From Cytophagales bacterium (lineage in GTDB: Bacteria; Bacteroidota; Bacteroidia; Cytophagales; VRUD01): a stretch of 64,000 bases of DNA. Where the stretch lies: NCBI GenBank assembly GCA_019456305.1, contig VRUD01000006.1, positions 1 to 64,000 of the forward strand. Reading direction: 5' to 3'. The notes under the pieces were generated by a model. That model saw nothing but the letters and a program-made list of their open reading frames with translations, ran no database searches and was not told the origin of the DNA. How positions within the stretch are numbered: position 1 is the stretch's first letter; every line of letters begins with the position of its first letter. Shown piece after piece: positions 1-64,000 of this stretch. Position numbers and translations under genes: made by a program.

Positions 1-79
1 TACCGTACTCACCTTTCTTAATTGTGCTGAATGATTAATTATACAGGCGGTGATCGCTCGCGCTCGTTTACCTTTGAAT

Positions 80-115
80 TTATTACATTCATTATTACAT
101 TCATTATTACATTCA
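80..115. repeat. 12-bp tandem repeat, three perfect copies
   Basis: Three exact copies of TTATTACATTCA lie immediately downstream of the stop codon of the minus-strand cytochrome gene. No gene is visible between this repeat and the left edge. Confidence 0.8.
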
Positions 116-117
116 TT

Positions 118-522
118 TTAATTATTTTTTGCTCCTTGTTCTATCCATTTTAAAATCTTTTGAGCTTGAAAATTTTGTAATGCTCCACTCGGAGGCATAG
201 GATTTGACGGGCTTGTTACTCTTTGGTATAAAAGACTTTGTTCTGCATTTAGAGTGTCAACATAAGGAGCGCTGGCGCCACCAATTAATAACTGACCATA
301 AGCAAATCCTTCACGCAAATCCAGCTTGGGATGTGTATCGTCATGACATCCTGTACAATCCTGATTAAATATGGGCTGTATGTCATTTGCAAAACTTACC
401 GGGGGTCCGTTATTTCCTGATGGCTCAATAATTATCGGCCCTACATCTTTTGTACAGGAAGTTCCGTAGATCAGGACACTAATTATTGCCATGGATATCA
501 TGTATTTTATCAGGTTTTTCAT
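118..522 (-). CDS. Small c-type cytochrome lipoprotein
   Basis: A 134-aa predicted lipoprotein: a short basic start and hydrophobic stretch end in a lipobox-like GTSC with Cys23. A single heme-binding CTGCH sits at residues 56-60, and a Met-Pro-Pro motif near residue 108 could supply the sixth heme ligand. The layout (short linker, 'DIQPIF' before the heme site) matches the small membrane-anchored cytochrome domains of Bacteroidota. It probably carries electrons on the periplasmic face of a membrane. It is the first of six c-type cytochromes in the window, all near nitrate-respiration genes. The partner is not known. The gene stands alone, with a repeat-filled gap upstream. Confidence 0.7.
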   Translation of the reverse strand: MKNLIKYMISMAIISVLIYGTSCTKDVGPIIIEPSGNNGPPVSFANDIQPIFNQDCTGCHDDTHPKLDLREGFAYGQLLIGGASAPYVDTLNAEQSLLYQRVTSPSNPMPPSGALQNFQAQKILKWIEQGAKNN

Positions 523-706
523 GGGAAAATAAAAATTTCTGCCTCAAAGACACTAAGACACAAAATATGTAAGATGTTTAATGGAAGATGAGAGGAATCG
601 TTTTCTCTTTTTTTTCCATCTTCCATCTTCCATCTTCCATTTTACATAATATTATATCTTTGTGTTTCTTTGAGTCTTCGTGTCTTTGTGGCATTCTTTC
701 ATAATG
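523..706. repeat. Repeat-filled gap: inverted 'CAAAGACAC' family and a TTCCATC run
   Basis: The gap holds CAAAGACACTAAGACAC-like sequence on the left, its inverted counterpart (CTTCGTGTCTTTGTGGC) on the right, and a tandem TTCCATC run near 617-643 between them. The same inverted family recurs at 14500-14640. No gene is visible. Confidence 0.65.
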
Positions 707-1615
707 TTAAAACCACCACGTTCTTCTAATATTAAAACCCAGGGCAAAAAAGCCTTCTGTATAGTCAAATAAATTCTTCGTATAAATATGCTGCTCAAGA
801 ATACGATTGCTTGAAGTCATAAAAAACTGGAATACGTGACCGGCAGTGCCAAATTCAACCCCTAATGATAAAGGATTGATTGTCCCATCTGTCCGGTTAT
901 TAAATATGAAGGCGTATTCAATAACAACAGCAGAGTTGCGGGAAAATTTATACCTACCGCCAACAGGTAAGGCAAAGGTCAGGTTCTCCCTGCCGGGTGC
1001 TGCTAAATTTTGGTAGATCATCACCGGGGATACCTGGAAAGACAGCTTTTCACTAAATTTTCTTGCAATGATTATTTGCGTGTTGTAGCTTACCCTATGA
1101 GCTAATTTATTTTTAAATGCAGTAGTACTGTCGTTGAAAAAGGCATTATCAGGAATTGTCCGGAAGGCATCACTATTAATAGCCGTATTGTGGTAAATGG
1201 CAACTGATAAGGGCATCTCATTTTTCTCTGTTTGTCTTAACCATAAATACTTGACTTGAAAATCCCACACTTTATCAAACTTTGTCCTGCCAATTGCTAT
1301 GTAAAGCCTTTCTTTGATGAATGGATATGCAAGGGAGAACCGTATATTGGCAGGAAGGTCAAGTCCTAAAAACTCCTTTATGATGTCCTCATTAAAACCA
1401 ATTCCACCAAACCTGTGCTGAATTCTAAACTCAAGGCCGCTGGGAATTTCTGTTGTTTGATTATTAATAAGCTGCTTATCAGTAAAGGTATTTGTTATGT
1501 AACTTTTTTTCTGTACCTCCTGGGCATAGGCCCCGAATACCTGGATCAAAACCAGTGCGCTGCAAAAAAACAGATGCTTTATCCACCTATTTTGTAAGTA
1601 TTGCGGTTGTATCAT
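707..1615 (-). CDS. Outer-membrane beta-barrel protein, DUF5777-like
   Basis: About 302 aa from the chosen start. A signal peptide ends at AYA-Q, and the rest consists of alternating polar/aromatic strands closing with a terminal aromatic run (TWWF), typical of an outer-membrane barrel. The body resembles the DUF5777 family of Bacteroidota, which has no established function. The start at 1615 is preferred because it places the signal peptide at the N-terminus; an upstream Met at 1696 would add 27 residues without signal character. It overlaps the end of the neighbouring lipoprotein gene by 29 bp, so the two are probably co-transcribed with the cytochrome gene upstream. An assembly, channel or sensing role is possible but unproven. 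Confidence 0.6.
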   Translation of the reverse strand: MIQPQYLQNRWIKHLFFCSALVLIQVFGAYAQEVQKKSYITNTFTDKQLINNQTTEIPSGLEFRIQHRFGGIGFNEDIIKEFLGLDLPANIRFSLAYPFIKERLYIAIGRTKFDKVWDFQVKYLWLRQTEKNEMPLSVAIYHNTAINSDAFRTIPDNAFFNDSTTAFKNKLAHRVSYNTQIIIARKFSEKLSFQVSPVMIYQNLAAPGRENLTFALPVGGRYKFSRNSAVVIEYAFIFNNRTDGTINPLSLGVEFGTAGHVFQFFMTSSNRILEQHIYTKNLFDYTEGFFALGFNIRRTWWF

Positions 1616-1901
1616 TTTTAATAAATTTTTCAGGGTTTCTCTTAAAAACCTCCCTACATTCATAAGTTCCAAATAAATATTTCTTTTCCTTGCCATTATA
1701 TTTATATGAGAAAGCCTCAGATGCTAATGGTATCTCCCTGTCACACACCGGGCAAATAAACTTATCATTCACTCTTTGGTTTTGTACTAAATTAATGCTT
1801 GTCAGACTGCAACTGCTTAAACTGAATATCATCCAGCAAAAAGACATTATCATAAATAAGTTAACTGGTAAGAGGTATGTCACCTTTAATTGTCTCAACA
1901 T
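1587..1901 (-). CDS. YHS/TRASH-like metal-binding lipoprotein
   Basis: The mature part contains CPVCDREI followed by a Tyr-rich stretch and a single Cys (YECREVF), resembling the YHS/TRASH class of small Cys metal-binding domains. Starting at Met 1901 gives a basic n-region, a hydrophobic core and a lipobox-like SLSSC, so membrane anchoring is likely. The reading frame opens further upstream to 1973, but those 24 residues are encoded partly by a repeat-like GC-rich palindrome (GCTCGGGACAGGC). A start at 1853 is also possible. It lies in a tight run with a c-type cytochrome upstream and a barrel protein downstream, suggesting copper or heme handling for that group; this is inference. Confidence 0.5.
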   Translation of the reverse strand: MLRQLKVTYLLPVNLFMIMSFCWMIFSLSSCSLTSINLVQNQRVNDKFICPVCDREIPLASEAFSYKYNGKEKKYLFGTYECREVFKRNPEKFIKNDTTAILTK

Positions 1902-1985
1902 AAATTCTGAATTCTCCCCAAATGGCTCGGGACAGGCGGGGCAAGTTGTTGAGTTACCTTCTTTGTCTTTCATTTTTACTGTTCT

Positions 1986-2522
1986 TTATTTGTTGCTGCC
2001 AAGAGTTCGGATGTAACTAACCAATTGCCAGCGTTCTTCTTTTGTCAATATTTTTTCATAAGATGCCATAGGAGAATCTCCTGTGGTGATCTTCCAGAAC
2101 AGAGCGCCATCACTTTGCTGTTGAACTTTATCACTGGTATGGTCTTTTGGTTTAGGATTTAGGCTGGCGCCTGCTGGTCCATCCCCTTTCCCTGATTTTC
2201 CATGACAGGTCCAGCACATTTTGTTATATACCTTTTTGCCTTTTTCTACCACTTCTACATCATTTGCAAAAGGATTAGTCAAGGTATCTGTCCAGGCAGG
2301 GGCTTTCCACTCATCCTTTCCTATGCTATCCTTACCTATGGCATGGTATGGCTCCGGAGAAATATTGTCCGGATGTGTGATCGTCTGATTAAATGAGCTG
2401 CCTTTGGCTGTCTTGGAAAGGCAGGATAAAGAGATTGAAATAAAGAGAACCAATGAAATTATTACAAACAAAATCGTAATGGTGTTTTCGAATACAACAA
2501 GGCTGCTTTTTCTTTTCATCAT
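1986..2522 (-). CDS. c-type cytochrome, monoheme, membrane-anchored
   Basis: A 178-aa exported cytochrome with an N-terminal hydrophobic segment ending near a lipobox-like Cys34 and one CWTCH heme site at residues 103-107. The downstream pattern 'GKGDGPAG...PKPKDHT...DGALFWKITTGDSPMASYEK' matches single-heme cytochromes with a 'YIRTLG' end, which often accompany respiratory enzymes. It is a clear paralogue of the gene at 12390-12824: the C-terminal ~100 residues correspond position for position. It heads an operon with the lipoprotein and barrel genes below it. A good -7 box at 2556-2563 and a degenerate Fnr-like palindrome at 2587-2598 precede it. Confidence 0.8.
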   Translation of the reverse strand: MMKRKSSLVVFENTITILFVIISLVLFISISLSCLSKTAKGSSFNQTITHPDNISPEPYHAIGKDSIGKDEWKAPAWTDTLTNPFANDVEVVEKGKKVYNKMCWTCHGKSGKGDGPAGASLNPKPKDHTSDKVQQQSDGALFWKITTGDSPMASYEKILTKEERWQLVSYIRTLGSNK

Positions 2523-2555
2523 AAAAACTTTTATAATTAGTTATTTAAGTCAAGG

Positions 2556-2598
2556 CAAAGGTATTTCAGCCAATATTTTCCAACAATGACATCGGTTA
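2556..2598 (-). promoter_or_regulatory. Promoter with -33/-7 boxes and degenerate Fnr-like site
   Basis: Reading on the minus strand, TACCTTTG (2563-2556) fits the Bacteroidota -7 box and TTG lies 17 or 20 bp upstream. TGAC-ATCG-GTTA (2587-2598) is one base off TGAY-N4-RTCA, and its centre is 36.5 bp from the last G of the -7 box, as at the nar and Moco promoters. Confidence 0.55.
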
Positions 2599-2763
2599 GT
2601 TGCAAATTTGTTTTTGGGGAGGTTTGATTATGAGATTAATCTGATTATAAACTGATACAGACGAGGTTTTTGAGAGTATGATAATTAAAGAATAAAATGT
2701 GTTAATTTGGTAATTGGGTTTATCCCAGTACTCAAGATCAAATTATCTTTAATAGACGTAGCC

Positions 2764-3483
2764 TCACACAGTTACATTAGCTTCCTTTTTTAACTTTTCC
2801 AGGCAAGAAATAGTTATTTTGTTTTTTCTTTCCTCAAAGTCAATTATTTTATCCCTTTTAAACTCATGAAACAGCCGGGTGACCAATTCGGCAGAGGTAT
2901 CCACTATACTGGCTATCTCCAATCTTCTCAATTCTACATTAATAACTCCAGTTTCATCCATCCCAAAAGTTTCATACATTGTAAGTAAAGCATCTGCCAC
3001 TTTCTCTCTTACATTCATCTGTGCCATTTTCTTTAAATGGATTTCATTTTTTTGCAACTTTTTCAAATAGTACTTTAGCAATTGAAAGGAGAAATCAGGA
3101 TTAGACTTTAACACTTTTAAGAAAACATCTTTCTCAATAAAGCATATAACTGAATCTTCAATTGTTGTAGCCGAAAGATGATAAACCGTTTTATTTACAT
3201 TTTCCGTATCCTCATAACCAAGAAGCTCCCCCGGTTTCAAAAAATAAATGATCTGCCTCTTATAATTTATTCCCTCAATAAAAATTTTAACCTTACCTGA
3301 AAAGACACAATAAATTCCAACAAATAAACTTCCTTCATGAATAATTTGTTGACCTTTTTTATAGATAAGAGTGCTTTTAAACTGATTAACCAAATGCTGT
3401 TCATCTGTTGAACAATATTTCTTTATAAAGCATTGTTTAAGAGAACAGTCCTTGCATTTGATGTTTAGTTGGTACATATTCAT
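2764..3483 (-). CDS. Crp/Fnr-family transcription regulator with N-terminal Cys cluster
   Basis: A 239-aa protein with a cyclic-nucleotide-binding-type jelly roll (about residues 35-150) and a Crp-type helix-turn-helix (about 165-230, including 'LEIASIVDTSAELVTRLFHEF'). The N-terminus has C10-x2-C13-x4-C18-x5-C24, the same spacing as in the second Crp/Fnr gene at 18183. Such a Cys set could hold an Fe-S cluster as in Fnr, giving oxygen or NO sensing; that is inferred from the motif only. It stands alone with a long upstream gap. It is one candidate for the factor that binds the TGAY-N4-RTCA palindromes of this region. Confidence 0.8.
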   Translation of the reverse strand: MNMYQLNIKCKDCSLKQCFIKKYCSTDEQHLVNQFKSTLIYKKGQQIIHEGSLFVGIYCVFSGKVKIFIEGINYKRQIIYFLKPGELLGYEDTENVNKTVYHLSATTIEDSVICFIEKDVFLKVLKSNPDFSFQLLKYYLKKLQKNEIHLKKMAQMNVREKVADALLTMYETFGMDETGVINVELRRLEIASIVDTSAELVTRLFHEFKRDKIIDFEERKNKITISCLEKLKKEANVTV

Positions 3484-4028
3484 TGTAGTATTTTGTTTAT
3501 TGAAAATATGAATCTGATTTAGTTGTTATGATATTACATTTTCAGCCACTTGGCTTAACTTGTACACAGGGCATACTATTCTTAATAGTTGCCTGTACAA
3601 CGAGAATATGTAAAATATGTCTAACAGGCATAATTATCAGCAGCAAAAGAACTGTGAATGAAAAGGTTATAAAATGATTGAACTCACATCATTTAATGTT
3701 TTTTCGCAGGGAATCAACTACGTTTTCGCAAGTTTGGAGATGATTTGCAATAAAGGTAGGGATAACATTTTTCGTCACTAAGGAGCAACCCCCTTAAAAT
3801 GACCTGCAGCAGTTTAAGGTATGATTTTTTTATAACAACAAAAGTTGATAAAATGCTTAAATTTGTATAAATCTATGAATTGTTAATCCATATTTTCTTA
3901 TAAAACTATGGATTGGGAATAGATTGAATTGAGGCAAAATGATACTTAAAAGATTGAAGAGTATAATGGGAAACTATCTGCACTTCAATTCAAAATAATA
4001 GACTTATTTTACAATTTCGAATTCTGAT
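3484..4028. other. 545-bp intergenic region with one strong hairpin
   Basis: No convincing gene is seen on either strand. The main structure is an interrupted inverted repeat at 3560-3600: TTGTACA...GGCA.ACTATT pairing with AATAGT.TGCC.TGTACAA, a 17-bp stem with bulges. A looser repeat, AAATGA...TCATTT, lies near 3672-3694. The hairpin lies upstream of the minus-strand Crp/Fnr gene and could be a leader structure or operator. Confidence 0.5.
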
Positions 4029-4514
4029 TTAGAGATAGCCGGCAAATTTAGAGTTGATCCAAACTCCGATAAAATGTGTAATAATGATTACAATTATGGC
4101 AATAAACCAGTGTTCTGAAACGGCTTTCCACCGCTTGATTTTTGGACCTTTACCAATAAAATAACTTAAAACTCCTAATAGCAAAAACCCCCATATCACA
4201 CTGATAATTATTGCTGTTTTGGAATGAAATACCAGGATAGGCAATATAAAGGTTAAAGCGGTAGCTAATTTTGATACGAAAGCAGAAAAAGTGGCTTCCC
4301 AGATCTCCTTTGCTGTATGGGAGCCCTCAGATTCTTCAGCTATATGAATACCCAATGCATCTGAAAAGGAATCTGCTACTGCAATTGTTAATATACCTAC
4401 AAGAACAATATATTTTGAATGAGTCCCGGCTTCCAGTCCTACAATTACTCCCAATGTGGTGATTATTCCTGATGTTAGCCCAAAGCTGAGCCCTGTTTTT
4501 AAGGAATGCTTCAT
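4029..4514 (-). CDS. VIT1/CCC1-family membrane protein (putative Fe/Mn transporter)
   Basis: A 161-aa hydrophobic protein with about five membrane segments. The opening 'FGLTSGIITTLGVIVGLEAG' and 'VADSFSDALGIHIAEESE' match the VIT1/CCC1 family, whose members move Fe2+ or Mn2+ across membranes. The protein is short for the family but keeps the conserved first helix pair and the acidic motif. It is divergent from the Moco operon and shares with it the palindrome at 4554-4565. On the minus strand the palindrome centre is also 36.5 bp from a TTTG, though that -7 box (CTTTTTTG) is poor. Iron transport under the same oxygen-responsive control is plausible. Confidence 0.65.
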   Translation of the reverse strand: MKHSLKTGLSFGLTSGIITTLGVIVGLEAGTHSKYIVLVGILTIAVADSFSDALGIHIAEESEGSHTAKEIWEATFSAFVSKLATALTFILPILVFHSKTAIIISVIWGFLLLGVLSYFIGKGPKIKRWKAVSEHWFIAIIVIIITHFIGVWINSKFAGYL

Positions 4515-4549
4515 TACAAGAACAAAAAAGAGTTAATTAATTTAACTGA

Positions 4550-4602
4550 AAAATGATCTTCGTCATTTTTCTTTTTTTCAGTTTTCTATATCTTTGTATC
4601 TT
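4550..4602 (+). promoter_or_regulatory. Moco operon promoter with Fnr-like palindrome at -42.5
   Basis: TATCTTTG (4589-4596) is a perfect -7 box. The palindrome AAAAATGA-TCTTCG-TCATTTTT (core TGAT-CTTC-GTCA at 4554-4565) has 8-bp perfect arms, and its centre is 36.5 bp from the last G of the box. With transcription starting about 6 bp after the box, the site sits at about -42.5, the class II position for Crp/Fnr activators. Confidence 0.65.
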
Positions 4603-4610
4603 AACATTTT

Positions 4611-4645
4611 TACCCCGTGGGATTTCTTCTATCCAACAGGGTATG
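4611..4645 (+). other. Leader hairpin before the Moco operon
   Basis: ACCC-cgt-GGGAT and ATCC-aaca-GGGT can pair to give a stem with small internal loops in the 5' leader, just before the first gene. It does not match any riboswitch I recognise and may be one more intergenic palindrome. Confidence 0.4.
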
Positions 4646-4658
4646 TTGAAATTTCCAG

Positions 4659-5393
4659 ATGAATATTGAAACTTTATTATTATTTCTAATTCTGATAATC
4701 GCCTTTTTATATGCCTTGGTCGGGCATGGCGGAGCCAGCGGGTACCTTGCTTTGATGGCTGTATTTGGCTTTGAGCCGCAACTGTTAAGGTCGTCTGCAT
4801 TGATGCTCAACGTGATTGTTGCAGGCATTGCATTTTATCAATATTATAGGAAAGGATTTTTTAAATGGAGATTATTTCTCCCATTTGCCGTGATATCGGT
4901 TCCTATGGCATTTCTGGGAGCCGGAATAAGTATTGATCCATCTGTATATAAAAAAATATTAGGCATTTGCCTGATCTTTGCCATTTTGCGGATGCTGGGA
5001 GCATTTGGTAAAGAGCGTCAGAATATTAAAGAATTGCCCGTTTATGCAGGCTTGGTAATAGGAGCTGTACTTGGTTTGGTATCCGGAATGATCGGTATAG
5101 GAGGCGGGATCATTTTAAGTCCGGTGATACTGTTATTTCACTGGGCAAAGATGAAAGAAACGGCTGCCGTATCGGCATTATTTATTTTTGTTAATTCTAT
5201 CGCAGGGTTAGCAGGCCTGTGGTCATCAGGCAACATTACGCCATCTTCTCAAATTTATTTATGGGTTATTGCAGCAGTTGTAGGAGGCGTATTGGGTGGC
5301 TATGTTGGAACTTCAAGATTGACCAACAAGAAATTAAAACGTGTGCTTGCCTTTGTATTAACCCTTGCAAGCTTTAAGCTATTAGCGTTATGA
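4659..5393 (+). CDS. TSUP-family permease (TauE/SafE-like anion transporter)
   Basis: A 244-aa integral membrane protein with about seven to eight hydrophobic segments. It shows the TSUP hallmark of two similar halves, each with a Gly-rich motif ('ALVGHGGASGYLALMAVFG' and 'GLVSGMIGIGGGIILSPVI'). The family exports or imports sulfur-containing anions and related oxyanions. It is first in the Moco operon and overlaps moeA by 4 bp (ATGA), so translational coupling is likely. Its position suggests sulfur or molybdate-like anion movement linked to cofactor synthesis; no ModABC genes are in the window. The substrate cannot be read from sequence. Confidence 0.75.
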   Translation: MNIETLLLFLILIIAFLYALVGHGGASGYLALMAVFGFEPQLLRSSALMLNVIVAGIAFYQYYRKGFFKWRLFLPFAVISVPMAFLGAGISIDPSVYKKILGICLIFAILRMLGAFGKERQNIKELPVYAGLVIGAVLGLVSGMIGIGGGIILSPVILLFHWAKMKETAAVSALFIFVNSIAGLAGLWSSGNITPSSQIYLWVIAAVVGGVLGGYVGTSRLTNKKLKRVLAFVLTLASFKLLAL

Positions 5394-6730
5394 TAAATGT
5401 TAAAAAAGCACAAGAGCTGATATTAAAACATGCGCATAGCGCACAGCGCATAGAGCAGGGCGCAGAGAGCTGTGCGCTAAAAAATGCAAGCGGGAGAATA
5501 CTGGCTGAAGATATTCGGGCGCCCATTTCTCATCCTTTGTTTGACCAGTCTGCTGTAGATGGTTATGCGATTCGTTATAAAGATATTCTTCATGTAGAGA
5601 CGGGGTATGTAGAGACGAGGTATGTAGAGACGTTGCATGCAACGTCTCTACATACCTCGTCTCTACAAGTGATCGGAGAAATTAAAGCCGGTGATCATCC
5701 GGGTATCAGACTAAAAAATGGCGAAACAGTAAGAATTTTTACCGGTGCTCCGCTGCCTCCTGGTACAGATACGGTAGTGATGCAGGAATTTGTGGAGCCA
5801 GTAAGTGATGATGTCATCGCTATGAGTAATGACATTGTTTATACGAAAGGAGCTAATATCAGAAAGAAAGGGGAGCAGATCCGTAAAGGTGCGTTGGCAT
5901 TGTCAAAAGGAACAACATTAAATCCTGCCGGCATAGGATTCCTGGCATCGTTAGGTATTGGTTCAGTAAAAGTTGCCTGTTTGCCTAAAGTAGGAATTGT
6001 TGTCACAGGAAATGAATTTACCTTGCCTCAAAACTCCCTTTTATCTCATCCTCAGCCCTTTCACACAAATGGAGAGAGGAGGAAGGCTAGAATGAAAGAC
6101 CCCAGGGGAGAAGTAGAAGCAGGCAAAATTTATGAATCTAACGGCATAATGCTCCAATCTCTTTTGCAGCAGGTGGGCATTAAGAGTGAATATGAAAGAT
6201 GTGAGGATGATCCCGCAAAATTAAAAGCCCTTTTACAAAAGGAATCTGATCTAAACGATATTATTATAATCACCGGTGGAGTTTCGGTAGGGAAATATGA
6301 CTTCACAAAAACAGCTCTTGAAGATATTGGTTTTGAAATAGTTTTTCATAAGGTTTCCCAGAAACCGGGGAAACCAATTCTCTTTGCCAAAAAGGGAAAG
6401 AAAACTGCATTTGGTTTGCCAGGCAACCCCCGCGCTGTATTCGTATGCTTTTATGAGTACGTATTCCCTTTTATCAGGGCAATTATGGGAAGTAGAGACC
6501 CTTTTCTACCAACTATACAATTGCCACTATCAGAGGATTATGAAAAGAAGAGTGAAAGAGCACATTTTCTTGCTGCTCAATTCAACGAAAATGGCATCAG
6601 GATTTTAGACGGGCAGGGTTCGCACATGCTGCAATCATTCTCAGAGGCAAATGCGGTTATAGAATTACCGGGAAACAAAGAGCACTTTTTAAAAGGTGAG
6701 AAAGTGCGGGTATATTTATTACCTAAATAA
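5390..6730 (+). CDS. moeA: MoeA, molybdopterin molybdenumtransferase with two repeat-derived inserts
   Basis: MoeA inserts molybdate into adenylylated molybdopterin. The domains are in the usual order, including '[10 protein letters not shown]', '[19 protein letters not shown]', '[11 protein letters not shown]' and '[11 protein letters not shown]'. At 446 aa it is longer than the ~390-410 usual for the family. The excess is explained by two in-frame inserts: residues about 67-93, encoded by a 58-bp perfect palindrome and a flanking partial copy, and residues about 215-245, encoded by another imperfect inverted repeat. Both fall where loops would be expected. It overlaps the TSUP gene upstream; mobA follows after a repeat array. 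The protein is probably still functional, because every family motif remains in frame. Confidence 0.9.
5594..5666. repeat. 58-bp perfect palindrome plus partial copy inside moeA
   Basis: Positions 5609-5666 are perfectly self-complementary (29-bp arms, centre TTGCA/TGCAA). A further GTAGAGACGGGGTAT copy precedes it at 5594. The same core recurs in intergenic DNA at 24745-24782. Inside moeA the element keeps the frame open. Confidence 0.95.
6033..6118. repeat. Second repeat-like insert inside moeA
   Basis: The stretch begins with CTCCC...CCTCAGCCCTTT and ends with AGGCTAG...CCAGGGGAG, which are roughly inverted. It encodes a low-complexity, charged segment absent from typical MoeA and resembles the inverted element at 10290-10345 in composition. 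Exact borders are uncertain. Confidence 0.5.
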
Positions 6731-6735
6731 ACAAA

Positions 6736-6915
<180 letters not shown>

Positions 6916-6972
6916 TGTTTTTTTGCCGACTGGGGACTGTAGATTGCCGACTTTTCTCTATTTATACTTTTT

Positions 6973-7560
6973 ATGAGTAAAGATATTACAGGCATCATAC
7001 TGGCAGGAGGTAAAAGCAAAAGGATCGGAGCGGATAAAGGATTGCTTAATTTTAATGGCAAAACATTTGTTGAAAATATTTACGGGGTAGTGAAAACCAT
7101 GTGCCAGGATATTGTGATAATCTCCAACCAACCAGGTTATGAAAAGCTGGGCATACCGGTTTACCGTGACCTGGTAGAGAATAGCGGTCCTTTGGCAGGC
7201 ATCTATACAGGACTTACTTATTCCAACACGTTCAACAACTTAGTGGTGGGTTGTGATATGCCTTTTATTTCCACAGAATTGCTGGAATATTTAATTGGCC
7301 ACCTTAATAATAAAGATGTGATTGTTCCAGCAGCAAATGATCAGCTTCAGCCGTTATGTGCATTGTACACTAAAAATTGTCTAAACCTGATGGGAAAATT
7401 TCTGAAAAACGGGAACCTGCAAATGCGGCAAGTCATAAGGCAGCTAGATGCGAAATATGTTATAATGAACGAAGCGCTGGACTTTTACGATCCCCGCTCG
7501 TTTTTTAATATCAATACCCGTGAAGATCTTGAATTGATACTAATAAAAAATGAGAGTTAA
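6973..7560 (+). CDS. mobA: MobA, molybdenum cofactor guanylyltransferase
   Basis: A 195-aa nucleotidyltransferase whose N-terminus 'GIILAGGKSKRIGADKGLL' is the GTP/Mg-binding signature of MobA. 'ENSGPLAGIYTGL' and 'VVGCDMPFIS' follow as expected for the Rossmann-like fold. MobA adds GMP to Mo-molybdopterin to make the MGD cofactor used by NarG. Length is normal. It is separated from moeA by the 7-bp tandem array and overlaps moaD by 11 bp, so it belongs to the same operon. Cytoplasmic. The presence of MobA agrees with the bis-MGD nitrate reductase encoded about 22 kb away. Confidence 0.9.
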   Translation: MSKDITGIILAGGKSKRIGADKGLLNFNGKTFVENIYGVVKTMCQDIVIISNQPGYEKLGIPVYRDLVENSGPLAGIYTGLTYSNTFNNLVVGCDMPFISTELLEYLIGHLNNKDVIVPAANDQLQPLCALYTKNCLNLMGKFLKNGNLQMRQVIRQLDAKYVIMNEALDFYDPRSFFNINTREDLELILIKNES

Positions 7561-7792
7561 AGTTTTACTATTCGGTATGTTAGCGGATAAGACAGGTACT
7601 CGCACACTTATAATAGAAGATGCTGAAGGCATGGTAGATTTGGCAGGTCTGAAAAATTACCTTGAGAGTAAATACCCCTTTTTAAAAGAAATGAAATACA
7701 TAATAGCAGCAAATCAACAAATAACAAGGAAAAATATCAAACTCAATGAAGGGGATGAAATAGCGCTGATGCCTCCTTTTGCGGGTGGATAA
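7550..7792 (+). CDS. moaD: MoaD, molybdopterin synthase sulfur-carrier subunit
   Basis: An 80-aa ubiquitin-like protein ending in the essential Gly-Gly ('LMPPFAGG'), which is activated as a thiocarboxylate and donates sulfur to precursor Z in the MoaD-MoaE synthase. Length and the C-terminal motif are standard. It overlaps the 3' end of mobA. The gap to moaE (about 175 bp) is filled by an AGCTGTTAGCT palindromic repeat, yet order and strand indicate a single operon. The adenylyltransferase that would activate it (MoeB-like) is not in the window. Confidence 0.9.
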   Translation: MRVKVLLFGMLADKTGTRTLIIEDAEGMVDLAGLKNYLESKYPFLKEMKYIIAANQQITRKNIKLNEGDEIALMPPFAGG

Positions 7793-7800
7793 TGTAATGC

Positions 7801-7940
7801 AACATTTAGTTGTTAGCTTTTAGCTGTTAGCTGTTAGCTATTAGCTAATAGCTAATAGCTAACAGCTTTTAGAAGAGCAACGCATGATCAACAGTTTCAT
7901 TATTACACTGAAATTAACCGCTAACAGCTAAAAGCTCTTA
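7801..7940. repeat. AGCTGTTAGCT repeat with 18-bp perfect inverted core
   Basis: 7829-7846 and 7850-7867 are perfect inverted copies (AGCTGTTAGCTATTAGCT) with a 3-bp loop. Further inverted copies (GCTAACAGCTAAAAGC) lie near 7920-7935. It sits between moaD and moaE. Confidence 0.9.
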
Positions 7941-7966
7941 TATGTTGCAAGAGAATAAATCAAAAA

Positions 7967-8407
7967 ATGAGTACCACAACAAAGGAAAAACTAAAATATT
8001 TGATCGAGGGTAGTATTTCTCCCGAACTTATATCAACACAAGTACAGAATCACCAAAAGAAAACAGACATAGGCGCCCATACGTTTTTTCTCGGGCAGGT
8101 GAGGGCTGATGAAATTGATCAGAAACGGGTTATTGCCATTGAATACTCAGCTTATGCGGAAATGGCCGAGAAAGAAATTGCAAATATCAGGGAAAAAACT
8201 TTTGAAAAGTATGATATAAGTTGTTTACACATTTATCATAGTTTGGGAGAAGTGAAGGTAGGAGAAGTATCACTTTTTGTGATGGTTTCGACAGCACATA
8301 GGCAAGATACTTTTTCAGCGTTGGAATTTATTGTTGAACAAATAAAACACCGGGCGCCTATCTGGAAAAAAGAAATATTTGAAGATGGTACATCAAGTTG
8401 GCAGTAG
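7967..8407 (+). CDS. moaE: MoaE, molybdopterin synthase catalytic subunit
   Basis: A 146-aa protein with the MoaE pattern: 'GAHTFFLGQVRAD', 'AIEYSAYAEMAEKEI', 'HSLGEVKVGEVSLFVMVSTAHR' and the catalytic-Lys region 'EQIKHRAPIWKKE'. It forms the heterotetrameric molybdopterin synthase with MoaD. Length is normal. The last few codons and the stop lie at the edge of a GGCAGTAGGCAG repeat, so the C-terminus (SSWQ) may be repeat-derived. The gene is in the Moco operon. Confidence 0.9.
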   Translation: MSTTTKEKLKYLIEGSISPELISTQVQNHQKKTDIGAHTFFLGQVRADEIDQKRVIAIEYSAYAEMAEKEIANIREKTFEKYDISCLHIYHSLGEVKVGEVSLFVMVSTAHRQDTFSALEFIVEQIKHRAPIWKKEIFEDGTSSWQ

Positions 8408-8455
8408 GCAGCAGCAGGAGGCAGTGTTTGCCCCGACTGCCTACTGCCGCTTCTA
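8398..8455. repeat. GGCAGTAGGCAG inverted repeat
   Basis: GGCAGTAGGCAG and CTGCCTACTGCC flank a short centre immediately after moaE, and the stop codon of moaE falls within the left arm. The same family appears inside the diheme cytochrome gene near 34085-34135. Confidence 0.8.
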
Positions 8456-8526
8456 CATAGATGGATTGACGAAGCACTAAAAAATGAAATCGCTTAAAAT
8501 TAAGTGAAATTCTGATACAATAAATT

Positions 8527-9471
8527 ATGCGTGACATCAGCAGTAAAATAAAAACATTACGCATTGCACGTGCAAGCGCAATGATGAAAATGAGCGGGGA
8601 TAGTATTGATGCTATAAAGAACAATGCTACACCCAAAAAGGATGTACTGGCAATCGCCCGGGCAGCAGGATATCTGGCAGTAAAAAACACCGGCAATACC
8701 ATTCCTCATTGTCATCCTCTCCCGATAGAAGCGGTTAATATAGCATACGACCTAAAGGATGATACAGTAAGGATTGATGTTGAAGTAAAGACCTGTTATA
8801 AAACCGGCTGCGAGATGGAGGCATTACACGGTGCATCTGTTGTGGCATTAACCATCTACGACATGATAAAACCCATTGATAAAAATATTGAAATTAGCAC
8901 GATTAAATTAGAAGAAAAGAGTGGGGGTAAATCTGATTTTAAAGATAGATTTCCCGGTTCATTGCAAGCTGCAGTGATCGTTGTCTCTGACTCTGTCGCA
9001 GCAGGCAGCAAACATGATAAAGCCGGAAAATCAATAATCAAAAAATTAGAAACATTTGATATAGTTATTAATGATTATATTATCATCCCTGATGAACCTG
9101 GGGAGATTCGCAAAAACGTAGAAAAATATTGTGAGCAGGAAATTGACATTGTCATCACCACAGGAGGAACAGGCCTTTCGCCCAGGGATCACACCCCGGA
9201 ATCTTTAAAGCCGCTGATTGATACCGAGATTCCCGGTATTATGGAAGCTGCCAGAAGCTACGGACAAAACAGAACACCTTATGCCATGCTTTCCCGCAGT
9301 ATTGCCGGGCTCAAAAACAGGACTTTAATACTCGCGCTGCCAGGCTCCTCACGAGGCGCTGCAGAAACAATGGATGCTCTTTTCCCAAATGTATTGCATA
9401 TTTTTAAAGTGCTGGAAAAAGGTTACAGGCATGAGTTGGAGGGAACTAAATCTCACAATAAGGGATTGTAA
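8527..9471 (+). CDS. moaCB: Bifunctional MoaC-MogA/MoaB (MoaCB) Moco biosynthesis protein
   Basis: A fusion of two Moco enzymes. Residues 1-145 are MoaC (cyclic pyranopterin monophosphate synthase), with 'HCHPLPIEAV', 'KTGCEMEALHG' and the catalytic Asp/Lys pair in 'YDMIKPID'. Residues about 155-314 are a MogA/MoaB molybdopterin adenylyltransferase, with 'TTGGTGLSPRD' and 'LALPGSSRG'. Such fusions are known in several phyla. With MoaA encoded at 19814, the window has MoaA, MoaC, MoaD, MoaE, MogA, MoeA and MobA, so the route to MGD is nearly complete. It ends the operon and is followed by a strong hairpin shared with the convergent cytochrome gene. Confidence 0.92.
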   Translation: MRDISSKIKTLRIARASAMMKMSGDSIDAIKNNATPKKDVLAIARAAGYLAVKNTGNTIPHCHPLPIEAVNIAYDLKDDTVRIDVEVKTCYKTGCEMEALHGASVVALTIYDMIKPIDKNIEISTIKLEEKSGGKSDFKDRFPGSLQAAVIVVSDSVAAGSKHDKAGKSIIKKLETFDIVINDYIIIPDEPGEIRKNVEKYCEQEIDIVITTGGTGLSPRDHTPESLKPLIDTEIPGIMEAARSYGQNRTPYAMLSRSIAGLKNRTLILALPGSSRGAAETMDALFPNVLHIFKVLEKGYRHELEGTKSHNKGL

Positions 9472-9604
9472 TGACTTTTGTCATTTATGTAATTCAGTAC
9501 CTTGTAATCCTCAACCTAATACCAGTTCCTATATTTATTAATAGGCTGTTTTAAAAAAGTTGCTATGAATTAATGAAAGAGGAGTAATTCTTCAGTTTTT
9601 TACC

Positions 9605-9639
9605 AATTGCTGTATTGTTAATAAAACAATACAGCAATT
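9605..9639. terminator. Bidirectional terminator hairpin
   Basis: A 15-bp perfect inverted repeat, AATTGCTGTATTGTT / AACAATACAGCAATT with a 5-bp loop, lies between the convergent ends of moaCB and the cytochrome gene, with T-rich and A-rich flanks. Confidence 0.7.
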
Positions 9640-9655
9640 AGAAGAAAAACAAAAT

Positions 9656-10249
9656 TCATCTTCTTTGCCCATACCTTTTAGTTCTTATATTTAATTCCGC
9701 TAAAACCCTGACAGTATATATCAATACAATAACAATCACAAGTAACAAACCCATTATCCAGGATAAGGGGTTAAGAATAAACGTCAAAATAAGATCGTTT
9801 CCTTTTGAGCTATCTTGTATATTATTATTGGCACTTTCTGTAGTTTCTTGATTGTCAGTCATTTCATTGCCCGATAAAGTTACCGTTTCAACTGTGGATG
9901 AACTTTGTTGACTGCTGCTGTTAATGTACGCAAGCAGAGCGGTTATTTCTTCATCAGCAAGTGGTTGGTCGGGCATTACGATCATATTGTTCTCATTAAA
10001 TAATGTTACCGCCTTTTCATCGCCTGCCTGGATCATTGTTTGTGAAGATTTAATAAAATCTTTCAACCACTGCTCATCATGCCTGCTTTGCACACCAGCC
10101 AGGTCAGGTCCTACCAATTGGCCTCCTCCTATTGTATGACATGCTATGCAGTTTTCCATGAAGATCATTTCACCGTCAACCTGCGAATAATTTTCTTTTG
10201 ATAAAAGCAATAAAGCTGTTGATATAATTAGGAACTTAACCGGTATCAT
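9656..10249 (-). CDS. Monoheme c-type cytochrome with C-terminal membrane anchor
   Basis: A 197-aa protein with a signal peptide (cleavage near YSQ), a single CIACH heme site at residues 34-38, a cytochrome fold ending about residue 115, a Ser/Thr-rich linker and one membrane helix at about 163-185 followed by a basic cytoplasmic tail. The heme domain ('GGGQLVGPDLAGVQSRHDEQWLKDFIKSSQTM') closely parallels the first heme domain of the nar-associated diheme cytochrome at 33186. It appears to be last in the minus-strand operon headed by the cytochrome at 12824. It probably shuttles electrons at the outer face of the inner membrane. Confidence 0.8.
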   Translation of the reverse strand: MIPVKFLIISTALLLLSKENYSQVDGEMIFMENCIACHTIGGGQLVGPDLAGVQSRHDEQWLKDFIKSSQTMIQAGDEKAVTLFNENNMIVMPDQPLADEEITALLAYINSSSQQSSSTVETVTLSGNEMTDNQETTESANNNIQDSSKGNDLILTFILNPLSWIMGLLLVIVIVLIYTVRVLAELNIRTKRYGQRR

Positions 10250-10289
10250 AATTCAAAATATTTTTAGGTTAGCTGTATTTTATTTTATT

Positions 10290-10345
10290 CACCTCAATTC
10301 CCCCTCTCTCCCGGTTATAGCCGGGATGGAGAGGGGGCAGAGGTG
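10290..10345. repeat. Imperfect inverted repeat between cytochrome-operon genes
   Basis: CACCTC...CCCTCTCTCCCGG pairs with CCGGGATGGAGAGGG...GAGGTG. It fills most of the gap between the membrane-anchored cytochrome and the carboxypeptidase-regulatory-like lipoprotein genes. Confidence 0.8.
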
Positions 10346-10368
10346 AAGAGTTAATAACCGTTTTGTGA

Positions 10369-10740
10369 TCACTCCACATCAATATCTGCATCCACTTCTT
10401 CGGATTTTTTGTTGATTGTTACAGCAAGTCCGCCTCCCCTAACTGCTCCGGAGCTGTCGCTCCCCATTGCCAAAAGGTAGTAATTACCTTTTTGCAAATT
10501 CTCAAATTCAAATTCACCTGCTGCGTCTGTGGTAGTGTTGTCATCAACATCACCGTTGGCAGATGTTTCGCCATACCAAATGCTGACCGTTGCATTGGGT
10601 ATCGTTTCATCATTGGCTTCATAATGAACGTGGCCGTGGATGTGTGCTTTACCACCAGGGCCTGGCTCTTTTTTACACGCTGGCAACAGTATTAAAAATG
10701 CTGCAGCGGTAATTACGGATGTTAATCTTAGTGTTTTCAT
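10369..10740 (-). CDS. Small lipoprotein with carboxypeptidase-regulatory-like (Ig-like) domain
   Basis: 123 aa. A signal sequence ends in the lipobox LLPAC with Cys22. The rest has 'TIPNATVSIWYGE...TTTDAAGEFEFENLQKGNYYLLAMG', the pattern of the carboxypeptidase-regulatory-like/CnaB beta-sandwich common in Bacteroidota surface proteins. It has no catalytic residues and no heme site. It lies between two cytochrome genes in a minus-strand operon, so it may be a periplasmic or outer-membrane accessory to that group. The specific role is unknown. Confidence 0.7.
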   Translation of the reverse strand: MKTLRLTSVITAAAFLILLPACKKEPGPGGKAHIHGHVHYEANDETIPNATVSIWYGETSANGDVDDNTTTDAAGEFEFENLQKGNYYLLAMGSDSSGAVRGGGLAVTINKKSEEVDADIDVE

Positions 10741-10805
10741 TTTGGTACCTCCTTTTTTGTAGGTGAAATTTTTTATTATTTCACCGGGGTTAGTTAAACA
10801 TAAAT

Positions 10806-11075
10806 TTAATTTGCTGCTTTTAAAAATTCGATGATCTTCTCTGTTTCACGAGCCGTGAGGTTTGCGCGCATTCTCATGTGCGATCCGATCAACTCCCATT
10901 GAGGGTCGCTGAAATCGGCAGGCGAAGGCACGTTATGGCAGCGTGAACAATTCTCGCCCCACAACTGTGCTCCGCTCTTTGCCTGTATTTCTTCGGACAC
11001 CTTACAACCCGACAGATAAGCATTGAGCATTATTGCAGCACCTAATGTCATTGCTATGATTTTTAACTTTTTCAT
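10806..11075 (-). CDS. Small monoheme cytochrome lipoprotein
   Basis: 89 aa with a lipobox-like LSGC (Cys24) and one CSRCH heme motif at residues 43-47. Met-rich 'HMRMRANLTARETEKIIEFLKAAN' near the end could provide the distal heme ligand. A minimal membrane-tethered cytochrome, 22 bp downstream of the porin gene and clearly in its operon. It probably relays electrons in the periplasm. Confidence 0.75.
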   Translation of the reverse strand: MKKLKIIAMTLGAAIMLNAYLSGCKVSEEIQAKSGAQLWGENCSRCHNVPSPADFSDPQWELIGSHMRMRANLTARETEKIIEFLKAAN

Positions 11076-11097
11076 AATGATTGTTTTTTAAATGTTT

Positions 11098-12384
11098 TTA
11101 AAATCCTATTGTCCATTGGAGCATGGCTATGCTCTCTAATTTACCTATTCGCATTTCAAATTTGAACGCTGAGCGTGCGTGTATCCAGTAGTTCAAACCC
11201 AGCGACCACCTTGCATCATTAAATTCCCATTTCGCCCCCTCTGCTAATTGAGCAGCGTCATACCGAACCACAAATTCCAGGTTGCGGATCAGCTCTTTGC
11301 CGGATTTGGAGGGGCGGTAAGAAAGCTGGGCATAATATATCTTGCTTTGGTTGTTGAATGTATAAAGCGAATCTTCACCCATCGCAACATCCATACTGTC
11401 ATTCAGATAATAAGCATCACCTATATTAACAAAGCTGAATTGTCCAACCAGCCGGATATCGCCTTTTATAGAGCTAAAATCCTTATTGTAGGACAAATCA
11501 AGAGCATAGAGCAGAGCGCTTACATTTTCATGTTCGGTACCCAGGTCGCCTGTTTTTCCTGCGTATTGTCCTGAAACGCCTATTTCCAAAGATGAATTGG
11601 AGAAGGGCAAAAATCCTAATCTTCCTCCTATTGCTTTGTTTGCGTTGTTGTCACGGAAGTTGCTGTAGATCAAAGCGCCTGCATTTTCGGGATTGCCTTT
11701 GCCATCTTCCAATACCGGCCCGTTGGAAACATACACTGCATAATACAATTTAGATTTACCTAACTGCAGCCCGCCTCTCGCCTGTATGCCTAATTCATCG
11801 GTAGGGGTTGCCCCTCCATGACCGAAACCTAAAGGGGCGCTGGGCAGCTTGTTGATCCATGAAGGATGAAAGCGTTCATTGAAAGTTCCAAAAGGCGATA
11901 AAAACTTGCCACCTACTAATGTGAGCCAGTCATTCACAAAATAACCGATACTTGCGTAACCCAGGTCAAAATGGGTGCCACCTTCATGTGAAATGCCTTC
12001 CTGGCCTCCTCCATGCCCGCCACCACCATGTCCATGCCCCCCGGTTTCTCCACCATGAACGCCCCCTTCCAGCTCAATATGTAATTCACTTTCAAAAAAG
12101 AGTTTATCTGTGGGTTTCCAGATCATGATCGGTGCAAAACCCGCATGGTCAAAACGTGAAATATCAAGATCCTCCAGATCCTGGTGATAGGCAAAATCTG
12201 CAAAACCTGTCATACGGAATTTATTGCTGCCGGGCTTTAGTGCATTAAGCCTTTCGCTCAATGTGCTGTTGGCAGTTTTTAGAGCTTCAAGTTCTTTTGC
12301 CAAAGCCGTGTCGGTTTGAGCATTTGCCTTGAATGATGACGCTGTCAGCGCTATCATTAATAATATGATCGTTTGTTTTTTCAT
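11098..12384 (-). CDS. Porin-like outer-membrane protein with His/Gly-rich loop
   Basis: 428 aa with a cleavable signal peptide (ending near NAQ), a short coiled-coil segment (about residues 28-48) typical of the N-terminus of many periplasm-spanning porins, then a 16-18-strand barrel similar to phosphate-selective or general Bacteroidota porins. Between two strands, residues 109-139 form a His/Gly-rich loop with about six His, which could bind metal. It lies 5 bp after the cytochrome gene at 12390, so the two are co-transcribed. The pairing with three cytochromes and an Fnr-like promoter suggests use during anaerobic respiration; the solute is unknown. Confidence 0.7.
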   Translation of the reverse strand: MKKQTIILLMIALTASSFKANAQTDTALAKELEALKTANSTLSERLNALKPGSNKFRMTGFADFAYHQDLEDLDISRFDHAGFAPIMIWKPTDKLFFESELHIELEGGVHGGETGGHGHGGGGHGGGQEGISHEGGTHFDLGYASIGYFVNDWLTLVGGKFLSPFGTFNERFHPSWINKLPSAPLGFGHGGATPTDELGIQARGGLQLGKSKLYYAVYVSNGPVLEDGKGNPENAGALIYSNFRDNNANKAIGGRLGFLPFSNSSLEIGVSGQYAGKTGDLGTEHENVSALLYALDLSYNKDFSSIKGDIRLVGQFSFVNIGDAYYLNDSMDVAMGEDSLYTFNNQSKIYYAQLSYRPSKSGKELIRNLEFVVRYDAAQLAEGAKWEFNDARWSLGLNYWIHARSAFKFEMRIGKLESIAMLQWTIGF

Positions 12385-12389
12385 GGTTA

Positions 12390-12824
12390 TTATTTTTTAC
12401 CCAGTACCCTGATATAATTTACCAATTTCCACCGCTGTTCTTCTTTCAATATTTTCTCATAAGCTGCCATGGGTGGCTTGCCTGTGGTAAGCTTCCAGAA
12501 AATGGCGCCATCTGTCTGGCTTTGCAATTTTTCTGAAGTGAAATCTTTGGGCCTTGGTTTCAAGCTTAAACCTGCAATACCGTCACCTTTACCTCTGTCG
12601 CCATGACAGATTTTGCAAAGTTTGAGGTAAAGTTTTTTCCCTTCAGCAGTAGCTTCTGCTTTACCTTTATAAGGATTTTTCAATAAGTCAACAGATTTGG
12701 GCGCTACCCAGTCATCATCATTAATGCTGCCTGATTTAGTACCTGATATAAAGATCGAAGTAACTATTAAAGCAGCTAATGGAAACGCTAACTTAATGTG
12801 ACGAGTGTTTTTTGGCTTTTTCAT
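12390..12824 (-). CDS. c-type cytochrome, monoheme (paralogue of the gene at 1986)
   Basis: 144 aa with a signal or anchor helix (about residues 10-27) and one CKICH heme site at 70-74. It is followed by 'GKGDGIAGLSLKPRPKDFTSEKLQSQTDGAIFWKLTTG', and the end 'VNYIRVLG' matches the cytochrome at 1986-2522. It heads a minus-strand operon with the porin, a second small cytochrome, a CnaB-like lipoprotein and the anchored cytochrome. A -7 box and a near-palindromic Fnr-like site precede it. Confidence 0.8.
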   Translation of the reverse strand: MKKPKNTRHIKLAFPLAALIVTSIFISGTKSGSINDDDWVAPKSVDLLKNPYKGKAEATAEGKKLYLKLCKICHGDRGKGDGIAGLSLKPRPKDFTSEKLQSQTDGAIFWKLTTGKPPMAAYEKILKEEQRWKLVNYIRVLGKK

Positions 12825-12859
12825 GATCTATTGTTTTGATAAATTAATTCTTCATATGC

Positions 12860-12902
12860 AAAAGTATCTATCACAGATATTGTACACGATGTCTGCCGTC
12901 AT
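12860..12902 (-). promoter_or_regulatory. Promoter with -7 box and imperfect Fnr-like site
   Basis: On the minus strand TACTTTTG (12867-12860) matches TAnnTTTG. TGTC-TGCC-GTCA (12891-12902, flanked as ATGTC...GTCAT) is one base off a perfect palindrome, and its centre is 36.5 bp from the last G of the -7 box. No clear -33 box is seen. Confidence 0.5.
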
Positions 12903-12927
12903 AAAAAATTATGATTGTTGTTATTTG

Positions 12928-12990
12928 AAACCACGAATTACACGAATTACACAAATTAAATTAGTGTAATTCGTGTAATTCGTGGTTTCA
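12928..12990. repeat. Perfect 26-bp inverted repeat (ACACGAATTACACG family)
   Basis: Arms 12928-12953 and 12965-12990 are perfectly complementary, with an 11-bp AT loop. Each arm contains two tandem ACGAATTAC units. Confidence 0.95.
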
Positions 12991-13039
12991 TTTTCGGTGT
13001 TTACATGAATGTCGGTGCGCCCCGATGGTAATCGGGACA

Positions 13040-13144
13040 GGCAAGCATAAAATACGTTTGTTAAAGATTACTTTTCAGGAAGAATACAGGGCGCTATTGA
13101 AGAAGTATAATGTGGAGTATGACGAACGTTATGTATGGGACTGA
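13040..13144 (+). pseudogene. C-terminal remnant of an IS200-like REP-associated tyrosine transposase (RAYT)
   Basis: An open segment ends 'TFQEEYRALLKKYNVEYDERYVWD' before a stop. This is the typical C-terminus of Bacteroidota RAYT / IS200-like Y1 transposases. Nothing upstream encodes the catalytic HUH or Tyr region, so only about 34 codons remain. REP hairpins follow directly, as expected for a RAYT locus. Confidence 0.65.
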
Positions 13145-13150
13145 TGCCTG

Positions 13151-13241
13151 TTTCGCCCTTTCAGGGCTAATCATCAGAGCTAGAGAATAACACAGGGCTA
13201 CACCCTGTGTTTACACCTCACGCCCTTTCAGGGCTTTTTTT
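13151..13241. repeat. REP-type block: three hairpins
   Basis: GCCCTttcAGGGC (13155-13167), ACACAGGGctacaCCCTGTGT (13190-13210) and again GCCCTttcAGGGC (13222-13234), followed by a run of Ts. This is the common Bacteroidota REP layout and adjoins the RAYT remnant. The last hairpin with its T-run could also terminate transcription. Confidence 0.8.
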
Positions 13242-13417
13242 GAGAATATTTATAAAATATTTAACTATCAACAACTTTTTAGAATAGAGCCAAAATTAAT
13301 AATAATAGGGTCAACCAGCGCCCAGTAACCAGCATCCAGTAACTGATAATTTGATGCATGATGTTAATAATGATTACAATTTAAGTTGTTTTTTTTAATT
13401 TAGATTTTTAGGTGTCA

Positions 13418-14476
13418 TTAGTATCTGATATTTGACAACTTACCTGCGTCAAGAATAGTAATATTTTTCCCTTTAATTTCAATTAGTTTATCTTCTTTAA
13501 ATTCAGATAATGTTCTGATGACTGTTTCTGTAGCCGTACCTGCAATGCTTGCCAGGTCATTTCTTGAAATGGATATATTGAAATTTTCATTATTTTCTTC
13601 CCGGTAACGTTTTTGCACGAGTAACAATGCTTCGGCTACCCTCTTTCTCACCGTATTATAAGCAAGATTTAATAATTGTTCTTCTTTTTCGAGCAAGCTT
13701 CCGGATAACATCTTGATGAACTTGTGTGAGACATCGCGATTGTTTTGGAACAATGAAAGAAAATCCTGCTTTGGTATCTTGTAAATTTCAACATCTTCCA
13801 ATGCCGCTGCTGTTTCTGTATAATCACAATCCTGCAATAAAGCCATGTAGCCGAAAAAATCACCTTTCTTGTATAAACCTGTAACATACTCTTTTCCATC
13901 TTCATTCATTCTATAGGTTTTTACCTTGCCTTTATTGATAAAGAACATCCCATTAGGAAAATCGCCTTCATAATAGATGGTCTCTTTCTTTTTGTAGGGT
14001 CTGAGCTTTCTATCTTCAGATAGTTTACTTAATTCTTCCAAACCCCTGGCTCCGTCAATAAATTCATTTAATCCCTCAATGTTATTGCTAAATTCACCTT
14101 TAAAGATCTCGCTTCTCTTTAAACGGCTTTCGATTGCGTTAAGCAATTCCATTTCATCAAAAGGTTTGGTTATATAATCATCAGCTCCAAGGTTCATTCC
14201 TTTTCGCTGATCGCTTTTTTCCGCCTTTGCAGTGAGGAATATGAATGGGACACCTGCGGTTGCCATGTTTTTACTCAGCAGGTACAAAACACCGTATCCG
14301 TCTAATTCCGGCATCATTATATCGCAAATGATCAGATCGGGTTTTGACTTCTTTGCCAGCTCAACGCCAACTTTTCCCCCATCGGCAGTTATAACTTTAT
14401 AATTTGCTAGCTCAAGAATTTCAGCGGTATTTTCCCGCATTTCCAGGTTATCTTCTATCAGTAAAATGGTTTTCAT
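13418..14476 (-). CDS. Response regulator fused to Crp/Fnr-type effector (REC-cNMP-HTH)
   Basis: 352 aa. Residues 1-120 form a receiver domain with phospho-acceptor Asp52 ('IICDIMMPELDG') and the usual Thr/Lys ('FLTAKAEKSD'). Residues about 145-265 are a cNMP-type jelly roll, and about 290-345 a Crp-type HTH ('LASIAGTATETVIRTLSEF'). The architecture joins two-component input to a Crp-like DNA-binding output. Its kinase partner is almost certainly the PAS kinase directly upstream on the same strand. It lacks the N-terminal Cys set seen in the two stand-alone Crp/Fnr proteins. It is a second candidate for control of the respiratory promoters. Confidence 0.85.
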   Translation of the reverse strand: MKTILLIEDNLEMRENTAEILELANYKVITADGGKVGVELAKKSKPDLIICDIMMPELDGYGVLYLLSKNMATAGVPFIFLTAKAEKSDQRKGMNLGADDYITKPFDEMELLNAIESRLKRSEIFKGEFSNNIEGLNEFIDGARGLEELSKLSEDRKLRPYKKKETIYYEGDFPNGMFFINKGKVKTYRMNEDGKEYVTGLYKKGDFFGYMALLQDCDYTETAAALEDVEIYKIPKQDFLSLFQNNRDVSHKFIKMLSGSLLEKEEQLLNLAYNTVRKRVAEALLLVQKRYREENNENFNISISRNDLASIAGTATETVIRTLSEFKEDKLIEIKGKNITILDAGKLSNIRY

Positions 14477-14494
14477 ATTAGTATCGGATTTTTA

Positions 14495-14640
14495 ATTTTT
14501 TGCCACAAATAATGTCACAAAGACACCAAGGCACAAAGGGTCACAAAGATAATTTTAATGTATCATTAATAAAGAACGGAATTACAAAAATGGTTTTATA
14601 AAATACTTTGTGTAACTTAGTGTCTTCGTGTCTTTGTGGC
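14495..14640. repeat. CAAAGACAC inverted repeat pair around the regulator-kinase gap
   Basis: GCCACAAATAATGTCACAAAGACACC lies on one side and CTTAGTGTCTTCGTGTCTTTGTGGC on the other, the same family as at 541-700. The right arm supplies the last codons and stop of the kinase gene (ATKTRRH). Confidence 0.75.
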
Positions 14641-15924
14641 AAGGTCTTCCGGCTGCTGAATAGCAAGCGGCAATTTAATCATAAATGTGGTTCCTTTATT
14701 TTCCTTGCTAATAAATTCTACAGAACCATTCATTAATTCAACATATTTTTTTACAATGTTTAACCCCAAACCTGTGCCGCCAATATTGATAGAGTTGCGT
14801 GCTCTGAAGAATCGTTCAAACATATGCGTTTTATCTGTATCCGGAATGCCAATTCCCCTGTCTTTTACTGAAATCATTAAGTGTGCGTTTTTATATTGGG
14901 TTGTAAAATCAATTCTTTCCCCTTCAGCAGAGTATTTAATGGCGTTTGACAAAAGGTTATTGATGATATTCTTTAAAAATTGCTTGTCCAGATTAACCTC
15001 CCCTTTATTTCCTGAGTGTTTGTAAACAATATGCTGTTTTGTTTTTGCAACGGCTTGCATTTCCTCTACAATGTCTTCAGCAAATTCGATAAGGTCAAAT
15101 GACACAGGTTTGTTTTCTATTATTCCTTCTTCTAACTTGTCTAATGAAAGAAAATCATTTAAAATGCTAACGAGGTTATTAACTGAAGATCTGATCCGCT
15201 CAATATGCTTGTTTCGTTTGTCTTCAACGGCAGGTTGGTTGTACTTTGAGATCAATGCAACCGAAGAAAGTATCGTACTAAGAGGTGTTCTGAATTCGTG
15301 TGATGCTATTGAAACAAACCGGGATTTCAGCTTATTCAGCTCTTTTTCTTTTTCCAATGCTCTTTTTGTCTCTTTTTCGGCTAATGTTCTTGATCTTATT
15401 TCTTCCTGGAGATCTTCGTTGCTGTACCTCAAGGCGCTGATCGCTTTGCTCAATTCCTGAGTACGCTCCTCAACCCGTGATTCTAACTCTTTATTAAGCT
15501 GTTCAAGATTATCTCTTACTTTTTTGCGTTCGGTAATGTCGGTAATAAGCGCCATTACAAACTTCCCATCATCCAGGTCAAAATGATTCAGGCTGATCTC
15601 CACAGGAAATGTAGTTCCATCTTTTCGAATTGCAGACAAGTCCATATCTATTCCCATTGACCGTTTTCTGGGATTTTTGCTGTATTCTTCCCGCAGGGAG
15701 ATATGTTTATTCCTGTATTGTTGAGGCATGAGCATTTCCACCTTTTGCCCGGTCAATTCATTTGTGGTGTAACCGAACATTTCTTCTATCCTGGGATTGA
15801 ACATCCTGATCGTTCCTTTTTTATCAAGTACTATTAAACCTTCCGCTGCTGATTCGAAAAGTACCTGGCAAATGTTTTCCAAATCTTCTTTTTTCTCCCT
15901 TTGAATATTAGACTTTGAATCCAT
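14617..15924 (-). CDS. Cytoplasmic PAS histidine kinase with FixL-like PAS
   Basis: 435 aa with no membrane segment. The PAS domain (about 18-135) is followed by a coiled coil (about 138-200), HisKA with phospho-acceptor His209 ('SIASHEFRTPLS') and an HATPase domain ('ISVKDRGIGIPD', 'GGTGLGLNIV'). The PAS aligns without gaps to FixL around 'MPQQYRNKH...EEY...GID...IRKDGTTFP'; His74 falls at the proximal heme His of FixL, but the FixL distal Arg is replaced by Met. Heme sensing is therefore possible but unproven, since many non-heme PAS domains share this His. The last seven residues are repeat-encoded. Partner: the REC-Crp regulator downstream. Confidence 0.85.
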   Translation of the reverse strand: MDSKSNIQREKKEDLENICQVLFESAAEGLIVLDKKGTIRMFNPRIEEMFGYTTNELTGQKVEMLMPQQYRNKHISLREEYSKNPRKRSMGIDMDLSAIRKDGTTFPVEISLNHFDLDDGKFVMALITDITERKKVRDNLEQLNKELESRVEERTQELSKAISALRYSNEDLQEEIRSRTLAEKETKRALEKEKELNKLKSRFVSIASHEFRTPLSTILSSVALISKYNQPAVEDKRNKHIERIRSSVNNLVSILNDFLSLDKLEEGIIENKPVSFDLIEFAEDIVEEMQAVAKTKQHIVYKHSGNKGEVNLDKQFLKNIINNLLSNAIKYSAEGERIDFTTQYKNAHLMISVKDRGIGIPDTDKTHMFERFFRARNSINIGGTGLGLNIVKKYVELMNGSVEFISKENKGTTFMIKLPLAIQQPEDLATKTRRH

Positions 15925-15944
15925 TTAAGTAGGGGAATTAAAAT

Positions 15945-16078
15945 TTATAGGATACTAATAAAAAAATGCTAATATACTAATAAATACTAATTATACTAAT
16001 AAAAAAGAAATGTATACTAAAAGCAGGATAAAAACATTCGTATCATTAGTATAAATTCGTATATTAGCATTATACATT
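15945..16078. repeat. TACTAATA repeat cluster
   Basis: Many direct and inverted copies of ATACTAATA lie between the kinase and the TerB-like gene. No coding capacity. Confidence 0.7.
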
Positions 16079-16079
16079 A

Positions 16080-16451
16080 TCAGATAGCTTCCATATCTTT
16101 TTTAAATCTTTCAATAACTTCCTCCGGTTTAATTATTACAGGGGGGAATGTTTCTATTACCATTTTTATCACATCAATAAATTGCTGCTTCATTTCGCTG
16201 GTAAAATGCTGACTACCAAGTTTCATAGAATGAATTGCCCAGTTGTAGGTAGTTTCAAAATCTTTCTTATTCTTTTTTAAAATATTAAAAATAATTTCAG
16301 AATAGTCGAAGTCAATGTTATGTTTCCTGACTTCTTCTGTTATAATATCGTGCAGCTTTTTCTTATCTTCTTTTTGGATTTGGTCATCGGCTCTGGCAAC
16401 CGCATAAGCCAGCCGTCCTAAAGCATAATATATATGTTGTTTTGTGTCCAT
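16080..16451 (-). CDS. TerB-like alpha-helical protein
   Basis: A 123-aa all-helical acidic protein. The start 'YYALGRLAYAVARADDQIQKEDKKKLHDII' is typical of TerB-like (tellurite-resistance B) domains, with the acidic 'ADDQIQKED' that can bind metal in that fold. No signal peptide. Functions in this family are poorly defined. It precedes the PAS kinase on the same strand and may share its transcript. Confidence 0.6.
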   Translation of the reverse strand: MDTKQHIYYALGRLAYAVARADDQIQKEDKKKLHDIITEEVRKHNIDFDYSEIIFNILKKNKKDFETTYNWAIHSMKLGSQHFTSEMKQQFIDVIKMVIETFPPVIIKPEEVIERFKKDMEAI

Positions 16452-16565
16452 TAATTTTCAGATTTAATAATGATTTAGCGTCTTGGCGAGAAAAAACGGA
16501 AAATCTGAATGATGCAAATGTGGAATGAAGGTAAATAGGATAATATGATGCCTATCAATCAAAAA

Positions 16566-16581
16566 ACTGATCTTTATCAGT
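16566..16581. promoter_or_regulatory. Perfect Fnr-like palindrome ACTGAT-CTTT-ATCAGT
   Basis: 6-bp perfect arms with a 4-bp spacer, close to the Fnr/Crp-type TTGAT-N4-ATCAA. It lies 85 bp upstream of a second site before the radical SAM gene. No -7 box stands at the usual 36.5-bp distance on either strand, so it may be an auxiliary site. Confidence 0.5.
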
Positions 16582-16652
16582 ATTTTAATTTCATCACTTC
16601 GTCTAACAAGTCTTTTTTATTTACCGGAAAATCTCACAATCAAGGATTTTAT

Positions 16653-16701
16653 TGACTTATGTCATATTATATTATTCCTGGACCCACTACACTTGCATTT
16701 T
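16653..16701 (+). promoter_or_regulatory. Radical SAM gene promoter with Fnr-like palindrome at -42.5
   Basis: TGAC-TTAT-GTCA (16653-16664) is a perfect core palindrome. TACACTTG (16688-16695) is one base off the -7 box, and the centre-to-box distance is 36.5 bp. The ATG at 16718 follows shortly after the expected start of transcription. Confidence 0.55.
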
Positions 16702-16717
16702 TCTTTAAAAATGAACC

Positions 16718-18025
16718 ATGCAAAAAAAGATATTACTCATCTCTCCGGGTATATCCCCTAAAACACGTACCCCATTTGCTTTAAGAATTCCTGAAATTGC
16801 TCTTTGTATGATCGCTGCGTTCACTCCAAAAGAATTTGAAGTGGAGATAATTGAGGAGGAGCTTGAAGATATTGACTTTGATACAGCATGTGATATTGTA
16901 GGTATTAGCTGTATGACGGCTAATGCTCCCCGTGCTTATGAAGTGGGCAAAGAATTTAAGAAAAGAGGTAAGACGGTTGTTTTTGGAGGAATGCACCCTA
17001 CTGTTTTGCCTGATGAAGCGCTTCAATATGGAGATACTGTTGTGATAGGTGAAGCAGAAGGGGCATGGGAGAATCTTTTGGCAGACTACCTGGAGGGCGA
17101 ACTGAAACCTACCTACAGCAATTTTCAACCCAATGTATCCAATTATCCTTTGCCAAAGCGAGATATGACAAGGAAAAAAGGGTTGTTTGATGTGAAACCC
17201 ATACTAACAACAAGAGGCTGCCCATATAACTGTGAATTCTGCTGTGTTACTGAATTTTATGGAACCAAATTGCGTCATATACCGCCTGCCAGAGTAGTTG
17301 AAGATATTATTGTATCTAAAGGAAAAATGTTCTTGTTTTTAGATGATAATATCATTGGCCATCCTAAGTATGCCAAAGAGCTCTTTCGGGCGATTGCCCA
17401 CCTGAATATAAAATGGGTAGGGCAGGCATCCGTCTCTTTTGTAAAAGATACAGAGCTTATGAAATTGGCAAGAGAAAGCGGCTGCGGGGGGCTTTTCTTT
17501 GGCGTGGAATCTGTTTCCACAACTCAGTTGAAGAAGATGAGAAAAAGCATAAAAGATATATCTGATATTGAAGAGGCAATTAAAAGAGTAAAAGACCTGG
17601 GCATTCACTTCCATGCCTCCATGGTCTTTGGATTTGATGACGATACTGAGGCCATCTTTGACGAGACCCTGGAATTTCTTATGAGGAATAAAATAGGAAC
17701 CGGTTCATACAATGTTCTAACCCCGTATCCCGGTACACAGATATACAAACGGTTTAAAAAAGAAAGGCGGCTTCTTACCGAAAACTGGAAATATTATGAC
17801 CACAATACAGTCGTGTTTAAACCCAAAAACATGACTCCTATGCAACTTGCCGAAGGCCATCTTAAAATGAGGCAGGAACTTTACAGGTTTAGCTCTATAG
17901 CAGAAAGATTTCCGGGGAATTTAAGCCACCCATTACTTTACTTAGCAATGAATTTTGGTGGCAGAGCTGCTAATAAGAAATTAGCAAATGGTTTGTATAA
18001 GAGAATGGAGGAGATACTGATTTGA
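16718..18025 (+). CDS. B12-binding-domain radical SAM protein
   Basis: 435 aa. The first ~125 residues are a cobalamin-binding-type Rossmann domain ('VGISCMTANAPRAYEVGKEFKKRGKTVVFGGMHPT'). A radical SAM core has C168-x3-C172-x2-C175 for the 4Fe-4S cluster, followed by 'FFGVESVS' and 'HASMVFGFDDDT'. Such proteins catalyse methyl transfers or ring rearrangements with B12; the substrate cannot be read here. The gene stands alone between convergent palindromes. Its promoter carries the same Fnr-like site as nar and Moco, linking it to anaerobic growth. Confidence 0.8.
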   Translation: MQKKILLISPGISPKTRTPFALRIPEIALCMIAAFTPKEFEVEIIEEELEDIDFDTACDIVGISCMTANAPRAYEVGKEFKKRGKTVVFGGMHPTVLPDEALQYGDTVVIGEAEGAWENLLADYLEGELKPTYSNFQPNVSNYPLPKRDMTRKKGLFDVKPILTTRGCPYNCEFCCVTEFYGTKLRHIPPARVVEDIIVSKGKMFLFLDDNIIGHPKYAKELFRAIAHLNIKWVGQASVSFVKDTELMKLARESGCGGLFFGVESVSTTQLKKMRKSIKDISDIEEAIKRVKDLGIHFHASMVFGFDDDTEAIFDETLEFLMRNKIGTGSYNVLTPYPGTQIYKRFKKERRLLTENWKYYDHNTVVFKPKNMTPMQLAEGHLKMRQELYRFSSIAERFPGNLSHPLLYLAMNFGGRAANKKLANGLYKRMEEILI

Positions 18026-18039
18026 AATGCCTAAAATAC

Positions 18040-18126
18040 GGCTAAATCTCATTTTGATGTGCTGGGGATTACTTTTATTATTGTAGTATAATTATTTCAC
18101 GTAGCACATCAAAATGAAATTTAGCC
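18040..18126. repeat. 24-bp near-perfect inverted repeat
   Basis: 18040-18063 and 18103-18126 are inverted copies with one mismatch (GGCTAAATCTCATTTTGATG...), separated by 39 bp, downstream of the radical SAM gene. Confidence 0.9.
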
Positions 18127-18128
18127 TA

Positions 18129-18180
18129 AAATACTTAAAATGCCTATCCCGAGTACTCGGGATAGGCATTTTAAGTATTT
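18129..18180. terminator. 52-bp perfect palindrome between convergent genes
   Basis: 26-bp arms, centre CCGAGT/ACTCGG, ending 2 bp before the stop of the convergent Crp/Fnr gene. It could form a long hairpin on either transcript and act as a bidirectional terminator. The CCCGAGTACTCGGG core recurs elsewhere, including inside genes. Confidence 0.75.
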
Positions 18181-18182
18181 CT

Positions 18183-18905
18183 TCAAGGATCATAAACATT
18201 AGACGGCCTTATAATTTCCCGGATCTTTTCCAGATCTAAAATTTTGATCTTTTTTTCGATTTTAGTGATCAGACCTTCATTTGCAAAATTGGTTAATTGG
18301 CGGATAACCTGTTCAGGAACAGTACCCGCAATGCTGGCTATTTCCTGCCTTGTTAGACCGGCATTTATTATTGAATTATCTGTAGTACCATATGCTTCTG
18401 CTATAAACAGCAAGGCGTCTGCCACCTTTTCTCTCACTGACATCTGGGCCATATTTCTCAGCCTTTTTTCAATTCTTTTTAGTTCTTCGGCATAGAACAT
18501 CAGCAGGTGAAACATCAAATCAGGATTAGATCTTAAAATATTGAAAAAAAACTGATTTTCTATAAAACAAAGGTTGGCGCCTTCTAATGCAACAACTGAT
18601 ATTGAATAAATCAGATGCTCGCCATATCCCCTGTGTCCTACAATATCACCTGGTTTGGCGAGCCGGATAATTTGTTCTCTGAACATATCCACGATCCCTT
18701 CTTTATAAACTTTTACCTTACCGGAATAAATAAAATAAATACCCATAACAGCATTTCCCTCTTGTATTATTTTCTCTCCCTTTTTATATAATAAACAACT
18801 TTTATTCGTATCCATTTCAGAATACCATTTAGATGAACAGTATCTGTTTATGAAACAGCTCTTGTTAAGACAGGTTTCGCACTTTGGTATATCTGCTATT
18901 TTCAT
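18183..18905 (-). CDS. Crp/Fnr-family regulator with N-terminal Cys cluster
   Basis: 240 aa from Met 18905. It has a cNMP-type jelly roll (about 30-145) and a Crp HTH (about 165-225, 'TRQEIASIAGTVPEQVIRQL'). Near the N-terminus stands CETC-LNKS-C-FINRY-C, i.e. C-x2-C-x4-C-x5-C, identical in spacing to the gene at 2764. The frame continues to 18962, but those 19 residues are encoded by a CCCCGAATACTCGGGG repeat, so the shorter start is preferred. It lies just beyond the NO-repair gene ytfE, moaA and the nar genes on the same strand, a fitting place for an oxygen- or NO-responsive regulator. Confidence 0.8.
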   Translation of the reverse strand: MKIADIPKCETCLNKSCFINRYCSSKWYSEMDTNKSCLLYKKGEKIIQEGNAVMGIYFIYSGKVKVYKEGIVDMFREQIIRLAKPGDIVGHRGYGEHLIYSISVVALEGANLCFIENQFFFNILRSNPDLMFHLLMFYAEELKRIEKRLRNMAQMSVREKVADALLFIAEAYGTTDNSIINAGLTRQEIASIAGTVPEQVIRQLTNFANEGLITKIEKKIKILDLEKIREIIRPSNVYDP

Positions 18906-19058
18906 ACCCGATGCTAATATATGAACGCGCATAGAACGTAGCCCCGAATACTCGGGGTTCAATGCTTTGGCCTTTGTTATACGCTATACGCTTTGCGCTT
19001 ATATCCAATACTCATTGTATTTACAAAAAAATCATTACCTTCCCTAACCTACCATTCT

Positions 19059-19781
19059 CTAAGGATTCGTAAACCTGGTTTCCAGGGTAATTGCCTTGGG
19101 AAAAAGGATATTATTCTCTAAATGGATATGCCGGTGCAGATCTTCTTCAAACTCCTTTAATTTGAAATAAGAAACCTGGTAAGTATTGCACGCATAGTCA
19201 GGTGGGATATACCCGTTGCTTAACTTTCTGATCTCTTTTATGACCTCTCCTGCATGGTCATGCTCCAGTTCCATCATTCTTATCGGGTTCTGCACTGTAC
19301 CGAAGGGAGGATGATCGATTGGGGTACAATTTGTTTCAGCCTCAGCCAACTGTTTAATATAAGGAAACAATATACTCTCTTCTTTCATCATGTGTTGATC
19401 GAGTTCTTCAGCGATCTCTTTGAACAATTCAGCAATCTGTACCACTTCAGGGTTGGCATTTCCATGTACTTTTGCAACTTTTTGAGTATATTCCAGCAAA
19501 AGTGGTATGTTATCTCTAACATATTTGTGATGCTCATTGACAATATAATCAACCAGCAAGTCCATGTTCCAATCCTTGAAATTTATCTGTTCAGGCGGGG
19601 GGCTTTTCTGTTCAATCTTACGGAGTTTATCTTTCAGGTCATCGTAATTAATTTTCTTTTTTTCACAAACTTCTTCCACTGTTCTTTTGCCCCCACAGCA
19701 AAAGTCAATACCGAAACTCCTGAAAACTTCGGCTTTGCGGTAATCATTGGATACCAATTCAGCGATTGTCTTATTGTTCAT
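19059..19781 (-). CDS. ytfE: Iron-sulfur cluster repair di-iron protein (YtfE/ScdA/RIC)
   Basis: 240 aa. An N-terminal ScdA-type domain has 'SFGIDFCCGGKRTVEE' (Cys-Cys-Gly-Gly), followed by a hemerythrin-like di-iron bundle with His/Glu ligands in 'NEHHKYVRDN', 'MMKEESILFPYI', 'MELEHDHAG' and 'HRHIHLENNILFP'. The family repairs Fe-S clusters damaged by nitric oxide. The start at Met 19781 gives the family N-terminus; a longer frame to 19838 would overlap moaA. It is the third gene of a hemerythrin-moaA-ytfE run. Nitrate respiration makes nitrite and NO, so the position is logical. Confidence 0.88.
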   Translation of the reverse strand: MNNKTIAELVSNDYRKAEVFRSFGIDFCCGGKRTVEEVCEKKKINYDDLKDKLRKIEQKSPPPEQINFKDWNMDLLVDYIVNEHHKYVRDNIPLLLEYTQKVAKVHGNANPEVVQIAELFKEIAEELDQHMMKEESILFPYIKQLAEAETNCTPIDHPPFGTVQNPIRMMELEHDHAGEVIKEIRKLSNGYIPPDYACNTYQVSYFKLKEFEEDLHRHIHLENNILFPKAITLETRFTNP

Positions 19782-19813
19782 AGTAGTTATTGTATAATTC
19801 TGCAAAAAACTCT

Positions 19814-20815
19814 TTAACCGCCAATGGCAGTCATACATCTTCCTCGCTCATAATCATGTTTGAAGGCGCGGTCATCCCAAGTATTCGGGGCCTTCAAATC
19901 AAATTGTTTCAATCCTCCTCTTTCTTTATATTTACGGGCAATACATTCAATGATAATCGGTTTTATATCCTTCCCATTTCTCAATGCTTGCAATAGATCA
20001 GCTTCATCATTAGAGAAAAGACAATTCTTTAATTTACCGTCAGCCGTCAGGCGAATGCGGTTACAGTCATTGCAGAAAGGCGCTGTAACGGAACTGATAA
20101 CTGCAAAGGTTCCGTCAAACCCTTTTACACGGTAACTTTTAGAAGTGCTGTTAGGAGCATCCTGTAATTTCTCTATGGTATAAATATCTTTAATCCTGCC
20201 GAGCATTTCCTTAAACGGTACAATTTTGTCCCGTTGCCATTGATTCCCGTTAAAAGGCATGAATTCAATAAAACGTACGTGGATGTTGCTGTTCCTTGTC
20301 CACTTTACGAAATCAACTATCTCATTTTCATTCATTCCCTTGATCACCACTGTATTAACTTTTACATGAAACCCCTCATTGATAAAAAGGTGGATGTTGG
20401 CAAGTGTTTTATAAAAGCAGTCCCTTTTGGTAATTGTCAGGAACTTGTCCTCATTAAGCGTATCCAAACTTACGTTCACCGATTTAGTACCGGCTTTTTT
20501 AAATGTATTGAGGTAGCTATCCAACAGATAGCCATTTGTAGTAATAGCAAGTTCTACCGGCAGTTTTCCCAATTGTTCAATAATATGAGCAGCATCCTTT
20601 CGTACAAGCGGCTCACCACCGGTCAGCCGGATCTTCTTTATACCCAGTTCGACAAAAACTTTTGCTATTTCAAGTATTTCATCCCGGGTGAGTAATTGAT
20701 CATGGGGAAGAAAGCAACTATTTTCAGGCATGCAATACACACACTTGAAATTGCATTTATCAGTCAGAGAAATGCGCAGATAATCGTGGGGCCTTCCGAA
20801 TGCGTCCTTTAACAT
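19814..20815 (-). CDS. moaA: MoaA, GTP 3',8-cyclase
   Basis: 333 aa. A radical SAM enzyme for the first Moco step. N-terminal C21-x3-C25-x2-C28 (CNFKCVYC) and a C-terminal C-x2-C-x13-C (CNDCNRIRL...C) hold the two 4Fe-4S clusters; the chain ends with the essential Gly-Gly ('MTAIGG'). A stretch just before the end, about residues 308-322, is encoded across a CCCAAGTATTCGGGG repeat and has no counterpart in the usual family C-terminus. It sits in an operon with a hemerythrin protein and ytfE, apart from the other Moco genes, which are 10 kb away. Confidence 0.92.
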   Translation of the reverse strand: MLKDAFGRPHDYLRISLTDKCNFKCVYCMPENSCFLPHDQLLTRDEILEIAKVFVELGIKKIRLTGGEPLVRKDAAHIIEQLGKLPVELAITTNGYLLDSYLNTFKKAGTKSVNVSLDTLNEDKFLTITKRDCFYKTLANIHLFINEGFHVKVNTVVIKGMNENEIVDFVKWTRNSNIHVRFIEFMPFNGNQWQRDKIVPFKEMLGRIKDIYTIEKLQDAPNSTSKSYRVKGFDGTFAVISSVTAPFCNDCNRIRLTADGKLKNCLFSNDEADLLQALRNGKDIKPIIIECIARKYKERGGLKQFDLKAPNTWDDRAFKHDYERGRCMTAIGG

Positions 20816-20826
20816 CTTGAGTATTA

Positions 20827-21516
20827 TTAATAATGATCAAACCGCGGCAATTGCTCCTCCATCTCATCAAATTCACTCTGTGTAATATATTTATGTGCAA
20901 GCGAGAAGACGATTGTGTCTTCACGGAAAATATGTAAGTGTATCAATTCTACCAAGGCCTTGCCCTGTTCTATGGCGGCATCCAACACTACAACACGTGA
21001 TGTATGATCCGGAAGGCGTGCAGCTAATCCAAAAAAGTTAAATGTTACAGCAGCAAGCTGCAATATTTTACTGTGATCATCTTCCAGCATATCCACAGCA
21101 GTTTTATGGAAAAGCCCCTTACTGTGTTCCCCTTTTTCAATGAGTCGTTTGTTTAATAAGGGAAATAAAATTTTTTCCTCTTTTGTATTGTGATGTAATT
21201 TTTTGTTATCCAGTAATTTAAAAAATTCAGCTAATCCGTAGTTAACTTCTTTATTAATTCCCTTTTTCTGAATTTGTGTCAGTATTTCTTCAAATTCTTT
21301 TAATTCATTTGAACATACTTTATGCTCACTCATTAGCTTCTGCAGGAAAGGAGGCATTTCCTCATACGGCACGGCTTCATCATTGGGTGGTGAATACGCA
21401 TCAGGCGGATCCATGGGCGAAAATTCTTCCTGCTCCGTTTGCTTTTCAACCATCTTTTTCAGAGGATCAATATTGTTGAGATTTTTTAAGTTTGATTTGT
21501 CAGGTACATGTTTCAT
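20827..21516 (-). CDS. Hemerythrin (HHE) domain protein
   Basis: 229 aa with a Pro/acid-rich N-terminal region (to about residue 60), then a four-helix hemerythrin-type bundle with paired His/Glu motifs: 'SEHKVCSNEL', 'KLHHNTKEEKILFPLL', 'MLEDDHSKILQL' and 'LIHLHIFREDTIVF'. It has the fold of YtfE but no ScdA Cys motif. Such proteins bind O2 or NO or store iron. It is first in the moaA-ytfE operon, preceded by a perfect 7-bp inverted repeat. Confidence 0.8.
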   Translation of the reverse strand: MKHVPDKSNLKNLNNIDPLKKMVEKQTEQEEFSPMDPPDAYSPPNDEAVPYEEMPPFLQKLMSEHKVCSNELKEFEEILTQIQKKGINKEVNYGLAEFFKLLDNKKLHHNTKEEKILFPLLNKRLIEKGEHSKGLFHKTAVDMLEDDHSKILQLAAVTFNFFGLAARLPDHTSRVVVLDAAIEQGKALVELIHLHIFREDTIVFSLAHKYITQSEFDEMEEQLPRFDHY

Positions 21517-21538
21517 TTTTGAAATATTCGGTTGATTA

Positions 21539-21555
21539 GTTACAATGATTGTAAC
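21539..21555. promoter_or_regulatory. Operator-like palindrome GTTACAA-TGA-TTGTAAC
   Basis: Perfect 7-bp arms with a 3-bp spacer, 23 bp upstream of the hemerythrin gene. It differs from the TGAY-N4-RTCA boxes. Its closeness to the start fits a repressor site, but the cognate factor is unknown. Confidence 0.5.
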
Positions 21556-21585
21556 CGTTCACAGTGTCAAAAGACGCAATAAAAC

Positions 21586-21668
21586 TTCTCGCAAAGCCGC
21601 AAAGGGTTTAAAGGGCGCAAAGAAAAAAAAATAAAAAAAACTTTGCGTTCTTTGCGGCTTTGCGAGAA
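21586..21668. repeat. Inverted repeat of the CTTTGCG family
   Basis: TTCTCGCAAAGCCGCAAAG (21586-21604) pairs perfectly with 21650-21668, with a further inner CGCAAAG/CTTTGCG pair. A related element lies at 34471-34549. Confidence 0.9.
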
Positions 21669-21746
21669 AATAATCTTTACTGTGAACGCTTACCAATGAT
21701 TCTTATGCAAATATCCACAGCGTCAACTAACAAACTATGATATTCG

Positions 21747-23099
21747 TCAGATTTTGAAGTGAGGGTTCACCACCAGCATCACCCAGCCCCAGTTACTGAT
21801 CACATTGGTTTTTCCACCTTTTAATGCAACAAGAGAATTGGTCCCAAACATTTGAGAATAACCGGCTTTTAGAACTACGCTTTTGGCAATAATATATCCA
21901 GCGGTAAGGTCAATTTCAGTACCCAGACCTACCTTCATTGCAGTATATTTACCGCTGTTTGCTAACTCCTTACTGTCAAGTATATCGGCAGCAGCAGAGA
22001 AAAAATGCAGGTCAGCGCCCAGAAAATACTTATTTGTTTTATATTTTGCCTTAAAAAAAATATCTTGTAAACCCACACTGCCAATATGGTTCCCAACATA
22101 GAAATAATCCATGTAGCCGTTAAATTTATGATTGGTGCCATAGAAAGGGGTGAATGAGTTGTTAACTTTATTGCTTGTGTCGGTTTGGCTGGTTCCGGAT
22201 AATAATTCAAAACCGGCAGTTAAAGTCAATTTATCTATAATTTTATAGGATACATCTAATTGTAAGTCGTAAGCGCTAATATTTTGCCCTGCACCTTTTC
22301 CACCTTTACCCATTTGGTAGTAGAAGGCTCCATTTGCAGCTAACTTATCTTTTTTATATGAAATCCTCGGGCCTATTGTCTGGCTAAAATTAACTTGATT
22401 AGTTGTGTCATAATTTAAAGAATCAATTTGGGTTATTTTTGTTCCCTGCAAACCATTATTCAAAAACAAAAAGCCTACCTTAGTATTTAAAGAATCAAAT
22501 GATTTGTGCAGCCATAAAAATTGCATTACTTTATAATTTGCTACGGTATAAAAATTGCCTGCAGAAGCAGATTCGTCCTGGTTATAAGCTAACCCTAAAT
22601 GTGCTTTGATAAAACCGTTATATTTAAACAATGCCAGATCATGGCTTCTTGCCTGTTGCACCCATCCTACATCTCCAAAAATTCTATGGTCATCATACAC
22701 CAATTCCTGCCTGCCTGCTTTCAAAGAGAATTTATCAGAAAATAAGACTTCTGCCCATGCCTGGTGAATTGAGATCAAACCATCTGCGACATTTAATTGC
22801 TTTTGACTGCCCCAGGTTCTTACATCCTGGATTGTTATACCAACTTTGAAATTTTCATCCTTGTAATTTAAATTCAACCTGGTTCTTTGATCGGTAAAGA
22901 AGGCAGCATCCTGAGCAGAATCTGCAAGGGCTTTGTAGCCGTGGCGGTATTCTGTACGCGGCCTGATCTCACCTGTTAATGTAAACTGCCCATAAGTTGC
23001 TGCAACAGGTATTGCCAATATTACAGCAACAATACTTGTTTTGATAAACTTTATGAATTTGTTATATGTTATTTGTTTGTTTGTTATAAAGTTTTTCAT
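21747..23099 (-). CDS. Outer-membrane porin, alginate-export-like
   Basis: 450 aa with a signal peptide ending near TYGQ. 'GEIRPRTEYRHGY', 'RTRLNLNYKDENFKVGITIQDVRTWG' and 'KAGRQELVYDDHRIFG' match the alginate-export/OprD-like barrel family often found with nar genes in Bacteroidota. It probably allows nitrate or nitrite across the outer membrane; this is inferred from its place 9 bp downstream of narK. Confidence 0.7.
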   Translation of the reverse strand: MKNFITNKQITYNKFIKFIKTSIVAVILAIPVAATYGQFTLTGEIRPRTEYRHGYKALADSAQDAAFFTDQRTRLNLNYKDENFKVGITIQDVRTWGSQKQLNVADGLISIHQAWAEVLFSDKFSLKAGRQELVYDDHRIFGDVGWVQQARSHDLALFKYNGFIKAHLGLAYNQDESASAGNFYTVANYKVMQFLWLHKSFDSLNTKVGFLFLNNGLQGTKITQIDSLNYDTTNQVNFSQTIGPRISYKKDKLAANGAFYYQMGKGGKGAGQNISAYDLQLDVSYKIIDKLTLTAGFELLSGTSQTDTSNKVNNSFTPFYGTNHKFNGYMDYFYVGNHIGSVGLQDIFFKAKYKTNKYFLGADLHFFSAAADILDSKELANSGKYTAMKVGLGTEIDLTAGYIIAKSVVLKAGYSQMFGTNSLVALKGGKTNVISNWGWVMLVVNPHFKI

Positions 23100-23108
23100 A
23101 AATTTGTA

Positions 23109-24710
23109 TTAACAATCAATTCCGGAATTTTTTCTATCATAATACCACCAATTTAATATCAGGCAAATGACATAATACATTGCAAAACCATACAAAGCTA
23201 ATTCAGGAGTACCGGCCTGTATCTGCTGTCCGAAGACCTTGGGAATAATAAAAGCGCCATAAGCAGCAATGGCAGATGTCCAGCCTAGAACAGGTCCTGC
23301 TTGTTCTTTACTAAAGATATAGGGTATGCTTCTAAATGTTGATCCATTTCCAATGCCTGTTGTAATGAACAAGATCATAAAACAGCCAAAAAACGGCCAC
23401 CAGTACGTTTCGGGGGTTGCACTTTCTTTTGCTTGTAAAACGAAGTAGGCAACAGCCAGAGCAGCTATTATCTGAGCGCCAGTACTATAAGCGGTAACTC
23501 TTGAACCGCTGCCTGTTTTATCTGATAACCAGCCGCCTACCGGGCGAACCAATGCTCCTAATGCCGGACCAATAAATACCCAAGCGAGAAAGTTGGGTGC
23601 GTTTGGATTAATATAGGTAGGGTCAGCAGAATTTGAGTAAACAAACACATCCTGGCAAAGCTTAGGGAATGCTGCAGAGAAACCGATAAAAGAACCAAAG
23701 GTCATTGTATAGATTATGGTCATTACCCAGTTATGCTTTTCACTGAAAATTGAAAACTGTTTCTTTAAGCTTTCCTTTATCTCTCCGGGAGACAAATATT
23801 TCATTAACATAACGGTAAGTATAACAACGACAGGTAATACTATCCACATGTTAATACCCAAGCCCACCAACAAATATGCACCGGTAAATGCCGAGATAAG
23901 GCCCAACATAATTAAAAATAAGGTTTTACCTATGCCCTGAACTGTACCTGGAAGTTTGGGTGTACCTGTTACAACATTATTCATCCCGAAAAAGGCAGCG
24001 ATTGCCGATATTATTAACACCGGAACCCATACCCATCCGGCATTTTGAACTCCACTTAATGCTTCCCCTATTATTTTCTTGCCACCCTCTCCAATAGCGC
24101 TAAATATGAATATACCAGTAACCCATGGGATGGTTTTTTGCATAATACCGACACCGAGATTGCCAATTCCTGCATTTAACCCAAGTGATGTACCCTGAAC
24201 TTTCTTAGGAAAGAAATAACTAATATTACTCATGGAAGATGCAAAGTTTCCGCCTCCAAAACCTGAAAGCACTGCATATATTGCAAATGTCATATAGGAT
24301 GTATTTATGTCCTGTAAAGCAAAACCAACACCCATAACCGGCATTATTAATAAAGAGGTTGTTACGAAAATAACGTTACGTCCACCCCCAATTGCAATCA
24401 GAAATGAGTTAGGAATGCGCAGCGTTGCTCCGGCAAGTCCGGCAATTGCAGGCAAAGTATAGTACAACGAATTTATCTCTTTTAATTTTTCAGTAATTTG
24501 ATCGGGACTCATGCCATCCGTGATCATACCAAAGTTATATCCATACTTTTTTAATTGTGTAGCAATAATGCCCCACATGATCCATACAGCAAATGCTAAT
24601 AATAATGCAGGAATAGATATCAATAGATTTTTTGTTGCTATTTTTTTTCCTGTGGATTCCCAGAAGTGTTCATCTTCAACGTCCCATTTTTCAATATTTA
24701 CTTTAGCCAT
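23109..24710 (-). CDS. narK: NarK-type nitrate/nitrite transporter (MFS), second copy
   Basis: 533 aa, about 12 membrane helices. The MFS nitrate motif appears in 'VLSGFGGGNFASSMSNISYFFPKKVQGTSLGLNAGIGNLGVG' and 'GFSAAFPKLCQD'. The family moves nitrate in and nitrite out, by proton symport or antiport. It lies between a porin gene (9 bp) and the other narK (74 bp, with a palindromic repeat). Two adjacent NarK proteins of different subtype are common in denitrifiers, often one for uptake and one for exchange. Confidence 0.88.
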   Translation of the reverse strand: MAKVNIEKWDVEDEHFWESTGKKIATKNLLISIPALLLAFAVWIMWGIIATQLKKYGYNFGMITDGMSPDQITEKLKEINSLYYTLPAIAGLAGATLRIPNSFLIAIGGGRNVIFVTTSLLIMPVMGVGFALQDINTSYMTFAIYAVLSGFGGGNFASSMSNISYFFPKKVQGTSLGLNAGIGNLGVGIMQKTIPWVTGIFIFSAIGEGGKKIIGEALSGVQNAGWVWVPVLIISAIAAFFGMNNVVTGTPKLPGTVQGIGKTLFLIMLGLISAFTGAYLLVGLGINMWIVLPVVVILTVMLMKYLSPGEIKESLKKQFSIFSEKHNWVMTIIYTMTFGSFIGFSAAFPKLCQDVFVYSNSADPTYINPNAPNFLAWVFIGPALGALVRPVGGWLSDKTGSGSRVTAYSTGAQIIAALAVAYFVLQAKESATPETYWWPFFGCFMILFITTGIGNGSTFRSIPYIFSKEQAGPVLGWTSAIAAYGAFIIPKVFGQQIQAGTPELALYGFAMYYVICLILNWWYYDRKNSGIDC

Positions 24711-24744
24711 GATTTTAGTTTTTTGTTGTTAGTTTTTAGTTACA

Positions 24745-24782
24745 AATTTGTAGAGACGTTGCATGCAACGTCTCTACAAATT
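24745..24782. repeat. 38-bp perfect palindrome between the two narK genes
   Basis: The core GTAGAGACGTTGCA/TGCAACGTCTCTAC is the same as that within moeA at 5609-5666. Confidence 0.95.
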
Positions 24783-24784
24783 GA

Positions 24785-26347
24785 TTAATCCTTAGCTTCA
24801 ATTTCCCTCATCAGTTCAGGCACTTCTTTGTACATCATCTTCTGTATCACGCGTTGCATCCACCACAGACAAAGAGCTGACAGCAGAAGCATAAACATCC
24901 AGCATGAGGTCCAAAGGCCGGTTCCTTTCAAAAGGTAACCAAATATCACAGGGCCGAAAAAGCCCCCTAACCCACCTAACAAGCCAACCATCCCGCCTAC
25001 TACACCAACTTCTTCAGGAAAATAGTCAGGAATGTGTTTATATACACCGGCTTTGCCTATACCCCAGATGCTGCCAATAATAATGGCGAGAATGGCAAAT
25101 ATCCAAACGTTCGCCTGGAACATGATATGTGTTTCCCCTTTCGCTAAAAGTTCTTTTCTCTTAACCTCCTGACCAACCTTTACTACAGGGATCTGCCACA
25201 TCTTTTTTACAGGGAAAATGTGGAATTCATCTAAATCCTCCTGAACCTCTGGCGGCCTTTGAATAATTAAATATTCCTTTTCTCCTACTTTTATTAGTGT
25301 TTCAGTAACTAAGGTTATTTTACCTTTTCCTTTAGCCATAACACCATTGCCGGGTGTTGAAACATCCATCTTGGGAACACTCATCATTAAGCAGATAATT
25401 ACGGATGATAGCAATACCCAATACATTACAGACCGGGCTCCCCATCTATCTGACATCCATCCGCCCAAAGCCCGGATCACACCTGACGGAAAGCTGAAAA
25501 GAGCAGCAAGAATACCGGCTGTAACCAACGGGAGGTAGTAAACATTTACAAAGTACGGAACAAGCCATTGGGAGAATGAAACGAACATCCCGAACACAAG
25601 GAAATAATATAATCCAAACCTCCATACCCTGATGTTTTTCAAAGGAGCTAACTGGCTTTTTAAAGTTTTTTGACTGGTCTCTGGTTTTTTATTAGTGGTA
25701 AATAGGAAAAATAATATTCCCGTTAGTAACAAAACGCTTGCATAAATTTGGGGTAAAGTTCTCCAGGCTTCCAGATCTGTTCCATTATCTGTTAAGTTAT
25801 TAAGGAGTGTTGGAGCAAAAAGAGTAGTTAATGCTGCTCCGGCATTTCCTGCACCAAAGATACCAAGAGCTGTTCCTTGCCAATTTTTGGGATACCAATA
25901 GGACGTATAAGCAATGCCAATGGCAAAGCTGATTCCTGTTAACCCAAAACCAAGGCTGCATAATGCAAAACTCGTAAAACTGTTAGCATAGGAAAGCAAA
26001 AACATTGGGATGGAGCAAAAAACCAATAAAAGCGAATAAACAGGCCTGCCGCCAAACCTGTCGGTAAGCAACCCTGCAGGCAACCTGAAAAGAGCTCCCG
26101 TTAATACGGGGATGCCCATTAACCATCCAATTTCCACAGGCCCCCAGTCAAAGACCTGGTTCTCAACCAGGAAGGTCACCAATACGCCATTCAACATCCA
26201 GCAGGCAAAGCATATAGTAAAGGCAAAGGTGTTGAAGAATAATATTTTATGGGCTTTAGGAGTTACTTGTGATTCCACTGTTACTGGTTTCTGGTTACTG
26301 GTTTCTGGTTTCTGGCTTCTGTACTTCGTTACAATAGCAGCCAGCAC
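24785..26347 (-). CDS. narK: NarK-type nitrate/nitrite transporter (MFS) with extra loop
   Basis: 520 aa, 12 membrane helices. It keeps nitrate-MFS signatures such as 'RLPAGLLTDRFGGRPVYS', 'SYWYPKNWQGTALGIFGAGNAGAAL' and 'GKAGVYKHIPDYFPEEVG'. Residues about 323-412 form a non-membrane insertion between helices, rich in Val/Lys/Glu and with a lipoyl-domain-like run ('VVKVGQEVKRKELLAKGE'). The N-terminal ~27 residues are encoded by a TACTGGTTTCTGG repeat, so the real start is uncertain. It follows narI by 13 bp in the nar operon. Confidence 0.88.
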   Translation of the reverse strand: MLAAIVTKYRSQKPETSNQKPVTVESQVTPKAHKILFFNTFAFTICFACWMLNGVLVTFLVENQVFDWGPVEIGWLMGIPVLTGALFRLPAGLLTDRFGGRPVYSLLLVFCSIPMFLLSYANSFTSFALCSLGFGLTGISFAIGIAYTSYWYPKNWQGTALGIFGAGNAGAALTTLFAPTLLNNLTDNGTDLEAWRTLPQIYASVLLLTGILFFLFTTNKKPETSQKTLKSQLAPLKNIRVWRFGLYYFLVFGMFVSFSQWLVPYFVNVYYLPLVTAGILAALFSFPSGVIRALGGWMSDRWGARSVMYWVLLSSVIICLMMSVPKMDVSTPGNGVMAKGKGKITLVTETLIKVGEKEYLIIQRPPEVQEDLDEFHIFPVKKMWQIPVVKVGQEVKRKELLAKGETHIMFQANVWIFAILAIIIGSIWGIGKAGVYKHIPDYFPEEVGVVGGMVGLLGGLGGFFGPVIFGYLLKGTGLWTSCWMFMLLLSALCLWWMQRVIQKMMYKEVPELMREIEAKD

Positions 26348-26360
26348 CCAGCTACCAGTA

Positions 26361-27089
26361 TCAGGTATTTTTAGGCTGTGTCATTGTCCATGCTGTTTTA
26401 GGGTTACGTACTTTCTTTCTTCCCCAATACCAAATTACAACCTGGTAGGAGCGCCATGCATAATTAATAGGCGGAACTAAAAAATGTACCAACCTTGAAA
26501 AAGGGATCAACAGTACGATCGTAAAAGCGCCTGCTATATGTAATTTTACAGGCCAGGGCATAGCGCTTACAGCTTCAATCTCTGGTTGTAACACAAAAAC
26601 TGAACGCAGATAAGGGGTAAGCACGGCAGCAAACCATGAAGATCCCCACCTGAGTCCATAAGCAATCCCCAGACCGGTAACTACCTCCAGAAGCAGCAGC
26701 AACAAGATCACTATATCCATATAATTGGAAACCACCTTCAGGCGGGGATGCGTAGTCCTCCGGATAATAAGATTTACCAATCCTGTCAATACGCTTATTG
26801 CAAAAATAAAGGCGGTTACTTCAAGTATGATCAAACGTAAGGGATGGCTGTTCCATGCCAGTACTCCCTGGGGGATTAAAAATGCAGTCAAATGCCCGAA
26901 AAAGAGAAACAGTATTCCCCAGTGAAACGGAATTGATCCCCAGAATAATCTCCTTCCCTCCAGGAATTGTGAGGATAAGGATGAAAATTTGAAACTTGTT
27001 GAGCGATACCTGTATATCGAGCCAACCAGAAAAACTGCCAAGGCTATGTAAGGTAGTGCAACAAAAAGAAAGTTGTCTATAGCATTCAT
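26361..27089 (-). CDS. narI: NarI, respiratory nitrate reductase gamma subunit (cytochrome b)
   Basis: 242 aa with about five membrane helices and His residues positioned as heme b ligands ('IPFHWGILFLFFGHLTAF', 'KLHIAGAFTIVLLIPFSRLVHF'). NarI takes electrons from quinol and passes them to NarH. Length and motifs are normal. It follows narJ by 18 bp. Confidence 0.93.
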   Translation of the reverse strand: MNAIDNFLFVALPYIALAVFLVGSIYRYRSTSFKFSSLSSQFLEGRRLFWGSIPFHWGILFLFFGHLTAFLIPQGVLAWNSHPLRLIILEVTAFIFAISVLTGLVNLIIRRTTHPRLKVVSNYMDIVILLLLLLEVVTGLGIAYGLRWGSSWFAAVLTPYLRSVFVLQPEIEAVSAMPWPVKLHIAGAFTIVLLIPFSRLVHFLVPPINYAWRSYQVVIWYWGRKKVRNPKTAWTMTQPKNT

Positions 27090-27107
27090 AATTTTAAAAA
27101 TTAATTG

Positions 27108-27767
27108 TTAATCAATTTCCATCTCGGTTCCTATAGATTTCAAAAAATCAGGAGTCTGCTCCGGTTTTAGGTCTATTTTAAAATCTTGCTGCAAAACTTT
27201 GTATAGCGCCAAAAGCGGCTTTTGATAAATAGCGCCATATTTTTCAGACCTTTCGATCAATGTTTTGTGGTGCCTTTTATATACTTTATTTTTTTCTTTT
27301 AATTTTTCAGGGTCAAATTCACCGATCATTTTTCTCAATGCATGTCCGACCACCTTATCTGCCAACTCTTCAACAAGCTCCTGTTTTTTCATTTTTGGAA
27401 GCAAACGCAACACATTAGGAAGATGATCAGACAGTTCATGATGGCAATCATTGCCAACCTCGTTGTGTTCCCTGTTTAGGTTCACAAGTAGTTCAGCGCG
27501 TTTATAATCATCTCCAAAGAGCAAATATCCTATGTCAAGCGTAGTAGTTGCCTGCACATCAAATGAACGGGTGAACAACTCTTCCATCTCTTTCAAGGTA
27601 GCTTTGGAAGTAAAATCCGTAAATCCTCTAAGCTCTGCACCTGCTGGCGGATAATGCTTATCAAGAAATTGCTGTATTTGTTTCACCCTTTCAGGGAAAG
27701 CCAAATCAGGATAATAAAATAAGCCTGCAAGTTTTTGGTAGTGATCAATTGATATTAATTGTTTCAT
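27108..27767 (-). CDS. narJ: NarJ, nitrate reductase assembly chaperone
   Basis: 219 aa. An all-helical protein with 'YQKLAGLFYYPDLAFPERVKQI' at the start and 'DDYKRAELLVNLNREHNEVGND...ELSDHLPNVLRLLPKM' in the middle, matching the NarJ/TorD-like chaperones that mature NarG by aiding Moco insertion. It has the canonical position between narH and narI. A TACTGGTTTCTGG repeat block separates it from narH. Confidence 0.88.
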   Translation of the reverse strand: MKQLISIDHYQKLAGLFYYPDLAFPERVKQIQQFLDKHYPPAGAELRGFTDFTSKATLKEMEELFTRSFDVQATTTLDIGYLLFGDDYKRAELLVNLNREHNEVGNDCHHELSDHLPNVLRLLPKMKKQELVEELADKVVGHALRKMIGEFDPEKLKEKNKVYKRHHKTLIERSEKYGAIYQKPLLALYKVLQQDFKIDLKPEQTPDFLKSIGTEMEID

Positions 27768-27768
27768 T

Positions 27769-27832
27769 GTTACTGGTTACTGGTTTCTGGTTTCTGGTTT
27801 CTGCATACTGCTTACTGCCTACTGCCTACTTT
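27769..27832. repeat. TACTGGTTTCTGG repeat block in the nar operon
   Basis: Tandem variants of TTACTGGTTTCTGG followed by TACTGCCTACTGCC fill the gap between narH and narJ. The same family codes for the N-terminus of the transporter ending at 26347. Confidence 0.8.
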
Positions 27833-27833
27833 T

Positions 27834-29384
27834 TCAAACTCCTCTTGCCGGTTTTTCCTTAAATCCAAATCCAACAGATCCTTTTGTATCGCCTGTAAAT
27901 TCAAGCATCTCTATTGCCTGTTCGCGATGGGCTGCAGGTATTACAAAGCGATCATCAAATTTTGCAAGTGATGTGAGGTAATAAATGTCATCAGCCGTTT
28001 CAGCAGTCAACCCTACATCTTTCAGAACCGTTTCCGCTTTTTCGTCAGAAATATCTCCTACGGTTTTTCGCCTGCGATGAATTCTCACGGCAAGTAGCTT
28101 TTTGAGAACATTTTTAATTTTATCTTCATCACCGGCACTAAATAAGCTTGCCATGTATTTTAACGGGAATCTTGCCTGTTCAATAGTTCCCCACAATTCC
28201 TGCGTACTGGTGTCATAAAGCCAGTTGTCATTCCAGAATTTGGCAATAGGGTCCATTTTCTTTGCCTGCTCAGTATTGTTTGCTTCGCTCAATGTTGCCA
28301 TGACCGGTAACATGGGCGGTACATAGAATAACATCGGCAGCGTTCGGAACTCAGGATGCAGGGGCAGCGCTAAACCCCACTTTTTTACAAACTTGTATAC
28401 AGGTGAATATTGGGCTGCTTTAATGGTAGAGTCAGCAACACCATTTTTCTTAGCTGCCTCAATCACCTTAGGATCAAATGGGTCTAAAAGTAGTTCTAAC
28501 TGACGATCAACGAGGTCCTTACAATCTTCAGAGGCAGTTTCCTGTATTTTATCAGCATCGTATAATATCACACCCAGGTACCTTATCCTCCCGACACAGG
28601 AATGCATACAGGCAGGTGCATACCCGGCTTCTATACGGGGATAACAAAGAATACATTTCTCTGATTTACCGGTATGCCAGTTGTAATATGTTTTTTTATA
28701 AGGGCAGGCAGTTATGCACATCCTCCAGGCACGGCAAACTTTTTGATTAATCAATACAACACCGTCCTCTCCTCTCTTGTAAATAGCTCCTGAAGGGCAG
28801 GAAGCTATACATGCAGGATTAAGACAATGGTTACAGATTCTCGGCAGGTAGAAGAATGCCATACGTTCCAGTTGGAACATTGCTTCACGTTCTGCCGGGG
28901 AAAGGTGTTTTAAATTGGGGTCATTACGCGCATAATCAGGAGTTCCGCTCAAGTCATCATCCCAGTTGGGGCCCATTTTAATATCAATTGGTTTACCCGT
29001 TATTAGGGATATGGGACGGGCCGTGGGCTGGTCGTCTTTTTCGGGAGACTCTATCAGGTCAAGATATTTATAGGTGAAGGGTTCATAATAATCATCTATC
29101 ACGGGCAGGTGTGGGTTATGGAATATGTTCAGCAGCCCCTTTTTCTTACCTGCTCCTTTAAGGCCAATACTGCCGTTTTTCTTTTCCCAGCCACCTTTAT
29201 AGATGTCCTGGTTCTCCCACTTTGTAGGATAGCCAGTGCCCGGTTTTGTTTCTACGTTGTTCCACCATTGGTATTCGGCTCCTTTCCTGTCTGTCCAGAT
29301 ATTTTTACAGGCAATTGAGCAGGTATGGCAGCCGATGCATTTGTCCAGGTGAAAGACCATTGATATTTGAGATCTGATGTCCAT
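27834..29384 (-). CDS. narH: NarH, nitrate reductase beta (Fe-S) subunit
   Basis: 516 aa with four Cys clusters: 'CIGCHTCSIACKNIW', 'CNHCLNPACIASCPSGA', 'CRAWRMCITACPYKK' and 'CILCYPRIEAG...CMHSC'. The Trp in CRAW in place of a Cys is the NarH hallmark that gives one 3Fe-4S cluster. It links NarI to NarG. Length is as usual. Confidence 0.95.
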   Translation of the reverse strand: MDIRSQISMVFHLDKCIGCHTCSIACKNIWTDRKGAEYQWWNNVETKPGTGYPTKWENQDIYKGGWEKKNGSIGLKGAGKKKGLLNIFHNPHLPVIDDYYEPFTYKYLDLIESPEKDDQPTARPISLITGKPIDIKMGPNWDDDLSGTPDYARNDPNLKHLSPAEREAMFQLERMAFFYLPRICNHCLNPACIASCPSGAIYKRGEDGVVLINQKVCRAWRMCITACPYKKTYYNWHTGKSEKCILCYPRIEAGYAPACMHSCVGRIRYLGVILYDADKIQETASEDCKDLVDRQLELLLDPFDPKVIEAAKKNGVADSTIKAAQYSPVYKFVKKWGLALPLHPEFRTLPMLFYVPPMLPVMATLSEANNTEQAKKMDPIAKFWNDNWLYDTSTQELWGTIEQARFPLKYMASLFSAGDEDKIKNVLKKLLAVRIHRRRKTVGDISDEKAETVLKDVGLTAETADDIYYLTSLAKFDDRFVIPAAHREQAIEMLEFTGDTKGSVGFGFKEKPARGV

Positions 29385-29392
29385 GATTATTT

Positions 29393-29479
29393 ACAATTTA
29401 GAATAATTAGATATTAGATATTATGTATTATGTATTGTCTATTGTCTATTGCCTCAACATAAATGTTGAGCTACTATGA
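29393..29479. other. Short AT-rich repeat gap between narH and narG
   Basis: Contains TTAGATATTAGATATTATGTATTATG-like tandem motifs, a TCTATTGTCTATTG run and CAACATaaATGTTG. No gene. Confidence 0.6.
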
Positions 29480-32400
29480 TCACCAAACCAACTTCTCCAT
29501 TTTCTTAACGATCACATGCGTATCCCGTTGGGGAGCCACAGGCCCCCAGTAATTAAAGTGATAGCTGAACTGCCCGTAACCTCCGCATAAATAATTGGGT
29601 TTCAGGTGGATGCGGGTAAAGCTGTTGTGCCCGCCTGCACGTTTATTACCCCTTACCTGCGATTTGGGTATCCCCACCGTTCTTTCAGGAACGTGATAAA
29701 CGATGCACACGCCTCGTGGTATCCTTGAACTCACTACCGCCCTGGTGCAATATACTCCGTGGTCATTATATACTTCCACCCAATCGTTGTCTTTAATGCC
29801 CAATTCTTCAGCGTCCACTTCACTGATCCAGCAGGGTTCGCAGCCTCTAGAGAGAGTGAGCATCCTCAGGTTTTCCATGTAAGTGGAATGGATATGCCAT
29901 TTACCGTGAGGGGTAAGGCAGTTGAGCACTTTTGCTTTCCCGTTTTTCAATGTTTCCCTGAACTCGCCATAAACTTCCGGTTTGGGGGATGGCTTGTAAG
30001 TAGGCAGGTGCTCACCATAGGCGATATACATTTCATGATCGAGGTAAAAATGCTGCCGTCCCGTTAATGTTCTCCAGGGAACCAATCTTTCTACATTATA
30101 AGTATAAGCAGCATAAGCCCTGCCGTCATTCATCAATCCTGACCAAAGCGGGGAAGTATTGTACCTTCTCGGCTGAGCCAGCAGGTCGGCATACCTGATT
30201 TTAACGTCCTTGCTTCCTTCTGCTAAATCTGCCAGCGCCATGCCGGTTTTCTTCTCCATGTTTTTGTAAGCCCTAACAGTCAATTCCCCATTGGTTAATG
30301 AAGATAAATGCAGTACAGCATTGCAAGCCCATTCGTCTTCTTCAATAGAAGGCAGGGTTTTTCCGTTAAACTTTCTCACGGGGAAATGGTTGGACTCTAT
30401 CATCTCATCATATTCCCCTTCGCACATATAATGGTTGCCATGTGCTCCAAGTCCTTTTTTCCTGATATTGTCTCCCAAAGTGATGTACTTCTCATATATT
30501 TGAGTATAATCCCTGTCAACTATTGCCAGCTTGTGCGTTGTTTTGCCGGGTATGGCTTCACACTCTCCTTTGTACCAGTCTTTAATTTCGGGCTGGGTTA
30601 TTTCATCTGCGGTATCATGTGCCAGGGGGGCTGAAATAATATCTTTCTGCGGCTCAGCAAGATGCTGTTTGGCAAGCTCACTGGTTACCTTGGCAAGAAG
30701 TTTAAAAATATCCCAGTCAGTCTTGGATTCCCAAACCGGGGCAACTGCCTGCCCTAAAGGATGAATGAATGAATGCAGGTCAGTGCTGTTCAGATCTGCT
30801 TTTTCATACCATGAAGCGGCAGGCAAGACAATATCAGAGTACAGTGCAGAGGAGTCCATACGGAAATTGAGATCCACTACAAGGTCCATCTTTCCTTTCG
30901 GAGCGACCTCGTGCCATTTCACTTCTTTGGTGTGCTCATCAGCATCTTTGGCAATAGCGTTGGAATGTGTGCCTAAATAATGTTTCAAACAATATTCATG
31001 TCCTTTCATACTTCCCATAATGGCATTTCCCCTCCAGATGTACCATACTCTTGGGAAGTTCTCTTCTGCCTCCGGGTCGCTTACGGAATATTTCAGCTTT
31101 TTTGATTTTAATTTTTCGAGCACATATTTTTTTATTCCCTCATCATCTTTTGCCCCGTTACTGATTGCCTCCTTGCACAGCTCAAGTGTATTTTGATTGA
31201 ATTGCGGATAAAAAGGCATCCATCCCATTCGCACCGATTGATAGATGGTGTCAGCCGTGTGCTGTTTTGTCCATTTATTATCGGGAACGGTATTATACTT
31301 TGAGAACTGCCCATCATACCGGTATTGGCAGGTGTTGATATAATGCCAGAGAGGTGCCTGCTGCAAACGGATCGTATCCAGCCAGTCCTTGGCAAAAGCA
31401 ATGCTGCTCCATGAATCCATCGGTGCCAGTTTTTCCTGTCCCACGTAGTGATTCAAGCCCCCTCCGTTTTTGCCTACACATCCGCTAAGCATCAGCGCCA
31501 TAGCTCCTGCACGATACATCAGGTTCTGGTGATACCAGTGGTTAATGCCTGCACCAACAATGATCATGCATTTGCCTTCTGTAATGTTGGCGGTATTTGC
31601 CCATTCCCTGGCAAATTGCAGGACGGTTTTGGAAGCAACCCCGGTAAATATCTCCTGCCAGGCGGGCGTGTAAGCAGCATCTTTGTCATTATAATCTTTT
31701 GGATAATCACCAGCCAGTCCCCTGTCCACACCGTATTGTGCCATGATCAAATCGTAAATGGTTGCAACGGGTATTTTTCCTTTGGTAGTTTCGATGTATT
31801 TAACGGGAACACCTCTGAGCGGGTGATTGTCTAAGCCAAATTCAGTGAATTCCGTTTGCAGCACTTCATCATTGTCATTTAAGAGCGTAAGTACAGGGTT
31901 ATAGGACTTATCGGTCTCACCATCTTCATGCTTCATATTCCATTTGCCGCCATTTTTATCCCACCTGAAGCCCATGCTTCCTTTAGGAATTACCAGTTTT
32001 CCGGTTTTCTCATCAATATTTAAAAATTTCCAGTCACCATTTTCTATATTTTTAAATTTTGATATAGTGTTTGCCCGAACCAGTCTGCCAGGCTTGAAAT
32101 GCTTGCCATCTTTTTCCAATTTAACCAGGTATGGACTATCGGTATATCTCTTTACATAATCAATAAAGTAAGGCGTTTGTTTTTCGTGATGGAATTCTTT
32201 CAATATGATGTGTGAAACAGCCATCCAAAACGCACCGTCACTTCCAGCATGCAAAGGCACCCATTGATCAGCGTATTTACACACCTGGCTGAAGTCTGGA
32301 GAGAAGACCACTGCCTTGGTCCCATTATGGCGTGATTCGGCAAAGAAGTGGCAGTCGGGAGTCCTCGTCATATTGAGGCATGCGCCCATATCGGCTATCA

Positions 32401-33094
32401 TCTTGGAGTTATACCAGTCGGCACTTTCGCACACATCGGTCTGCTCACCCCAAAGCTCGGGAAATGCAGTGGGCAGGTCGCAGTACCAGTCATAGAAACT
32501 TAGGCAAACTCCTCCAAATAACTGTAAAAACCTGGCGCCAGAAGCATAACTCATCATTGACATTGCAGGAATAGGCGAGAAACCGAACACCCTGTCAGGA
32601 CCATATTTTTTGGCGGTATAAATGTTTGCCGCTGCCATGATCTCCATAGCCTCCTCCCAGCTTGCTCTCCTAAAGCCGCCCTTACCTCTTGCTTTTTGGT
32701 ATGCTCTTCGTTTTGTGTCATTGTTTTGAAGGTTTTCCCATGCCTTCAGGGGATCGCCCACTTTTTCTTTCTCCTCCCTGTATGCATCAAGCAATGCACC
32801 TCTTATTAGAGGATATTTAATACGCAATGGGCTGTACAGATACCATGAATATGAGATACCTCTCTGGCAACCTCTGGGTTCATAGGGTGGGAGAGAACTT
32901 TCCAATAATGGATAGTCTAATTGCTGGGTCTCCCATACTACGATACCGTCTTTAACGTGTATTTGCCAGGAACAACCCCCGGTGCAGTTTACACCATGTG
33001 TGCTTCTGACAATCCTGTCGTGTTGAAAACGGTTCCTGTAAAATTCTTCCCATTCACGTGTTTGTGGCGATATAATGTCTTCTATCCAACTCAT
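29480..33094 (-). CDS. narG: NarG, respiratory nitrate reductase alpha subunit
   Basis: 1204 aa. The N-terminal His33-x3-Cys37-x3-Cys41-x34-Cys76 ligates the FS0 cluster. '[15 protein letters not shown]' contains the Asp ligand of Mo and is followed by '[16 protein letters not shown]'. It reduces nitrate to nitrite with bis-MGD. No twin-arginine signal is seen, so the catalytic side faces the cytoplasm, consistent with the need for NarK. Length is slightly below the E. coli enzyme. Followed by narH, narJ and narI; preceded by a diheme cytochrome. Confidence 0.96.
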
Positions 33095-33185
33095 TTTTAT
33101 TTACGATTTATGATTTTAGATATTGTTCTATTGTCTTTCGAGTTTCGAATTTCGAGTTTCGAGTTTCGAATATTGTCAACTGTTT

Positions 33186-34256
33186 TCAAATGTCAACTGA
33201 TTTAATTTGTCTCTCATAGATTTCGTGATTCACGCTTCTTTTTTTCCTGTTAAACCAGAAGAAATAAAAGAATCCTAACAGGGTGATCGCTCCGGGAATG
33301 CCTCCATAGAGCATCACCATACCATAATTCCTTGTGTGCTGGTAAATATGTTGTTCATCGGCATATTTTAAGAATCCTGATATATCTAATATCTCCTGTT
33401 CTGTTAACCGGTTATTTCGATATGCCTGCTTCATAACAAGGAATGGAGTGTTGTTCAATATTGCTTTTACTCCTGCTTCATTCAACCTTGAAAAAGCTGT
33501 TGTCAGATCTTTTGCCAGAACACCTCCTGCAAGGATGGCATCATTCTTTATATGATGACAGGAATTGCAAGAGGGGCCACCGTTTTTAAAACGGTTTATT
33601 CCCACAAAAAGATTTTGTCCGTTTAGGATATTTGCTTCAGTGATCTCTACAGCGGGTTGTTCTTTTTTTTCTTTTGCTACCTTTTTTAAATAATAGGTTA
33701 ATGAATCAGTTTCCTGATCTTTTATTTCGCCTGTTTGTTTGGCTATTGCTTCGGTGGGCGCTTCTTCGAAACTTTGACTGATGATATAGCCGATGATTAT
33801 TTTTATTTCCTCATCAGAGATGCCCGGATCGGGCATTGTTATTTTATTGAATTCCTCAAAAAGGGCAACAGCATCAGCATCTCCGCTTTTGATCATAGTT
33901 TGAGACGATCTTACAAAATTGACGATCCATTCTTCTGTATGCCTTTTATGGACGTTGGCCAAATCAGGACCAACCAGTTTTCCTTCATTGACTGTATGGC
34001 AGGCGGAACAATAATCTTTGAATAGCGTTTCACCCTGATCCTGAGCTAATGGAGTAAAGGGAGACAGGTTTCCGAAAGTTAGAGTTGGCAGCGGCAGCAG
34101 CAGGAGGCAGGACTGCCAACTGCCGCTGCCTACTGCTGCTTGTTTGTATAGATATGCCTGTCCTGAAGAGCCTGTCCCGACAAGTCGTGAAAGTGAAGGG
34201 ATCCCAGCAAATATTATACAGATCAATAAGCTGGCACGCATTAAAATTTTCTTCAT
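33186..34256 (-). CDS. Diheme c-type cytochrome, first gene of the nar operon
   Basis: 356 aa. Two heme sites: CSACH (83-87) and CNSCH (230-234). One C-terminal membrane helix (about 313-335) is followed by a basic tail. The first heme domain is a paralogue of the cytochrome at 9656. A cytochrome gene heading nar clusters is known in Thermus (narC), where it acts in electron transfer; similarity of role is inference. The leader is odd: residues about 33-60 between the signal core and the heme domain are encoded by a GGCAG-rich inverted repeat. The promoter has two Fnr-like boxes. Confidence 0.85.
   Translation of the reverse strand: MKKILMRASLLICIIFAGIPSLSRLVGTGSSGQAYLYKQAAVGSGSWQSCLLLLPLPTLTFGNLSPFTPLAQDQGETLFKDYCSACHTVNEGKLVGPDLANVHKRHTEEWIVNFVRSSQTMIKSGDADAVALFEEFNKITMPDPGISDEEIKIIIGYIISQSFEEAPTEAIAKQTGEIKDQETDSLTYYLKKVAKEKKEQPAVEITEANILNGQNLFVGINRFKNGGPSCNSCHHIKNDAILAGGVLAKDLTTAFSRLNEAGVKAILNNTPFLVMKQAYRNNRLTEQEILDISGFLKYADEQHIYQHTRNYGMVMLYGGIPGAITLLGFFYFFWFNRKKRSVNHEIYERQIKSVDI
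34082..34140. repeat. GGCAG-family inverted repeat inside the diheme cytochrome gene
   Basis: GTTGGCAGCGGCAGCAGCAGG and CTGCCAACTGCCGCTGCC are inverted partners, read in frame within the leader of the cytochrome. The same family lies after moaE at 8398. Confidence 0.8.
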
Positions 34257-34283
34257 GATGAATGAATTTTAATAAATCATGCC

Positions 34284-34349
34284 CAAAGGTTGCCTGTATT
34301 GATCCTCTAAAAAATGATTTTTGTCAGGAGTTATATATGATCTTTGTCA
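34284..34349 (-). promoter_or_regulatory. nar operon promoter with two Fnr-like boxes
   Basis: On the minus strand AACCTTTG (34291-34284) is one base off the -7 box. TGAT-TTTT-GTCA (34315-34326) is centred 36.5 bp from its last G, about -42.5. A second box TGAT-CTTT-GTCA (34338-34349) lies 23 bp further upstream, about two helical turns. Confidence 0.65.
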
Positions 34350-34387
34350 GGTTTTGATTTAAGGGGTAAAACTTTTTAAATCTCTTT

Positions 34388-34417
34388 TTGCATAGTAAAA
34401 TATAAACCGTATCTTTG
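34388..34417 (+). promoter_or_regulatory. Promoter upstream of the PKS gene
   Basis: TTG (34388-34390), 19 bp, TATCTTTG (34410-34417): a good Bacteroidota promoter. It lies about 220 bp before the PKS start and about 60 bp from the divergent nar boxes, but has no Fnr-like site at the 36.5-bp distance. Confidence 0.6.
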
Positions 34418-34470
34418 CACTCCATTTTGCATAAAGAACATAACTTCGTAAATTGATTAAAAAAATAATT

Positions 34471-34549
34471 CACCGCAAAGGCGCTATGACGCAAAGAAAA
34501 AAATAGAAATAATAAATTTTAAACTTTGCGTCATAGCGTCTTTGCGGTG
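34471..34549. repeat. 26-bp inverted repeat in the PKS leader
   Basis: Arms CACCGCAAAGGCGCTATGAC... (34471-34496) and 34524-34549, with one mismatch. Transcribed, it would form a long hairpin between promoter and start codon. Same CTTTGCG family as 21586-21668. Confidence 0.9.
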
Positions 34550-34635
34550 AAAATTATTGAAATTCCGATACAATTAATTACCATATATTTTAACTAAGTT
34601 TACAATACGAATTACTTCTATTTAACCTGGTCTAT

Positions 34636-37600
34636 ATGAAAAACAAAAACAGAGACCCTATAGCCATAATAGGAATCGGCTGCAAATTTCCCGGAGGTTC
34701 AAATACTCCGGAAGAGTTTTGGAAACTTATATGTGAAAAAACAGACGCAATTTGTGATATTCCACCAGACCGTTGGGATATTGAAGCTTTATACGCACCT
34801 GATTTCAACCGGCCCGGTAAAATGAATGTTAAGAAAGGGGGCTTTGTAAAAGAAATTGACAAGTTTGACCCGGGATTCTTCGGCATTTCCCCCCTTGAGG
34901 CATCACGTATGGATCCTCAGCACCGGATGCTGCTTGAAGTAGCATACCATGCCATTGAAGATGCAGGAATATGCCTCGAAGATCTTTCGGGTTCACGCAC
35001 ATGTGTATTTACCGGTATTTCCTCTCATGATTATGGTGATATTCAAAATTCACCATTAGAGCAAGTGAACATCGGAGCACACACAAACGTTGGTTCAGCA
35101 TTGTGCATTTCGGCCAACCGCATCTCCTATACATTTAATTTAAAAGGGCCGAGCTTGTCTATTGATACTGCTTGTTCTTCCTCTTTACATGCAATCCATC
35201 TGGCTTGCCGGAGCATTTGGTCAGGAGAATCGGACTTTGGCTTTGCTGGAGGCGTAAATGCAATATTAAAACCCGAGCCGCAAATAGGATTCAGCAAAGG
35301 TGGTTTTCTCTCTCCGGATAGTGTATGCAGGTCTTTTGATGCAAAGGCAAACGGATACATACGCAGCGAAGGAGCAGGATTTGTTTTTCTCAAACCTCTC
35401 TCTCAGGCAAAGAAAGATAATGACCGGATCTATGCAGTTATCCATGGTTCTGCTATCAACCAGGATGGGGCCACAAAGGGTATCTCCGTTCCCAGCCAGG
35501 ATGCCCAAACAGAAATGCTGAAAGACGCATATAAGGATGCCGGGATTGACCCGCATAAAGTTCAATATGTAGAAGCCCACGGAACCGGAACACTAGTAGG
35601 AGACCCTATCGAATCCACAGCTATCGGTACAGTTATTGGGACAAATAGAGATGATATTTGTTATATTGGCTCTATAAAATCTAATATAGGACACCTTGAA
35701 CCCGCTTCCGGTGTGGCAGGATTTACTAAACTGGCTCTCGCACTGAAACATGGGATCATTCCGCCAAACATACACTATGAAACTCCTAATCCTGAGATCC
35801 CTTTTGAAGAGCTGAAACTAAAAGTGCCAACTAAAATAGAGAAGTGGCCGAATCATAGGGAGGGTCGTTTTGCCGGAGTAAATTCTTTCGGTTTTGGCGG
35901 CTCTAATGTCCATGTAGTCCTTGAAGGTTTGTCGGACAATGATCATAAACCCAAAACCAGGAAGAAAAAAGACCTGCAGCTTTTCACCGTATCTGCAAGA
36001 AGTCCTGAAGCTATCAATGATTACGCTAAATTATATATAGATTTCTTAAATGATAAGGAAAACAAAGTAAGTTTGAATGATATCTGCTATTCGGCAGGAG
36101 TAAGGCGCACTCATCACAACAATCGTTTGACGGTCGTTGCCGGATCTAAAAAAGAATTAGCGGAAAACTTACAGGTCTTTTTAAGTGGTGAAACAGTGAC
36201 AGGCATCTCTTCCGGGCGTGCTGACTTAAAAAAGGACAAAATAGTGTTTGTCTTTTCAGGACAAGGCCCTCAATGGTGGGGGATGGGCAGGCAACTGCTG
36301 GAAAACGAACCCCTGTTCAGGAAAAATATTAAAAAGTTAGATGTCATGCTCAGCAAATATGCGGATTGGTCGATAATTGAAGAGCTTAATAAGGATGAAA
36401 AAACATCACGTATCAGCGAAACGAATATTGCTCAACCTGCCATATTTGCGATCCAGATAGCGCTTTATGAAATGTGGAAAGCAGTTGGAATCACTCCTGA
36501 CGCTGTTGTTGGACATAGCATCGGAGAGGTGGGGGCCGGCTATGCCTCCGGAGCATTGACTCTTGAGCAAGCCGTTATGCTGATTTTTCACAGAAGCCGT
36601 GTCCAATTCAAGGCTACAGATAAGGGAAAAATGCTGGCAGTAGGATTACCTTATGAAGAAGCTAAGGGTATTATCAATGGCCTGGAAGGTAAAGTTTCAG
36701 TTGGCGCTGTGAACGGCCCTGCCATGGTAGCCCTGTCAGGAGACACTGATGTTATTGAAAAAATAGCTAAAGATCTTGAAAAAAAGGATATTTTCAATCG
36801 CATGCTAGAAGTGAGAGTACCTTTCCATAGTCACCACATGGAACCGCTCAAAGAAGAACTTCTTAGTTCATTAAAAAGCATAAAACCATCTGCCACTAAA
36901 ATTCCATTTTATTCAACCGTTGAAGGTAAAAAGATCGAAGGCAAAAAACTGGATTCGATGTATTGGTTCCATAATGTCAGAAAACCCGTACTTTTCATTA
37001 CTGCTATTGAGGAAATGATTAATGACGGGTTCGATACATTCATTGAATTAGGCCCGCATCCTATTCATGCTATCGGTATTAATGACCTGTTTTCTGTTAA
37101 AAAGAAAGATGGTCTGGTTGTCCCGTCCCTGAGGAGAAAAGAAGATGAAAAACGCACCTTCCTTTCATCCGTTGGATCACTACATACCTGGGGATGCAAA
37201 GTGGATTGGAAAACATACTTTGGCGATGATAATAATTTTGTTTCATTACCTAAATACCCATGGCAAAAAGAGAGATATTGGATAGAAACCGAAGAAGGAA
37301 CTAAAAAACGGTTGGGTTCTTATGAACATCCTCATTTAACACGCAAGACATCTTCCGCAAGAGAAAGCAATAACATACTATGGGATATCACATTAGATAA
37401 GAGAACTTATCCCTATATTGAAGATCATAAAGTTCAGGGACCAATCGTATTTCCCGGGGCAGGGCATGTTGAGCTTGCCATTTCTGCAGCCCGGGCATCT
37501 TTTGGAGAAAAATTCGAATTTTTGCAAAACCTCAATTTCACAAGTGCGTTATTCTTACCTGATGAGGGAGAGCCACCTCATATCCAGATGGATATATCTC

Positions 37601-40600
37601 ATGACGGAGGCGACTATTTCATCTATACCAAACCCAGGAGCCAGGATGCCTCCTGGGCGATGTGCTCCAACGGGAAAATAAATCACATTGGAGATGATTT
37701 TAAATCCATAAAGGTCGATCTTAAAGACATCCGCAAGAGAGTGAATATTCCGGTGGAAGTTAAAAAAATGCATGAGGAGCTGCTGGAAAGTGGACTTTAC
37801 CTGGGGCCTTCTTTCAAAAATATCAAAAACCTTTGGAGAAGTGACGGGCTTTGGGAAGCGCTGAGTGAGATAGAAGTAGATGAAACTATTCGCTCGGAAT
37901 TCTTCCAGTTCAACCTCCACCCGGGAGTGTTGGATAGCTGCTTTCAAACAGTTTTCGGGATTTTTAACGAAAGATTTGATGCAAGTAAAAAAATGGGAGT
38001 TTATATCCCCGTCCATATTGACCGGGTTAAATTCTATCAAAAACCCAATTCGCATAAGTTATATGTGCATGGCAAGTTAAGGGAATGGACAGATGAATAT
38101 GTTTTGGGCGAATTGTGGATCTTCAATGAAGACGGAGAGCTCGTTGCAGAATTTCACGGTTTCCGGTCTCAATACCTGAAGGGCTCGAGAGGAGAAGCAG
38201 GTGGTGAGCAAGACAAATGGTTTTATGAATTCAACTGGAACATGAAAACCAGGACAGACCAGGAGCTGGTTCGCAATCCGGGAGAATATATTCCATCACC
38301 AAACTCCATTAAAAAAGGCGTTCAGGAAACTATAAAAGAAATTGTTAAACGAAAAGAACAGGACGAATATTACAAGCAATACGAACCGGAGCAATACCAG
38401 CTCACAATAGGATATATCTGCAATTCTTTGAAGGAGATGGGTATGTCTTTTAAGGCAGGAACTAAAATCAATACCGGGAAATTAATAAAAGAGTTTGAAA
38501 TAGTTGAGGAGCATCATCGCCTTTTTAACCACATGTTTCATCTCCTGAAAAATGCAGGTATCGTTAAAGGGGAGGCCGGTAAGTATGAAATAATAAAAAC
38601 TCCTGATCTAAGAGATGTCAATTCATGGATGGAAGAGCTGAATAACAAATACCCCCAGTTTCATCATGAATCAACCTTGCTGGGCCGCTGCGGGCCTGAG
38701 TTAACAGGAGTATTGACAGGAAATGTTGATCCCATACTTTTAATTTTCCCCGAAGATCAATGGGATGCCATTGTCAAATATTATGTGGAGGGATTCGCCT
38801 TTAAAAAATACAATGATATTGCGGCAAAGGCGGTATCAGAGCTGTTGAAAGACATTCCCGAAGATCAAACAATAAGGGTGCTTGAAATTGGTGCCGGCAC
38901 GGGCGGAATGACCCAGGCCGTCCTTCCCCTGTTACCTCCTGAAAGGACAGAATATATTTATACTGATATTTCCAACATGTTCATGATGAAGGCACAACAG
39001 AGGTTTGCCAGGTATCCTTTTGTTCAGTATAAGGTCTTAGACATTGAGAAAGACCCTGCAGAGCAGGGACTTGACCTGAACTCCTTCGACATCATCGTTG
39101 CTTCGGATGTCATTCATGCAACACGCGAGTTGAAAACCACGCTTGGCAATGTCCAAAAACTGCTCGCTTCAGAAGGTGTATTGATGATGTTAGAGGTAAC
39201 AAATTCACCGGTTTACTTAGATTTCATCTTTGGCATGACTGAAGGATGGTGGTTGTTTGAAGATACGAATATCCGGCCCGATCATGCGACCATGAGCCCG
39301 GATAAGTGGAAAAAGGTATTGGAAAACCTTGAATATTCCGATGTGGCCGTTTACACCGATTTTGAGAAAAACGACTCTTCCTGCCAAAGCGTTATCCTTG
39401 CGCGCGGTAAAAAATTGGAGCTGGTCAATAAAACAATAGAAGAATCGCCTAAGCTGGGTGAAGCCGACTGGCTGATATTTGCCGACAGCACCGGTGTTGC
39501 TGATAAGATACAAAAGAGATTAAAAGCGATTGACAAGCAATGCTTTGTCATTAAACGCGGACAAGATTTCAAGAAAATAAGTGATACGGAGTTTGAAATA
39601 GACCCATTGGCACAGGAAGGGACTGACAAGGTCATTGATCTGGTTGCCGGCAGGAAAAAATTCCAGGGGATTATCTTCCTGTGGGGTCTGGATTCCGTTG
39701 ATAACAAAAAACTCAATGTTGAAAATATTATCCGTTCAGAAGAGAATTCAACAATCACGTTGATGAATATCATGAGGAAACTGAACGATACAAACTATGA
39801 GAAAAATCCTGAGATATGGATCATTTTCAGTGGCGCTCAAACTGTCGGTGGTACTCCCAAAACCCTGAACCTTTCCCAAACGGGACTAAGAGGCGTCAGT
39901 AAGGTTGCTATGAATGAATTCCCGGTTTTCAACTCAACCCTGGTTGATTTTGGCAGTCCTGTTCAGGATGATGAGATCGAGGCATTCATAGAAGAGATCC
40001 TTGCCAACGACAGGGAGGATGAGATCGCTTTCAGAGGCAAGAAACGTTATATAAACCGGTTAGAGAGAATTTCGACTGACAGCATAGCACAACGGGCTAT
40101 GAAAACAGTTCCGGCAGAGGGTTCAAGCTACACTACCTCCATTTCAGAATACGGTGTGCTCGACAATCTTATTATCCGTGAAACTCCCCGAATAGTACCT
40201 GGCGATGATGAAGTAGAAGTTAAAATAAAAGCTGCCACTCTCAACTTCCGTGATATTATGCTGGCTATGGGATTGCTTCCGGATCTGGCGATTGAAGGTG
40301 GCCTTTTCGGCAGGAACTTCGGCCTTGAATGTTCCGGCATTATCACTGCTATAGGAAAAGACGTCAAAGACGTTAAGGTCGGTGATGAGGTGATGGCTAC
40401 CGCACCCTCTTGTTTAAGCGGTTTTGCTTACCCAAAGGGCTGTCATATAGTTAGAAAACCAAAAAACATCAGTTTTGAAGAGGCAGCATGCTTGCCAGTG
40501 GTTTATGTTACTGCTTATTATTCCCTGATACATCATTGCCGCATGCGAAAGGGAGAAAAAGTGCTTATCCATGCTGCCGCAGGAGGCGTTGGCATTGCTG

Positions 40601-43047
40601 CAATTCATATTGCCAATGCAGTAGGGGCAGAAGTTTACGCAACAGTAGGCAGCCCGGAAAAAAGAAAATACATCGAAAGCATCGGTGTTAAGCCTGGAAA
40701 TATATTGAACTCACGTACCTTGGAGTTTGCCGACCGGATCATGGAGCTTACCGATGGCAAAGGTGTTGACATTGTACTTAACTCACTTTCAGGAGAAGCC
40801 ATCTATAAAAGTGTAAGGTGTTTAGCCCCTTATGGCAGGTTCGTGGAAATCGGCAAGACAGATATTTACAGAAACAGCAAACTGGGCTTGCAGCCGTTCG
40901 GAAACAACTTATCCTATTTCGGGGTGGATGTTGACCGGCTTTTCAAGCAAAAGGAAAAATTTGGCGGTGAGCTTTTCCAGGAATCCATTGATTTCTTTGT
41001 GAAAAATAAATTTCCCGTTCATCCCATCAAGACATTTCCTATCTTAAAGATTGCCGATGCCTTTCAATATATGGCGGGAGCCAGGCATATTGGCAAGATT
41101 ATCATCTCCATGGAGGGAGACGTGAAGGTAGCGCCACCGGAAGAGATACAATTTAAAAAAGACCGCACTTACGTGATCACAGGCGGTGCTTCGGGTTTCG
41201 GACTGGCAATTGCCAATTGGATGACAACCAAGGGAGCCAGGCACCTCGTGTTGGGGAGCAGAACCGGCCCTAAAACAGATGAAGAAAAGGCAATAGTTGA
41301 AAAAATGAGGGAAAAAGGCGTGAACGTCATGCTGGCAATGGGAGATGTATCTAAAAAACAAGATGTTCTCAGGGTGGTAAGCGACATAAAAAATAACATG
41401 CCCCCGGTTGCCGGCATACAACACGCAGCAATGGTATTGGATGACGGAGGCATACCCGAGATAGATCACGAACGCTATATGAAGGTCTTTAAACCAAAAG
41501 TATTGGGATGCTGGCTGCTTCATCTTGCCACGAAAGACCTGGATCTCGACCACTTCATTTCATATTCTTCGATTTCGGCTGTTTATGGTAATCCCGGCCA
41601 GGTAAGCTATGTGGGCGCCAACAGTTTCCTTGACAATTTCTCATCTTTCAGAAGATCGCAGGGATTGCCCGCTACGACCATCAATTGGGGCGTGATCGGT
41701 GATGTAGGGTTTGTAGCGAGAAGCGGTAATGTCGGTGGATTATTATACAAGCAGGGCTGGAAAGCCTTTACCCTGGACCAGGCAACCAGTATATTTGAGC
41801 AAATACTGTTAAACAACCCCGTGCAAAGGGTTGCAACGGATTCTGACTGGGAAATGATAGGAGAATTTTATCCTCATTCTGCTAAGACAAGTCGTTTTGG
41901 CAACCTTATCAAAGAAAAGAAATTAACCGCCTCTTCAGGAGCTGGCTCCGGGGACGGAGCGCTTAAATCAACGTTGCTTGAATCAAGCCCCGAAGAGCAA
42001 TATGATATTTTAATTGATCAGTTAAAAGATACTTTTGCCAGGGTACTGGGCACCACTTCTGATAAAGTGGACGTTATTGAACCGGTTACAAAATATGGAC
42101 TGGATTCATTGATGGCTAACCAGATCCGGAACTGGATACAAAGCAACGTATCTGTTGACTACTCCATGATGCGCATTATGAAAGGCCCGACAATAGAAGA
42201 GATGACAGTTCAGATATTAAGTGAATTTGAAGGTCAGTCAAATGGACAGGAACAGCAACAGGAACAAAGCAATGAGCTGGATAAATGGATCATTCGCACC
42301 AAAAAAGTTGATGATCCGAGACTGCGCCTGTTCTGCCTGCCGTATTTTGCCGGAGGCGCCTCTGCTTACAATGGCTGGCATGAGCTGCTGCCGGACGATA
42401 TAGAGGTTTGTGCTATTCAATATCCCGGCAGGGAGGAACGGTCTAATGAGAAACCCTTTAGTGATGTTGCTGACCTAATCAAAGCGATGGCAGACGCCAT
42501 GGAACCGTTATTAGACCGTCCTTTCGCTTTTTACAATCACAGCGCCGGAGCAGGCGTGGGACTGGAATTAGCGAGATACCTGAGAAAAGAAAAAGGAATT
42601 GAGCCGGTTAAATTTATTGTCGGTGGCTGGAAAGCGCCACATCTCGTAAGCCCGTTCAAATTCCTGGATGCTATAAAAGATGACGAAGTTTACGAAGAAA
42701 AGAACATCCCTAATATCATCAACCATTTAAGATCGTTGGAAATTCCCGATGCCGTTCTTCAAAACAAAGAGTTGATCAACGAGATGCTTCCGTCATTGCG
42801 TGCCGATATATTGCTCGGTAAAAGATATAAATATTACGAAGACAAACCGCTAAGCTGTCCGCTCATGGCTATTGCAGGAAAAAATGACACGGTTTTTACG
42901 GAAAAGGAGTTAAAAGCATGGAAAAAACATACTTCCGCAGAATTCAACTTCATAACAATAAACGGCAGCCACCTCTTCTGCAGAGACAATAAAGAAGAAC
43001 TTCTTGAAATATTAACGCATGAATTGGGCGAACTTGTTGAGGCGTAA
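34636..43047 (+). CDS. Single-module highly reducing type I polyketide synthase (KS-AT-DH-MT-ER-KR-ACP-TE)
   Basis: 2803 aa. Domains with active sites seen: KS, Cys180 in DTACSSS and the later His motifs (VEAHGTGT, SNIGHLE); AT, Ser628 in GHSIGE, with VPFHSHH suggesting malonyl; DH, His931 (HKVQGPIVFP) and Asp1100; C-methyltransferase, SAM motif LEIGAGTGG at 1416-1424; ER, Gly-rich AAAGGVGIAA about 1980-1989; KR, TGGASGFG at 2182-2189 with Ser2312, Tyr2325 and Asn2329; ACP, Ser2491 in YGLDSLMAN; thioesterase, Ser2636 (NHSAG) and His2779. All domains look active, so one complete reductive cycle with C-methylation is encoded. With no second module it probably works iteratively, making a saturated methyl-branched chain released by the TE. 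First gene of the plus-strand cluster. Confidence 0.95.
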   Translation: MKNKNRDPIAIIGIGCKFPGGSNTPEEFWKLICEKTDAICDIPPDRWDIEALYAPDFNRPGKMNVKKGGFVKEIDKFDPGFFGISPLEASRMDPQHRMLLEVAYHAIEDAGICLEDLSGSRTCVFTGISSHDYGDIQNSPLEQVNIGAHTNVGSALCISANRISYTFNLKGPSLSIDTACSSSLHAIHLACRSIWSGESDFGFAGGVNAILKPEPQIGFSKGGFLSPDSVCRSFDAKANGYIRSEGAGFVFLKPLSQAKKDNDRIYAVIHGSAINQDGATKGISVPSQDAQTEMLKDAYKDAGIDPHKVQYVEAHGTGTLVGDPIESTAIGTVIGTNRDDICYIGSIKSNIGHLEPASGVAGFTKLALALKHGIIPPNIHYETPNPEIPFEELKLKVPTKIEKWPNHREGRFAGVNSFGFGGSNVHVVLEGLSDNDHKPKTRKKKDLQLFTVSARSPEAINDYAKLYIDFLNDKENKVSLNDICYSAGVRRTHHNNRLTVVAGSKKELAENLQVFLSGETVTGISSGRADLKKDKIVFVFSGQGPQWWGMGRQLLENEPLFRKNIKKLDVMLSKYADWSIIEELNKDEKTSRISETNIAQPAIFAIQIALYEMWKAVGITPDAVVGHSIGEVGAGYASGALTLEQAVMLIFHRSRVQFKATDKGKMLAVGLPYEEAKGIINGLEGKVSVGAVNGPAMVALSGDTDVIEKIAKDLEKKDIFNRMLEVRVPFHSHHMEPLKEELLSSLKSIKPSATKIPFYSTVEGKKIEGKKLDSMYWFHNVRKPVLFITAIEEMINDGFDTFIELGPHPIHAIGINDLFSVKKKDGLVVPSLRRKEDEKRTFLSSVGSLHTWGCKVDWKTYFGDDNNFVSLPKYPWQKERYWIETEEGTKKRLGSYEHPHLTRKTSSARESNNILWDITLDKRTYPYIEDHKVQGPIVFPGAGHVELAISAARASFGEKFEFLQNLNFTSALFLPDEGEPPHIQMDISHDGGDYFIYTKPRSQDASWAMCSNGKINHIGDDFKSIKVDLKDIRKRVNIPVEVKKMHEELLESGLYLGPSFKNIKNLWRSDGLWEALSEIEVDETIRSEFFQFNLHPGVLDSCFQTVFGIFNERFDASKKMGVYIPVHIDRVKFYQKPNSHKLYVHGKLREWTDEYVLGELWIFNEDGELVAEFHGFRSQYLKGSRGEAGGEQDKWFYEFNWNMKTRTDQELVRNPGEYIPSPNSIKKGVQETIKEIVKRKEQDEYYKQYEPEQYQLTIGYICNSLKEMGMSFKAGTKINTGKLIKEFEIVEEHHRLFNHMFHLLKNAGIVKGEAGKYEIIKTPDLRDVNSWMEELNNKYPQFHHESTLLGRCGPELTGVLTGNVDPILLIFPEDQWDAIVKYYVEGFAFKKYNDIAAKAVSELLKDIPEDQTIRVLEIGAGTGGMTQAVLPLLPPERTEYIYTDISNMFMMKAQQRFARYPFVQYKVLDIEKDPAEQGLDLNSFDIIVASDVIHATRELKTTLGNVQKLLASEGVLMMLEVTNSPVYLDFIFGMTEGWWLFEDTNIRPDHATMSPDKWKKVLENLEYSDVAVYTDFEKNDSSCQSVILARGKKLELVNKTIEESPKLGEADWLIFADSTGVADKIQKRLKAIDKQCFVIKRGQDFKKISDTEFEIDPLAQEGTDKVIDLVAGRKKFQGIIFLWGLDSVDNKKLNVENIIRSEENSTITLMNIMRKLNDTNYEKNPEIWIIFSGAQTVGGTPKTLNLSQTGLRGVSKVAMNEFPVFNSTLVDFGSPVQDDEIEAFIEEILANDREDEIAFRGKKRYINRLERISTDSIAQRAMKTVPAEGSSYTTSISEYGVLDNLIIRETPRIVPGDDEVEVKIKAATLNFRDIMLAMGLLPDLAIEGGLFGRNFGLECSGIITAIGKDVKDVKVGDEVMATAPSCLSGFAYPKGCHIVRKPKNISFEEAACLPVVYVTAYYSLIHHCRMRKGEKVLIHAAAGGVGIAAIHIANAVGAEVYATVGSPEKRKYIESIGVKPGNILNSRTLEFADRIMELTDGKGVDIVLNSLSGEAIYKSVRCLAPYGRFVEIGKTDIYRNSKLGLQPFGNNLSYFGVDVDRLFKQKEKFGGELFQESIDFFVKNKFPVHPIKTFPILKIADAFQYMAGARHIGKIIISMEGDVKVAPPEEIQFKKDRTYVITGGASGFGLAIANWMTTKGARHLVLGSRTGPKTDEEKAIVEKMREKGVNVMLAMGDVSKKQDVLRVVSDIKNNMPPVAGIQHAAMVLDDGGIPEIDHERYMKVFKPKVLGCWLLHLATKDLDLDHFISYSSISAVYGNPGQVSYVGANSFLDNFSSFRRSQGLPATTINWGVIGDVGFVARSGNVGGLLYKQGWKAFTLDQATSIFEQILLNNPVQRVATDSDWEMIGEFYPHSAKTSRFGNLIKEKKLTASSGAGSGDGALKSTLLESSPEEQYDILIDQLKDTFARVLGTTSDKVDVIEPVTKYGLDSLMANQIRNWIQSNVSVDYSMMRIMKGPTIEEMTVQILSEFEGQSNGQEQQQEQSNELDKWIIRTKKVDDPRLRLFCLPYFAGGASAYNGWHELLPDDIEVCAIQYPGREERSNEKPFSDVADLIKAMADAMEPLLDRPFAFYNHSAGAGVGLELARYLRKEKGIEPVKFIVGGWKAPHLVSPFKFLDAIKDDEVYEEKNIPNIINHLRSLEIPDAVLQNKELINEMLPSLRADILLGKRYKYYEDKPLSCPLMAIAGKNDTVFTEKELKAWKKHTSAEFNFITINGSHLFCRDNKEELLEILTHELGELVEA

Positions 43048-43058
43048 GCTGCCAAGAT

Positions 43059-43538
43059 ATGTTAGAGATTAGAAAAATACATCATCGCGCAACGTATAGC
43101 AACAAATTTTCTACCTGTATTAAATTCTATTACGAAAAAGTAAGTAAGCAACCCAAATTGTTTTTTGATTTGCCCCGGCCAAAACGAAAAAAAATACTTC
43201 CTAAAGTAATAGACCAACAAGATGTAAAAAAAATATTATCTGCTTTTAAAAGTCATCATCCGAAAGATTATTTGTTTGAAGGACAGTTTGGAGGCGCTAT
43301 AAGTATTCGCACCGCTCAACAATTATTTGCCAATGCTAAACGAAAAGCCGGAATACATAAAAGCGTAGGCATCCATAGTTTGAGACATAGTTTTGCCACC
43401 CACCTGCACGAACAAGGGATAGATATAAAACACATTCAGGATTTATTGGGTCATACTAATATTGCTACTACTATGCGCTACACTCATGTAAGTAAGAAGG
43501 ACTTGGGTAAAATTAAAAGTCCTTTAGATAACATTTAG
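43059..43538 (+). pseudogene. Internally deleted tyrosine recombinase (integron/Xer-like)
   Basis: 159 aa. The last ~90 residues are a recombinase core with His106-x2-Arg109 (HSLRH), His132 (LLGH) and nucleophile Tyr141 (MRYTH), ending 'KIKSPLDNI' like the Bacteroidota integron-type integrases. The N-terminus keeps only the end of the SAM-like domain ('IKFYYEKV'), and at about residue 64 the chain jumps straight to 'KDYLFEGQ'. The ~80 residues that should carry the first catalytic Arg are missing. It is thus very probably inactive. It begins 11 bp after the PKS stop and opens an accessory islet. Confidence 0.75.
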
Positions 43539-43543
43539 CACTT

Positions 43544-43585
43544 GCGTTTTTTGTATAGCAAAGAATAGTGATATTCAAAAAACGC
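43544..43585. repeat. 10-bp hairpin after the recombinase remnant
   Basis: GCGTTTTTTG (43544-43553) pairs with CAAAAAACGC (43576-43585). It could be a terminator or part of a recombination site. The rest of the gap to 43724 shows repeated GCGG-containing motifs and no gene. Confidence 0.55.
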
Positions 43586-43724
43586 ACAAAACAGATTTGG
43601 ATGTCAAGTAGTTAATGGTCAGTATTGCGGCTATTTACAAGTTAGCGGTTATTGTATCGCGGCAGACAGGTATCTACCAATTTTGACACTTATTGCGGTT
43701 GGACAAGTATAAAAAACAAAGACA

Positions 43725-43973
43725 ATGAAAACAATCATCTCAATATCACTGACATTTGCGACAATTCTTTTGCTGACACAATGCAAAAAGGACTGTATAA
43801 AATCTGACCGATGTAATTTAGAACCCAATGCAGGATTTTGTATGGCTGCAATACCCAAATACTACTACGACAAAAAAGACAAAAAATGTAAACAATTTAC
43901 TTGGGGCGGTTGTGGCGGTGTTGTTCCGTTTGACACTATGGAAGAATGTGAAAAACAATGCGACTGCAAATGA
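43725..43973 (+). CDS. Kunitz/BPTI-domain lipoprotein
   Basis: 82 aa. A lipoprotein signal ends at Cys20 (LLLTQC). The mature part has six Cys at 30, 39, 55, 63, 75 and 79, i.e. spacings 9-16-8-12-4, against 9-16-8-13-4 in bovine BPTI. The surrounding residues also fit (F-T-W-G-G-C-G-G; 'MEECEKQC' at the end). The P1 residue after the second Cys is Met40. Kunitz proteins inhibit serine proteases and are mostly animal; bacterial examples are rare. A secreted, lipid-anchored protease inhibitor is therefore the best guess. It overlaps the next gene by ATGA. Confidence 0.85.
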   Translation: MKTIISISLTFATILLLTQCKKDCIKSDRCNLEPNAGFCMAAIPKYYYDKKDKKCKQFTWGGCGGVVPFDTMEECEKQCDCK

Positions 43974-44323
43974 AAAAACTAAAACCATATCTACTTCTAA
44001 TAATTTTTTTCGCATTGACACTGGCGGGGTGTAAAAAAATTGATGTGCCAAATGACACGCCTACCTGCATAAAAAAGAAAATCAGAAAATTATTAAAGGA
44101 GGACTGCCCTTCTGTTAAAACAGTTTATCAATACAGTTTTCAGGGACAGACAGTTTATTCTTTCAGTCCACAAAACTGTGGTGCTGACTTGACAGGTGAG
44201 GTCGTTGACGACAACTGTAATACTATTTGTTGGCTTGGAGGAATTTCAGGAAACATACTCTGCAACGGAGACACTTTCTACAAAGCCACGACAAATGAAA
44301 AACTAATTTGGCAAGACAATTAA
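43970..44323 (+). CDS. DUF6970-like small lipoprotein
   Basis: 117 aa from Met 43970, a start supported by the ATGA overlap with the Kunitz gene. Lipobox LAGC; then 'CIKKKIRKLLKEDCPSVKTVYQYSFQGQTVYSF' and 'DDNCNTICWLGGISGNILCNGD', matching a Cys-containing small-lipoprotein family of Bacteroidota (DUF6970). Function unknown. The coupling with the Kunitz gene suggests a two-gene cassette. Confidence 0.7.
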   Translation: MKKLKPYLLLIIFFALTLAGCKKIDVPNDTPTCIKKKIRKLLKEDCPSVKTVYQYSFQGQTVYSFSPQNCGADLTGEVVDDNCNTICWLGGISGNILCNGDTFYKATTNEKLIWQDN

Positions 44324-44376
44324 GAACACGCACCTTGACTAATATGGCTGACAATTCACGACACGACAAAAAACAA

Positions 44377-44468
44377 CGAACCGCTAATCGAGTAGCCCGC
44401 CCCGCCAAAAACTGACGGGGTGAGGCTCTCACACCACCAAGCGTACGGTTCTCGTACTTGGCGGTTCG
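44377..44468 (+). other. Structured RNA-like element: closing stem around two hairpins
   Basis: CGAACCGC (44377-44384) can pair with GCGGTTCG (44461-44468). Inside lie hairpins CCCCG/CGGGG (44400-44420) and CCACCAAGCGTAC/GTACTTGGCGG (44434-44464), the latter competing with the closing stem. The sequence resembles material that I recall next to group II intron reverse transcriptases in Bacteroidota, but no reverse transcriptase is present here. It may be a decayed intron end; the identification is weak. Confidence 0.35.
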
Positions 44469-44640
44469 TTAAGCATACTAAAGCCGCTCTTTTCAACGGC
44501 AGTAGCTTTTCATTACTTTGAGGTAAGGCTGGTAAACTCGAGGTTTAAACCTCCTTATCAAATTTCAATCTACTTCAAGATAATTCAAAGAACTTTCGTA
44601 CCTTTGCGGTACGTGTTCTGCCCATGCTGGGCACACACAT

Positions 44641-44750
44641 ATGCTATATGCCATTGCGGTTGACGAGAATATTCGTACTTTAGTGTTTTCAACAAGCGGT
44701 TGTTTTCGGGGACAGTTACGTAGTTCTTAAACCGCAACGGCACATAGCAT
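44641..44750. repeat. 21-bp inverted repeat, attC-like in layout
   Basis: 44641-44661 and 44730-44750 are inverted copies with two mismatches (ATGCTATATGCCATTGCGGTT), 68 bp apart. A CGTTAGCA motif follows at about 44754. Size and layout resemble a large integron cassette recombination site, but the consensus RYYYAAC/GTTRRRY ends are not clear. Confidence 0.4.
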
Positions 44751-44824
44751 TGACCGTTAGCAAAATGCGAACACGACAACGAAATGACTATCTTCATAAC
44801 AAAATTGACAAATGAGAATTTACA

Positions 44825-44983
44825 ATGAAGAAAAAAAAATTTGACGCAGTAAAAATGATGCGAGACATCAGAGACAAATTGACTAAACGCTATTTGGAAA
44901 ATCCCAACTTGGAAATTTCCGACTTGCAAAAAATCAGACGAAAATACAAAATCAAGACAAAAGTAAAAACGCACTTTGCATAA
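44825..44983 (+). CDS. Small antitoxin-like protein
   Basis: A 52-aa basic helical protein beginning 'MKKKKFDAVKMMRDIRDKL'. This N-terminus is the hallmark of a widespread family of short antitoxin-like proteins usually 60-80 aa long; here the C-terminus is shorter ('KIRRKYKIKTKVKTHFA'). No toxin partner is adjacent. It lies in the accessory islet between PKS and acyltransferase genes, and is followed by a TAACACGGGG...GCTAAC segment reminiscent of cassette ends. Confidence 0.55.
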   Translation: MKKKKFDAVKMMRDIRDKLTKRYLENPNLEISDLQKIRRKYKIKTKVKTHFA

Positions 44984-45111
44984 CACGGGGCTTAATGCAA
45001 AAGCGGCTGACGAGCTAACTGCTCAATAATCCTGCTACGATATGACAAACCTGACTACGAACAAATTGAAAAAGATGTAATAACATAGTATATCATTAAT
45101 CGTAAATTACC

Positions 45112-46512
45112 ATGCTCTATTCATTTATAAGAACAATTGTGAGGATCATCGTGTGGGTTTATTTCAGGAAGATCAATGTCCACAATGCTGAGCTCATTCC
45201 CAAAGGTGTTCCATTGATCATTGCTCCCAATCATCCCAGCTCTTTCATGGACATCATGGTTGTAGTCTCATTTATAAAGCATAAACTTCATTTCATCATG
45301 AGGGGGGAGTCGTTCAACACGGCATTTAAACGATGGTTATTTGACTACCTCCATTTGATCCCGATTTATCGTAAAGATAAAACGCCTGAACTGATGTTGA
45401 AAAACAAAGAGGTTTTTGAAAAATGTTATCAATTGCTTGCCAAAAAGGGAGCGCTTATCCTATTTCCCGAGGGCCTTAGCAAAACAGAACGAAGATTGCG
45501 GGAAATTAAAACAGGAGCAGCGAGAATTGCCCTTGGGGCAGAGGCAGCAAACAACTTTGAATTAGGAGTGCTTATTGTGCCGGCTGGCCTCAATTATTCC
45601 AATCCTCACAGGTTTCAAAGCGAGTTATTTATTAATTTTGCCCAACCCATTGATGTTTCCCGCTTTTTTGAACTGTTTCAAACGAACAAACATAAAGGGA
45701 TCGTTGCGATTACTGAGCATCTCAAAGAATGTCTTGAGCAGCATACCATTGCAATTGAGAATAAAGAATTGGATGAGTTGGTTAAAAACATAGAGACCAT
45801 ATATAAAAGCAAACTAAAGAGAGAACTTGGCTTGTCAAAGAACATAGAATATAAAAGCAAATTAGAGAGAGAACTTGACTTGTCAGAGAAAGAACAAGAA
45901 TTTATGGTGACCAAAGAGATCGTGGAAGTGGTTTTTCATTTTCACAAACATGCCCCTCAACGTGTTCAAACCTTACAAAAAAAGATTGTACGTTATGTGA
46001 ATGATATAGAACGGCTTAATCTCAAAGATCACTTATTCACTAAAAGCTCAAACCGTGGTTCTTTTATATTTGATGGTCTTAAAACATTGGCAACTATTAT
46101 AGTTGGTTTTCCCTTTTTTCTTTTTGGTGTGATCAATAATTTCATCGCCTACAAAATTCCAGATTTTCTTGCCTCTCTTTCGTCCCGTCCCGATTTTTAT
46201 GGTTCAATTACCATGGCTACAGGCATGGTTACCTTTATAGTATTTTATTCCCTGCAAATCTGGTTAGTTGCTTCGTTTACCCCCGGTGAGTCGGGATGGT
46301 GGATTACTATTGCTTATGCAGTTTCGCTTCCCATAACCGGGATTATTTCACTTTACTACTGGAGATACCTGGAGAAAATTCGCGGCCGATGGCTGTTCCT
46401 ATTCTTGTTTTACCGGAAGAGTTCTCTGATTACAAGATTGATCAATCAGCGGGAGGATATTGTAAAAACAATTGAAAAAGGAAAGAGGGATTATTTAAAC
46501 CTGCAAAAATAG
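45112..46512 (+). CDS. PlsC-like 1-acyl-glycerol-3-phosphate acyltransferase with C-terminal membrane domain
   Basis: 466 aa. The acyltransferase motifs are NHPSSFMD (40-47, catalytic His41/Asp) and FPEG (118-121). The C-terminal ~130 residues have about three to four membrane helices, a form common in Bacteroidota. Residues about 227-260 hold a tandem duplication (IETIYKSKLKRELGLSKN / IEYKSKLERELDLSEK). It may transfer a fatty or polyketide acyl chain to a lipid acceptor. It is first of a compact run (acyltransferase, RND exporter, megasynthase, PPTase, HicB, FadD). Confidence 0.8.
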   Translation: MLYSFIRTIVRIIVWVYFRKINVHNAELIPKGVPLIIAPNHPSSFMDIMVVVSFIKHKLHFIMRGESFNTAFKRWLFDYLHLIPIYRKDKTPELMLKNKEVFEKCYQLLAKKGALILFPEGLSKTERRLREIKTGAARIALGAEAANNFELGVLIVPAGLNYSNPHRFQSELFINFAQPIDVSRFFELFQTNKHKGIVAITEHLKECLEQHTIAIENKELDELVKNIETIYKSKLKRELGLSKNIEYKSKLERELDLSEKEQEFMVTKEIVEVVFHFHKHAPQRVQTLQKKIVRYVNDIERLNLKDHLFTKSSNRGSFIFDGLKTLATIIVGFPFFLFGVINNFIAYKIPDFLASLSSRPDFYGSITMATGMVTFIVFYSLQIWLVASFTPGESGWWITIAYAVSLPITGIISLYYWRYLEKIRGRWLFLFLFYRKSSLITRLINQREDIVKTIEKGKRDYLNLQK

Positions 46513-46551
46513 TGTTGTAAATTAAGAACTTAACTGTGTAAATTGACCCTG

Positions 46552-46571
46552 TGAGATAATTTCATATCTCA
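46552..46571. promoter_or_regulatory. Palindrome before the RND gene
   Basis: TGAGATA (46552-46558) and TATCTCA (46565-46571) with a 6-bp spacer, 10 bp upstream of the start codon. Operator or hairpin; no -7 box is seen nearby. Confidence 0.35.
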
Positions 46572-46581
46572 ACTTAGTTAT

Positions 46582-48726
46582 ATGAAATTGCCAGAATTCA
46601 ATGATCAAATAGCAAAAAAAAGCTCTCAAATAGCATTAATCATGATCTTTTTGATTACGGTGGGTTTACTGTATGCTGCAATAACTAATCTTAAACTAGA
46701 TAGTACTTTTGAAACGCTTTTCCCAAAAGATGACGAAGAAACCAAGCTGTTTTTTGAGCACAGGAGAGAATTTGGTACTGAAAATGATTTCGTTTTGCTT
46801 GGCATTAATAATAGAGGTGGAGTCATAGATAACATTTTCAGAAGGAAAGTTGACAGTTTGATCAATAAACTATACAAAATAAAAAATGTAATAAATGTTG
46901 TCTCACCATTCTCCGCAAACTCAAGCATCCTTAATGCAGAGAACTTAATTAGTTCAGATAGTAATTCCATTGCGCTTTATATCAAAACTGAAAATGAGCT
47001 GTCAAATTTAGAGTGCACCAAATTATCAGAACATCTTCAGGAATTAGTAGGTCAAACTGAATTCGGCAAAATACATCTTGCTGGAAGATGTATCGGACAA
47101 TCCGGATATCTAAAACTCATGCAATCAGACATGTCATTTTTTTTCAGACTTTCAATAATTTTTCTGCTACTTTTCCTTTTCTCGATTTATCGATCTTTCT
47201 GGGGCGTAGCAATTCCTATCAGTATTATTCTCATAAGCGTCATCTGGGTGTTGGGCATAATTGCATTGACGGGTGAACCAATAAACCTAATCCTGACTAT
47301 ACTGCCGACGATCATATTTGTAGTTGGAATTTCAGATGTGATTCATTTTGTTTCCAGATTCATAGAAGAGAAAAACTCCGGTAAATCAAAACTTGAATGT
47401 ATAAAACTATCTTTTAGAGATGTGGGGTGGGCTACATTTTTAACGTCAGTAACTACCTCTATCGGATTCCTTGCTCTATTATTCTCAGATGTAATTCCAA
47501 TACGCACATTTGGTTTATATACTTCTATTTCAGTAATGATTACTTATCTGGTTACAATAATAGTATTACCATCTTCATTAGTGCTCTTTAAAACTTATTC
47601 TTATCGAAATGCCAAAAAACTTGATTGGAAAAAGTTTTTAGATAATAATTTTCTATTCACTATCAGGAATCCAAGACTCATTCTGTTATCATCATTAACC
47701 TTGATTGTAATAAGTGTGTATTTTATTTCAAAAATTCATCAAAACGATTACATCCTGGAAGATCTTAAAACTGACAATCCAATTAAAGTGGATTTTACTT
47801 TTTTCGAAAATGAATTTTCGGGTGTGCGTCCATTTGAGATGAATGTAAAAGTAGTGGATACTACGAAAAATCTTCTGCACCAAGATGTCATCTCTGAATT
47901 AGAAAAACTTGAGAGTTATCTTATAAATACTTATGGGGTGAAAAATGTTACCTCGCCTTCATCCCTTGCTTATTTAACAACAGCCGGTTCACCTTTTCAA
48001 GGAAAGTTAAATTTATCCTTAGCGCTAAATAAATCGAACTCGACAATTAATACATTGAGTGATTCTACATTAAAGACTGGAAGAATTAAAGGCATGGTAG
48101 GAGATTGGGGAAGTCGATATTTTTTAAAACGTAATAATGATTTGGAAAATTTCATTCGGGAGAATATCAATACTAACCTGATTAATCCAAAGCAAACAGG
48201 AACGGCCTATCTACTAGATAAGAATAATTCAAGGATTGCAACAAATATGATCAAAGGACTTGTTTTTGCATTTATTACTATCAGTATTTTAATGGCCATG
48301 ATGTTCCGGTCATTGAAAATGCTAATAATAGCCATGGTACCAAATATATTTCCCTTGATAATACTGGGAGGGCTCTTAGGACTTACCGGACAAGAATTTA
48401 AAGTTTCAATGAGTATAATATTCACAATAGCTTTTGGTATTTCAGTTGATGACACAATTCATTTCCTAAGCAGGCTTAAAATCGAAATGTCTAAAGGGGT
48501 AAATCTAATATTAGCTATGAGAAGAACATATTTGTCAACTGGCAAAGCCATATTTTTAACTACCCTGGTTCTTAGCAGTGGATTTGTCATTCTCATGTTT
48601 TCAAATTTTTTCACCATGTACTATTTGGGATTTCTTGTAAGTATATCATTGATTATTGCCTTAGTTGCAGATCTGTATCTGCTTCCAGTTCTATTATTGA
48701 TGCTATACCCTAGGCTAAAAACTTAA
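46582..48726 (+). CDS. MMPL/RND-family lipid exporter
   Basis: 714 aa with the RND layout: a helix, a large periplasmic domain (about 40-190), five to six helices, then a second half with the same order. The helix-4 motif appears twice as 'VVGISDVIHFVSRF' and 'AFGISVDDTIHFLSRL' (Asp in a membrane helix, used for proton coupling). It resembles MMPL and hopanoid-exporter-type (HpnN) proteins that move lipids out of the inner membrane. It sits 9 bp before the A-T-KAS megasynthase gene, so it probably exports the product of this cluster. Confidence 0.8.
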   Translation: MKLPEFNDQIAKKSSQIALIMIFLITVGLLYAAITNLKLDSTFETLFPKDDEETKLFFEHRREFGTENDFVLLGINNRGGVIDNIFRRKVDSLINKLYKIKNVINVVSPFSANSSILNAENLISSDSNSIALYIKTENELSNLECTKLSEHLQELVGQTEFGKIHLAGRCIGQSGYLKLMQSDMSFFFRLSIIFLLLFLFSIYRSFWGVAIPISIILISVIWVLGIIALTGEPINLILTILPTIIFVVGISDVIHFVSRFIEEKNSGKSKLECIKLSFRDVGWATFLTSVTTSIGFLALLFSDVIPIRTFGLYTSISVMITYLVTIIVLPSSLVLFKTYSYRNAKKLDWKKFLDNNFLFTIRNPRLILLSSLTLIVISVYFISKIHQNDYILEDLKTDNPIKVDFTFFENEFSGVRPFEMNVKVVDTTKNLLHQDVISELEKLESYLINTYGVKNVTSPSSLAYLTTAGSPFQGKLNLSLALNKSNSTINTLSDSTLKTGRIKGMVGDWGSRYFLKRNNDLENFIRENINTNLINPKQTGTAYLLDKNNSRIATNMIKGLVFAFITISILMAMMFRSLKMLIIAMVPNIFPLIILGGLLGLTGQEFKVSMSIIFTIAFGISVDDTIHFLSRLKIEMSKGVNLILAMRRTYLSTGKAIFLTTLVLSSGFVILMFSNFFTMYYLGFLVSISLIIALVADLYLLPVLLLMLYPRLKT

Positions 48727-48735
48727 TGTAGAATT

Positions 48736-51700
48736 ATGTTAATGAACTTTACAACGATTATAGATTTATTGGAAAAGACTGCCGAATTATATCCTGATTC
48801 ATGTGCAATTGAAGGGCAGGTGAATAGTTGGAATTATTCTGATTTAGAAAAATCGGGAAACCAGATTGCTCATTACATCAATAACATTGCATCACAGGAA
48901 AATGTGGTTATATGTTTGGACAGGTCTGATTGGACGATTATTGCCATTGTAGGAATTTTAAAATCAGGCAACACATATGTACCTATAGATTCTTCAACAC
49001 CACAAGTCAGAATTGATAAGATTGTTGAAATAACTAAGCCTAAACTTATAATCACTGATGAAAATAATTTATCAAAGTTTAAGAATGACCAAAACGTAAT
49101 TCCTATTGACCAAATAAAATCGGCTTTATCAAAATTACCTAATAGTCCACTTAGTATTAATATCAGTGAAGATGAAATCGCTTACATTATCTTTACTTCT
49201 GGTACAACTGGTATGCCTAAGGGAATTCCTATATTACATAGGTCTTTGTTTAATAAAATTTCTCGCTTCAATCCTAAGTTGAATTTTAACCCTTCTCACA
49301 ATTTCATTCTACTTGCGTCTATAGCTTTTGACGCAAGCATTGGACAAATATTTCTACCTCTTACCAATGGATCGACTCTTCATATTATAAACAAAGAGGA
49401 ACAAAATAACCCGATTTTGTTTTGGGATTATATAATTAAAAAAAAGATAAACATACTCTATACTATTCCGTCCCTTTTAAACGCCTTATTGGAGTCACCA
49501 TTAAATTTAAAAGGTATTTCATTTGACTATATACTGTTGGGTGCTGAACTTTTTCCATCAACTCTACTAAGCAAAATCAGAGCTAAACTAACAGTCAATA
49601 AAATAGTCAATATGTATGGGCCAACCGAATCAACGGTTAACGCCATTATGCATATTATGTCTGGGAAAGATAATACTGTGCCTAACCCAATTCCAATTGG
49701 ATCAGCACTTCCTGGATACGAAATATTTATTTTGGATAAGAATAAAAATAGGGTTGAAGACGGCAATGAAGGTGAAATAGCAATAGCAGGACTAGGTCTT
49801 TCTCCGGGATATTTTAATGATCCGTCATTGACAAACGTAAAATTCCTATCAAAGGGAAAGTCGAAGACTGATAAACGTATATTTTTAACGGGTGATTATG
49901 GTAGACGTAATGCCGAAAACTACTATGAATTCCTAGGACGAAAAGATTCTCAAATAAAAATTAATGGATATCGGATTGAATTGCTTGAAATTGAAATGGT
50001 AATTAAAGACATCACTAAGGTAAAAAATTGTTCTGTCGAATTGAATCCGTCTAATAAGAATCAGATTATAGCTTTTGTAGAATTTATCTCAAATGATAGC
50101 CGTGACGATTCTGATGAGATGCTTAAAACGCATCTAAAAACAATTTTGCCATATTATATGATACCAAATAAAATCATTCAAGTGAAAGACTTTCCGATGC
50201 TTTTATCAGGAAAGCAAGATAAATTAAAACTGTTGTCACTTTTAGAAAATAATGTTACATTATCAACACAGAAGAGTGCTATTACGACCTCAATAGAACG
50301 TAAAATCATCGAAGCTTGGAAAGAAATATTTGAAATCCAGCAAGTTACTGTCGATGACAATTTTATTAACTTAGGTGGTGGATCAATTCAAAGCATTCTC
50401 TTAGTTAACAAACTTCTTAAAAGAGGCATTCGAATTGAGCCAATTGATGTTTACCTGCACCCGACAGTTACTGAATTGGCCAACGTGGCTAATGAAGTAG
50501 AACCTGAAAATCCTACCGCCATGAATGACGAAGCCCAAATTCCAAACGAGCCATTGTCCATTGAAACAAAAAAAACTGAAGACAAAAACCCGCCAAAGAA
50601 TAGGATAAGGATTGAATCTATGGGAGCTTATATTCCTGAGAACTTTGTGACGACTAAAGAAGTAATGGCTGGATGTGTTAATGAAATCACTTTCCCAATT
50701 GAAAGATTTACAGGGATTAAATCTCGACCAGTAGCAAGCTCCGATGAATCAAGCTTTGAAATTGGACAAAAAGCAATAGCTGACTGTATGAACAATTCTA
50801 AGCTCGGTGCCGATGATATTGACCTTCTTATATGTTGTAACACAGTCAGAAGTCTTGGATCTAAATGTGGACTTTTCGATCCTTCATTTGCGTTAATGTA
50901 TAAAAAAAAATTCAATTTTCAGAACGCCATTTCGTTTGATGTCAATAATGCTTGTGCTGGTATGTTTACAGTCATCGAAATAGCAGATGTAATGATGAAG
51001 AATGGAACTATTAAAAATACTCTAATAGTTAGTGGGGAACATAACACGCCCGTAATAAGAAGTGCTCAGCTCGAGTTGGTTAATGACAAGTTTGACAATC
51101 GCTTGGCCTGCCTAACTGTGGGGGATGCTGGTGTAGCAATTACATTGGATCAAACGGCAGATGGAAATGGCTTTGAGTACATTAAAATGTTAACAATGGG
51201 AGAATTGAACGACCTATGTATTGGAAAAATTGAAAGAGTTGGTCACGGTGGTCCAATAATGTACAACGATTCTGTGAAAGCAGCCGCAGCAGGAATTACT
51301 CCAGGAATTGAGCACGTTTTTCATACACTTAAATCTAAAAATTGGAGTCTAAATAGCGTAGATCATTTCATCATGCATCAAACCTCATTAACTACTATTC
51401 AAAACTCCATGAGGGAAATCAATATACAAGCTGGGGAAGAAATCGTCAGCGAAAAAAACGTAGTTATTAATCTCGAAAATCGTGGTAACACAGGGGCAAG
51501 CTGTCAGTTTCTGGCCTTGTACGATAATATTATGAATAAAAGGATAAAGAGTAATTGTAAAATTGTTTTTCCGATAAACGGATCTGGAAGAGTACTTGGT
51601 ACAGCGCTTTTTAAAATGGATGATTTGCCTGATAAAATGAATTCACCGAACAAACACAATAGGATTGAGAATAAAACAATCAATAATGATGTTGATCCTT

Positions 51701-52599
51701 TAAGATACGGAGTCAAAATTGAAGCCATGTCCGTGTATTACCCGAGAGAATCATCAGAGAGTACTACGAAAATAATGAACAAGAAAGCTGTTTTGAAGTG
51801 TCTTGCTGAGTCAGACTTAGAAAAAAATGATCTTGAATTAATTATTTATAGTGGGGTAATACGGGATGACTTTATAACAGAACCAGCTTTGGCAGCTACT
51901 ATTGCTGGTGATCTGAAAATAAATGTTTCAGGGTATAATCCGGATGGTCAATCTACCTTTTGTTTTGATGTATTAAATGGCAATATTGGAACTTTTAATG
52001 CAATACAAATAGCTTCAGAATATATCCGCACAGGGAAAACTAAAAATGCATTAGTGGTTGCATCTGAAATAGACTATAATAAAGATAATGATCACCCTCG
52101 AGCTTCTCCAAATGAGATGGGGTCGGCTCTGCTATTAAGTAGAGATGATTCAACCAATTCTGGTATGGGTAAATTTGTTAATCATTCTTCTCCGAGTCAC
52201 CCTATAGAAAAGAAAGTTTACGCTGATAGTTTGAATTCAGAAACATTCCTCAATAAGGAAACCCTGTATACAACATCAGATAATCAGATAATTAGTGCCA
52301 TAACAAAATGTATAAAAGGGACACTTGACAAGAACAAAATAGAAGTTGAAAATGTTGACACAGTAGTTTTATCCGGTGTTCAGGGAATATTATTAGATGA
52401 AATATCTAAAAATGTAGGTGTTGACATTAATACTTTCTATGTGCCGGAAAAAAATGATGAAGACCTAGGGTCGTCATCAATCATTTACCGCTTAAATCAA
52501 TATGTAAACCGCATGAGTGGTTATAAACAAAAAACAATATTAATAATCATTGAATTTGGTGATGGATTAACAACGGGAGGAGTGAGCTACGTTTTTTAA
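48736..52599 (+). CDS. Unusual megasynthase: adenylation - carrier - KASIII - degenerate KASIII
   Basis: 1287 aa. Residues about 1-510 form an NRPS-type adenylation domain: TSGTTGMPKG (154-163), FDAS with Asp199 (the Asp that binds an amino group in amino-acid-activating domains), YGPTEST (294-300), GDYGR (386-390), Lys493. The carrier has Ser550 (LGGGS). Residues about 625-965 are a KASIII-type ketosynthase with Cys740, His881 and Asn918. Residues about 995-1287 form a second KASIII fold in which these align to Asn1083, Ser1213 and Asp1243, so it cannot condense. Likely reaction: an activated amino or other acid is loaded on the carrier and extended once by KASIII. The second KASIII may be a structural partner replacing the homodimer. 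Confidence 0.85.
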   Translation: MLMNFTTIIDLLEKTAELYPDSCAIEGQVNSWNYSDLEKSGNQIAHYINNIASQENVVICLDRSDWTIIAIVGILKSGNTYVPIDSSTPQVRIDKIVEITKPKLIITDENNLSKFKNDQNVIPIDQIKSALSKLPNSPLSINISEDEIAYIIFTSGTTGMPKGIPILHRSLFNKISRFNPKLNFNPSHNFILLASIAFDASIGQIFLPLTNGSTLHIINKEEQNNPILFWDYIIKKKINILYTIPSLLNALLESPLNLKGISFDYILLGAELFPSTLLSKIRAKLTVNKIVNMYGPTESTVNAIMHIMSGKDNTVPNPIPIGSALPGYEIFILDKNKNRVEDGNEGEIAIAGLGLSPGYFNDPSLTNVKFLSKGKSKTDKRIFLTGDYGRRNAENYYEFLGRKDSQIKINGYRIELLEIEMVIKDITKVKNCSVELNPSNKNQIIAFVEFISNDSRDDSDEMLKTHLKTILPYYMIPNKIIQVKDFPMLLSGKQDKLKLLSLLENNVTLSTQKSAITTSIERKIIEAWKEIFEIQQVTVDDNFINLGGGSIQSILLVNKLLKRGIRIEPIDVYLHPTVTELANVANEVEPENPTAMNDEAQIPNEPLSIETKKTEDKNPPKNRIRIESMGAYIPENFVTTKEVMAGCVNEITFPIERFTGIKSRPVASSDESSFEIGQKAIADCMNNSKLGADDIDLLICCNTVRSLGSKCGLFDPSFALMYKKKFNFQNAISFDVNNACAGMFTVIEIADVMMKNGTIKNTLIVSGEHNTPVIRSAQLELVNDKFDNRLACLTVGDAGVAITLDQTADGNGFEYIKMLTMGELNDLCIGKIERVGHGGPIMYNDSVKAAAAGITPGIEHVFHTLKSKNWSLNSVDHFIMHQTSLTTIQNSMREINIQAGEEIVSEKNVVINLENRGNTGASCQFLALYDNIMNKRIKSNCKIVFPINGSGRVLGTALFKMDDLPDKMNSPNKHNRIENKTINNDVDPLRYGVKIEAMSVYYPRESSESTTKIMNKKAVLKCLAESDLEKNDLELIIYSGVIRDDFITEPALAATIAGDLKINVSGYNPDGQSTFCFDVLNGNIGTFNAIQIASEYIRTGKTKNALVVASEIDYNKDNDHPRASPNEMGSALLLSRDDSTNSGMGKFVNHSSPSHPIEKKVYADSLNSETFLNKETLYTTSDNQIISAITKCIKGTLDKNKIEVENVDTVVLSGVQGILLDEISKNVGVDINTFYVPEKNDEDLGSSSIIYRLNQYVNRMSGYKQKTILIIIEFGDGLTTGGVSYVF

Positions 52600-52640
52600 T
52601 GGAATTCAACATATAAATAGGCTCATATTGATTAACTTTG

Positions 52641-53414
52641 ATGCCAAATAAATTTAAATTTAGAGAAAATAATACACCCAAACTCATGCCAGATACAATA
52701 ACAAAGATCCAGGAGCTTAATTGCCCCCCGCTTTTAAAAGGAGAAGTTCACCTTTGGGGCATATCCCTTGATCTTACTGGGCAATTAATAGAACAGTGCA
52801 AATCGTTCTTGTCAGAAAAAGAAAAACAAAGGATCTCCTATTTTAAATTTGAGAAAGTCCAAAATAATTTTATCATCAGCTGGGGTGTTTTAAGGTATTT
52901 ATTATCCCGCTACATGAACAAAACCCCTCATACAATTCAAATTGAAAGGCATAAAAAAGGAAAACCCTTTGTTCCGGATGCCCCATCATTGTATTTTAAT
53001 ATGTCTAATTCGGGCAATATATGTGTTTACGCCTTTTCAGCAGATGGAGAAATTGGTATTGACCTGGAACAAATAAGGGAATTGCCCGATCTTGACGAGC
53101 TAATACAAAAAAATTTTACCGCAAAAGAAATTTCATTGATCACTCAAAATCCTGGAAATAAGTTAAATAGATTTTTCCAGTTCTGGACTTTTAAAGAATC
53201 TTATTTAAAAGCCATAGGTGAGGGAATGCGCCTGACGCCTGATAAGCTGGAGTTTACCGTTGAAGGAGAGACAATTAAATTACAGGGAATTAATGGGATA
53301 TTTGAAACAGAAGATTGGAATTTTTCAGTATTTTTGCCGGCAGAAGATTATACAGGGGCTTTGGCATACCAGGGGGAAGGAATTAAAATTAAAGAATTTT
53401 GGAATAAGTTATAA
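52641..53414 (+). CDS. 4'-phosphopantetheinyl transferase, Sfp type
   Basis: 257 aa from ATG 52641. It contains the Sfp signatures 'IGIDLEQIRELPDLDEL' and 'FWTFKESYLKAIGEGM' with the Mg-binding Asp/Glu residues. It transfers the phosphopantetheine arm of CoA to carrier proteins, here presumably PKS Ser2491 and megasynthase Ser550. The frame extends 3 bp up to a TTG, but ATG is the more natural start. It is followed by hicB after only 4 bp. Confidence 0.88.
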   Translation: MPNKFKFRENNTPKLMPDTITKIQELNCPPLLKGEVHLWGISLDLTGQLIEQCKSFLSEKEKQRISYFKFEKVQNNFIISWGVLRYLLSRYMNKTPHTIQIERHKKGKPFVPDAPSLYFNMSNSGNICVYAFSADGEIGIDLEQIRELPDLDELIQKNFTAKEISLITQNPGNKLNRFFQFWTFKESYLKAIGEGMRLTPDKLEFTVEGETIKLQGINGIFETEDWNFSVFLPAEDYTGALAYQGEGIKIKEFWNKL

Positions 53415-53418
53415 AAAG

Positions 53419-53754
53419 ATGAATAATACTATGATATATAAAGGATATATAGGAACTGTTCATTACAGTGCGGAAGATAATGTATTTTATGGAAAGATAC
53501 ATGGCATCAACGATTTGGTTACGTTTGAAGGACAATCAATTAGCGAACTGAAAAATGCTTTTCGCGCCTCTATAAATGATTACTTCAAAACTTGCAAGAT
53601 ATTGGGTAAATCTCCTGATAAGACCTACAAAGGGAGTTTTAATGTAAGGTTAACTTCACGGCTTCATAAATTAGCTGTAATCAATGCCTTAAAGAACAAT
53701 ATGACCTTAAATGATTTTGTGAAAAAAGCCATATCTAATTCAATAACACCTTAA
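53419..53754 (+). CDS. hicB: Orphan HicB-like protein
   Basis: 111 aa. The N-terminal half 'YKGYIGTVHYSAEDNVFYGKIHGINDLVTFEG' is the partial RNase H-like fold of HicB antitoxins. The C-terminal part 'SFNVRLTSRLHKLAVINALKNNMTLNDFVKKAI' is a ribbon-helix-helix DNA-binding domain. No HicA toxin is adjacent. It lies tightly between the PPTase (4 bp) and the acyl-CoA synthetase (2 bp), which suggests a transcription-regulator role within the cluster rather than a toxin-antitoxin role. A longer frame beginning at 53260 overlaps the PPTase and is not preferred. Confidence 0.75.
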   Translation: MNNTMIYKGYIGTVHYSAEDNVFYGKIHGINDLVTFEGQSISELKNAFRASINDYFKTCKILGKSPDKTYKGSFNVRLTSRLHKLAVINALKNNMTLNDFVKKAISNSITP

Positions 53755-53756
53755 AA

Positions 53757-55538
53757 ATGAATATAACAAGAACTTTCGACTTCCTCCAAAGGTACCAGGA
53801 AAAATTTGGCGATAAGGAAGACGCCTTGGCCGGGAAAAAAGACGGGAAATGGGTAAAATACACCTCCCGCCAATACATTGACTATTCAAACCACATCAGC
53901 TATGGTTTACTAACTCTCGGGTTGAAAAAGGGAGATAAAGTAGCGACCATAACAAACAACCGCCCCGAATGGAACTTTGTTGATATGGGAATGGCACAAA
54001 TAGGTGTGGTTCATGTACCCCTGTTTACAACCCTGGAAACAAGCGGCTATGAGCATATTTTAAGTCATTCGGAAGCCAAATTCGTTTTTGTCTCAGACAA
54101 AAACCTGTATGACAAGATCAAGCCACTTGTTAGTAAAATAGAAGGTCTTGAAGAAATATATACTTTCAACGAGATTGAAGGAGCTAAAAACTGGACAGAA
54201 ATCGTTGAGTTGGGGAAAAAAAACGAAGAACAATACAAAGAAGAAGTTGAAAAAATAAAAAGCGGGATAGCTCCTGATGATTTTGTCACGTTAATCTACA
54301 CATCGGGTACTACAGGCAATGCCAAAGGAGTGATGTTGTCTCACAAAAACCTCGTAAGCAATGCTATTGCCGCAGCAGGGGTGTTTAAGTTAAAGCCCGA
54401 TCAGCGATACCTGAGTATATTGCCCATCTGCCATGTAGGTGAGCGCATGGGTAATTACCAAACCCAATACAGCGGCTGCAGCATTTATTATGCTGAAAAC
54501 CTGGGAACCATTGCCGCCAATATGAAGGAAATATCCCCCCATGGCTTCGGGGCTGTGCCGAGGATATTAGAAAAGGTATATGATAAAATCATTGCCAAAG
54601 GAGAACAGTTGACCGGAATTAAGAAAAAATTATTTTTCTGGGCTGTTGACCTTGGGTTAAGATACAAATTAAATAGCGAAAATGGCTGGTGGTATGAGCT
54701 TCAACTGAAAATTGCCGATAAGATCATTTTCAGCAAATGGAGAGAGGCATTAGGCGGAAATATCACATCAATCGGTGTTGGCGGTGCAGCTCTGCAGCCA
54801 CGGTTAGAGAAGGTCTTTTGGGCTGCGGGGATAAAACTGCTTAACATGTATGGATTAACAGAAACATCACCTATTATCACAATAAACCGAAGTATAGCTC
54901 CCGACCTCAGGTTAGGCACTGTCGGTGCAGTGATAGAGGATGTGGAAGTTAAAATTGCTGAAGACGGAGAGATACTCTGCAAAGGGCCTAATGTGATGTT
55001 AGGTTACTACAAAGATGATGAATCCACAAAAAAAGAACTGGATGCAGACGGATGGTTCCACACCGGTGATGTTGGAATTCTGGAAGATGGCAAATGCCTG
55101 AAAATAACAGACCGCAAAAAGGAGATCTTTAAGTTATCGAACGGTAAATATGTTGCACCGCAAGTTGTGGAAAATCTCTTCAAAGAATCTGTATTTATAG
55201 AGCAACTGATGGTTGTCGGTGAAAGTGAGAAGTTTGCCAGCGCTTTGATTGCCCCGAACTTTGAGGCATTGCGCGAATGGTGTACTTCAAATAATATCTC
55301 AACGGAGAATAAGGAAGAAATGATCAAACACCAGGAAGTGTTTAGTCACTATCAAACAATTGTGAAGGGTTTTAATAAATCTCTCGACAAGGATGAGCAG
55401 ATAAAGCGATTCAAATTAATCAGTGATGATTGGAGCCCCGATTCCGGAGAACTTTCTCCGACATTGAAATTAAAACGCAGGGTCATCAATGCAAAATATG
55501 AGGATTTGGTAAAACAAATATATCGTCATGACAGTTAA
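53757..55538 (+). CDS. Long-chain acyl-CoA synthetase (FadD/FAA1 type)
   Basis: 593 aa. AMP-forming ligase with the P-loop YTSGTTGNAKG (181-191), 'GLTETSPIITINR', 'GWFHTGDVG' and 'ITDRKKEIFKLSNGKYVAPQ'. The last motif places it with the long-chain FAA1-like subgroup. It activates fatty acids as acyl-CoA (or acyl-AMP). Within the cluster it could supply a starter acyl group to the PKS or activate the released acid for the acyltransferase. Length is normal and no carrier domain is fused. Confidence 0.88.
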   Translation: MNITRTFDFLQRYQEKFGDKEDALAGKKDGKWVKYTSRQYIDYSNHISYGLLTLGLKKGDKVATITNNRPEWNFVDMGMAQIGVVHVPLFTTLETSGYEHILSHSEAKFVFVSDKNLYDKIKPLVSKIEGLEEIYTFNEIEGAKNWTEIVELGKKNEEQYKEEVEKIKSGIAPDDFVTLIYTSGTTGNAKGVMLSHKNLVSNAIAAAGVFKLKPDQRYLSILPICHVGERMGNYQTQYSGCSIYYAENLGTIAANMKEISPHGFGAVPRILEKVYDKIIAKGEQLTGIKKKLFFWAVDLGLRYKLNSENGWWYELQLKIADKIIFSKWREALGGNITSIGVGGAALQPRLEKVFWAAGIKLLNMYGLTETSPIITINRSIAPDLRLGTVGAVIEDVEVKIAEDGEILCKGPNVMLGYYKDDESTKKELDADGWFHTGDVGILEDGKCLKITDRKKEIFKLSNGKYVAPQVVENLFKESVFIEQLMVVGESEKFASALIAPNFEALREWCTSNNISTENKEEMIKHQEVFSHYQTIVKGFNKSLDKDEQIKRFKLISDDWSPDSGELSPTLKLKRRVINAKYEDLVKQIYRHDS

Positions 55539-55578
55539 GTAATATCGTGAATCACTGTGTCAGATGAAATTTTTATGA

Positions 55579-55586
55579 TACTTTTG
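55579..55586 (+). promoter_or_regulatory. -7 box before the small TA group
   Basis: TACTTTTG matches TAnnTTTG, about 30 bp before the first start codon. No clear -33 box, and no Fnr-like site at 36.5 bp. Confidence 0.4.
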
Positions 55587-55616
55587 TGAAAAATTAAGTT
55601 CCAATATAAAGATAAG

Positions 55617-55820
55617 ATGAAATCTATCCCAAAAATAACCATTCCAAAAAATATAACTAACGGTGAAGAACTGTTAGTTGTTCGTAAACAGGAGTATGAT
55701 TATTTGTTAAAACATCTTGAAGAAATACGAGATGCTTTTATGAAAATTAGTAAAGGTGACCATGAATTTAAAAAAGGTAATACCACAGTTGTTAAATCAT
55801 TAAAAGAACTATGTCAATGA
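55617..55820 (+). CDS. Small antitoxin-like protein
   Basis: 67 aa. It starts with a beta-strand-rich part ('KITIPKNITNGEELLVV') that resembles short DNA-binding antitoxins, then a helical segment ('YDYLLKHLEEIRDAFMKISKGDHEF') typical of toxin-binding tails. It has no clear toxin next to it. The following two genes form their own pair. Confidence 0.45.
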   Translation: MKSIPKITIPKNITNGEELLVVRKQEYDYLLKHLEEIRDAFMKISKGDHEFKKGNTTVVKSLKELCQ

Positions 55821-55839
55821 TAACATAAAACATCCAACC

Positions 55840-56085
55840 ATGAGTGTAAGTCAAGAAATAAGTGAAGCTATAGAAAAAGAAATATTCTTAGGAAAATATT
55901 TGATTCAAAGATATTTGGAAAAACTTAAACAGTTTGAAAAAAAATATAAAATCAAAACAACTGTTTTTGTGAAGCGGTTTGAAAAAGGAGATATGGGAGA
56001 CGACCAGGATTTTTTTGAGTGGTTGGCCATCTTTAAAGGAAAAAAACACTGGGAAAATAAGTTATTGAATCTCGAAAAAGTATGA
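55840..56085 (+). CDS. Antitoxin-like partner of the DUF6516 gene
   Basis: 81 aa, helical. 'EKEIFLGKYLIQRYLEKLKQFEKKY' followed by 'FVKRFEKGDMGDDQDFFEWLAIF' and a short terminal helix. The 'FEKGxxGDDxDFFEW' pattern is typical of small proteins paired with DUF6516 (TumE-like) toxins. It overlaps the next gene by 4 bp. Confidence 0.65.
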   Translation: MSVSQEISEAIEKEIFLGKYLIQRYLEKLKQFEKKYKIKTTVFVKRFEKGDMGDDQDFFEWLAIFKGKKHWENKLLNLEKV

Positions 56086-56468
56086 ATGTACGTGATTATT
56101 TTCAAACTGTCGAAAGCGAACTTCATTCCACTCCTCTTGTCATTTCTATTGATTTTCATACTGAGGTCATTGACATAAACTTCGGGTATTTCAAATCAAG
56201 AATTACTTTCTTCGATAGTTCCCGGTTGTACTTGTTTGAATTGGTTAAAATAGTAAAGGATACTTCTCATATCGAAAAGTATCGTTATCATTACCAGGGT
56301 AAAAATAACAAACTGATAAAAAGGTGGGATAATGCACCTCATTTTCATAAACTAACATCATTTCCTGATCATTTGCATATTGGCAGTAAAGTATTGGAAT
56401 GTACTAAACCTGAAATCAAGGATATAATGCTTGATGTTATAAAACAAATAGAGTATGGAAATTATTGA
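56082..56468 (+). CDS. DUF6516 / TumE-like putative toxin
   Basis: 128 aa. 'YRYHYQGKNNKLIKRWDNAPHFHKLTSFPDHLHIG' matches the DUF6516 family, to which the TumE toxin belongs, with the conserved 'RWDNAPH' and 'FPDHLH' His residues. With the 81-aa protein before it, this forms a type II-like toxin-antitoxin pair. It overlaps the next gene (GNAT) by 14 bp, so the pair is built into the transcript. Confidence 0.7.
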   Translation: MNVRDYFQTVESELHSTPLVISIDFHTEVIDINFGYFKSRITFFDSSRLYLFELVKIVKDTSHIEKYRYHYQGKNNKLIKRWDNAPHFHKLTSFPDHLHIGSKVLECTKPEIKDIMLDVIKQIEYGNY

Positions 56469-57621
56469 GGTTAAAGATAAACAATCCAAAAACAATTTTT
56501 TAAATATTGCCCGCAGCATATATAAAGATGATAATGTCTGGGTTTGTCCTTTAGACAAAGACATTAATGATGTTTTTGATCCCAACGAGAATGTTTATTT
56601 TACACATGGTGAAGCAACCCGATGGATAGTAAGGGATGAAGTGGGAAAAGTAATTGGCAGGATCGCTGCATTTATAAACAATAAGACAATCAATGCCTCC
56701 GAACACCCTACGGGAGGGATTGGTTTTTTTGAATGTATTGATGATGAAAATGCGGCTCATAAGCTCTTTGATGCGGCAAAAAAATGGCTCCGGGAAAAAG
56801 GGATGGAAGCGATGGACGGGCCGATCAACTTTGGCGAAACGGATAGTTTCTGGGGATTGCTTGTGGAAGGATTCACGCATCCGGCATATAAAATTGCCTA
56901 TAATAAGCGATATTACAGAAACCTTTTTGAATCTTATGGTTTTAAGACCTATTACAAACAGGAGGGATTTCACCTTGATTTGACAAAAAAATTTCCCGAG
57001 CGGTTCTGGAAGATTGCCGAGTGGGTTGCTAAAAAGCCGGATTATAGCTTTAGGCATTTTACCTATAAAGAATTAGATAAATATGTTCACGACTTTGCCG
57101 AAGTATATAATGAGGCTTGGGCTTCGTTCAAAAAGGAGGACTTTGAGCCCATGTCTCCTGAATATATCAAAGTATTTATAACCAAGGCAAAACCCATTAT
57201 TGAAGAAAAATTTACCTGGTTTGCCTATTACAAAGGAAAACCGATCGCCATTTATTTGATGTACCCTGATGTGAATCAAATATTCAAATATTTCAATGGC
57301 AAACTTAATCTCTGGAATATGTTAAGATTTTTATATTTAAAACGGGAAAGAACCATGACCAGGGCACGCGGAGTCCTCATGGGCGTCATACCCAAATTCC
57401 AGGGAAAAGGCATTGAATCCGCATTTATGTGGCATATTGACCAGGCGCTAAAACAAATGCCGCATTATACTGAATTGGAGTTTTCCTGGGTTGGGGATTA
57501 TAATCCGCCCATGCGTAAATTATGGGAATCTGTTGAAGCAGTTTCAGCAAAGCAATACATAACATACCGCTACCTGTTTGACCGCAATGCCGAATTTAAA
57601 CGATACCCTATACCTGAATAG
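56455..57621 (+). CDS. GNAT-family acetyltransferase-like protein (YghO type)
   Basis: 388 aa, no membrane segments. It resembles the large YghO-like GNAT proteins: 'VIGRIAAFIN', 'GGIGFFECIDDENAAHKLFDAAKKWL', 'MDGPINFGETDSFWGLLVEGF' and a C-terminal acetyl-CoA-like motif 'IPKFQGKGIESAF'. The substrate is unknown. It starts inside the preceding toxin gene and ends the run before a palindrome and a new promoter. Confidence 0.72.
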   Translation: MEIIEVKDKQSKNNFLNIARSIYKDDNVWVCPLDKDINDVFDPNENVYFTHGEATRWIVRDEVGKVIGRIAAFINNKTINASEHPTGGIGFFECIDDENAAHKLFDAAKKWLREKGMEAMDGPINFGETDSFWGLLVEGFTHPAYKIAYNKRYYRNLFESYGFKTYYKQEGFHLDLTKKFPERFWKIAEWVAKKPDYSFRHFTYKELDKYVHDFAEVYNEAWASFKKEDFEPMSPEYIKVFITKAKPIIEEKFTWFAYYKGKPIAIYLMYPDVNQIFKYFNGKLNLWNMLRFLYLKRERTMTRARGVLMGVIPKFQGKGIESAFMWHIDQALKQMPHYTELEFSWVGDYNPPMRKLWESVEAVSAKQYITYRYLFDRNAEFKRYPIPE

Positions 57622-57647
57622 CTCCCTTTTTCTTATCATTATTCCAT

Positions 57648-57703
57648 TGATTTGTCATAGGGCTGACAAATCAGATCAGTATTAATCAGTTAATTTGTAC
57701 AAT
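57648..57703 (+). promoter_or_regulatory. Promoter with TGATTTGTCA-N6-TGACAAATCA palindrome at -42.5
   Basis: Perfect 10-bp arms (57648-57657 / 57664-57673). TTAATTTG (57690-57697) is one base off the -7 box, and the palindrome centre is again 36.5 bp from its last G. The arms differ from the TGAY-N4-RTCA boxes, so another Crp/Fnr-type factor may act here. As RNA it could also be a terminator for the gene before. Confidence 0.5.
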
Positions 57704-57716
57704 CATTCTAATTACA

Positions 57717-58682
57717 ATGAACTACTGGAAATTTATATTTATCAATTTTTTAATTGCGTTAGTATATAATATCCATTCCTTCGGACAGGGCTGCAGCGAT
57801 GCCGGCTTTTGCTCTCTCGGAAGTATGAGATCCAGTCAAATCAGTGACACGCTTCATTCGAGCATAGCTGCCTCGCAAAGTTTTGGATTGGGCGAAGAAG
57901 AAGCCATCATATTGACCACACAATTAGAGATGAAATTAATGCCATGGAATAACGGTTTGATAAGTGTAAAAGTCCCCTATGCTTTTGTATTAGGGAATCT
58001 CGGAACCACCAATGGCCTGGGAGACCTGACATTCAGTTATACCCACAAAATTATACAAGATGACAACAGGGTTGTCATGCTGAACGTTGGCGGTAAAATA
58101 CCAACCAACCAGGCAGATAAAAAAAATCAGAGGGACTTACCCTTGCCTATGGCGTATCAAACGAGCCTGGGAACATCTGACCTGATAATTGGGGCAAGCT
58201 TTTATTATGAGGACTGGCATTTTGCCGTGGGATATCAGCATGCATTCAACAGGAATGAAAACGGATTTTTACATTCAGTGTGGGCAGAAGATAAAGATAG
58301 TAGTATTGCTGAAGAATATTTTGAGTCAAATAAATTCAAAAGAGGTGATGATATAATGCTAAGGATTGAAAAACGTTTCGAAAAACCCAAAATAACTTAT
58401 TTTGCCGGATTATTACCAGTATATAGAATACAAAAAGATGAAATAATTGTGAATGGAGGGCTATTATATAAAGATGAAATAATAAAAAATGACACAACGA
58501 TTGCATTGAAAGGTTCCAGTAGTTTAACTGTAAATGTGAATGTAGGGCTATTATATAAAGTATCAAAGCAGACGGATTTTAATATTTCGCTGGGTTTTCC
58601 CACAATCTTCAGGGAAGTGAGGGCAGATGGGCTTACACGATTCTTGAACCTGACAGTAGGATTAGAGAAAAAGTTCAGATAA
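57717..58682 (+). CDS. Outer-membrane beta-barrel protein
   Basis: 321 aa. A signal peptide ends near FGQG, then two Cys (CSDAGFC) are followed by barrel-like strands ('MPWNNGLISVKVPYAFVLGN', 'GLGDLTFSYTHKI', 'GASFYYEDWHFAVGYQHAF') and end 'VGLEKKFR'. It resembles the transporter-like barrels of the phenol meta-pathway family. It may be the outer-membrane part of an export route for the cluster product, but this rests only on location. Confidence 0.6.
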   Translation: MNYWKFIFINFLIALVYNIHSFGQGCSDAGFCSLGSMRSSQISDTLHSSIAASQSFGLGEEEAIILTTQLEMKLMPWNNGLISVKVPYAFVLGNLGTTNGLGDLTFSYTHKIIQDDNRVVMLNVGGKIPTNQADKKNQRDLPLPMAYQTSLGTSDLIIGASFYYEDWHFAVGYQHAFNRNENGFLHSVWAEDKDSSIAEEYFESNKFKRGDDIMLRIEKRFEKPKITYFAGLLPVYRIQKDEIIVNGGLLYKDEIIKNDTTIALKGSSSLTVNVNVGLLYKVSKQTDFNISLGFPTIFREVRADGLTRFLNLTVGLEKKFR

Positions 58683-58697
58683 TTGCCATGTTTACTA

Positions 58698-58705
58698 TAA
58701 TTTTG
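58698..58705 (+). promoter_or_regulatory. -7 box before the SDR gene
   Basis: TAATTTTG fits TAnnTTTG, 25 bp before the ATG. No -33 box at proper distance. Confidence 0.3.
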
Positions 58706-58730
58706 CAGTATCATTGCAGAAATTTTGTAA

Positions 58731-59570
58731 ATGTCCGAAAACAATTCAGTCCCGAGTACTCGGGATGTAAAACCCAACAAACCCTGTGTACTTATAACAG
58801 GAGGAAGCGAGGGTATAGGCAAGGCAATAGCCATAGAGTTTGCAAAACGCCAGCACGACCTGGTCCTCGTAGCATTACCCGATAAAAACCTTCCTGAATG
58901 TGCTGAATATATCGAAACTAAATATAAGGTCAAGGTACATCCATATCCAACCGACCTCATAGAGAAAGATGCTTCTCAACGATTGTATGAATGGTGTGTG
59001 GAACAAGGAATTTCAGTAAACATATTAGTCAACAATGCCGGTATGGGAGGAACATTTATATTTGAAAAAACGGATATTTCTTTATTCGAGAAAATCGTTC
59101 AGTTAAACATACAGCCATTGATATCTTTAACACATCTGTTTATTCCCGGAATGAAAGATTATCCAAAGGCGTATATACTTAACGTAGGCAGTGTGGCGTC
59201 TTTTTATCCCATCCCGTATAAAAGTATTTATGCAGCTTCCAAATCTTTCGTATATTCATTTTCAATCGCTTTAAGCGAAGAGCTGAAATCATCATCTGTT
59301 AAGGTGAGCGTTTTATGTCCGGGTCCTACTTTAACGCATGCCGAGGTAACTGCCAGGATCGAAGCCCAGGGGCTTATCGGAAAACTCATGAAAATGTCGC
59401 CCGATGAAGTTGCCCGGATCGCTGTAAACGGATTATTAAATGGGAAAAAAATCATTATCCCCGGGTTGTTAAATAGATTCAGCTTATTTGTTATGAAATC
59501 TTTACCTGTTGGTTGGCTGCAATATATTTTTGAAAAAAACATAAGAGCTGAAGCGAAAAAAAATGTCTAA
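58731..59570 (+). CDS. Short-chain dehydrogenase/reductase
   Basis: 279 aa. NAD(P)-binding GGSEGIG at 24-30, NNAG about 101-104, catalytic Ser154, Tyr167 and Lys171 (YAASK). The C-terminal part has a hydrophobic stretch, as in long-chain ketoacyl or keto-sphinganine-type SDRs. It may reduce a keto group of the cluster product. Residues 7-12 are encoded by the perfect palindrome TCCCGAGTACTCGGGA, so the N-terminus has been extended or altered by a repeat. Confidence 0.8.
   Translation: MSENNSVPSTRDVKPNKPCVLITGGSEGIGKAIAIEFAKRQHDLVLVALPDKNLPECAEYIETKYKVKVHPYPTDLIEKDASQRLYEWCVEQGISVNILVNNAGMGGTFIFEKTDISLFEKIVQLNIQPLISLTHLFIPGMKDYPKAYILNVGSVASFYPIPYKSIYAASKSFVYSFSIALSEELKSSSVKVSVLCPGPTLTHAEVTARIEAQGLIGKLMKMSPDEVARIAVNGLLNGKKIIIPGLLNRFSLFVMKSLPVGWLQYIFEKNIRAEAKKNV
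58750..58765. repeat. CCCGAGTACTCGGG palindrome within the SDR gene
   Basis: A perfect 16-bp palindrome, the core of the 52-bp one at 18129-18180, read in frame in codons 7-12. Confidence 0.9.
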
Positions 59571-59616
59571 AGTAATTTTCAATTTTTGCTGCTTTCTATA
59601 GACAACTTTTATAGCT

Positions 59617-61527
59617 CTAATCTCTAACAACAATCCCCCCACTTTCATTATAGCCAATCTCTCCGACATCAACCATCTCCCGGATCACGTTTAGTAATGC
59701 TTTTTCACTTTTAGGTTTGAGCACTTCAACCAATTTTTTGGGGTCTGGCCGTTCAATTTTCACCGCCTGAAGAATTTGTTTATGATATAACCGGTACTGC
59801 TCAGAATCAATAAGCTTCTTTTTTTTATCTAAGCAAATATCGCAGACACCACAGGCATTGTCTGAAATTTCATCAAAATATGCTAACAAAAGTAAAGTTC
59901 TGCACCTGTTTTTATGCTGCACATAATCAACCACAGATTGCATTTTTTTTAGGTTCAGCGCTTCTCTTTCATGAAGTTGATGTTTGTTGAGCGGCAATTT
60001 TGCAGCTTCGTAACGAGGGGTCGTAAAAGTGAGCTGCGCTCTGTCGTTTTGTTTTGCATAAACTAAAATATTCATTTTTTCCAGGTATTCAAGCATGCGT
60101 TTGACCTCTTTAATACCAGTTTCCAGCTTTTGTGCAATATTTTTCTCTGAAATTGAAATAAAGCTAGAAAACAGCTCACCGCCATACATCCTCAATAAAA
60201 CTTTGATAACCGGGTCTGAATTTTTATTTGCTACCTGGAATTCATATAATGTCTTATTGTCAACATCCAGGAAAATTTTTGATGGGCTGTAGAAAGCTTC
60301 ATTCAAAAGTATAAAACCATGTTCCTCTAATTTCTTAAGGGCATAGTAAGATTCTGTAGGATTCAATTGATAAGTATTATGAAAATTTTCAAGCTCAAAG
60401 TCATAATTAGCAAGATTACTGCTTCCAACCGCCAGGTTGTAATAATTTGCCAGGCACTGGTACACTTTTTTTAAATACTTTACTGACGGATTTTGCTGCT
60501 GAACTCTTTTTTTAAGGTTGTCAATGTCGTTTTGATTATATAAAGCCACAGCAAAAGCGGTTTTCTCATCTCTGCCTGCTCTGCCTGCTTCCTGGTAGTA
60601 TGATTCAAGGTTATCAGGCAGCTCCATATGCGCTACAACCCGTACATCGGGCTTATCAATGCCCATTCCGAAAGCGTTGGTAGCAACGATCACCCTGATT
60701 TTGTTATTTATCCAGGCGTCCTGCCGCGCTGATCTTTTCTCATTATCCAGGCCGGCATGATAATGATCTGCTTTAATACCCGATCTGTTTAATAACTCCG
60801 AGATCTGTTTTGTCCTCATCCTGCTGCGTACATAGACTATTGCGGTTCCGGGTACTTTCTGAAGAATATTTAGTAATTTTCTTTCTTTATCATCCTCATT
60901 AAAACAGGAATAAGAGAGGTTGGGCCTTGCAAAACTTTTCTGGAACAACTTCCCGTTTTTAAAATCAAGCTTTTCCCGGATGTCAAGTTTTACTTCCCTT
61001 GTTGCAGTGGCTGTCAACGCTATTACCGGTTTACCAGGTATCAATTTCCTGAATTCTGCTATTTCAAGATAGGGCGGCCGGAAATCATATCCCCACTGTG
61101 AAATACAATGCGCTTCATCAACGATCAGCAGGGAAACCTTCATTTTTTTTATCCTTTCTTTTAATATCTCTGTTTTTAGGCGTTCGGGAGAAAGGTATAG
61201 GAATTTAATATCCCCATAGACACAATTATCCAATGCAATATCAATTTCCCGAATTTTCATGGCAGAATGAACAGCAACAGCAGGGATCTTTCTTTTTTTA
61301 AGCTGCTCTACCTGGTCTTTCATCAGAGAAATAAGGGGAGTAACTACAATGCAAACACCTTGCAGCACAACAGCAGGGACCTGGAAACAAACAGACTTTC
61401 CGCCTCCGGTAGGTAAGAGCGCCAGCGTATCGTTACCATCTAAAACAGCAACAATGATATCTTCCTGTAACGGGCGAAAGCTATCATAGCCCCAGTATTT
61501 TTTGAGTATTTGGTGAATGTTTGACAA
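59617..61527 (-). CDS. recQ: RecQ-family ATP-dependent DNA helicase
   Basis: 636 aa. Walker A 'LLPTGGGKSVCFQVPA', DEAH box 'VDEAHCISQWGYDFRP', 'ALTATAT' and helicase motif VI 'YYQEAGRAGRDE'. The zinc-binding Cys set is in 'CRTLLLLAYFD...CGVCDIC'. The C-terminal part is a shortened RQC-like region without a clear HRDC. It unwinds DNA with 3'-5' polarity in recombination and repair. It is convergent with the SDR gene and not related to the cluster by function. Confidence 0.93.
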   Translation of the reverse strand: MSNIHQILKKYWGYDSFRPLQEDIIVAVLDGNDTLALLPTGGGKSVCFQVPAVVLQGVCIVVTPLISLMKDQVEQLKKRKIPAVAVHSAMKIREIDIALDNCVYGDIKFLYLSPERLKTEILKERIKKMKVSLLIVDEAHCISQWGYDFRPPYLEIAEFRKLIPGKPVIALTATATREVKLDIREKLDFKNGKLFQKSFARPNLSYSCFNEDDKERKLLNILQKVPGTAIVYVRSRMRTKQISELLNRSGIKADHYHAGLDNEKRSARQDAWINNKIRVIVATNAFGMGIDKPDVRVVAHMELPDNLESYYQEAGRAGRDEKTAFAVALYNQNDIDNLKKRVQQQNPSVKYLKKVYQCLANYYNLAVGSSNLANYDFELENFHNTYQLNPTESYYALKKLEEHGFILLNEAFYSPSKIFLDVDNKTLYEFQVANKNSDPVIKVLLRMYGGELFSSFISISEKNIAQKLETGIKEVKRMLEYLEKMNILVYAKQNDRAQLTFTTPRYEAAKLPLNKHQLHEREALNLKKMQSVVDYVQHKNRCRTLLLLAYFDEISDNACGVCDICLDKKKKLIDSEQYRLYHKQILQAVKIERPDPKKLVEVLKPKSEKALLNVIREMVDVGEIGYNESGGIVVRD

Positions 61528-61568
61528 TTTACGAATTACGAATTTTGATATTTTTATTGTATGTTTGT

Positions 61569-61598
61569 CAAAAATACATAATTAAAAAAAAATATCAA
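61569..61598 (-). promoter_or_regulatory. recQ promoter
   Basis: On the minus strand TTG (61598-61596), 19 bp, TATTTTTG (61576-61569), a good Bacteroidota promoter about 40 bp before the start codon. Confidence 0.6.
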
Positions 61599-61662
61599 TA
61601 AATTTGTGGTAATAATGCATTATTGACAGACACTAACTATATTTGAAGCAAAATAGAAAATT

Positions 61663-62241
61663 ATGAGGACAATACTATTATTATTTTTTGTACTAATAAG
61701 CAGCGTTTGCACTTATGCTCAACAATATCAATGGGGAATTGGAATAAGATTGGGTGATCCTACAGGAATTACTGTAAAAAAATATATTTCAGAAGGTAAC
61801 GCTTTTGAATTGAATATAGGCAGTACAGGATTTTGGGACTTTAATAGAACAAAAAAATGTGGTTTTAAAGCTAGTTATGATGACTACGAATTTTTAGGAC
61901 ATGATCGTTCTTCAGTTTTGGCAATTCAATTTCACTATTTGTTTCATAATAATATAAGTGGTATTGATGTTGGTATTCTTCAATGGTATTTCGGATTTGG
62001 AGCGCAAGTAAGGTTTTTTGGTGTATGTAACTATCGTTATAAGCCATTTGACGGTTCTCCCTGGATTCATGACCAAGTAAGTGAAATAGACATTGGCGGA
62101 GATGGTGTAATTGGTGCAGAATATACTTTTGAAGGCGTGCCTATATCTGTTTTTTTGGACCTGTGCTTATTTTTAGAGATTGTTGATAACCCGTTTTTAT
62201 TTTTTGGTCAGGGAGGTTTAGGTGCGAGGTATAACTTTTAA
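61663..62241 (+). CDS. Small outer-membrane barrel-like protein, paralogue A
   Basis: 192 aa with a signal peptide ending near TYAQ. Short beta-strands follow, with the conserved opening 'QWGIGIRLGDPTGITVKKY' and closing 'GLGARYNF', an aromatic C-terminus typical of outer-membrane barrels. The product at 62407 has the same opening and closing. Function unknown. A TATATTTG box at 61638-61645 precedes it. Confidence 0.65.
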   Translation: MRTILLLFFVLISSVCTYAQQYQWGIGIRLGDPTGITVKKYISEGNAFELNIGSTGFWDFNRTKKCGFKASYDDYEFLGHDRSSVLAIQFHYLFHNNISGIDVGILQWYFGFGAQVRFFGVCNYRYKPFDGSPWIHDQVSEIDIGGDGVIGAEYTFEGVPISVFLDLCLFLEIVDNPFLFFGQGGLGARYNF

Positions 62242-62406
62242 ACACAGATTAAATATTATTTAGCATGATTGCATGGACGCATGCAGTCAACCTGCCCGCC
62301 AACCGCAATGCATTAGCAAGGCAGGCTGGTAAAACAGTTAAGTATAAACAAACGGATACTCATTATTCATTATTCATTATTCTGAGTACGATATTTATTA
62401 TTCAAA

Positions 62407-62904
62407 ATGTTAAAAAACATAAGAACTAAATTTTACCTTATCACAGCCATTGCTTTATTTTTTACCATTACTTCATCTGCCCAACGTTACCGCTATGCAA
62501 AGCAGGAGTGGGGGGTGGGTGTAAGGCTGGGAGAACCCATGGGATTAAGTATTAAACAATACGCACGTTTAAGCTGCCTGGAATTGAATGTTGGAATTAG
62601 CTCCTGGATTTCCGGTGTATTCGGTATAGGGGGGCAATTTAATTATATCATGCAGCGTAATATGAATTTTAATGAATTACCGGAATTAGATTGGTATTGG
62701 GGAGGCGGTGTTATGGTAGGTTTTTTTGAAGGTAGCTTTGATGTGGGACCAGACGCCTTAGTGGGTGTAGAATACAACTTCAAAAATGGTAAAAAGTATC
62801 CTTTTGCTATCTTCGTAGATTTTGGCCTGTTTTTAGACGTTACAGGACCGGATTATGTTCCCCGATTGATAGCGGGAATGGGTATCAGGTATAACTTTTA
62901 CTAA
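62407..62904 (+). CDS. Small outer-membrane barrel-like protein, paralogue B
   Basis: 165 aa with a signal peptide ending near SSAQ, the opening 'EWGVGVRLGEPMGLSIKQY' and the closing 'GMGIRYNFY'. A tandem paralogue of the gene before it, about 30 residues shorter in the middle. The gap between them (165 bp) has repeat-like sequence and no gene. Function unknown. Confidence 0.65.
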   Translation: MLKNIRTKFYLITAIALFFTITSSAQRYRYAKQEWGVGVRLGEPMGLSIKQYARLSCLELNVGISSWISGVFGIGGQFNYIMQRNMNFNELPELDWYWGGGVMVGFFEGSFDVGPDALVGVEYNFKNGKKYPFAIFVDFGLFLDVTGPDYVPRLIAGMGIRYNFY

Positions 62905-63149
62905 TAACCTTTTAAAATTAACGATTTAGAAATGATCCATAAACAAAAAATAAGGACTAATGAACATGAAATAAATATTTATAACCACTCACAAGAAGCC
63001 AGTGTCAGAGTAACCAGCATCCAGTATCCAACATCTCACCCTACAGGTGGCCAGCCGTTGGCGGTAATGGCAAAAAAGACCGTGACAGTTTACAACTTAC
63101 TGACAAAGACAAATTTTTAATCGTAAATTTGCTCCAAAATAAAAGATAA

Positions 63150-64000
63150 TTGAAAACACATCATAAAATAATAAACGGTGATAGTAGACAGATGAACGAA
63201 TTGGCAGATAATTCCGTTCATTTGGCTATCACTTCACCGCCCTACTGGCAACTCAAGGACTATGGGACAGTCAATCAAATTGGTTTTCACGACAGTTACG
63301 AAAGTTACATTAACAACCTGAATTTAGTTTGGAAAGAGTGCTACCGCACCCTTTACAATGGTTGCAGGTTGTGTGTGAACATTGGCGACCAATTTGCCCG
63401 TGCCGTTTATTACGGACGCTATAAAGTAATTCCTATTAGAGAAGAAATTATCAAGTTCTGTGAGAACATTGGATTTGATTATATGGGCGCTATCATTTGG
63501 CAAAAAGTAACTACATCTAATACGACAGGTGGTGGTGTGCAAATGGGTTCTTATCCATATCCTCGAAACGGAATTCTAAAATTGGATTATGAATTTATTT
63601 TGGTTTTCAAAAAATTAGGAGACGCACCAAAACCAACAAAAGAAAATAAAGAACTTTCAAAAATGACAGCAACGGAATGGAACACATACTTTGCGGGGCA
63701 TTGGAATTTTGCAGGAGCAAGACAAGATAATCACATTGCAATGTTTCCCGAAGAATTGCCAAGACGATTAATAAAAATGTTTGCGTTTGTTGGCGACACA
63801 GTTCTTGACCCATTTGCAGGTAGTGGGACAACAAACCTTGCATCAAAAAATCTTGGAAGAAATTCTATTGGTTATGAAATCAATCCAGAATTTATTTCAA
63901 TCATAAAACGAAAACTTTCAACAAATCAATCCGCCTCAGGCGGACACGATACAACTTTTGAGTTTATAAAGGAGAAAACCAATTTTGATTTTGAAGCAGA
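63150..64000 (+). CDS. DNA methyltransferase, beta class, cut by the window edge
   Basis: At least 283 codons and open at the right edge. Motif IV TSPPYW stands near the start and motif I DPFAGSGTT comes later, the order of beta-class DNA methyltransferases (N4-cytosine or N6-adenine; SPPY is commoner for N4-C). The TTG start at 63150 is preferred because it adds 'KIINGDSRQMNEL', a usual N-terminus of the family; ATG 63192 would lose it. A TAAATTTG box at 63124-63131 precedes it. CCGCCTCAGGCGGA is read in frame near 63930. A restriction enzyme may follow beyond the window. Confidence 0.85.
   Translation, partial: MKTHHKIINGDSRQMNELADNSVHLAITSPPYWQLKDYGTVNQIGFHDSYESYINNLNLVWKECYRTLYNGCRLCVNIGDQFARAVYYGRYKVIPIREEIIKFCENIGFDYMGAIIWQKVTTSNTTGGGVQMGSYPYPRNGILKLDYEFILVFKKLGDAPKPTKENKELSKMTATEWNTYFAGHWNFAGARQDNHIAMFPEELPRRLIKMFAFVGDTVLDPFAGSGTTNLASKNLGRNSIGYEINPEFISIIKRKLSTNQSASGGHDTTFEFIKEKTNFDFEA

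Follow-up and report, generated by a model that had tools for sequence, protein, structure and literature searches.

An NRPS-like A–T unit fused to a single-chain LstA/LstB-like KAS-III pair: a candidate terminal Claisen module in a Cytophagales bacterium

In a 64,000-nucleotide stretch of a Cytophagales contig (hereafter the window), we identified an intact gene whose product carries an adenylation (A) domain, a carrier (T) domain and two KAS-III domains, KS1 and KS2, in one chain. It belongs to a family of fused KS1–KS2 proteins with invariant residues in both KAS-III domains. We consider it probable that the protein combines an NRPS-like A–T loading unit with a single-chain version of the LstA/LstB (OleA-class) KAS-III heterodimer, and that it joins an amino acid to an acyl-CoA by a non-decarboxylative Claisen reaction.

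Domain organization of the A–T–KS1–KS2 protein

The gene is a single ORF, open throughout, with the following layout:

48736..52599, forward strand: A–T–KS1–KS2 gene, 1287 aa, intact
48757..50241, forward strand: A domain, residues 8–502, with Asp199 kept and the pocket code DAGTILMVNK
50302..50484, forward strand: T domain, residues 523–583, with an LGGGS motif that includes Ser550
50596..51630, forward strand: KS1, predicted LstA-like active-type KAS-III domain, residues 621–965
51703..52596, forward strand: KS2, LstB-like KAS-III domain without the catalytic triad, residues 990–1287

Pfam matched AMP-binding at residues 12–360 (2e-65), PP-binding at 523–583 (2e-9), ACP_syn_III from residue 734 and ACP_syn_III_C at 865–960. 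KS2 was detected weakly in a genome search with ACP_syn_III_C (21.8 bits, under the cut-off); searched alone against structures, it matched FabH (5bqs, 9e-8). Together with the intact ORF, these matches bear out the domain order A–T–KASIII–KASIII given in the initial annotation.

The A domain retains both Asp199, at the position of GrsA D235, and the A10 lysine K493, and the T domain has the phosphopantetheine serine of its LGGGS motif, so that all of these hallmarks of an NRPS A–T module are present. An amino-acid-type pocket, proposed earlier from Asp199, is supported by these residues; the pocket code was assigned to no known amino acid. The condensation (C) domain of a canonical NRPS elongation module is absent: Pfam found none in the 1287-aa protein, and a whole-genome search found none either.

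Fused KS pairs recur in several phyla

A scan of genome contigs with ORF analysis yielded 46 further fused KS1–KS2 ORFs, of which 35 are A–T–KS1–KS2, 2 are A–KS1–KS2, 3 are T–KS1–KS2 and 6 consist of KS1–KS2 only. The architecture, first described as new, is therefore shared with many other genomes: A–T ahead of a fused KS pair recurs in several phyla, for the most part as C–A–T–KS1–KS2, and is found in mycobacteria, Nocardia, Planctomycetota and Acidobacteriota. Among the complete A–T-containing ORFs scanned, Pfam identified C–A–T–KS1–KS2 in L066 and in L071 (Acidobacteriota) and FAAL–ACP–C–A–T–KS1–KS2 in L050 (Planctomycetota). In the ORFs of mycobacteria and Nocardia, some 490 residues precede the A domain, the length of a C domain, and it is by this length that their C domain is judged. 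All of these relatives resemble the window protein in having A–T followed by a fused LstA–LstB-like pair; they differ from it in the upstream C domain and, often, a FAAL or PKS partner. In the mycobacterial and Nocardia loci (L038–L073), the A–T–KS1–KS2 genes, of about 1780 aa, lie downstream of a PKS gene; an OleD-like reductase is present in several of the mycobacteria and a BagG/FevA2-like FAD oxidase in one locus (L043). In Bacteroidota relatives, KS1–KS2 is a separate protein, and its gene adjoins genes for FAAL, a luciferase-like monooxygenase, a P450 and Sfp.

For the 35 other ORFs with this domain order, and for NRPS–KASIII–KASIII proteins generally, no published product appeared in the literature searched (open-licence papers only). 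A JBC review mentions naturally occurring fusions in general terms only.

KS1–KS2 aligned over its full length to the fused homologues (33–37% identity) and to separate LstA/LstB-type pairs (about 26–28% identity), including that of Streptomyces toxytricini, the lipstatin producer. Its nearest relatives are these pairs and fusions, not FabH. A plasmid search with KS1–KS2 as query returned tandem KAS-III genes from both Rhodococcus and Streptomyces. In Streptomyces, the two genes (KAS-III, then KAS-III-like) precede those for an AMP ligase, an NAD epimerase, an NRPS and a formyltransferase, in this order, which we take to be that of the lipstatin operon. LstA/LstB-like gene pairs were also seen on two MAG contigs, one putatively from Thermoplasmatota (L097:9965-14564, with OleC- and OleD-like genes) and one putatively from Lokiarchaeota (L100:3760-5709). 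Phage and viral searches gave partial FabH-like matches or none.

In the KS tree, the window protein sits on a long branch (1.94) and has a shifted composition. Its branches are long and unresolved in both the KS and the A-domain trees, so the A–T fusion may be shared with the other fused proteins or independent of them; the A-domain tree shows no special kinship between its A domain and those of the fused family.

KS2 lacks the triad and retains an invariant glutamate

The residues on which the assignment of the two domains depends are as follows:

50953..50955, forward strand: catalytic Cys740 of KS1 (LstA C128)
51376..51378, forward strand: catalytic His881 of KS1 (LstA H271)
51487..51489, forward strand: catalytic Asn918 of KS1 (LstA N305)
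51880..51882, forward strand: Glu1049 of KS2, equivalent to LstB Glu60 and OleA Glu117

Alignment confirmed the earlier reading of the triad positions, with Cys740, His881 and Asn918 in KS1 replaced by Asn1083, Ser1213 and Asp1243 in KS2. The KS1 Cys-His-Asn triad is present in 47 of 47 fused proteins, the window protein included. Asp715 of the window KS1 stands at a position that is Glu in each of the 46 other fused KS1 domains. The equivalent of Glu1049 is equally constant, occurring in 47/47 fused proteins (again counting that of the window) and in 34/34 separate KS2 domains, within an invariant EPA motif. Glu1049 aligns with the same glutamate of LstB-like proteins, and LstB E60 in turn aligns with OleA E117. 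At this position the housekeeping FabH of the same genome, the single FabH used as control, has Phe. In S. toxytricini (L110), LstA C128, H271 and N305 and LstB E60 were found exactly at their published positions.

LstA and LstB, from the lipstatin pathway, form a KAS-III heterodimer, which condenses two acyl-CoAs non-decarboxylatively. They share with KS1–KS2 a triad-bearing first half, a triad-less second half with an essential glutamate, the same order and full-length similarity; unlike the window protein, they are two separate proteins that use acyl-CoAs and have no A–T fusion, and their relatives are clustered with OleC-like and OleD-like enzymes. The exchanges C128A and H271A in LstA and E60A in LstB each abolish LstAB activity (review PMC12141560). 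OleA of Xanthomonas campestris also has the KAS-III fold and the aligned glutamate, and differs in being a free-standing homodimer with two active sites that couples two fatty acyl-CoAs. In both OleA and LstAB, this glutamate reportedly acts as a base across the dimer interface. Because Glu1049 is invariant and corresponds to a residue that is essential in LstB, KS2 probably supplies a catalytic residue and is not merely dead.

This changes how two proposals of the initial annotation are read, namely that the enzyme extends its substrate by one malonyl unit and that KS2 is a dead partner akin to a chain-length factor. KS1 does carry the Cys-His-Asn triad with which FabH decarboxylates malonyl-ACP, and the genome has a housekeeping ACP, so KS1 could condense the aminoacyl group with malonyl beside an inert KS2. 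However, this triad is also that of LstAB and OleA, which do not decarboxylate, the nearest relatives are of the LstAB type, and an inert KS2 leaves its invariant glutamate without a role. A FabH-type malonyl extender would have the triad in both halves and no glutamate at the OleA Glu117 site; KS1–KS2 has the triad in one half and the glutamate in the other. Given this LstAB/OleA-type residue in KS2, extension by one malonyl unit is not the best reading, and we regard it as unlikely.

Somewhat less likely again is that KS2 acts only as a scaffold while KS1 alone catalyses some other reaction. The precedent is PqsBC of Pseudomonas aeruginosa, a KAS-III heterodimer in which PqsB, without any triad residue, supports PqsC in a FabH-like pseudo-2-fold dimer (PMC4807248), and KS2 has likewise lost all three triad residues. 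PqsBC differs in having separate subunits, a PqsC without the Asn, a PqsB without a known catalytic residue, and octanoyl-CoA and 2-aminobenzoylacetate as substrates. KS2, by contrast, keeps the invariant EPA motif, whose glutamate is essential in LstB.

Predicted structure of the KS1–KS2 didomain

AlphaFold2, run on KS1–KS2 from 26 sequences, gave a model with a pTM of 0.93 and a pLDDT of 88 over both domains. The closest PDB folds were FabH, OleA and PqsD, each matching one KAS domain. The model lends support to the earlier suggestion of an intramolecular pseudo-heterodimer, in which KS1 and KS2 would fold onto each other.

Gene neighbourhood and genome content

The genes around the A–T–KS1–KS2 gene include the following:

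34636..43047, forward strand: type-I PKS (KS-AT-DH-MT-ER-KR-ACP-TE), a possible acyl-chain source
45112..46512, forward strand: PlsC-like acyltransferase, in the same apparent operon as the A–T–KS1–KS2 gene
46582..48726, forward strand: MMPL/HpnN-like RND transporter, 9 bp upstream of the A–T–KS1–KS2 gene, a likely exporter
52638..53414, forward strand: Sfp/HetI-type phosphopantetheinyl transferase, the only clear one found in the genome
53757..55538, forward strand: long-chain acyl-CoA synthetase (FadD-like), a possible source of the acyl-CoA partner

Whole-genome searches (genome 98.4% complete) found this PKS as the only type-I PKS, and three carrier domains: the T domain of the window protein, the ACP of the PKS and one on another contig that adjoins a stand-alone ketosynthase and is presumably the fatty-acid ACP. 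These counts, the single Sfp-type transferase and the PlsC, MMPL and acyl-CoA synthetase neighbours point to a putative single small lipid pathway. The layout of the PKS differs from that of the FAAL/PKS partners of the relatives, which makes its link to the A–T–KS1–KS2 gene uncertain.

A beta-lactone end product formed via OleC and OleD finds no support in this genome: an OleC-like query, run without a positive control, gave no match at E<=1e-10, and no OleD-type reductase is among the genes adjoining A–T–KS1–KS2, remote members of the 3-beta-HSD family being present in the genome. Elsewhere in the window, an integrase C-terminal fragment (43059-43538) lies between the PKS gene and the PlsC–MMPL–NRPS operon, a TumE-like toxin (56082-56468) scored 84.2 bits, just below the curated cut-off of 90, and nitrate-reductase-type genes, MFS transporters, MoaA and cytochrome c occupy 19814-34256.

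Other pathways are known to contain KAS-III acyltransferases, and the operon holds a PlsC-like gene and an exporter; KS1–KS2 could accordingly form a C–O or C–N bond in the manner of certain KAS-III-like release enzymes, with an alcohol or amine receiving the aminoacyl group. Against this, a full Cys-His-Asn triad together with the OleA/LstB glutamate is a condensing signature, invariant across the family, and we judge acyl transfer a little less probable even than a scaffolding KS2. An assembly artefact, frameshift or decaying gene, to which the long branch and shifted composition could be taken to point and which at the KAS–KAS junction was named at the outset as refuting, is very improbable, since the 1287-codon ORF is intact, its catalytic residues are all kept and the same colinear fusion occurs in 46 other ORFs from many genomes.

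Proposed mechanism

Judged from its sequence, the window protein is most likely a terminal module that would couple an aminoacyl thioester with an acyl-CoA in a Claisen reaction; we infer the substrates and the part that each plays, as well as this reaction and its product, from homology at about 26–37% identity. From the domain content and pocket, the A domain would activate an amino acid and load it onto the T domain, primed by the adjacent Sfp-type transferase. KS1 and KS2 would pack on each other as an intramolecular pseudo-dimer, which the model supports. Cys740 would then receive the aminoacyl group or, as an alternative, a fatty acyl group. Glu1049 of KS2, reaching into the KS1 active site as its identity with LstB Glu60 and OleA Glu117 suggests, would take a proton from the second acyl thioester at its alpha-carbon, and the two acyl groups would be coupled by Claisen condensation without decarboxylation. 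More speculatively, the product might leave as a beta-keto acid or thioester, perhaps decarboxylating to a long-chain amino ketone; reduction, acylation and export by enzymes encoded nearby might follow. Several points count against this explanation: an aminoacyl donor that is free and unacylated would be out of the ordinary, identity to the LstAB-type pairs is low, the window protein has its long branch and Asp715, and neither an OleC-like match in the genome nor an adjacent OleD-like gene was found.

Discussion

A broader proposal, which in our judgement falls just short of probable, is that NRPS modules with a single-chain LstAB-type didomain at their end constitute a class that spans phyla, in which a (lipo-)aminoacyl chain is released by Claisen condensation, without decarboxylation, with a free acyl-CoA at its alpha-carbon. 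As a minimal version that lacks a C domain, the window protein would make either a long-chain amino ketone or an alpha-alkyl-beta-keto-gamma-amino acid lipid.

If the mechanism is right, an NRPS line would be ended by a C–C bond to a second acyl chain, instead of by hydrolysis, cyclisation or reduction, an ending that we did not find described in the literature searched (open-licence papers). The halves of LstAB were not obtainable in soluble form separately (PMC12141560); with both LstAB-type halves in one chain, the shared active site would be easier to study. Many mycobacteria carry this fusion too, so that on this mechanism a lipid class not yet characterised may be predictable in them.
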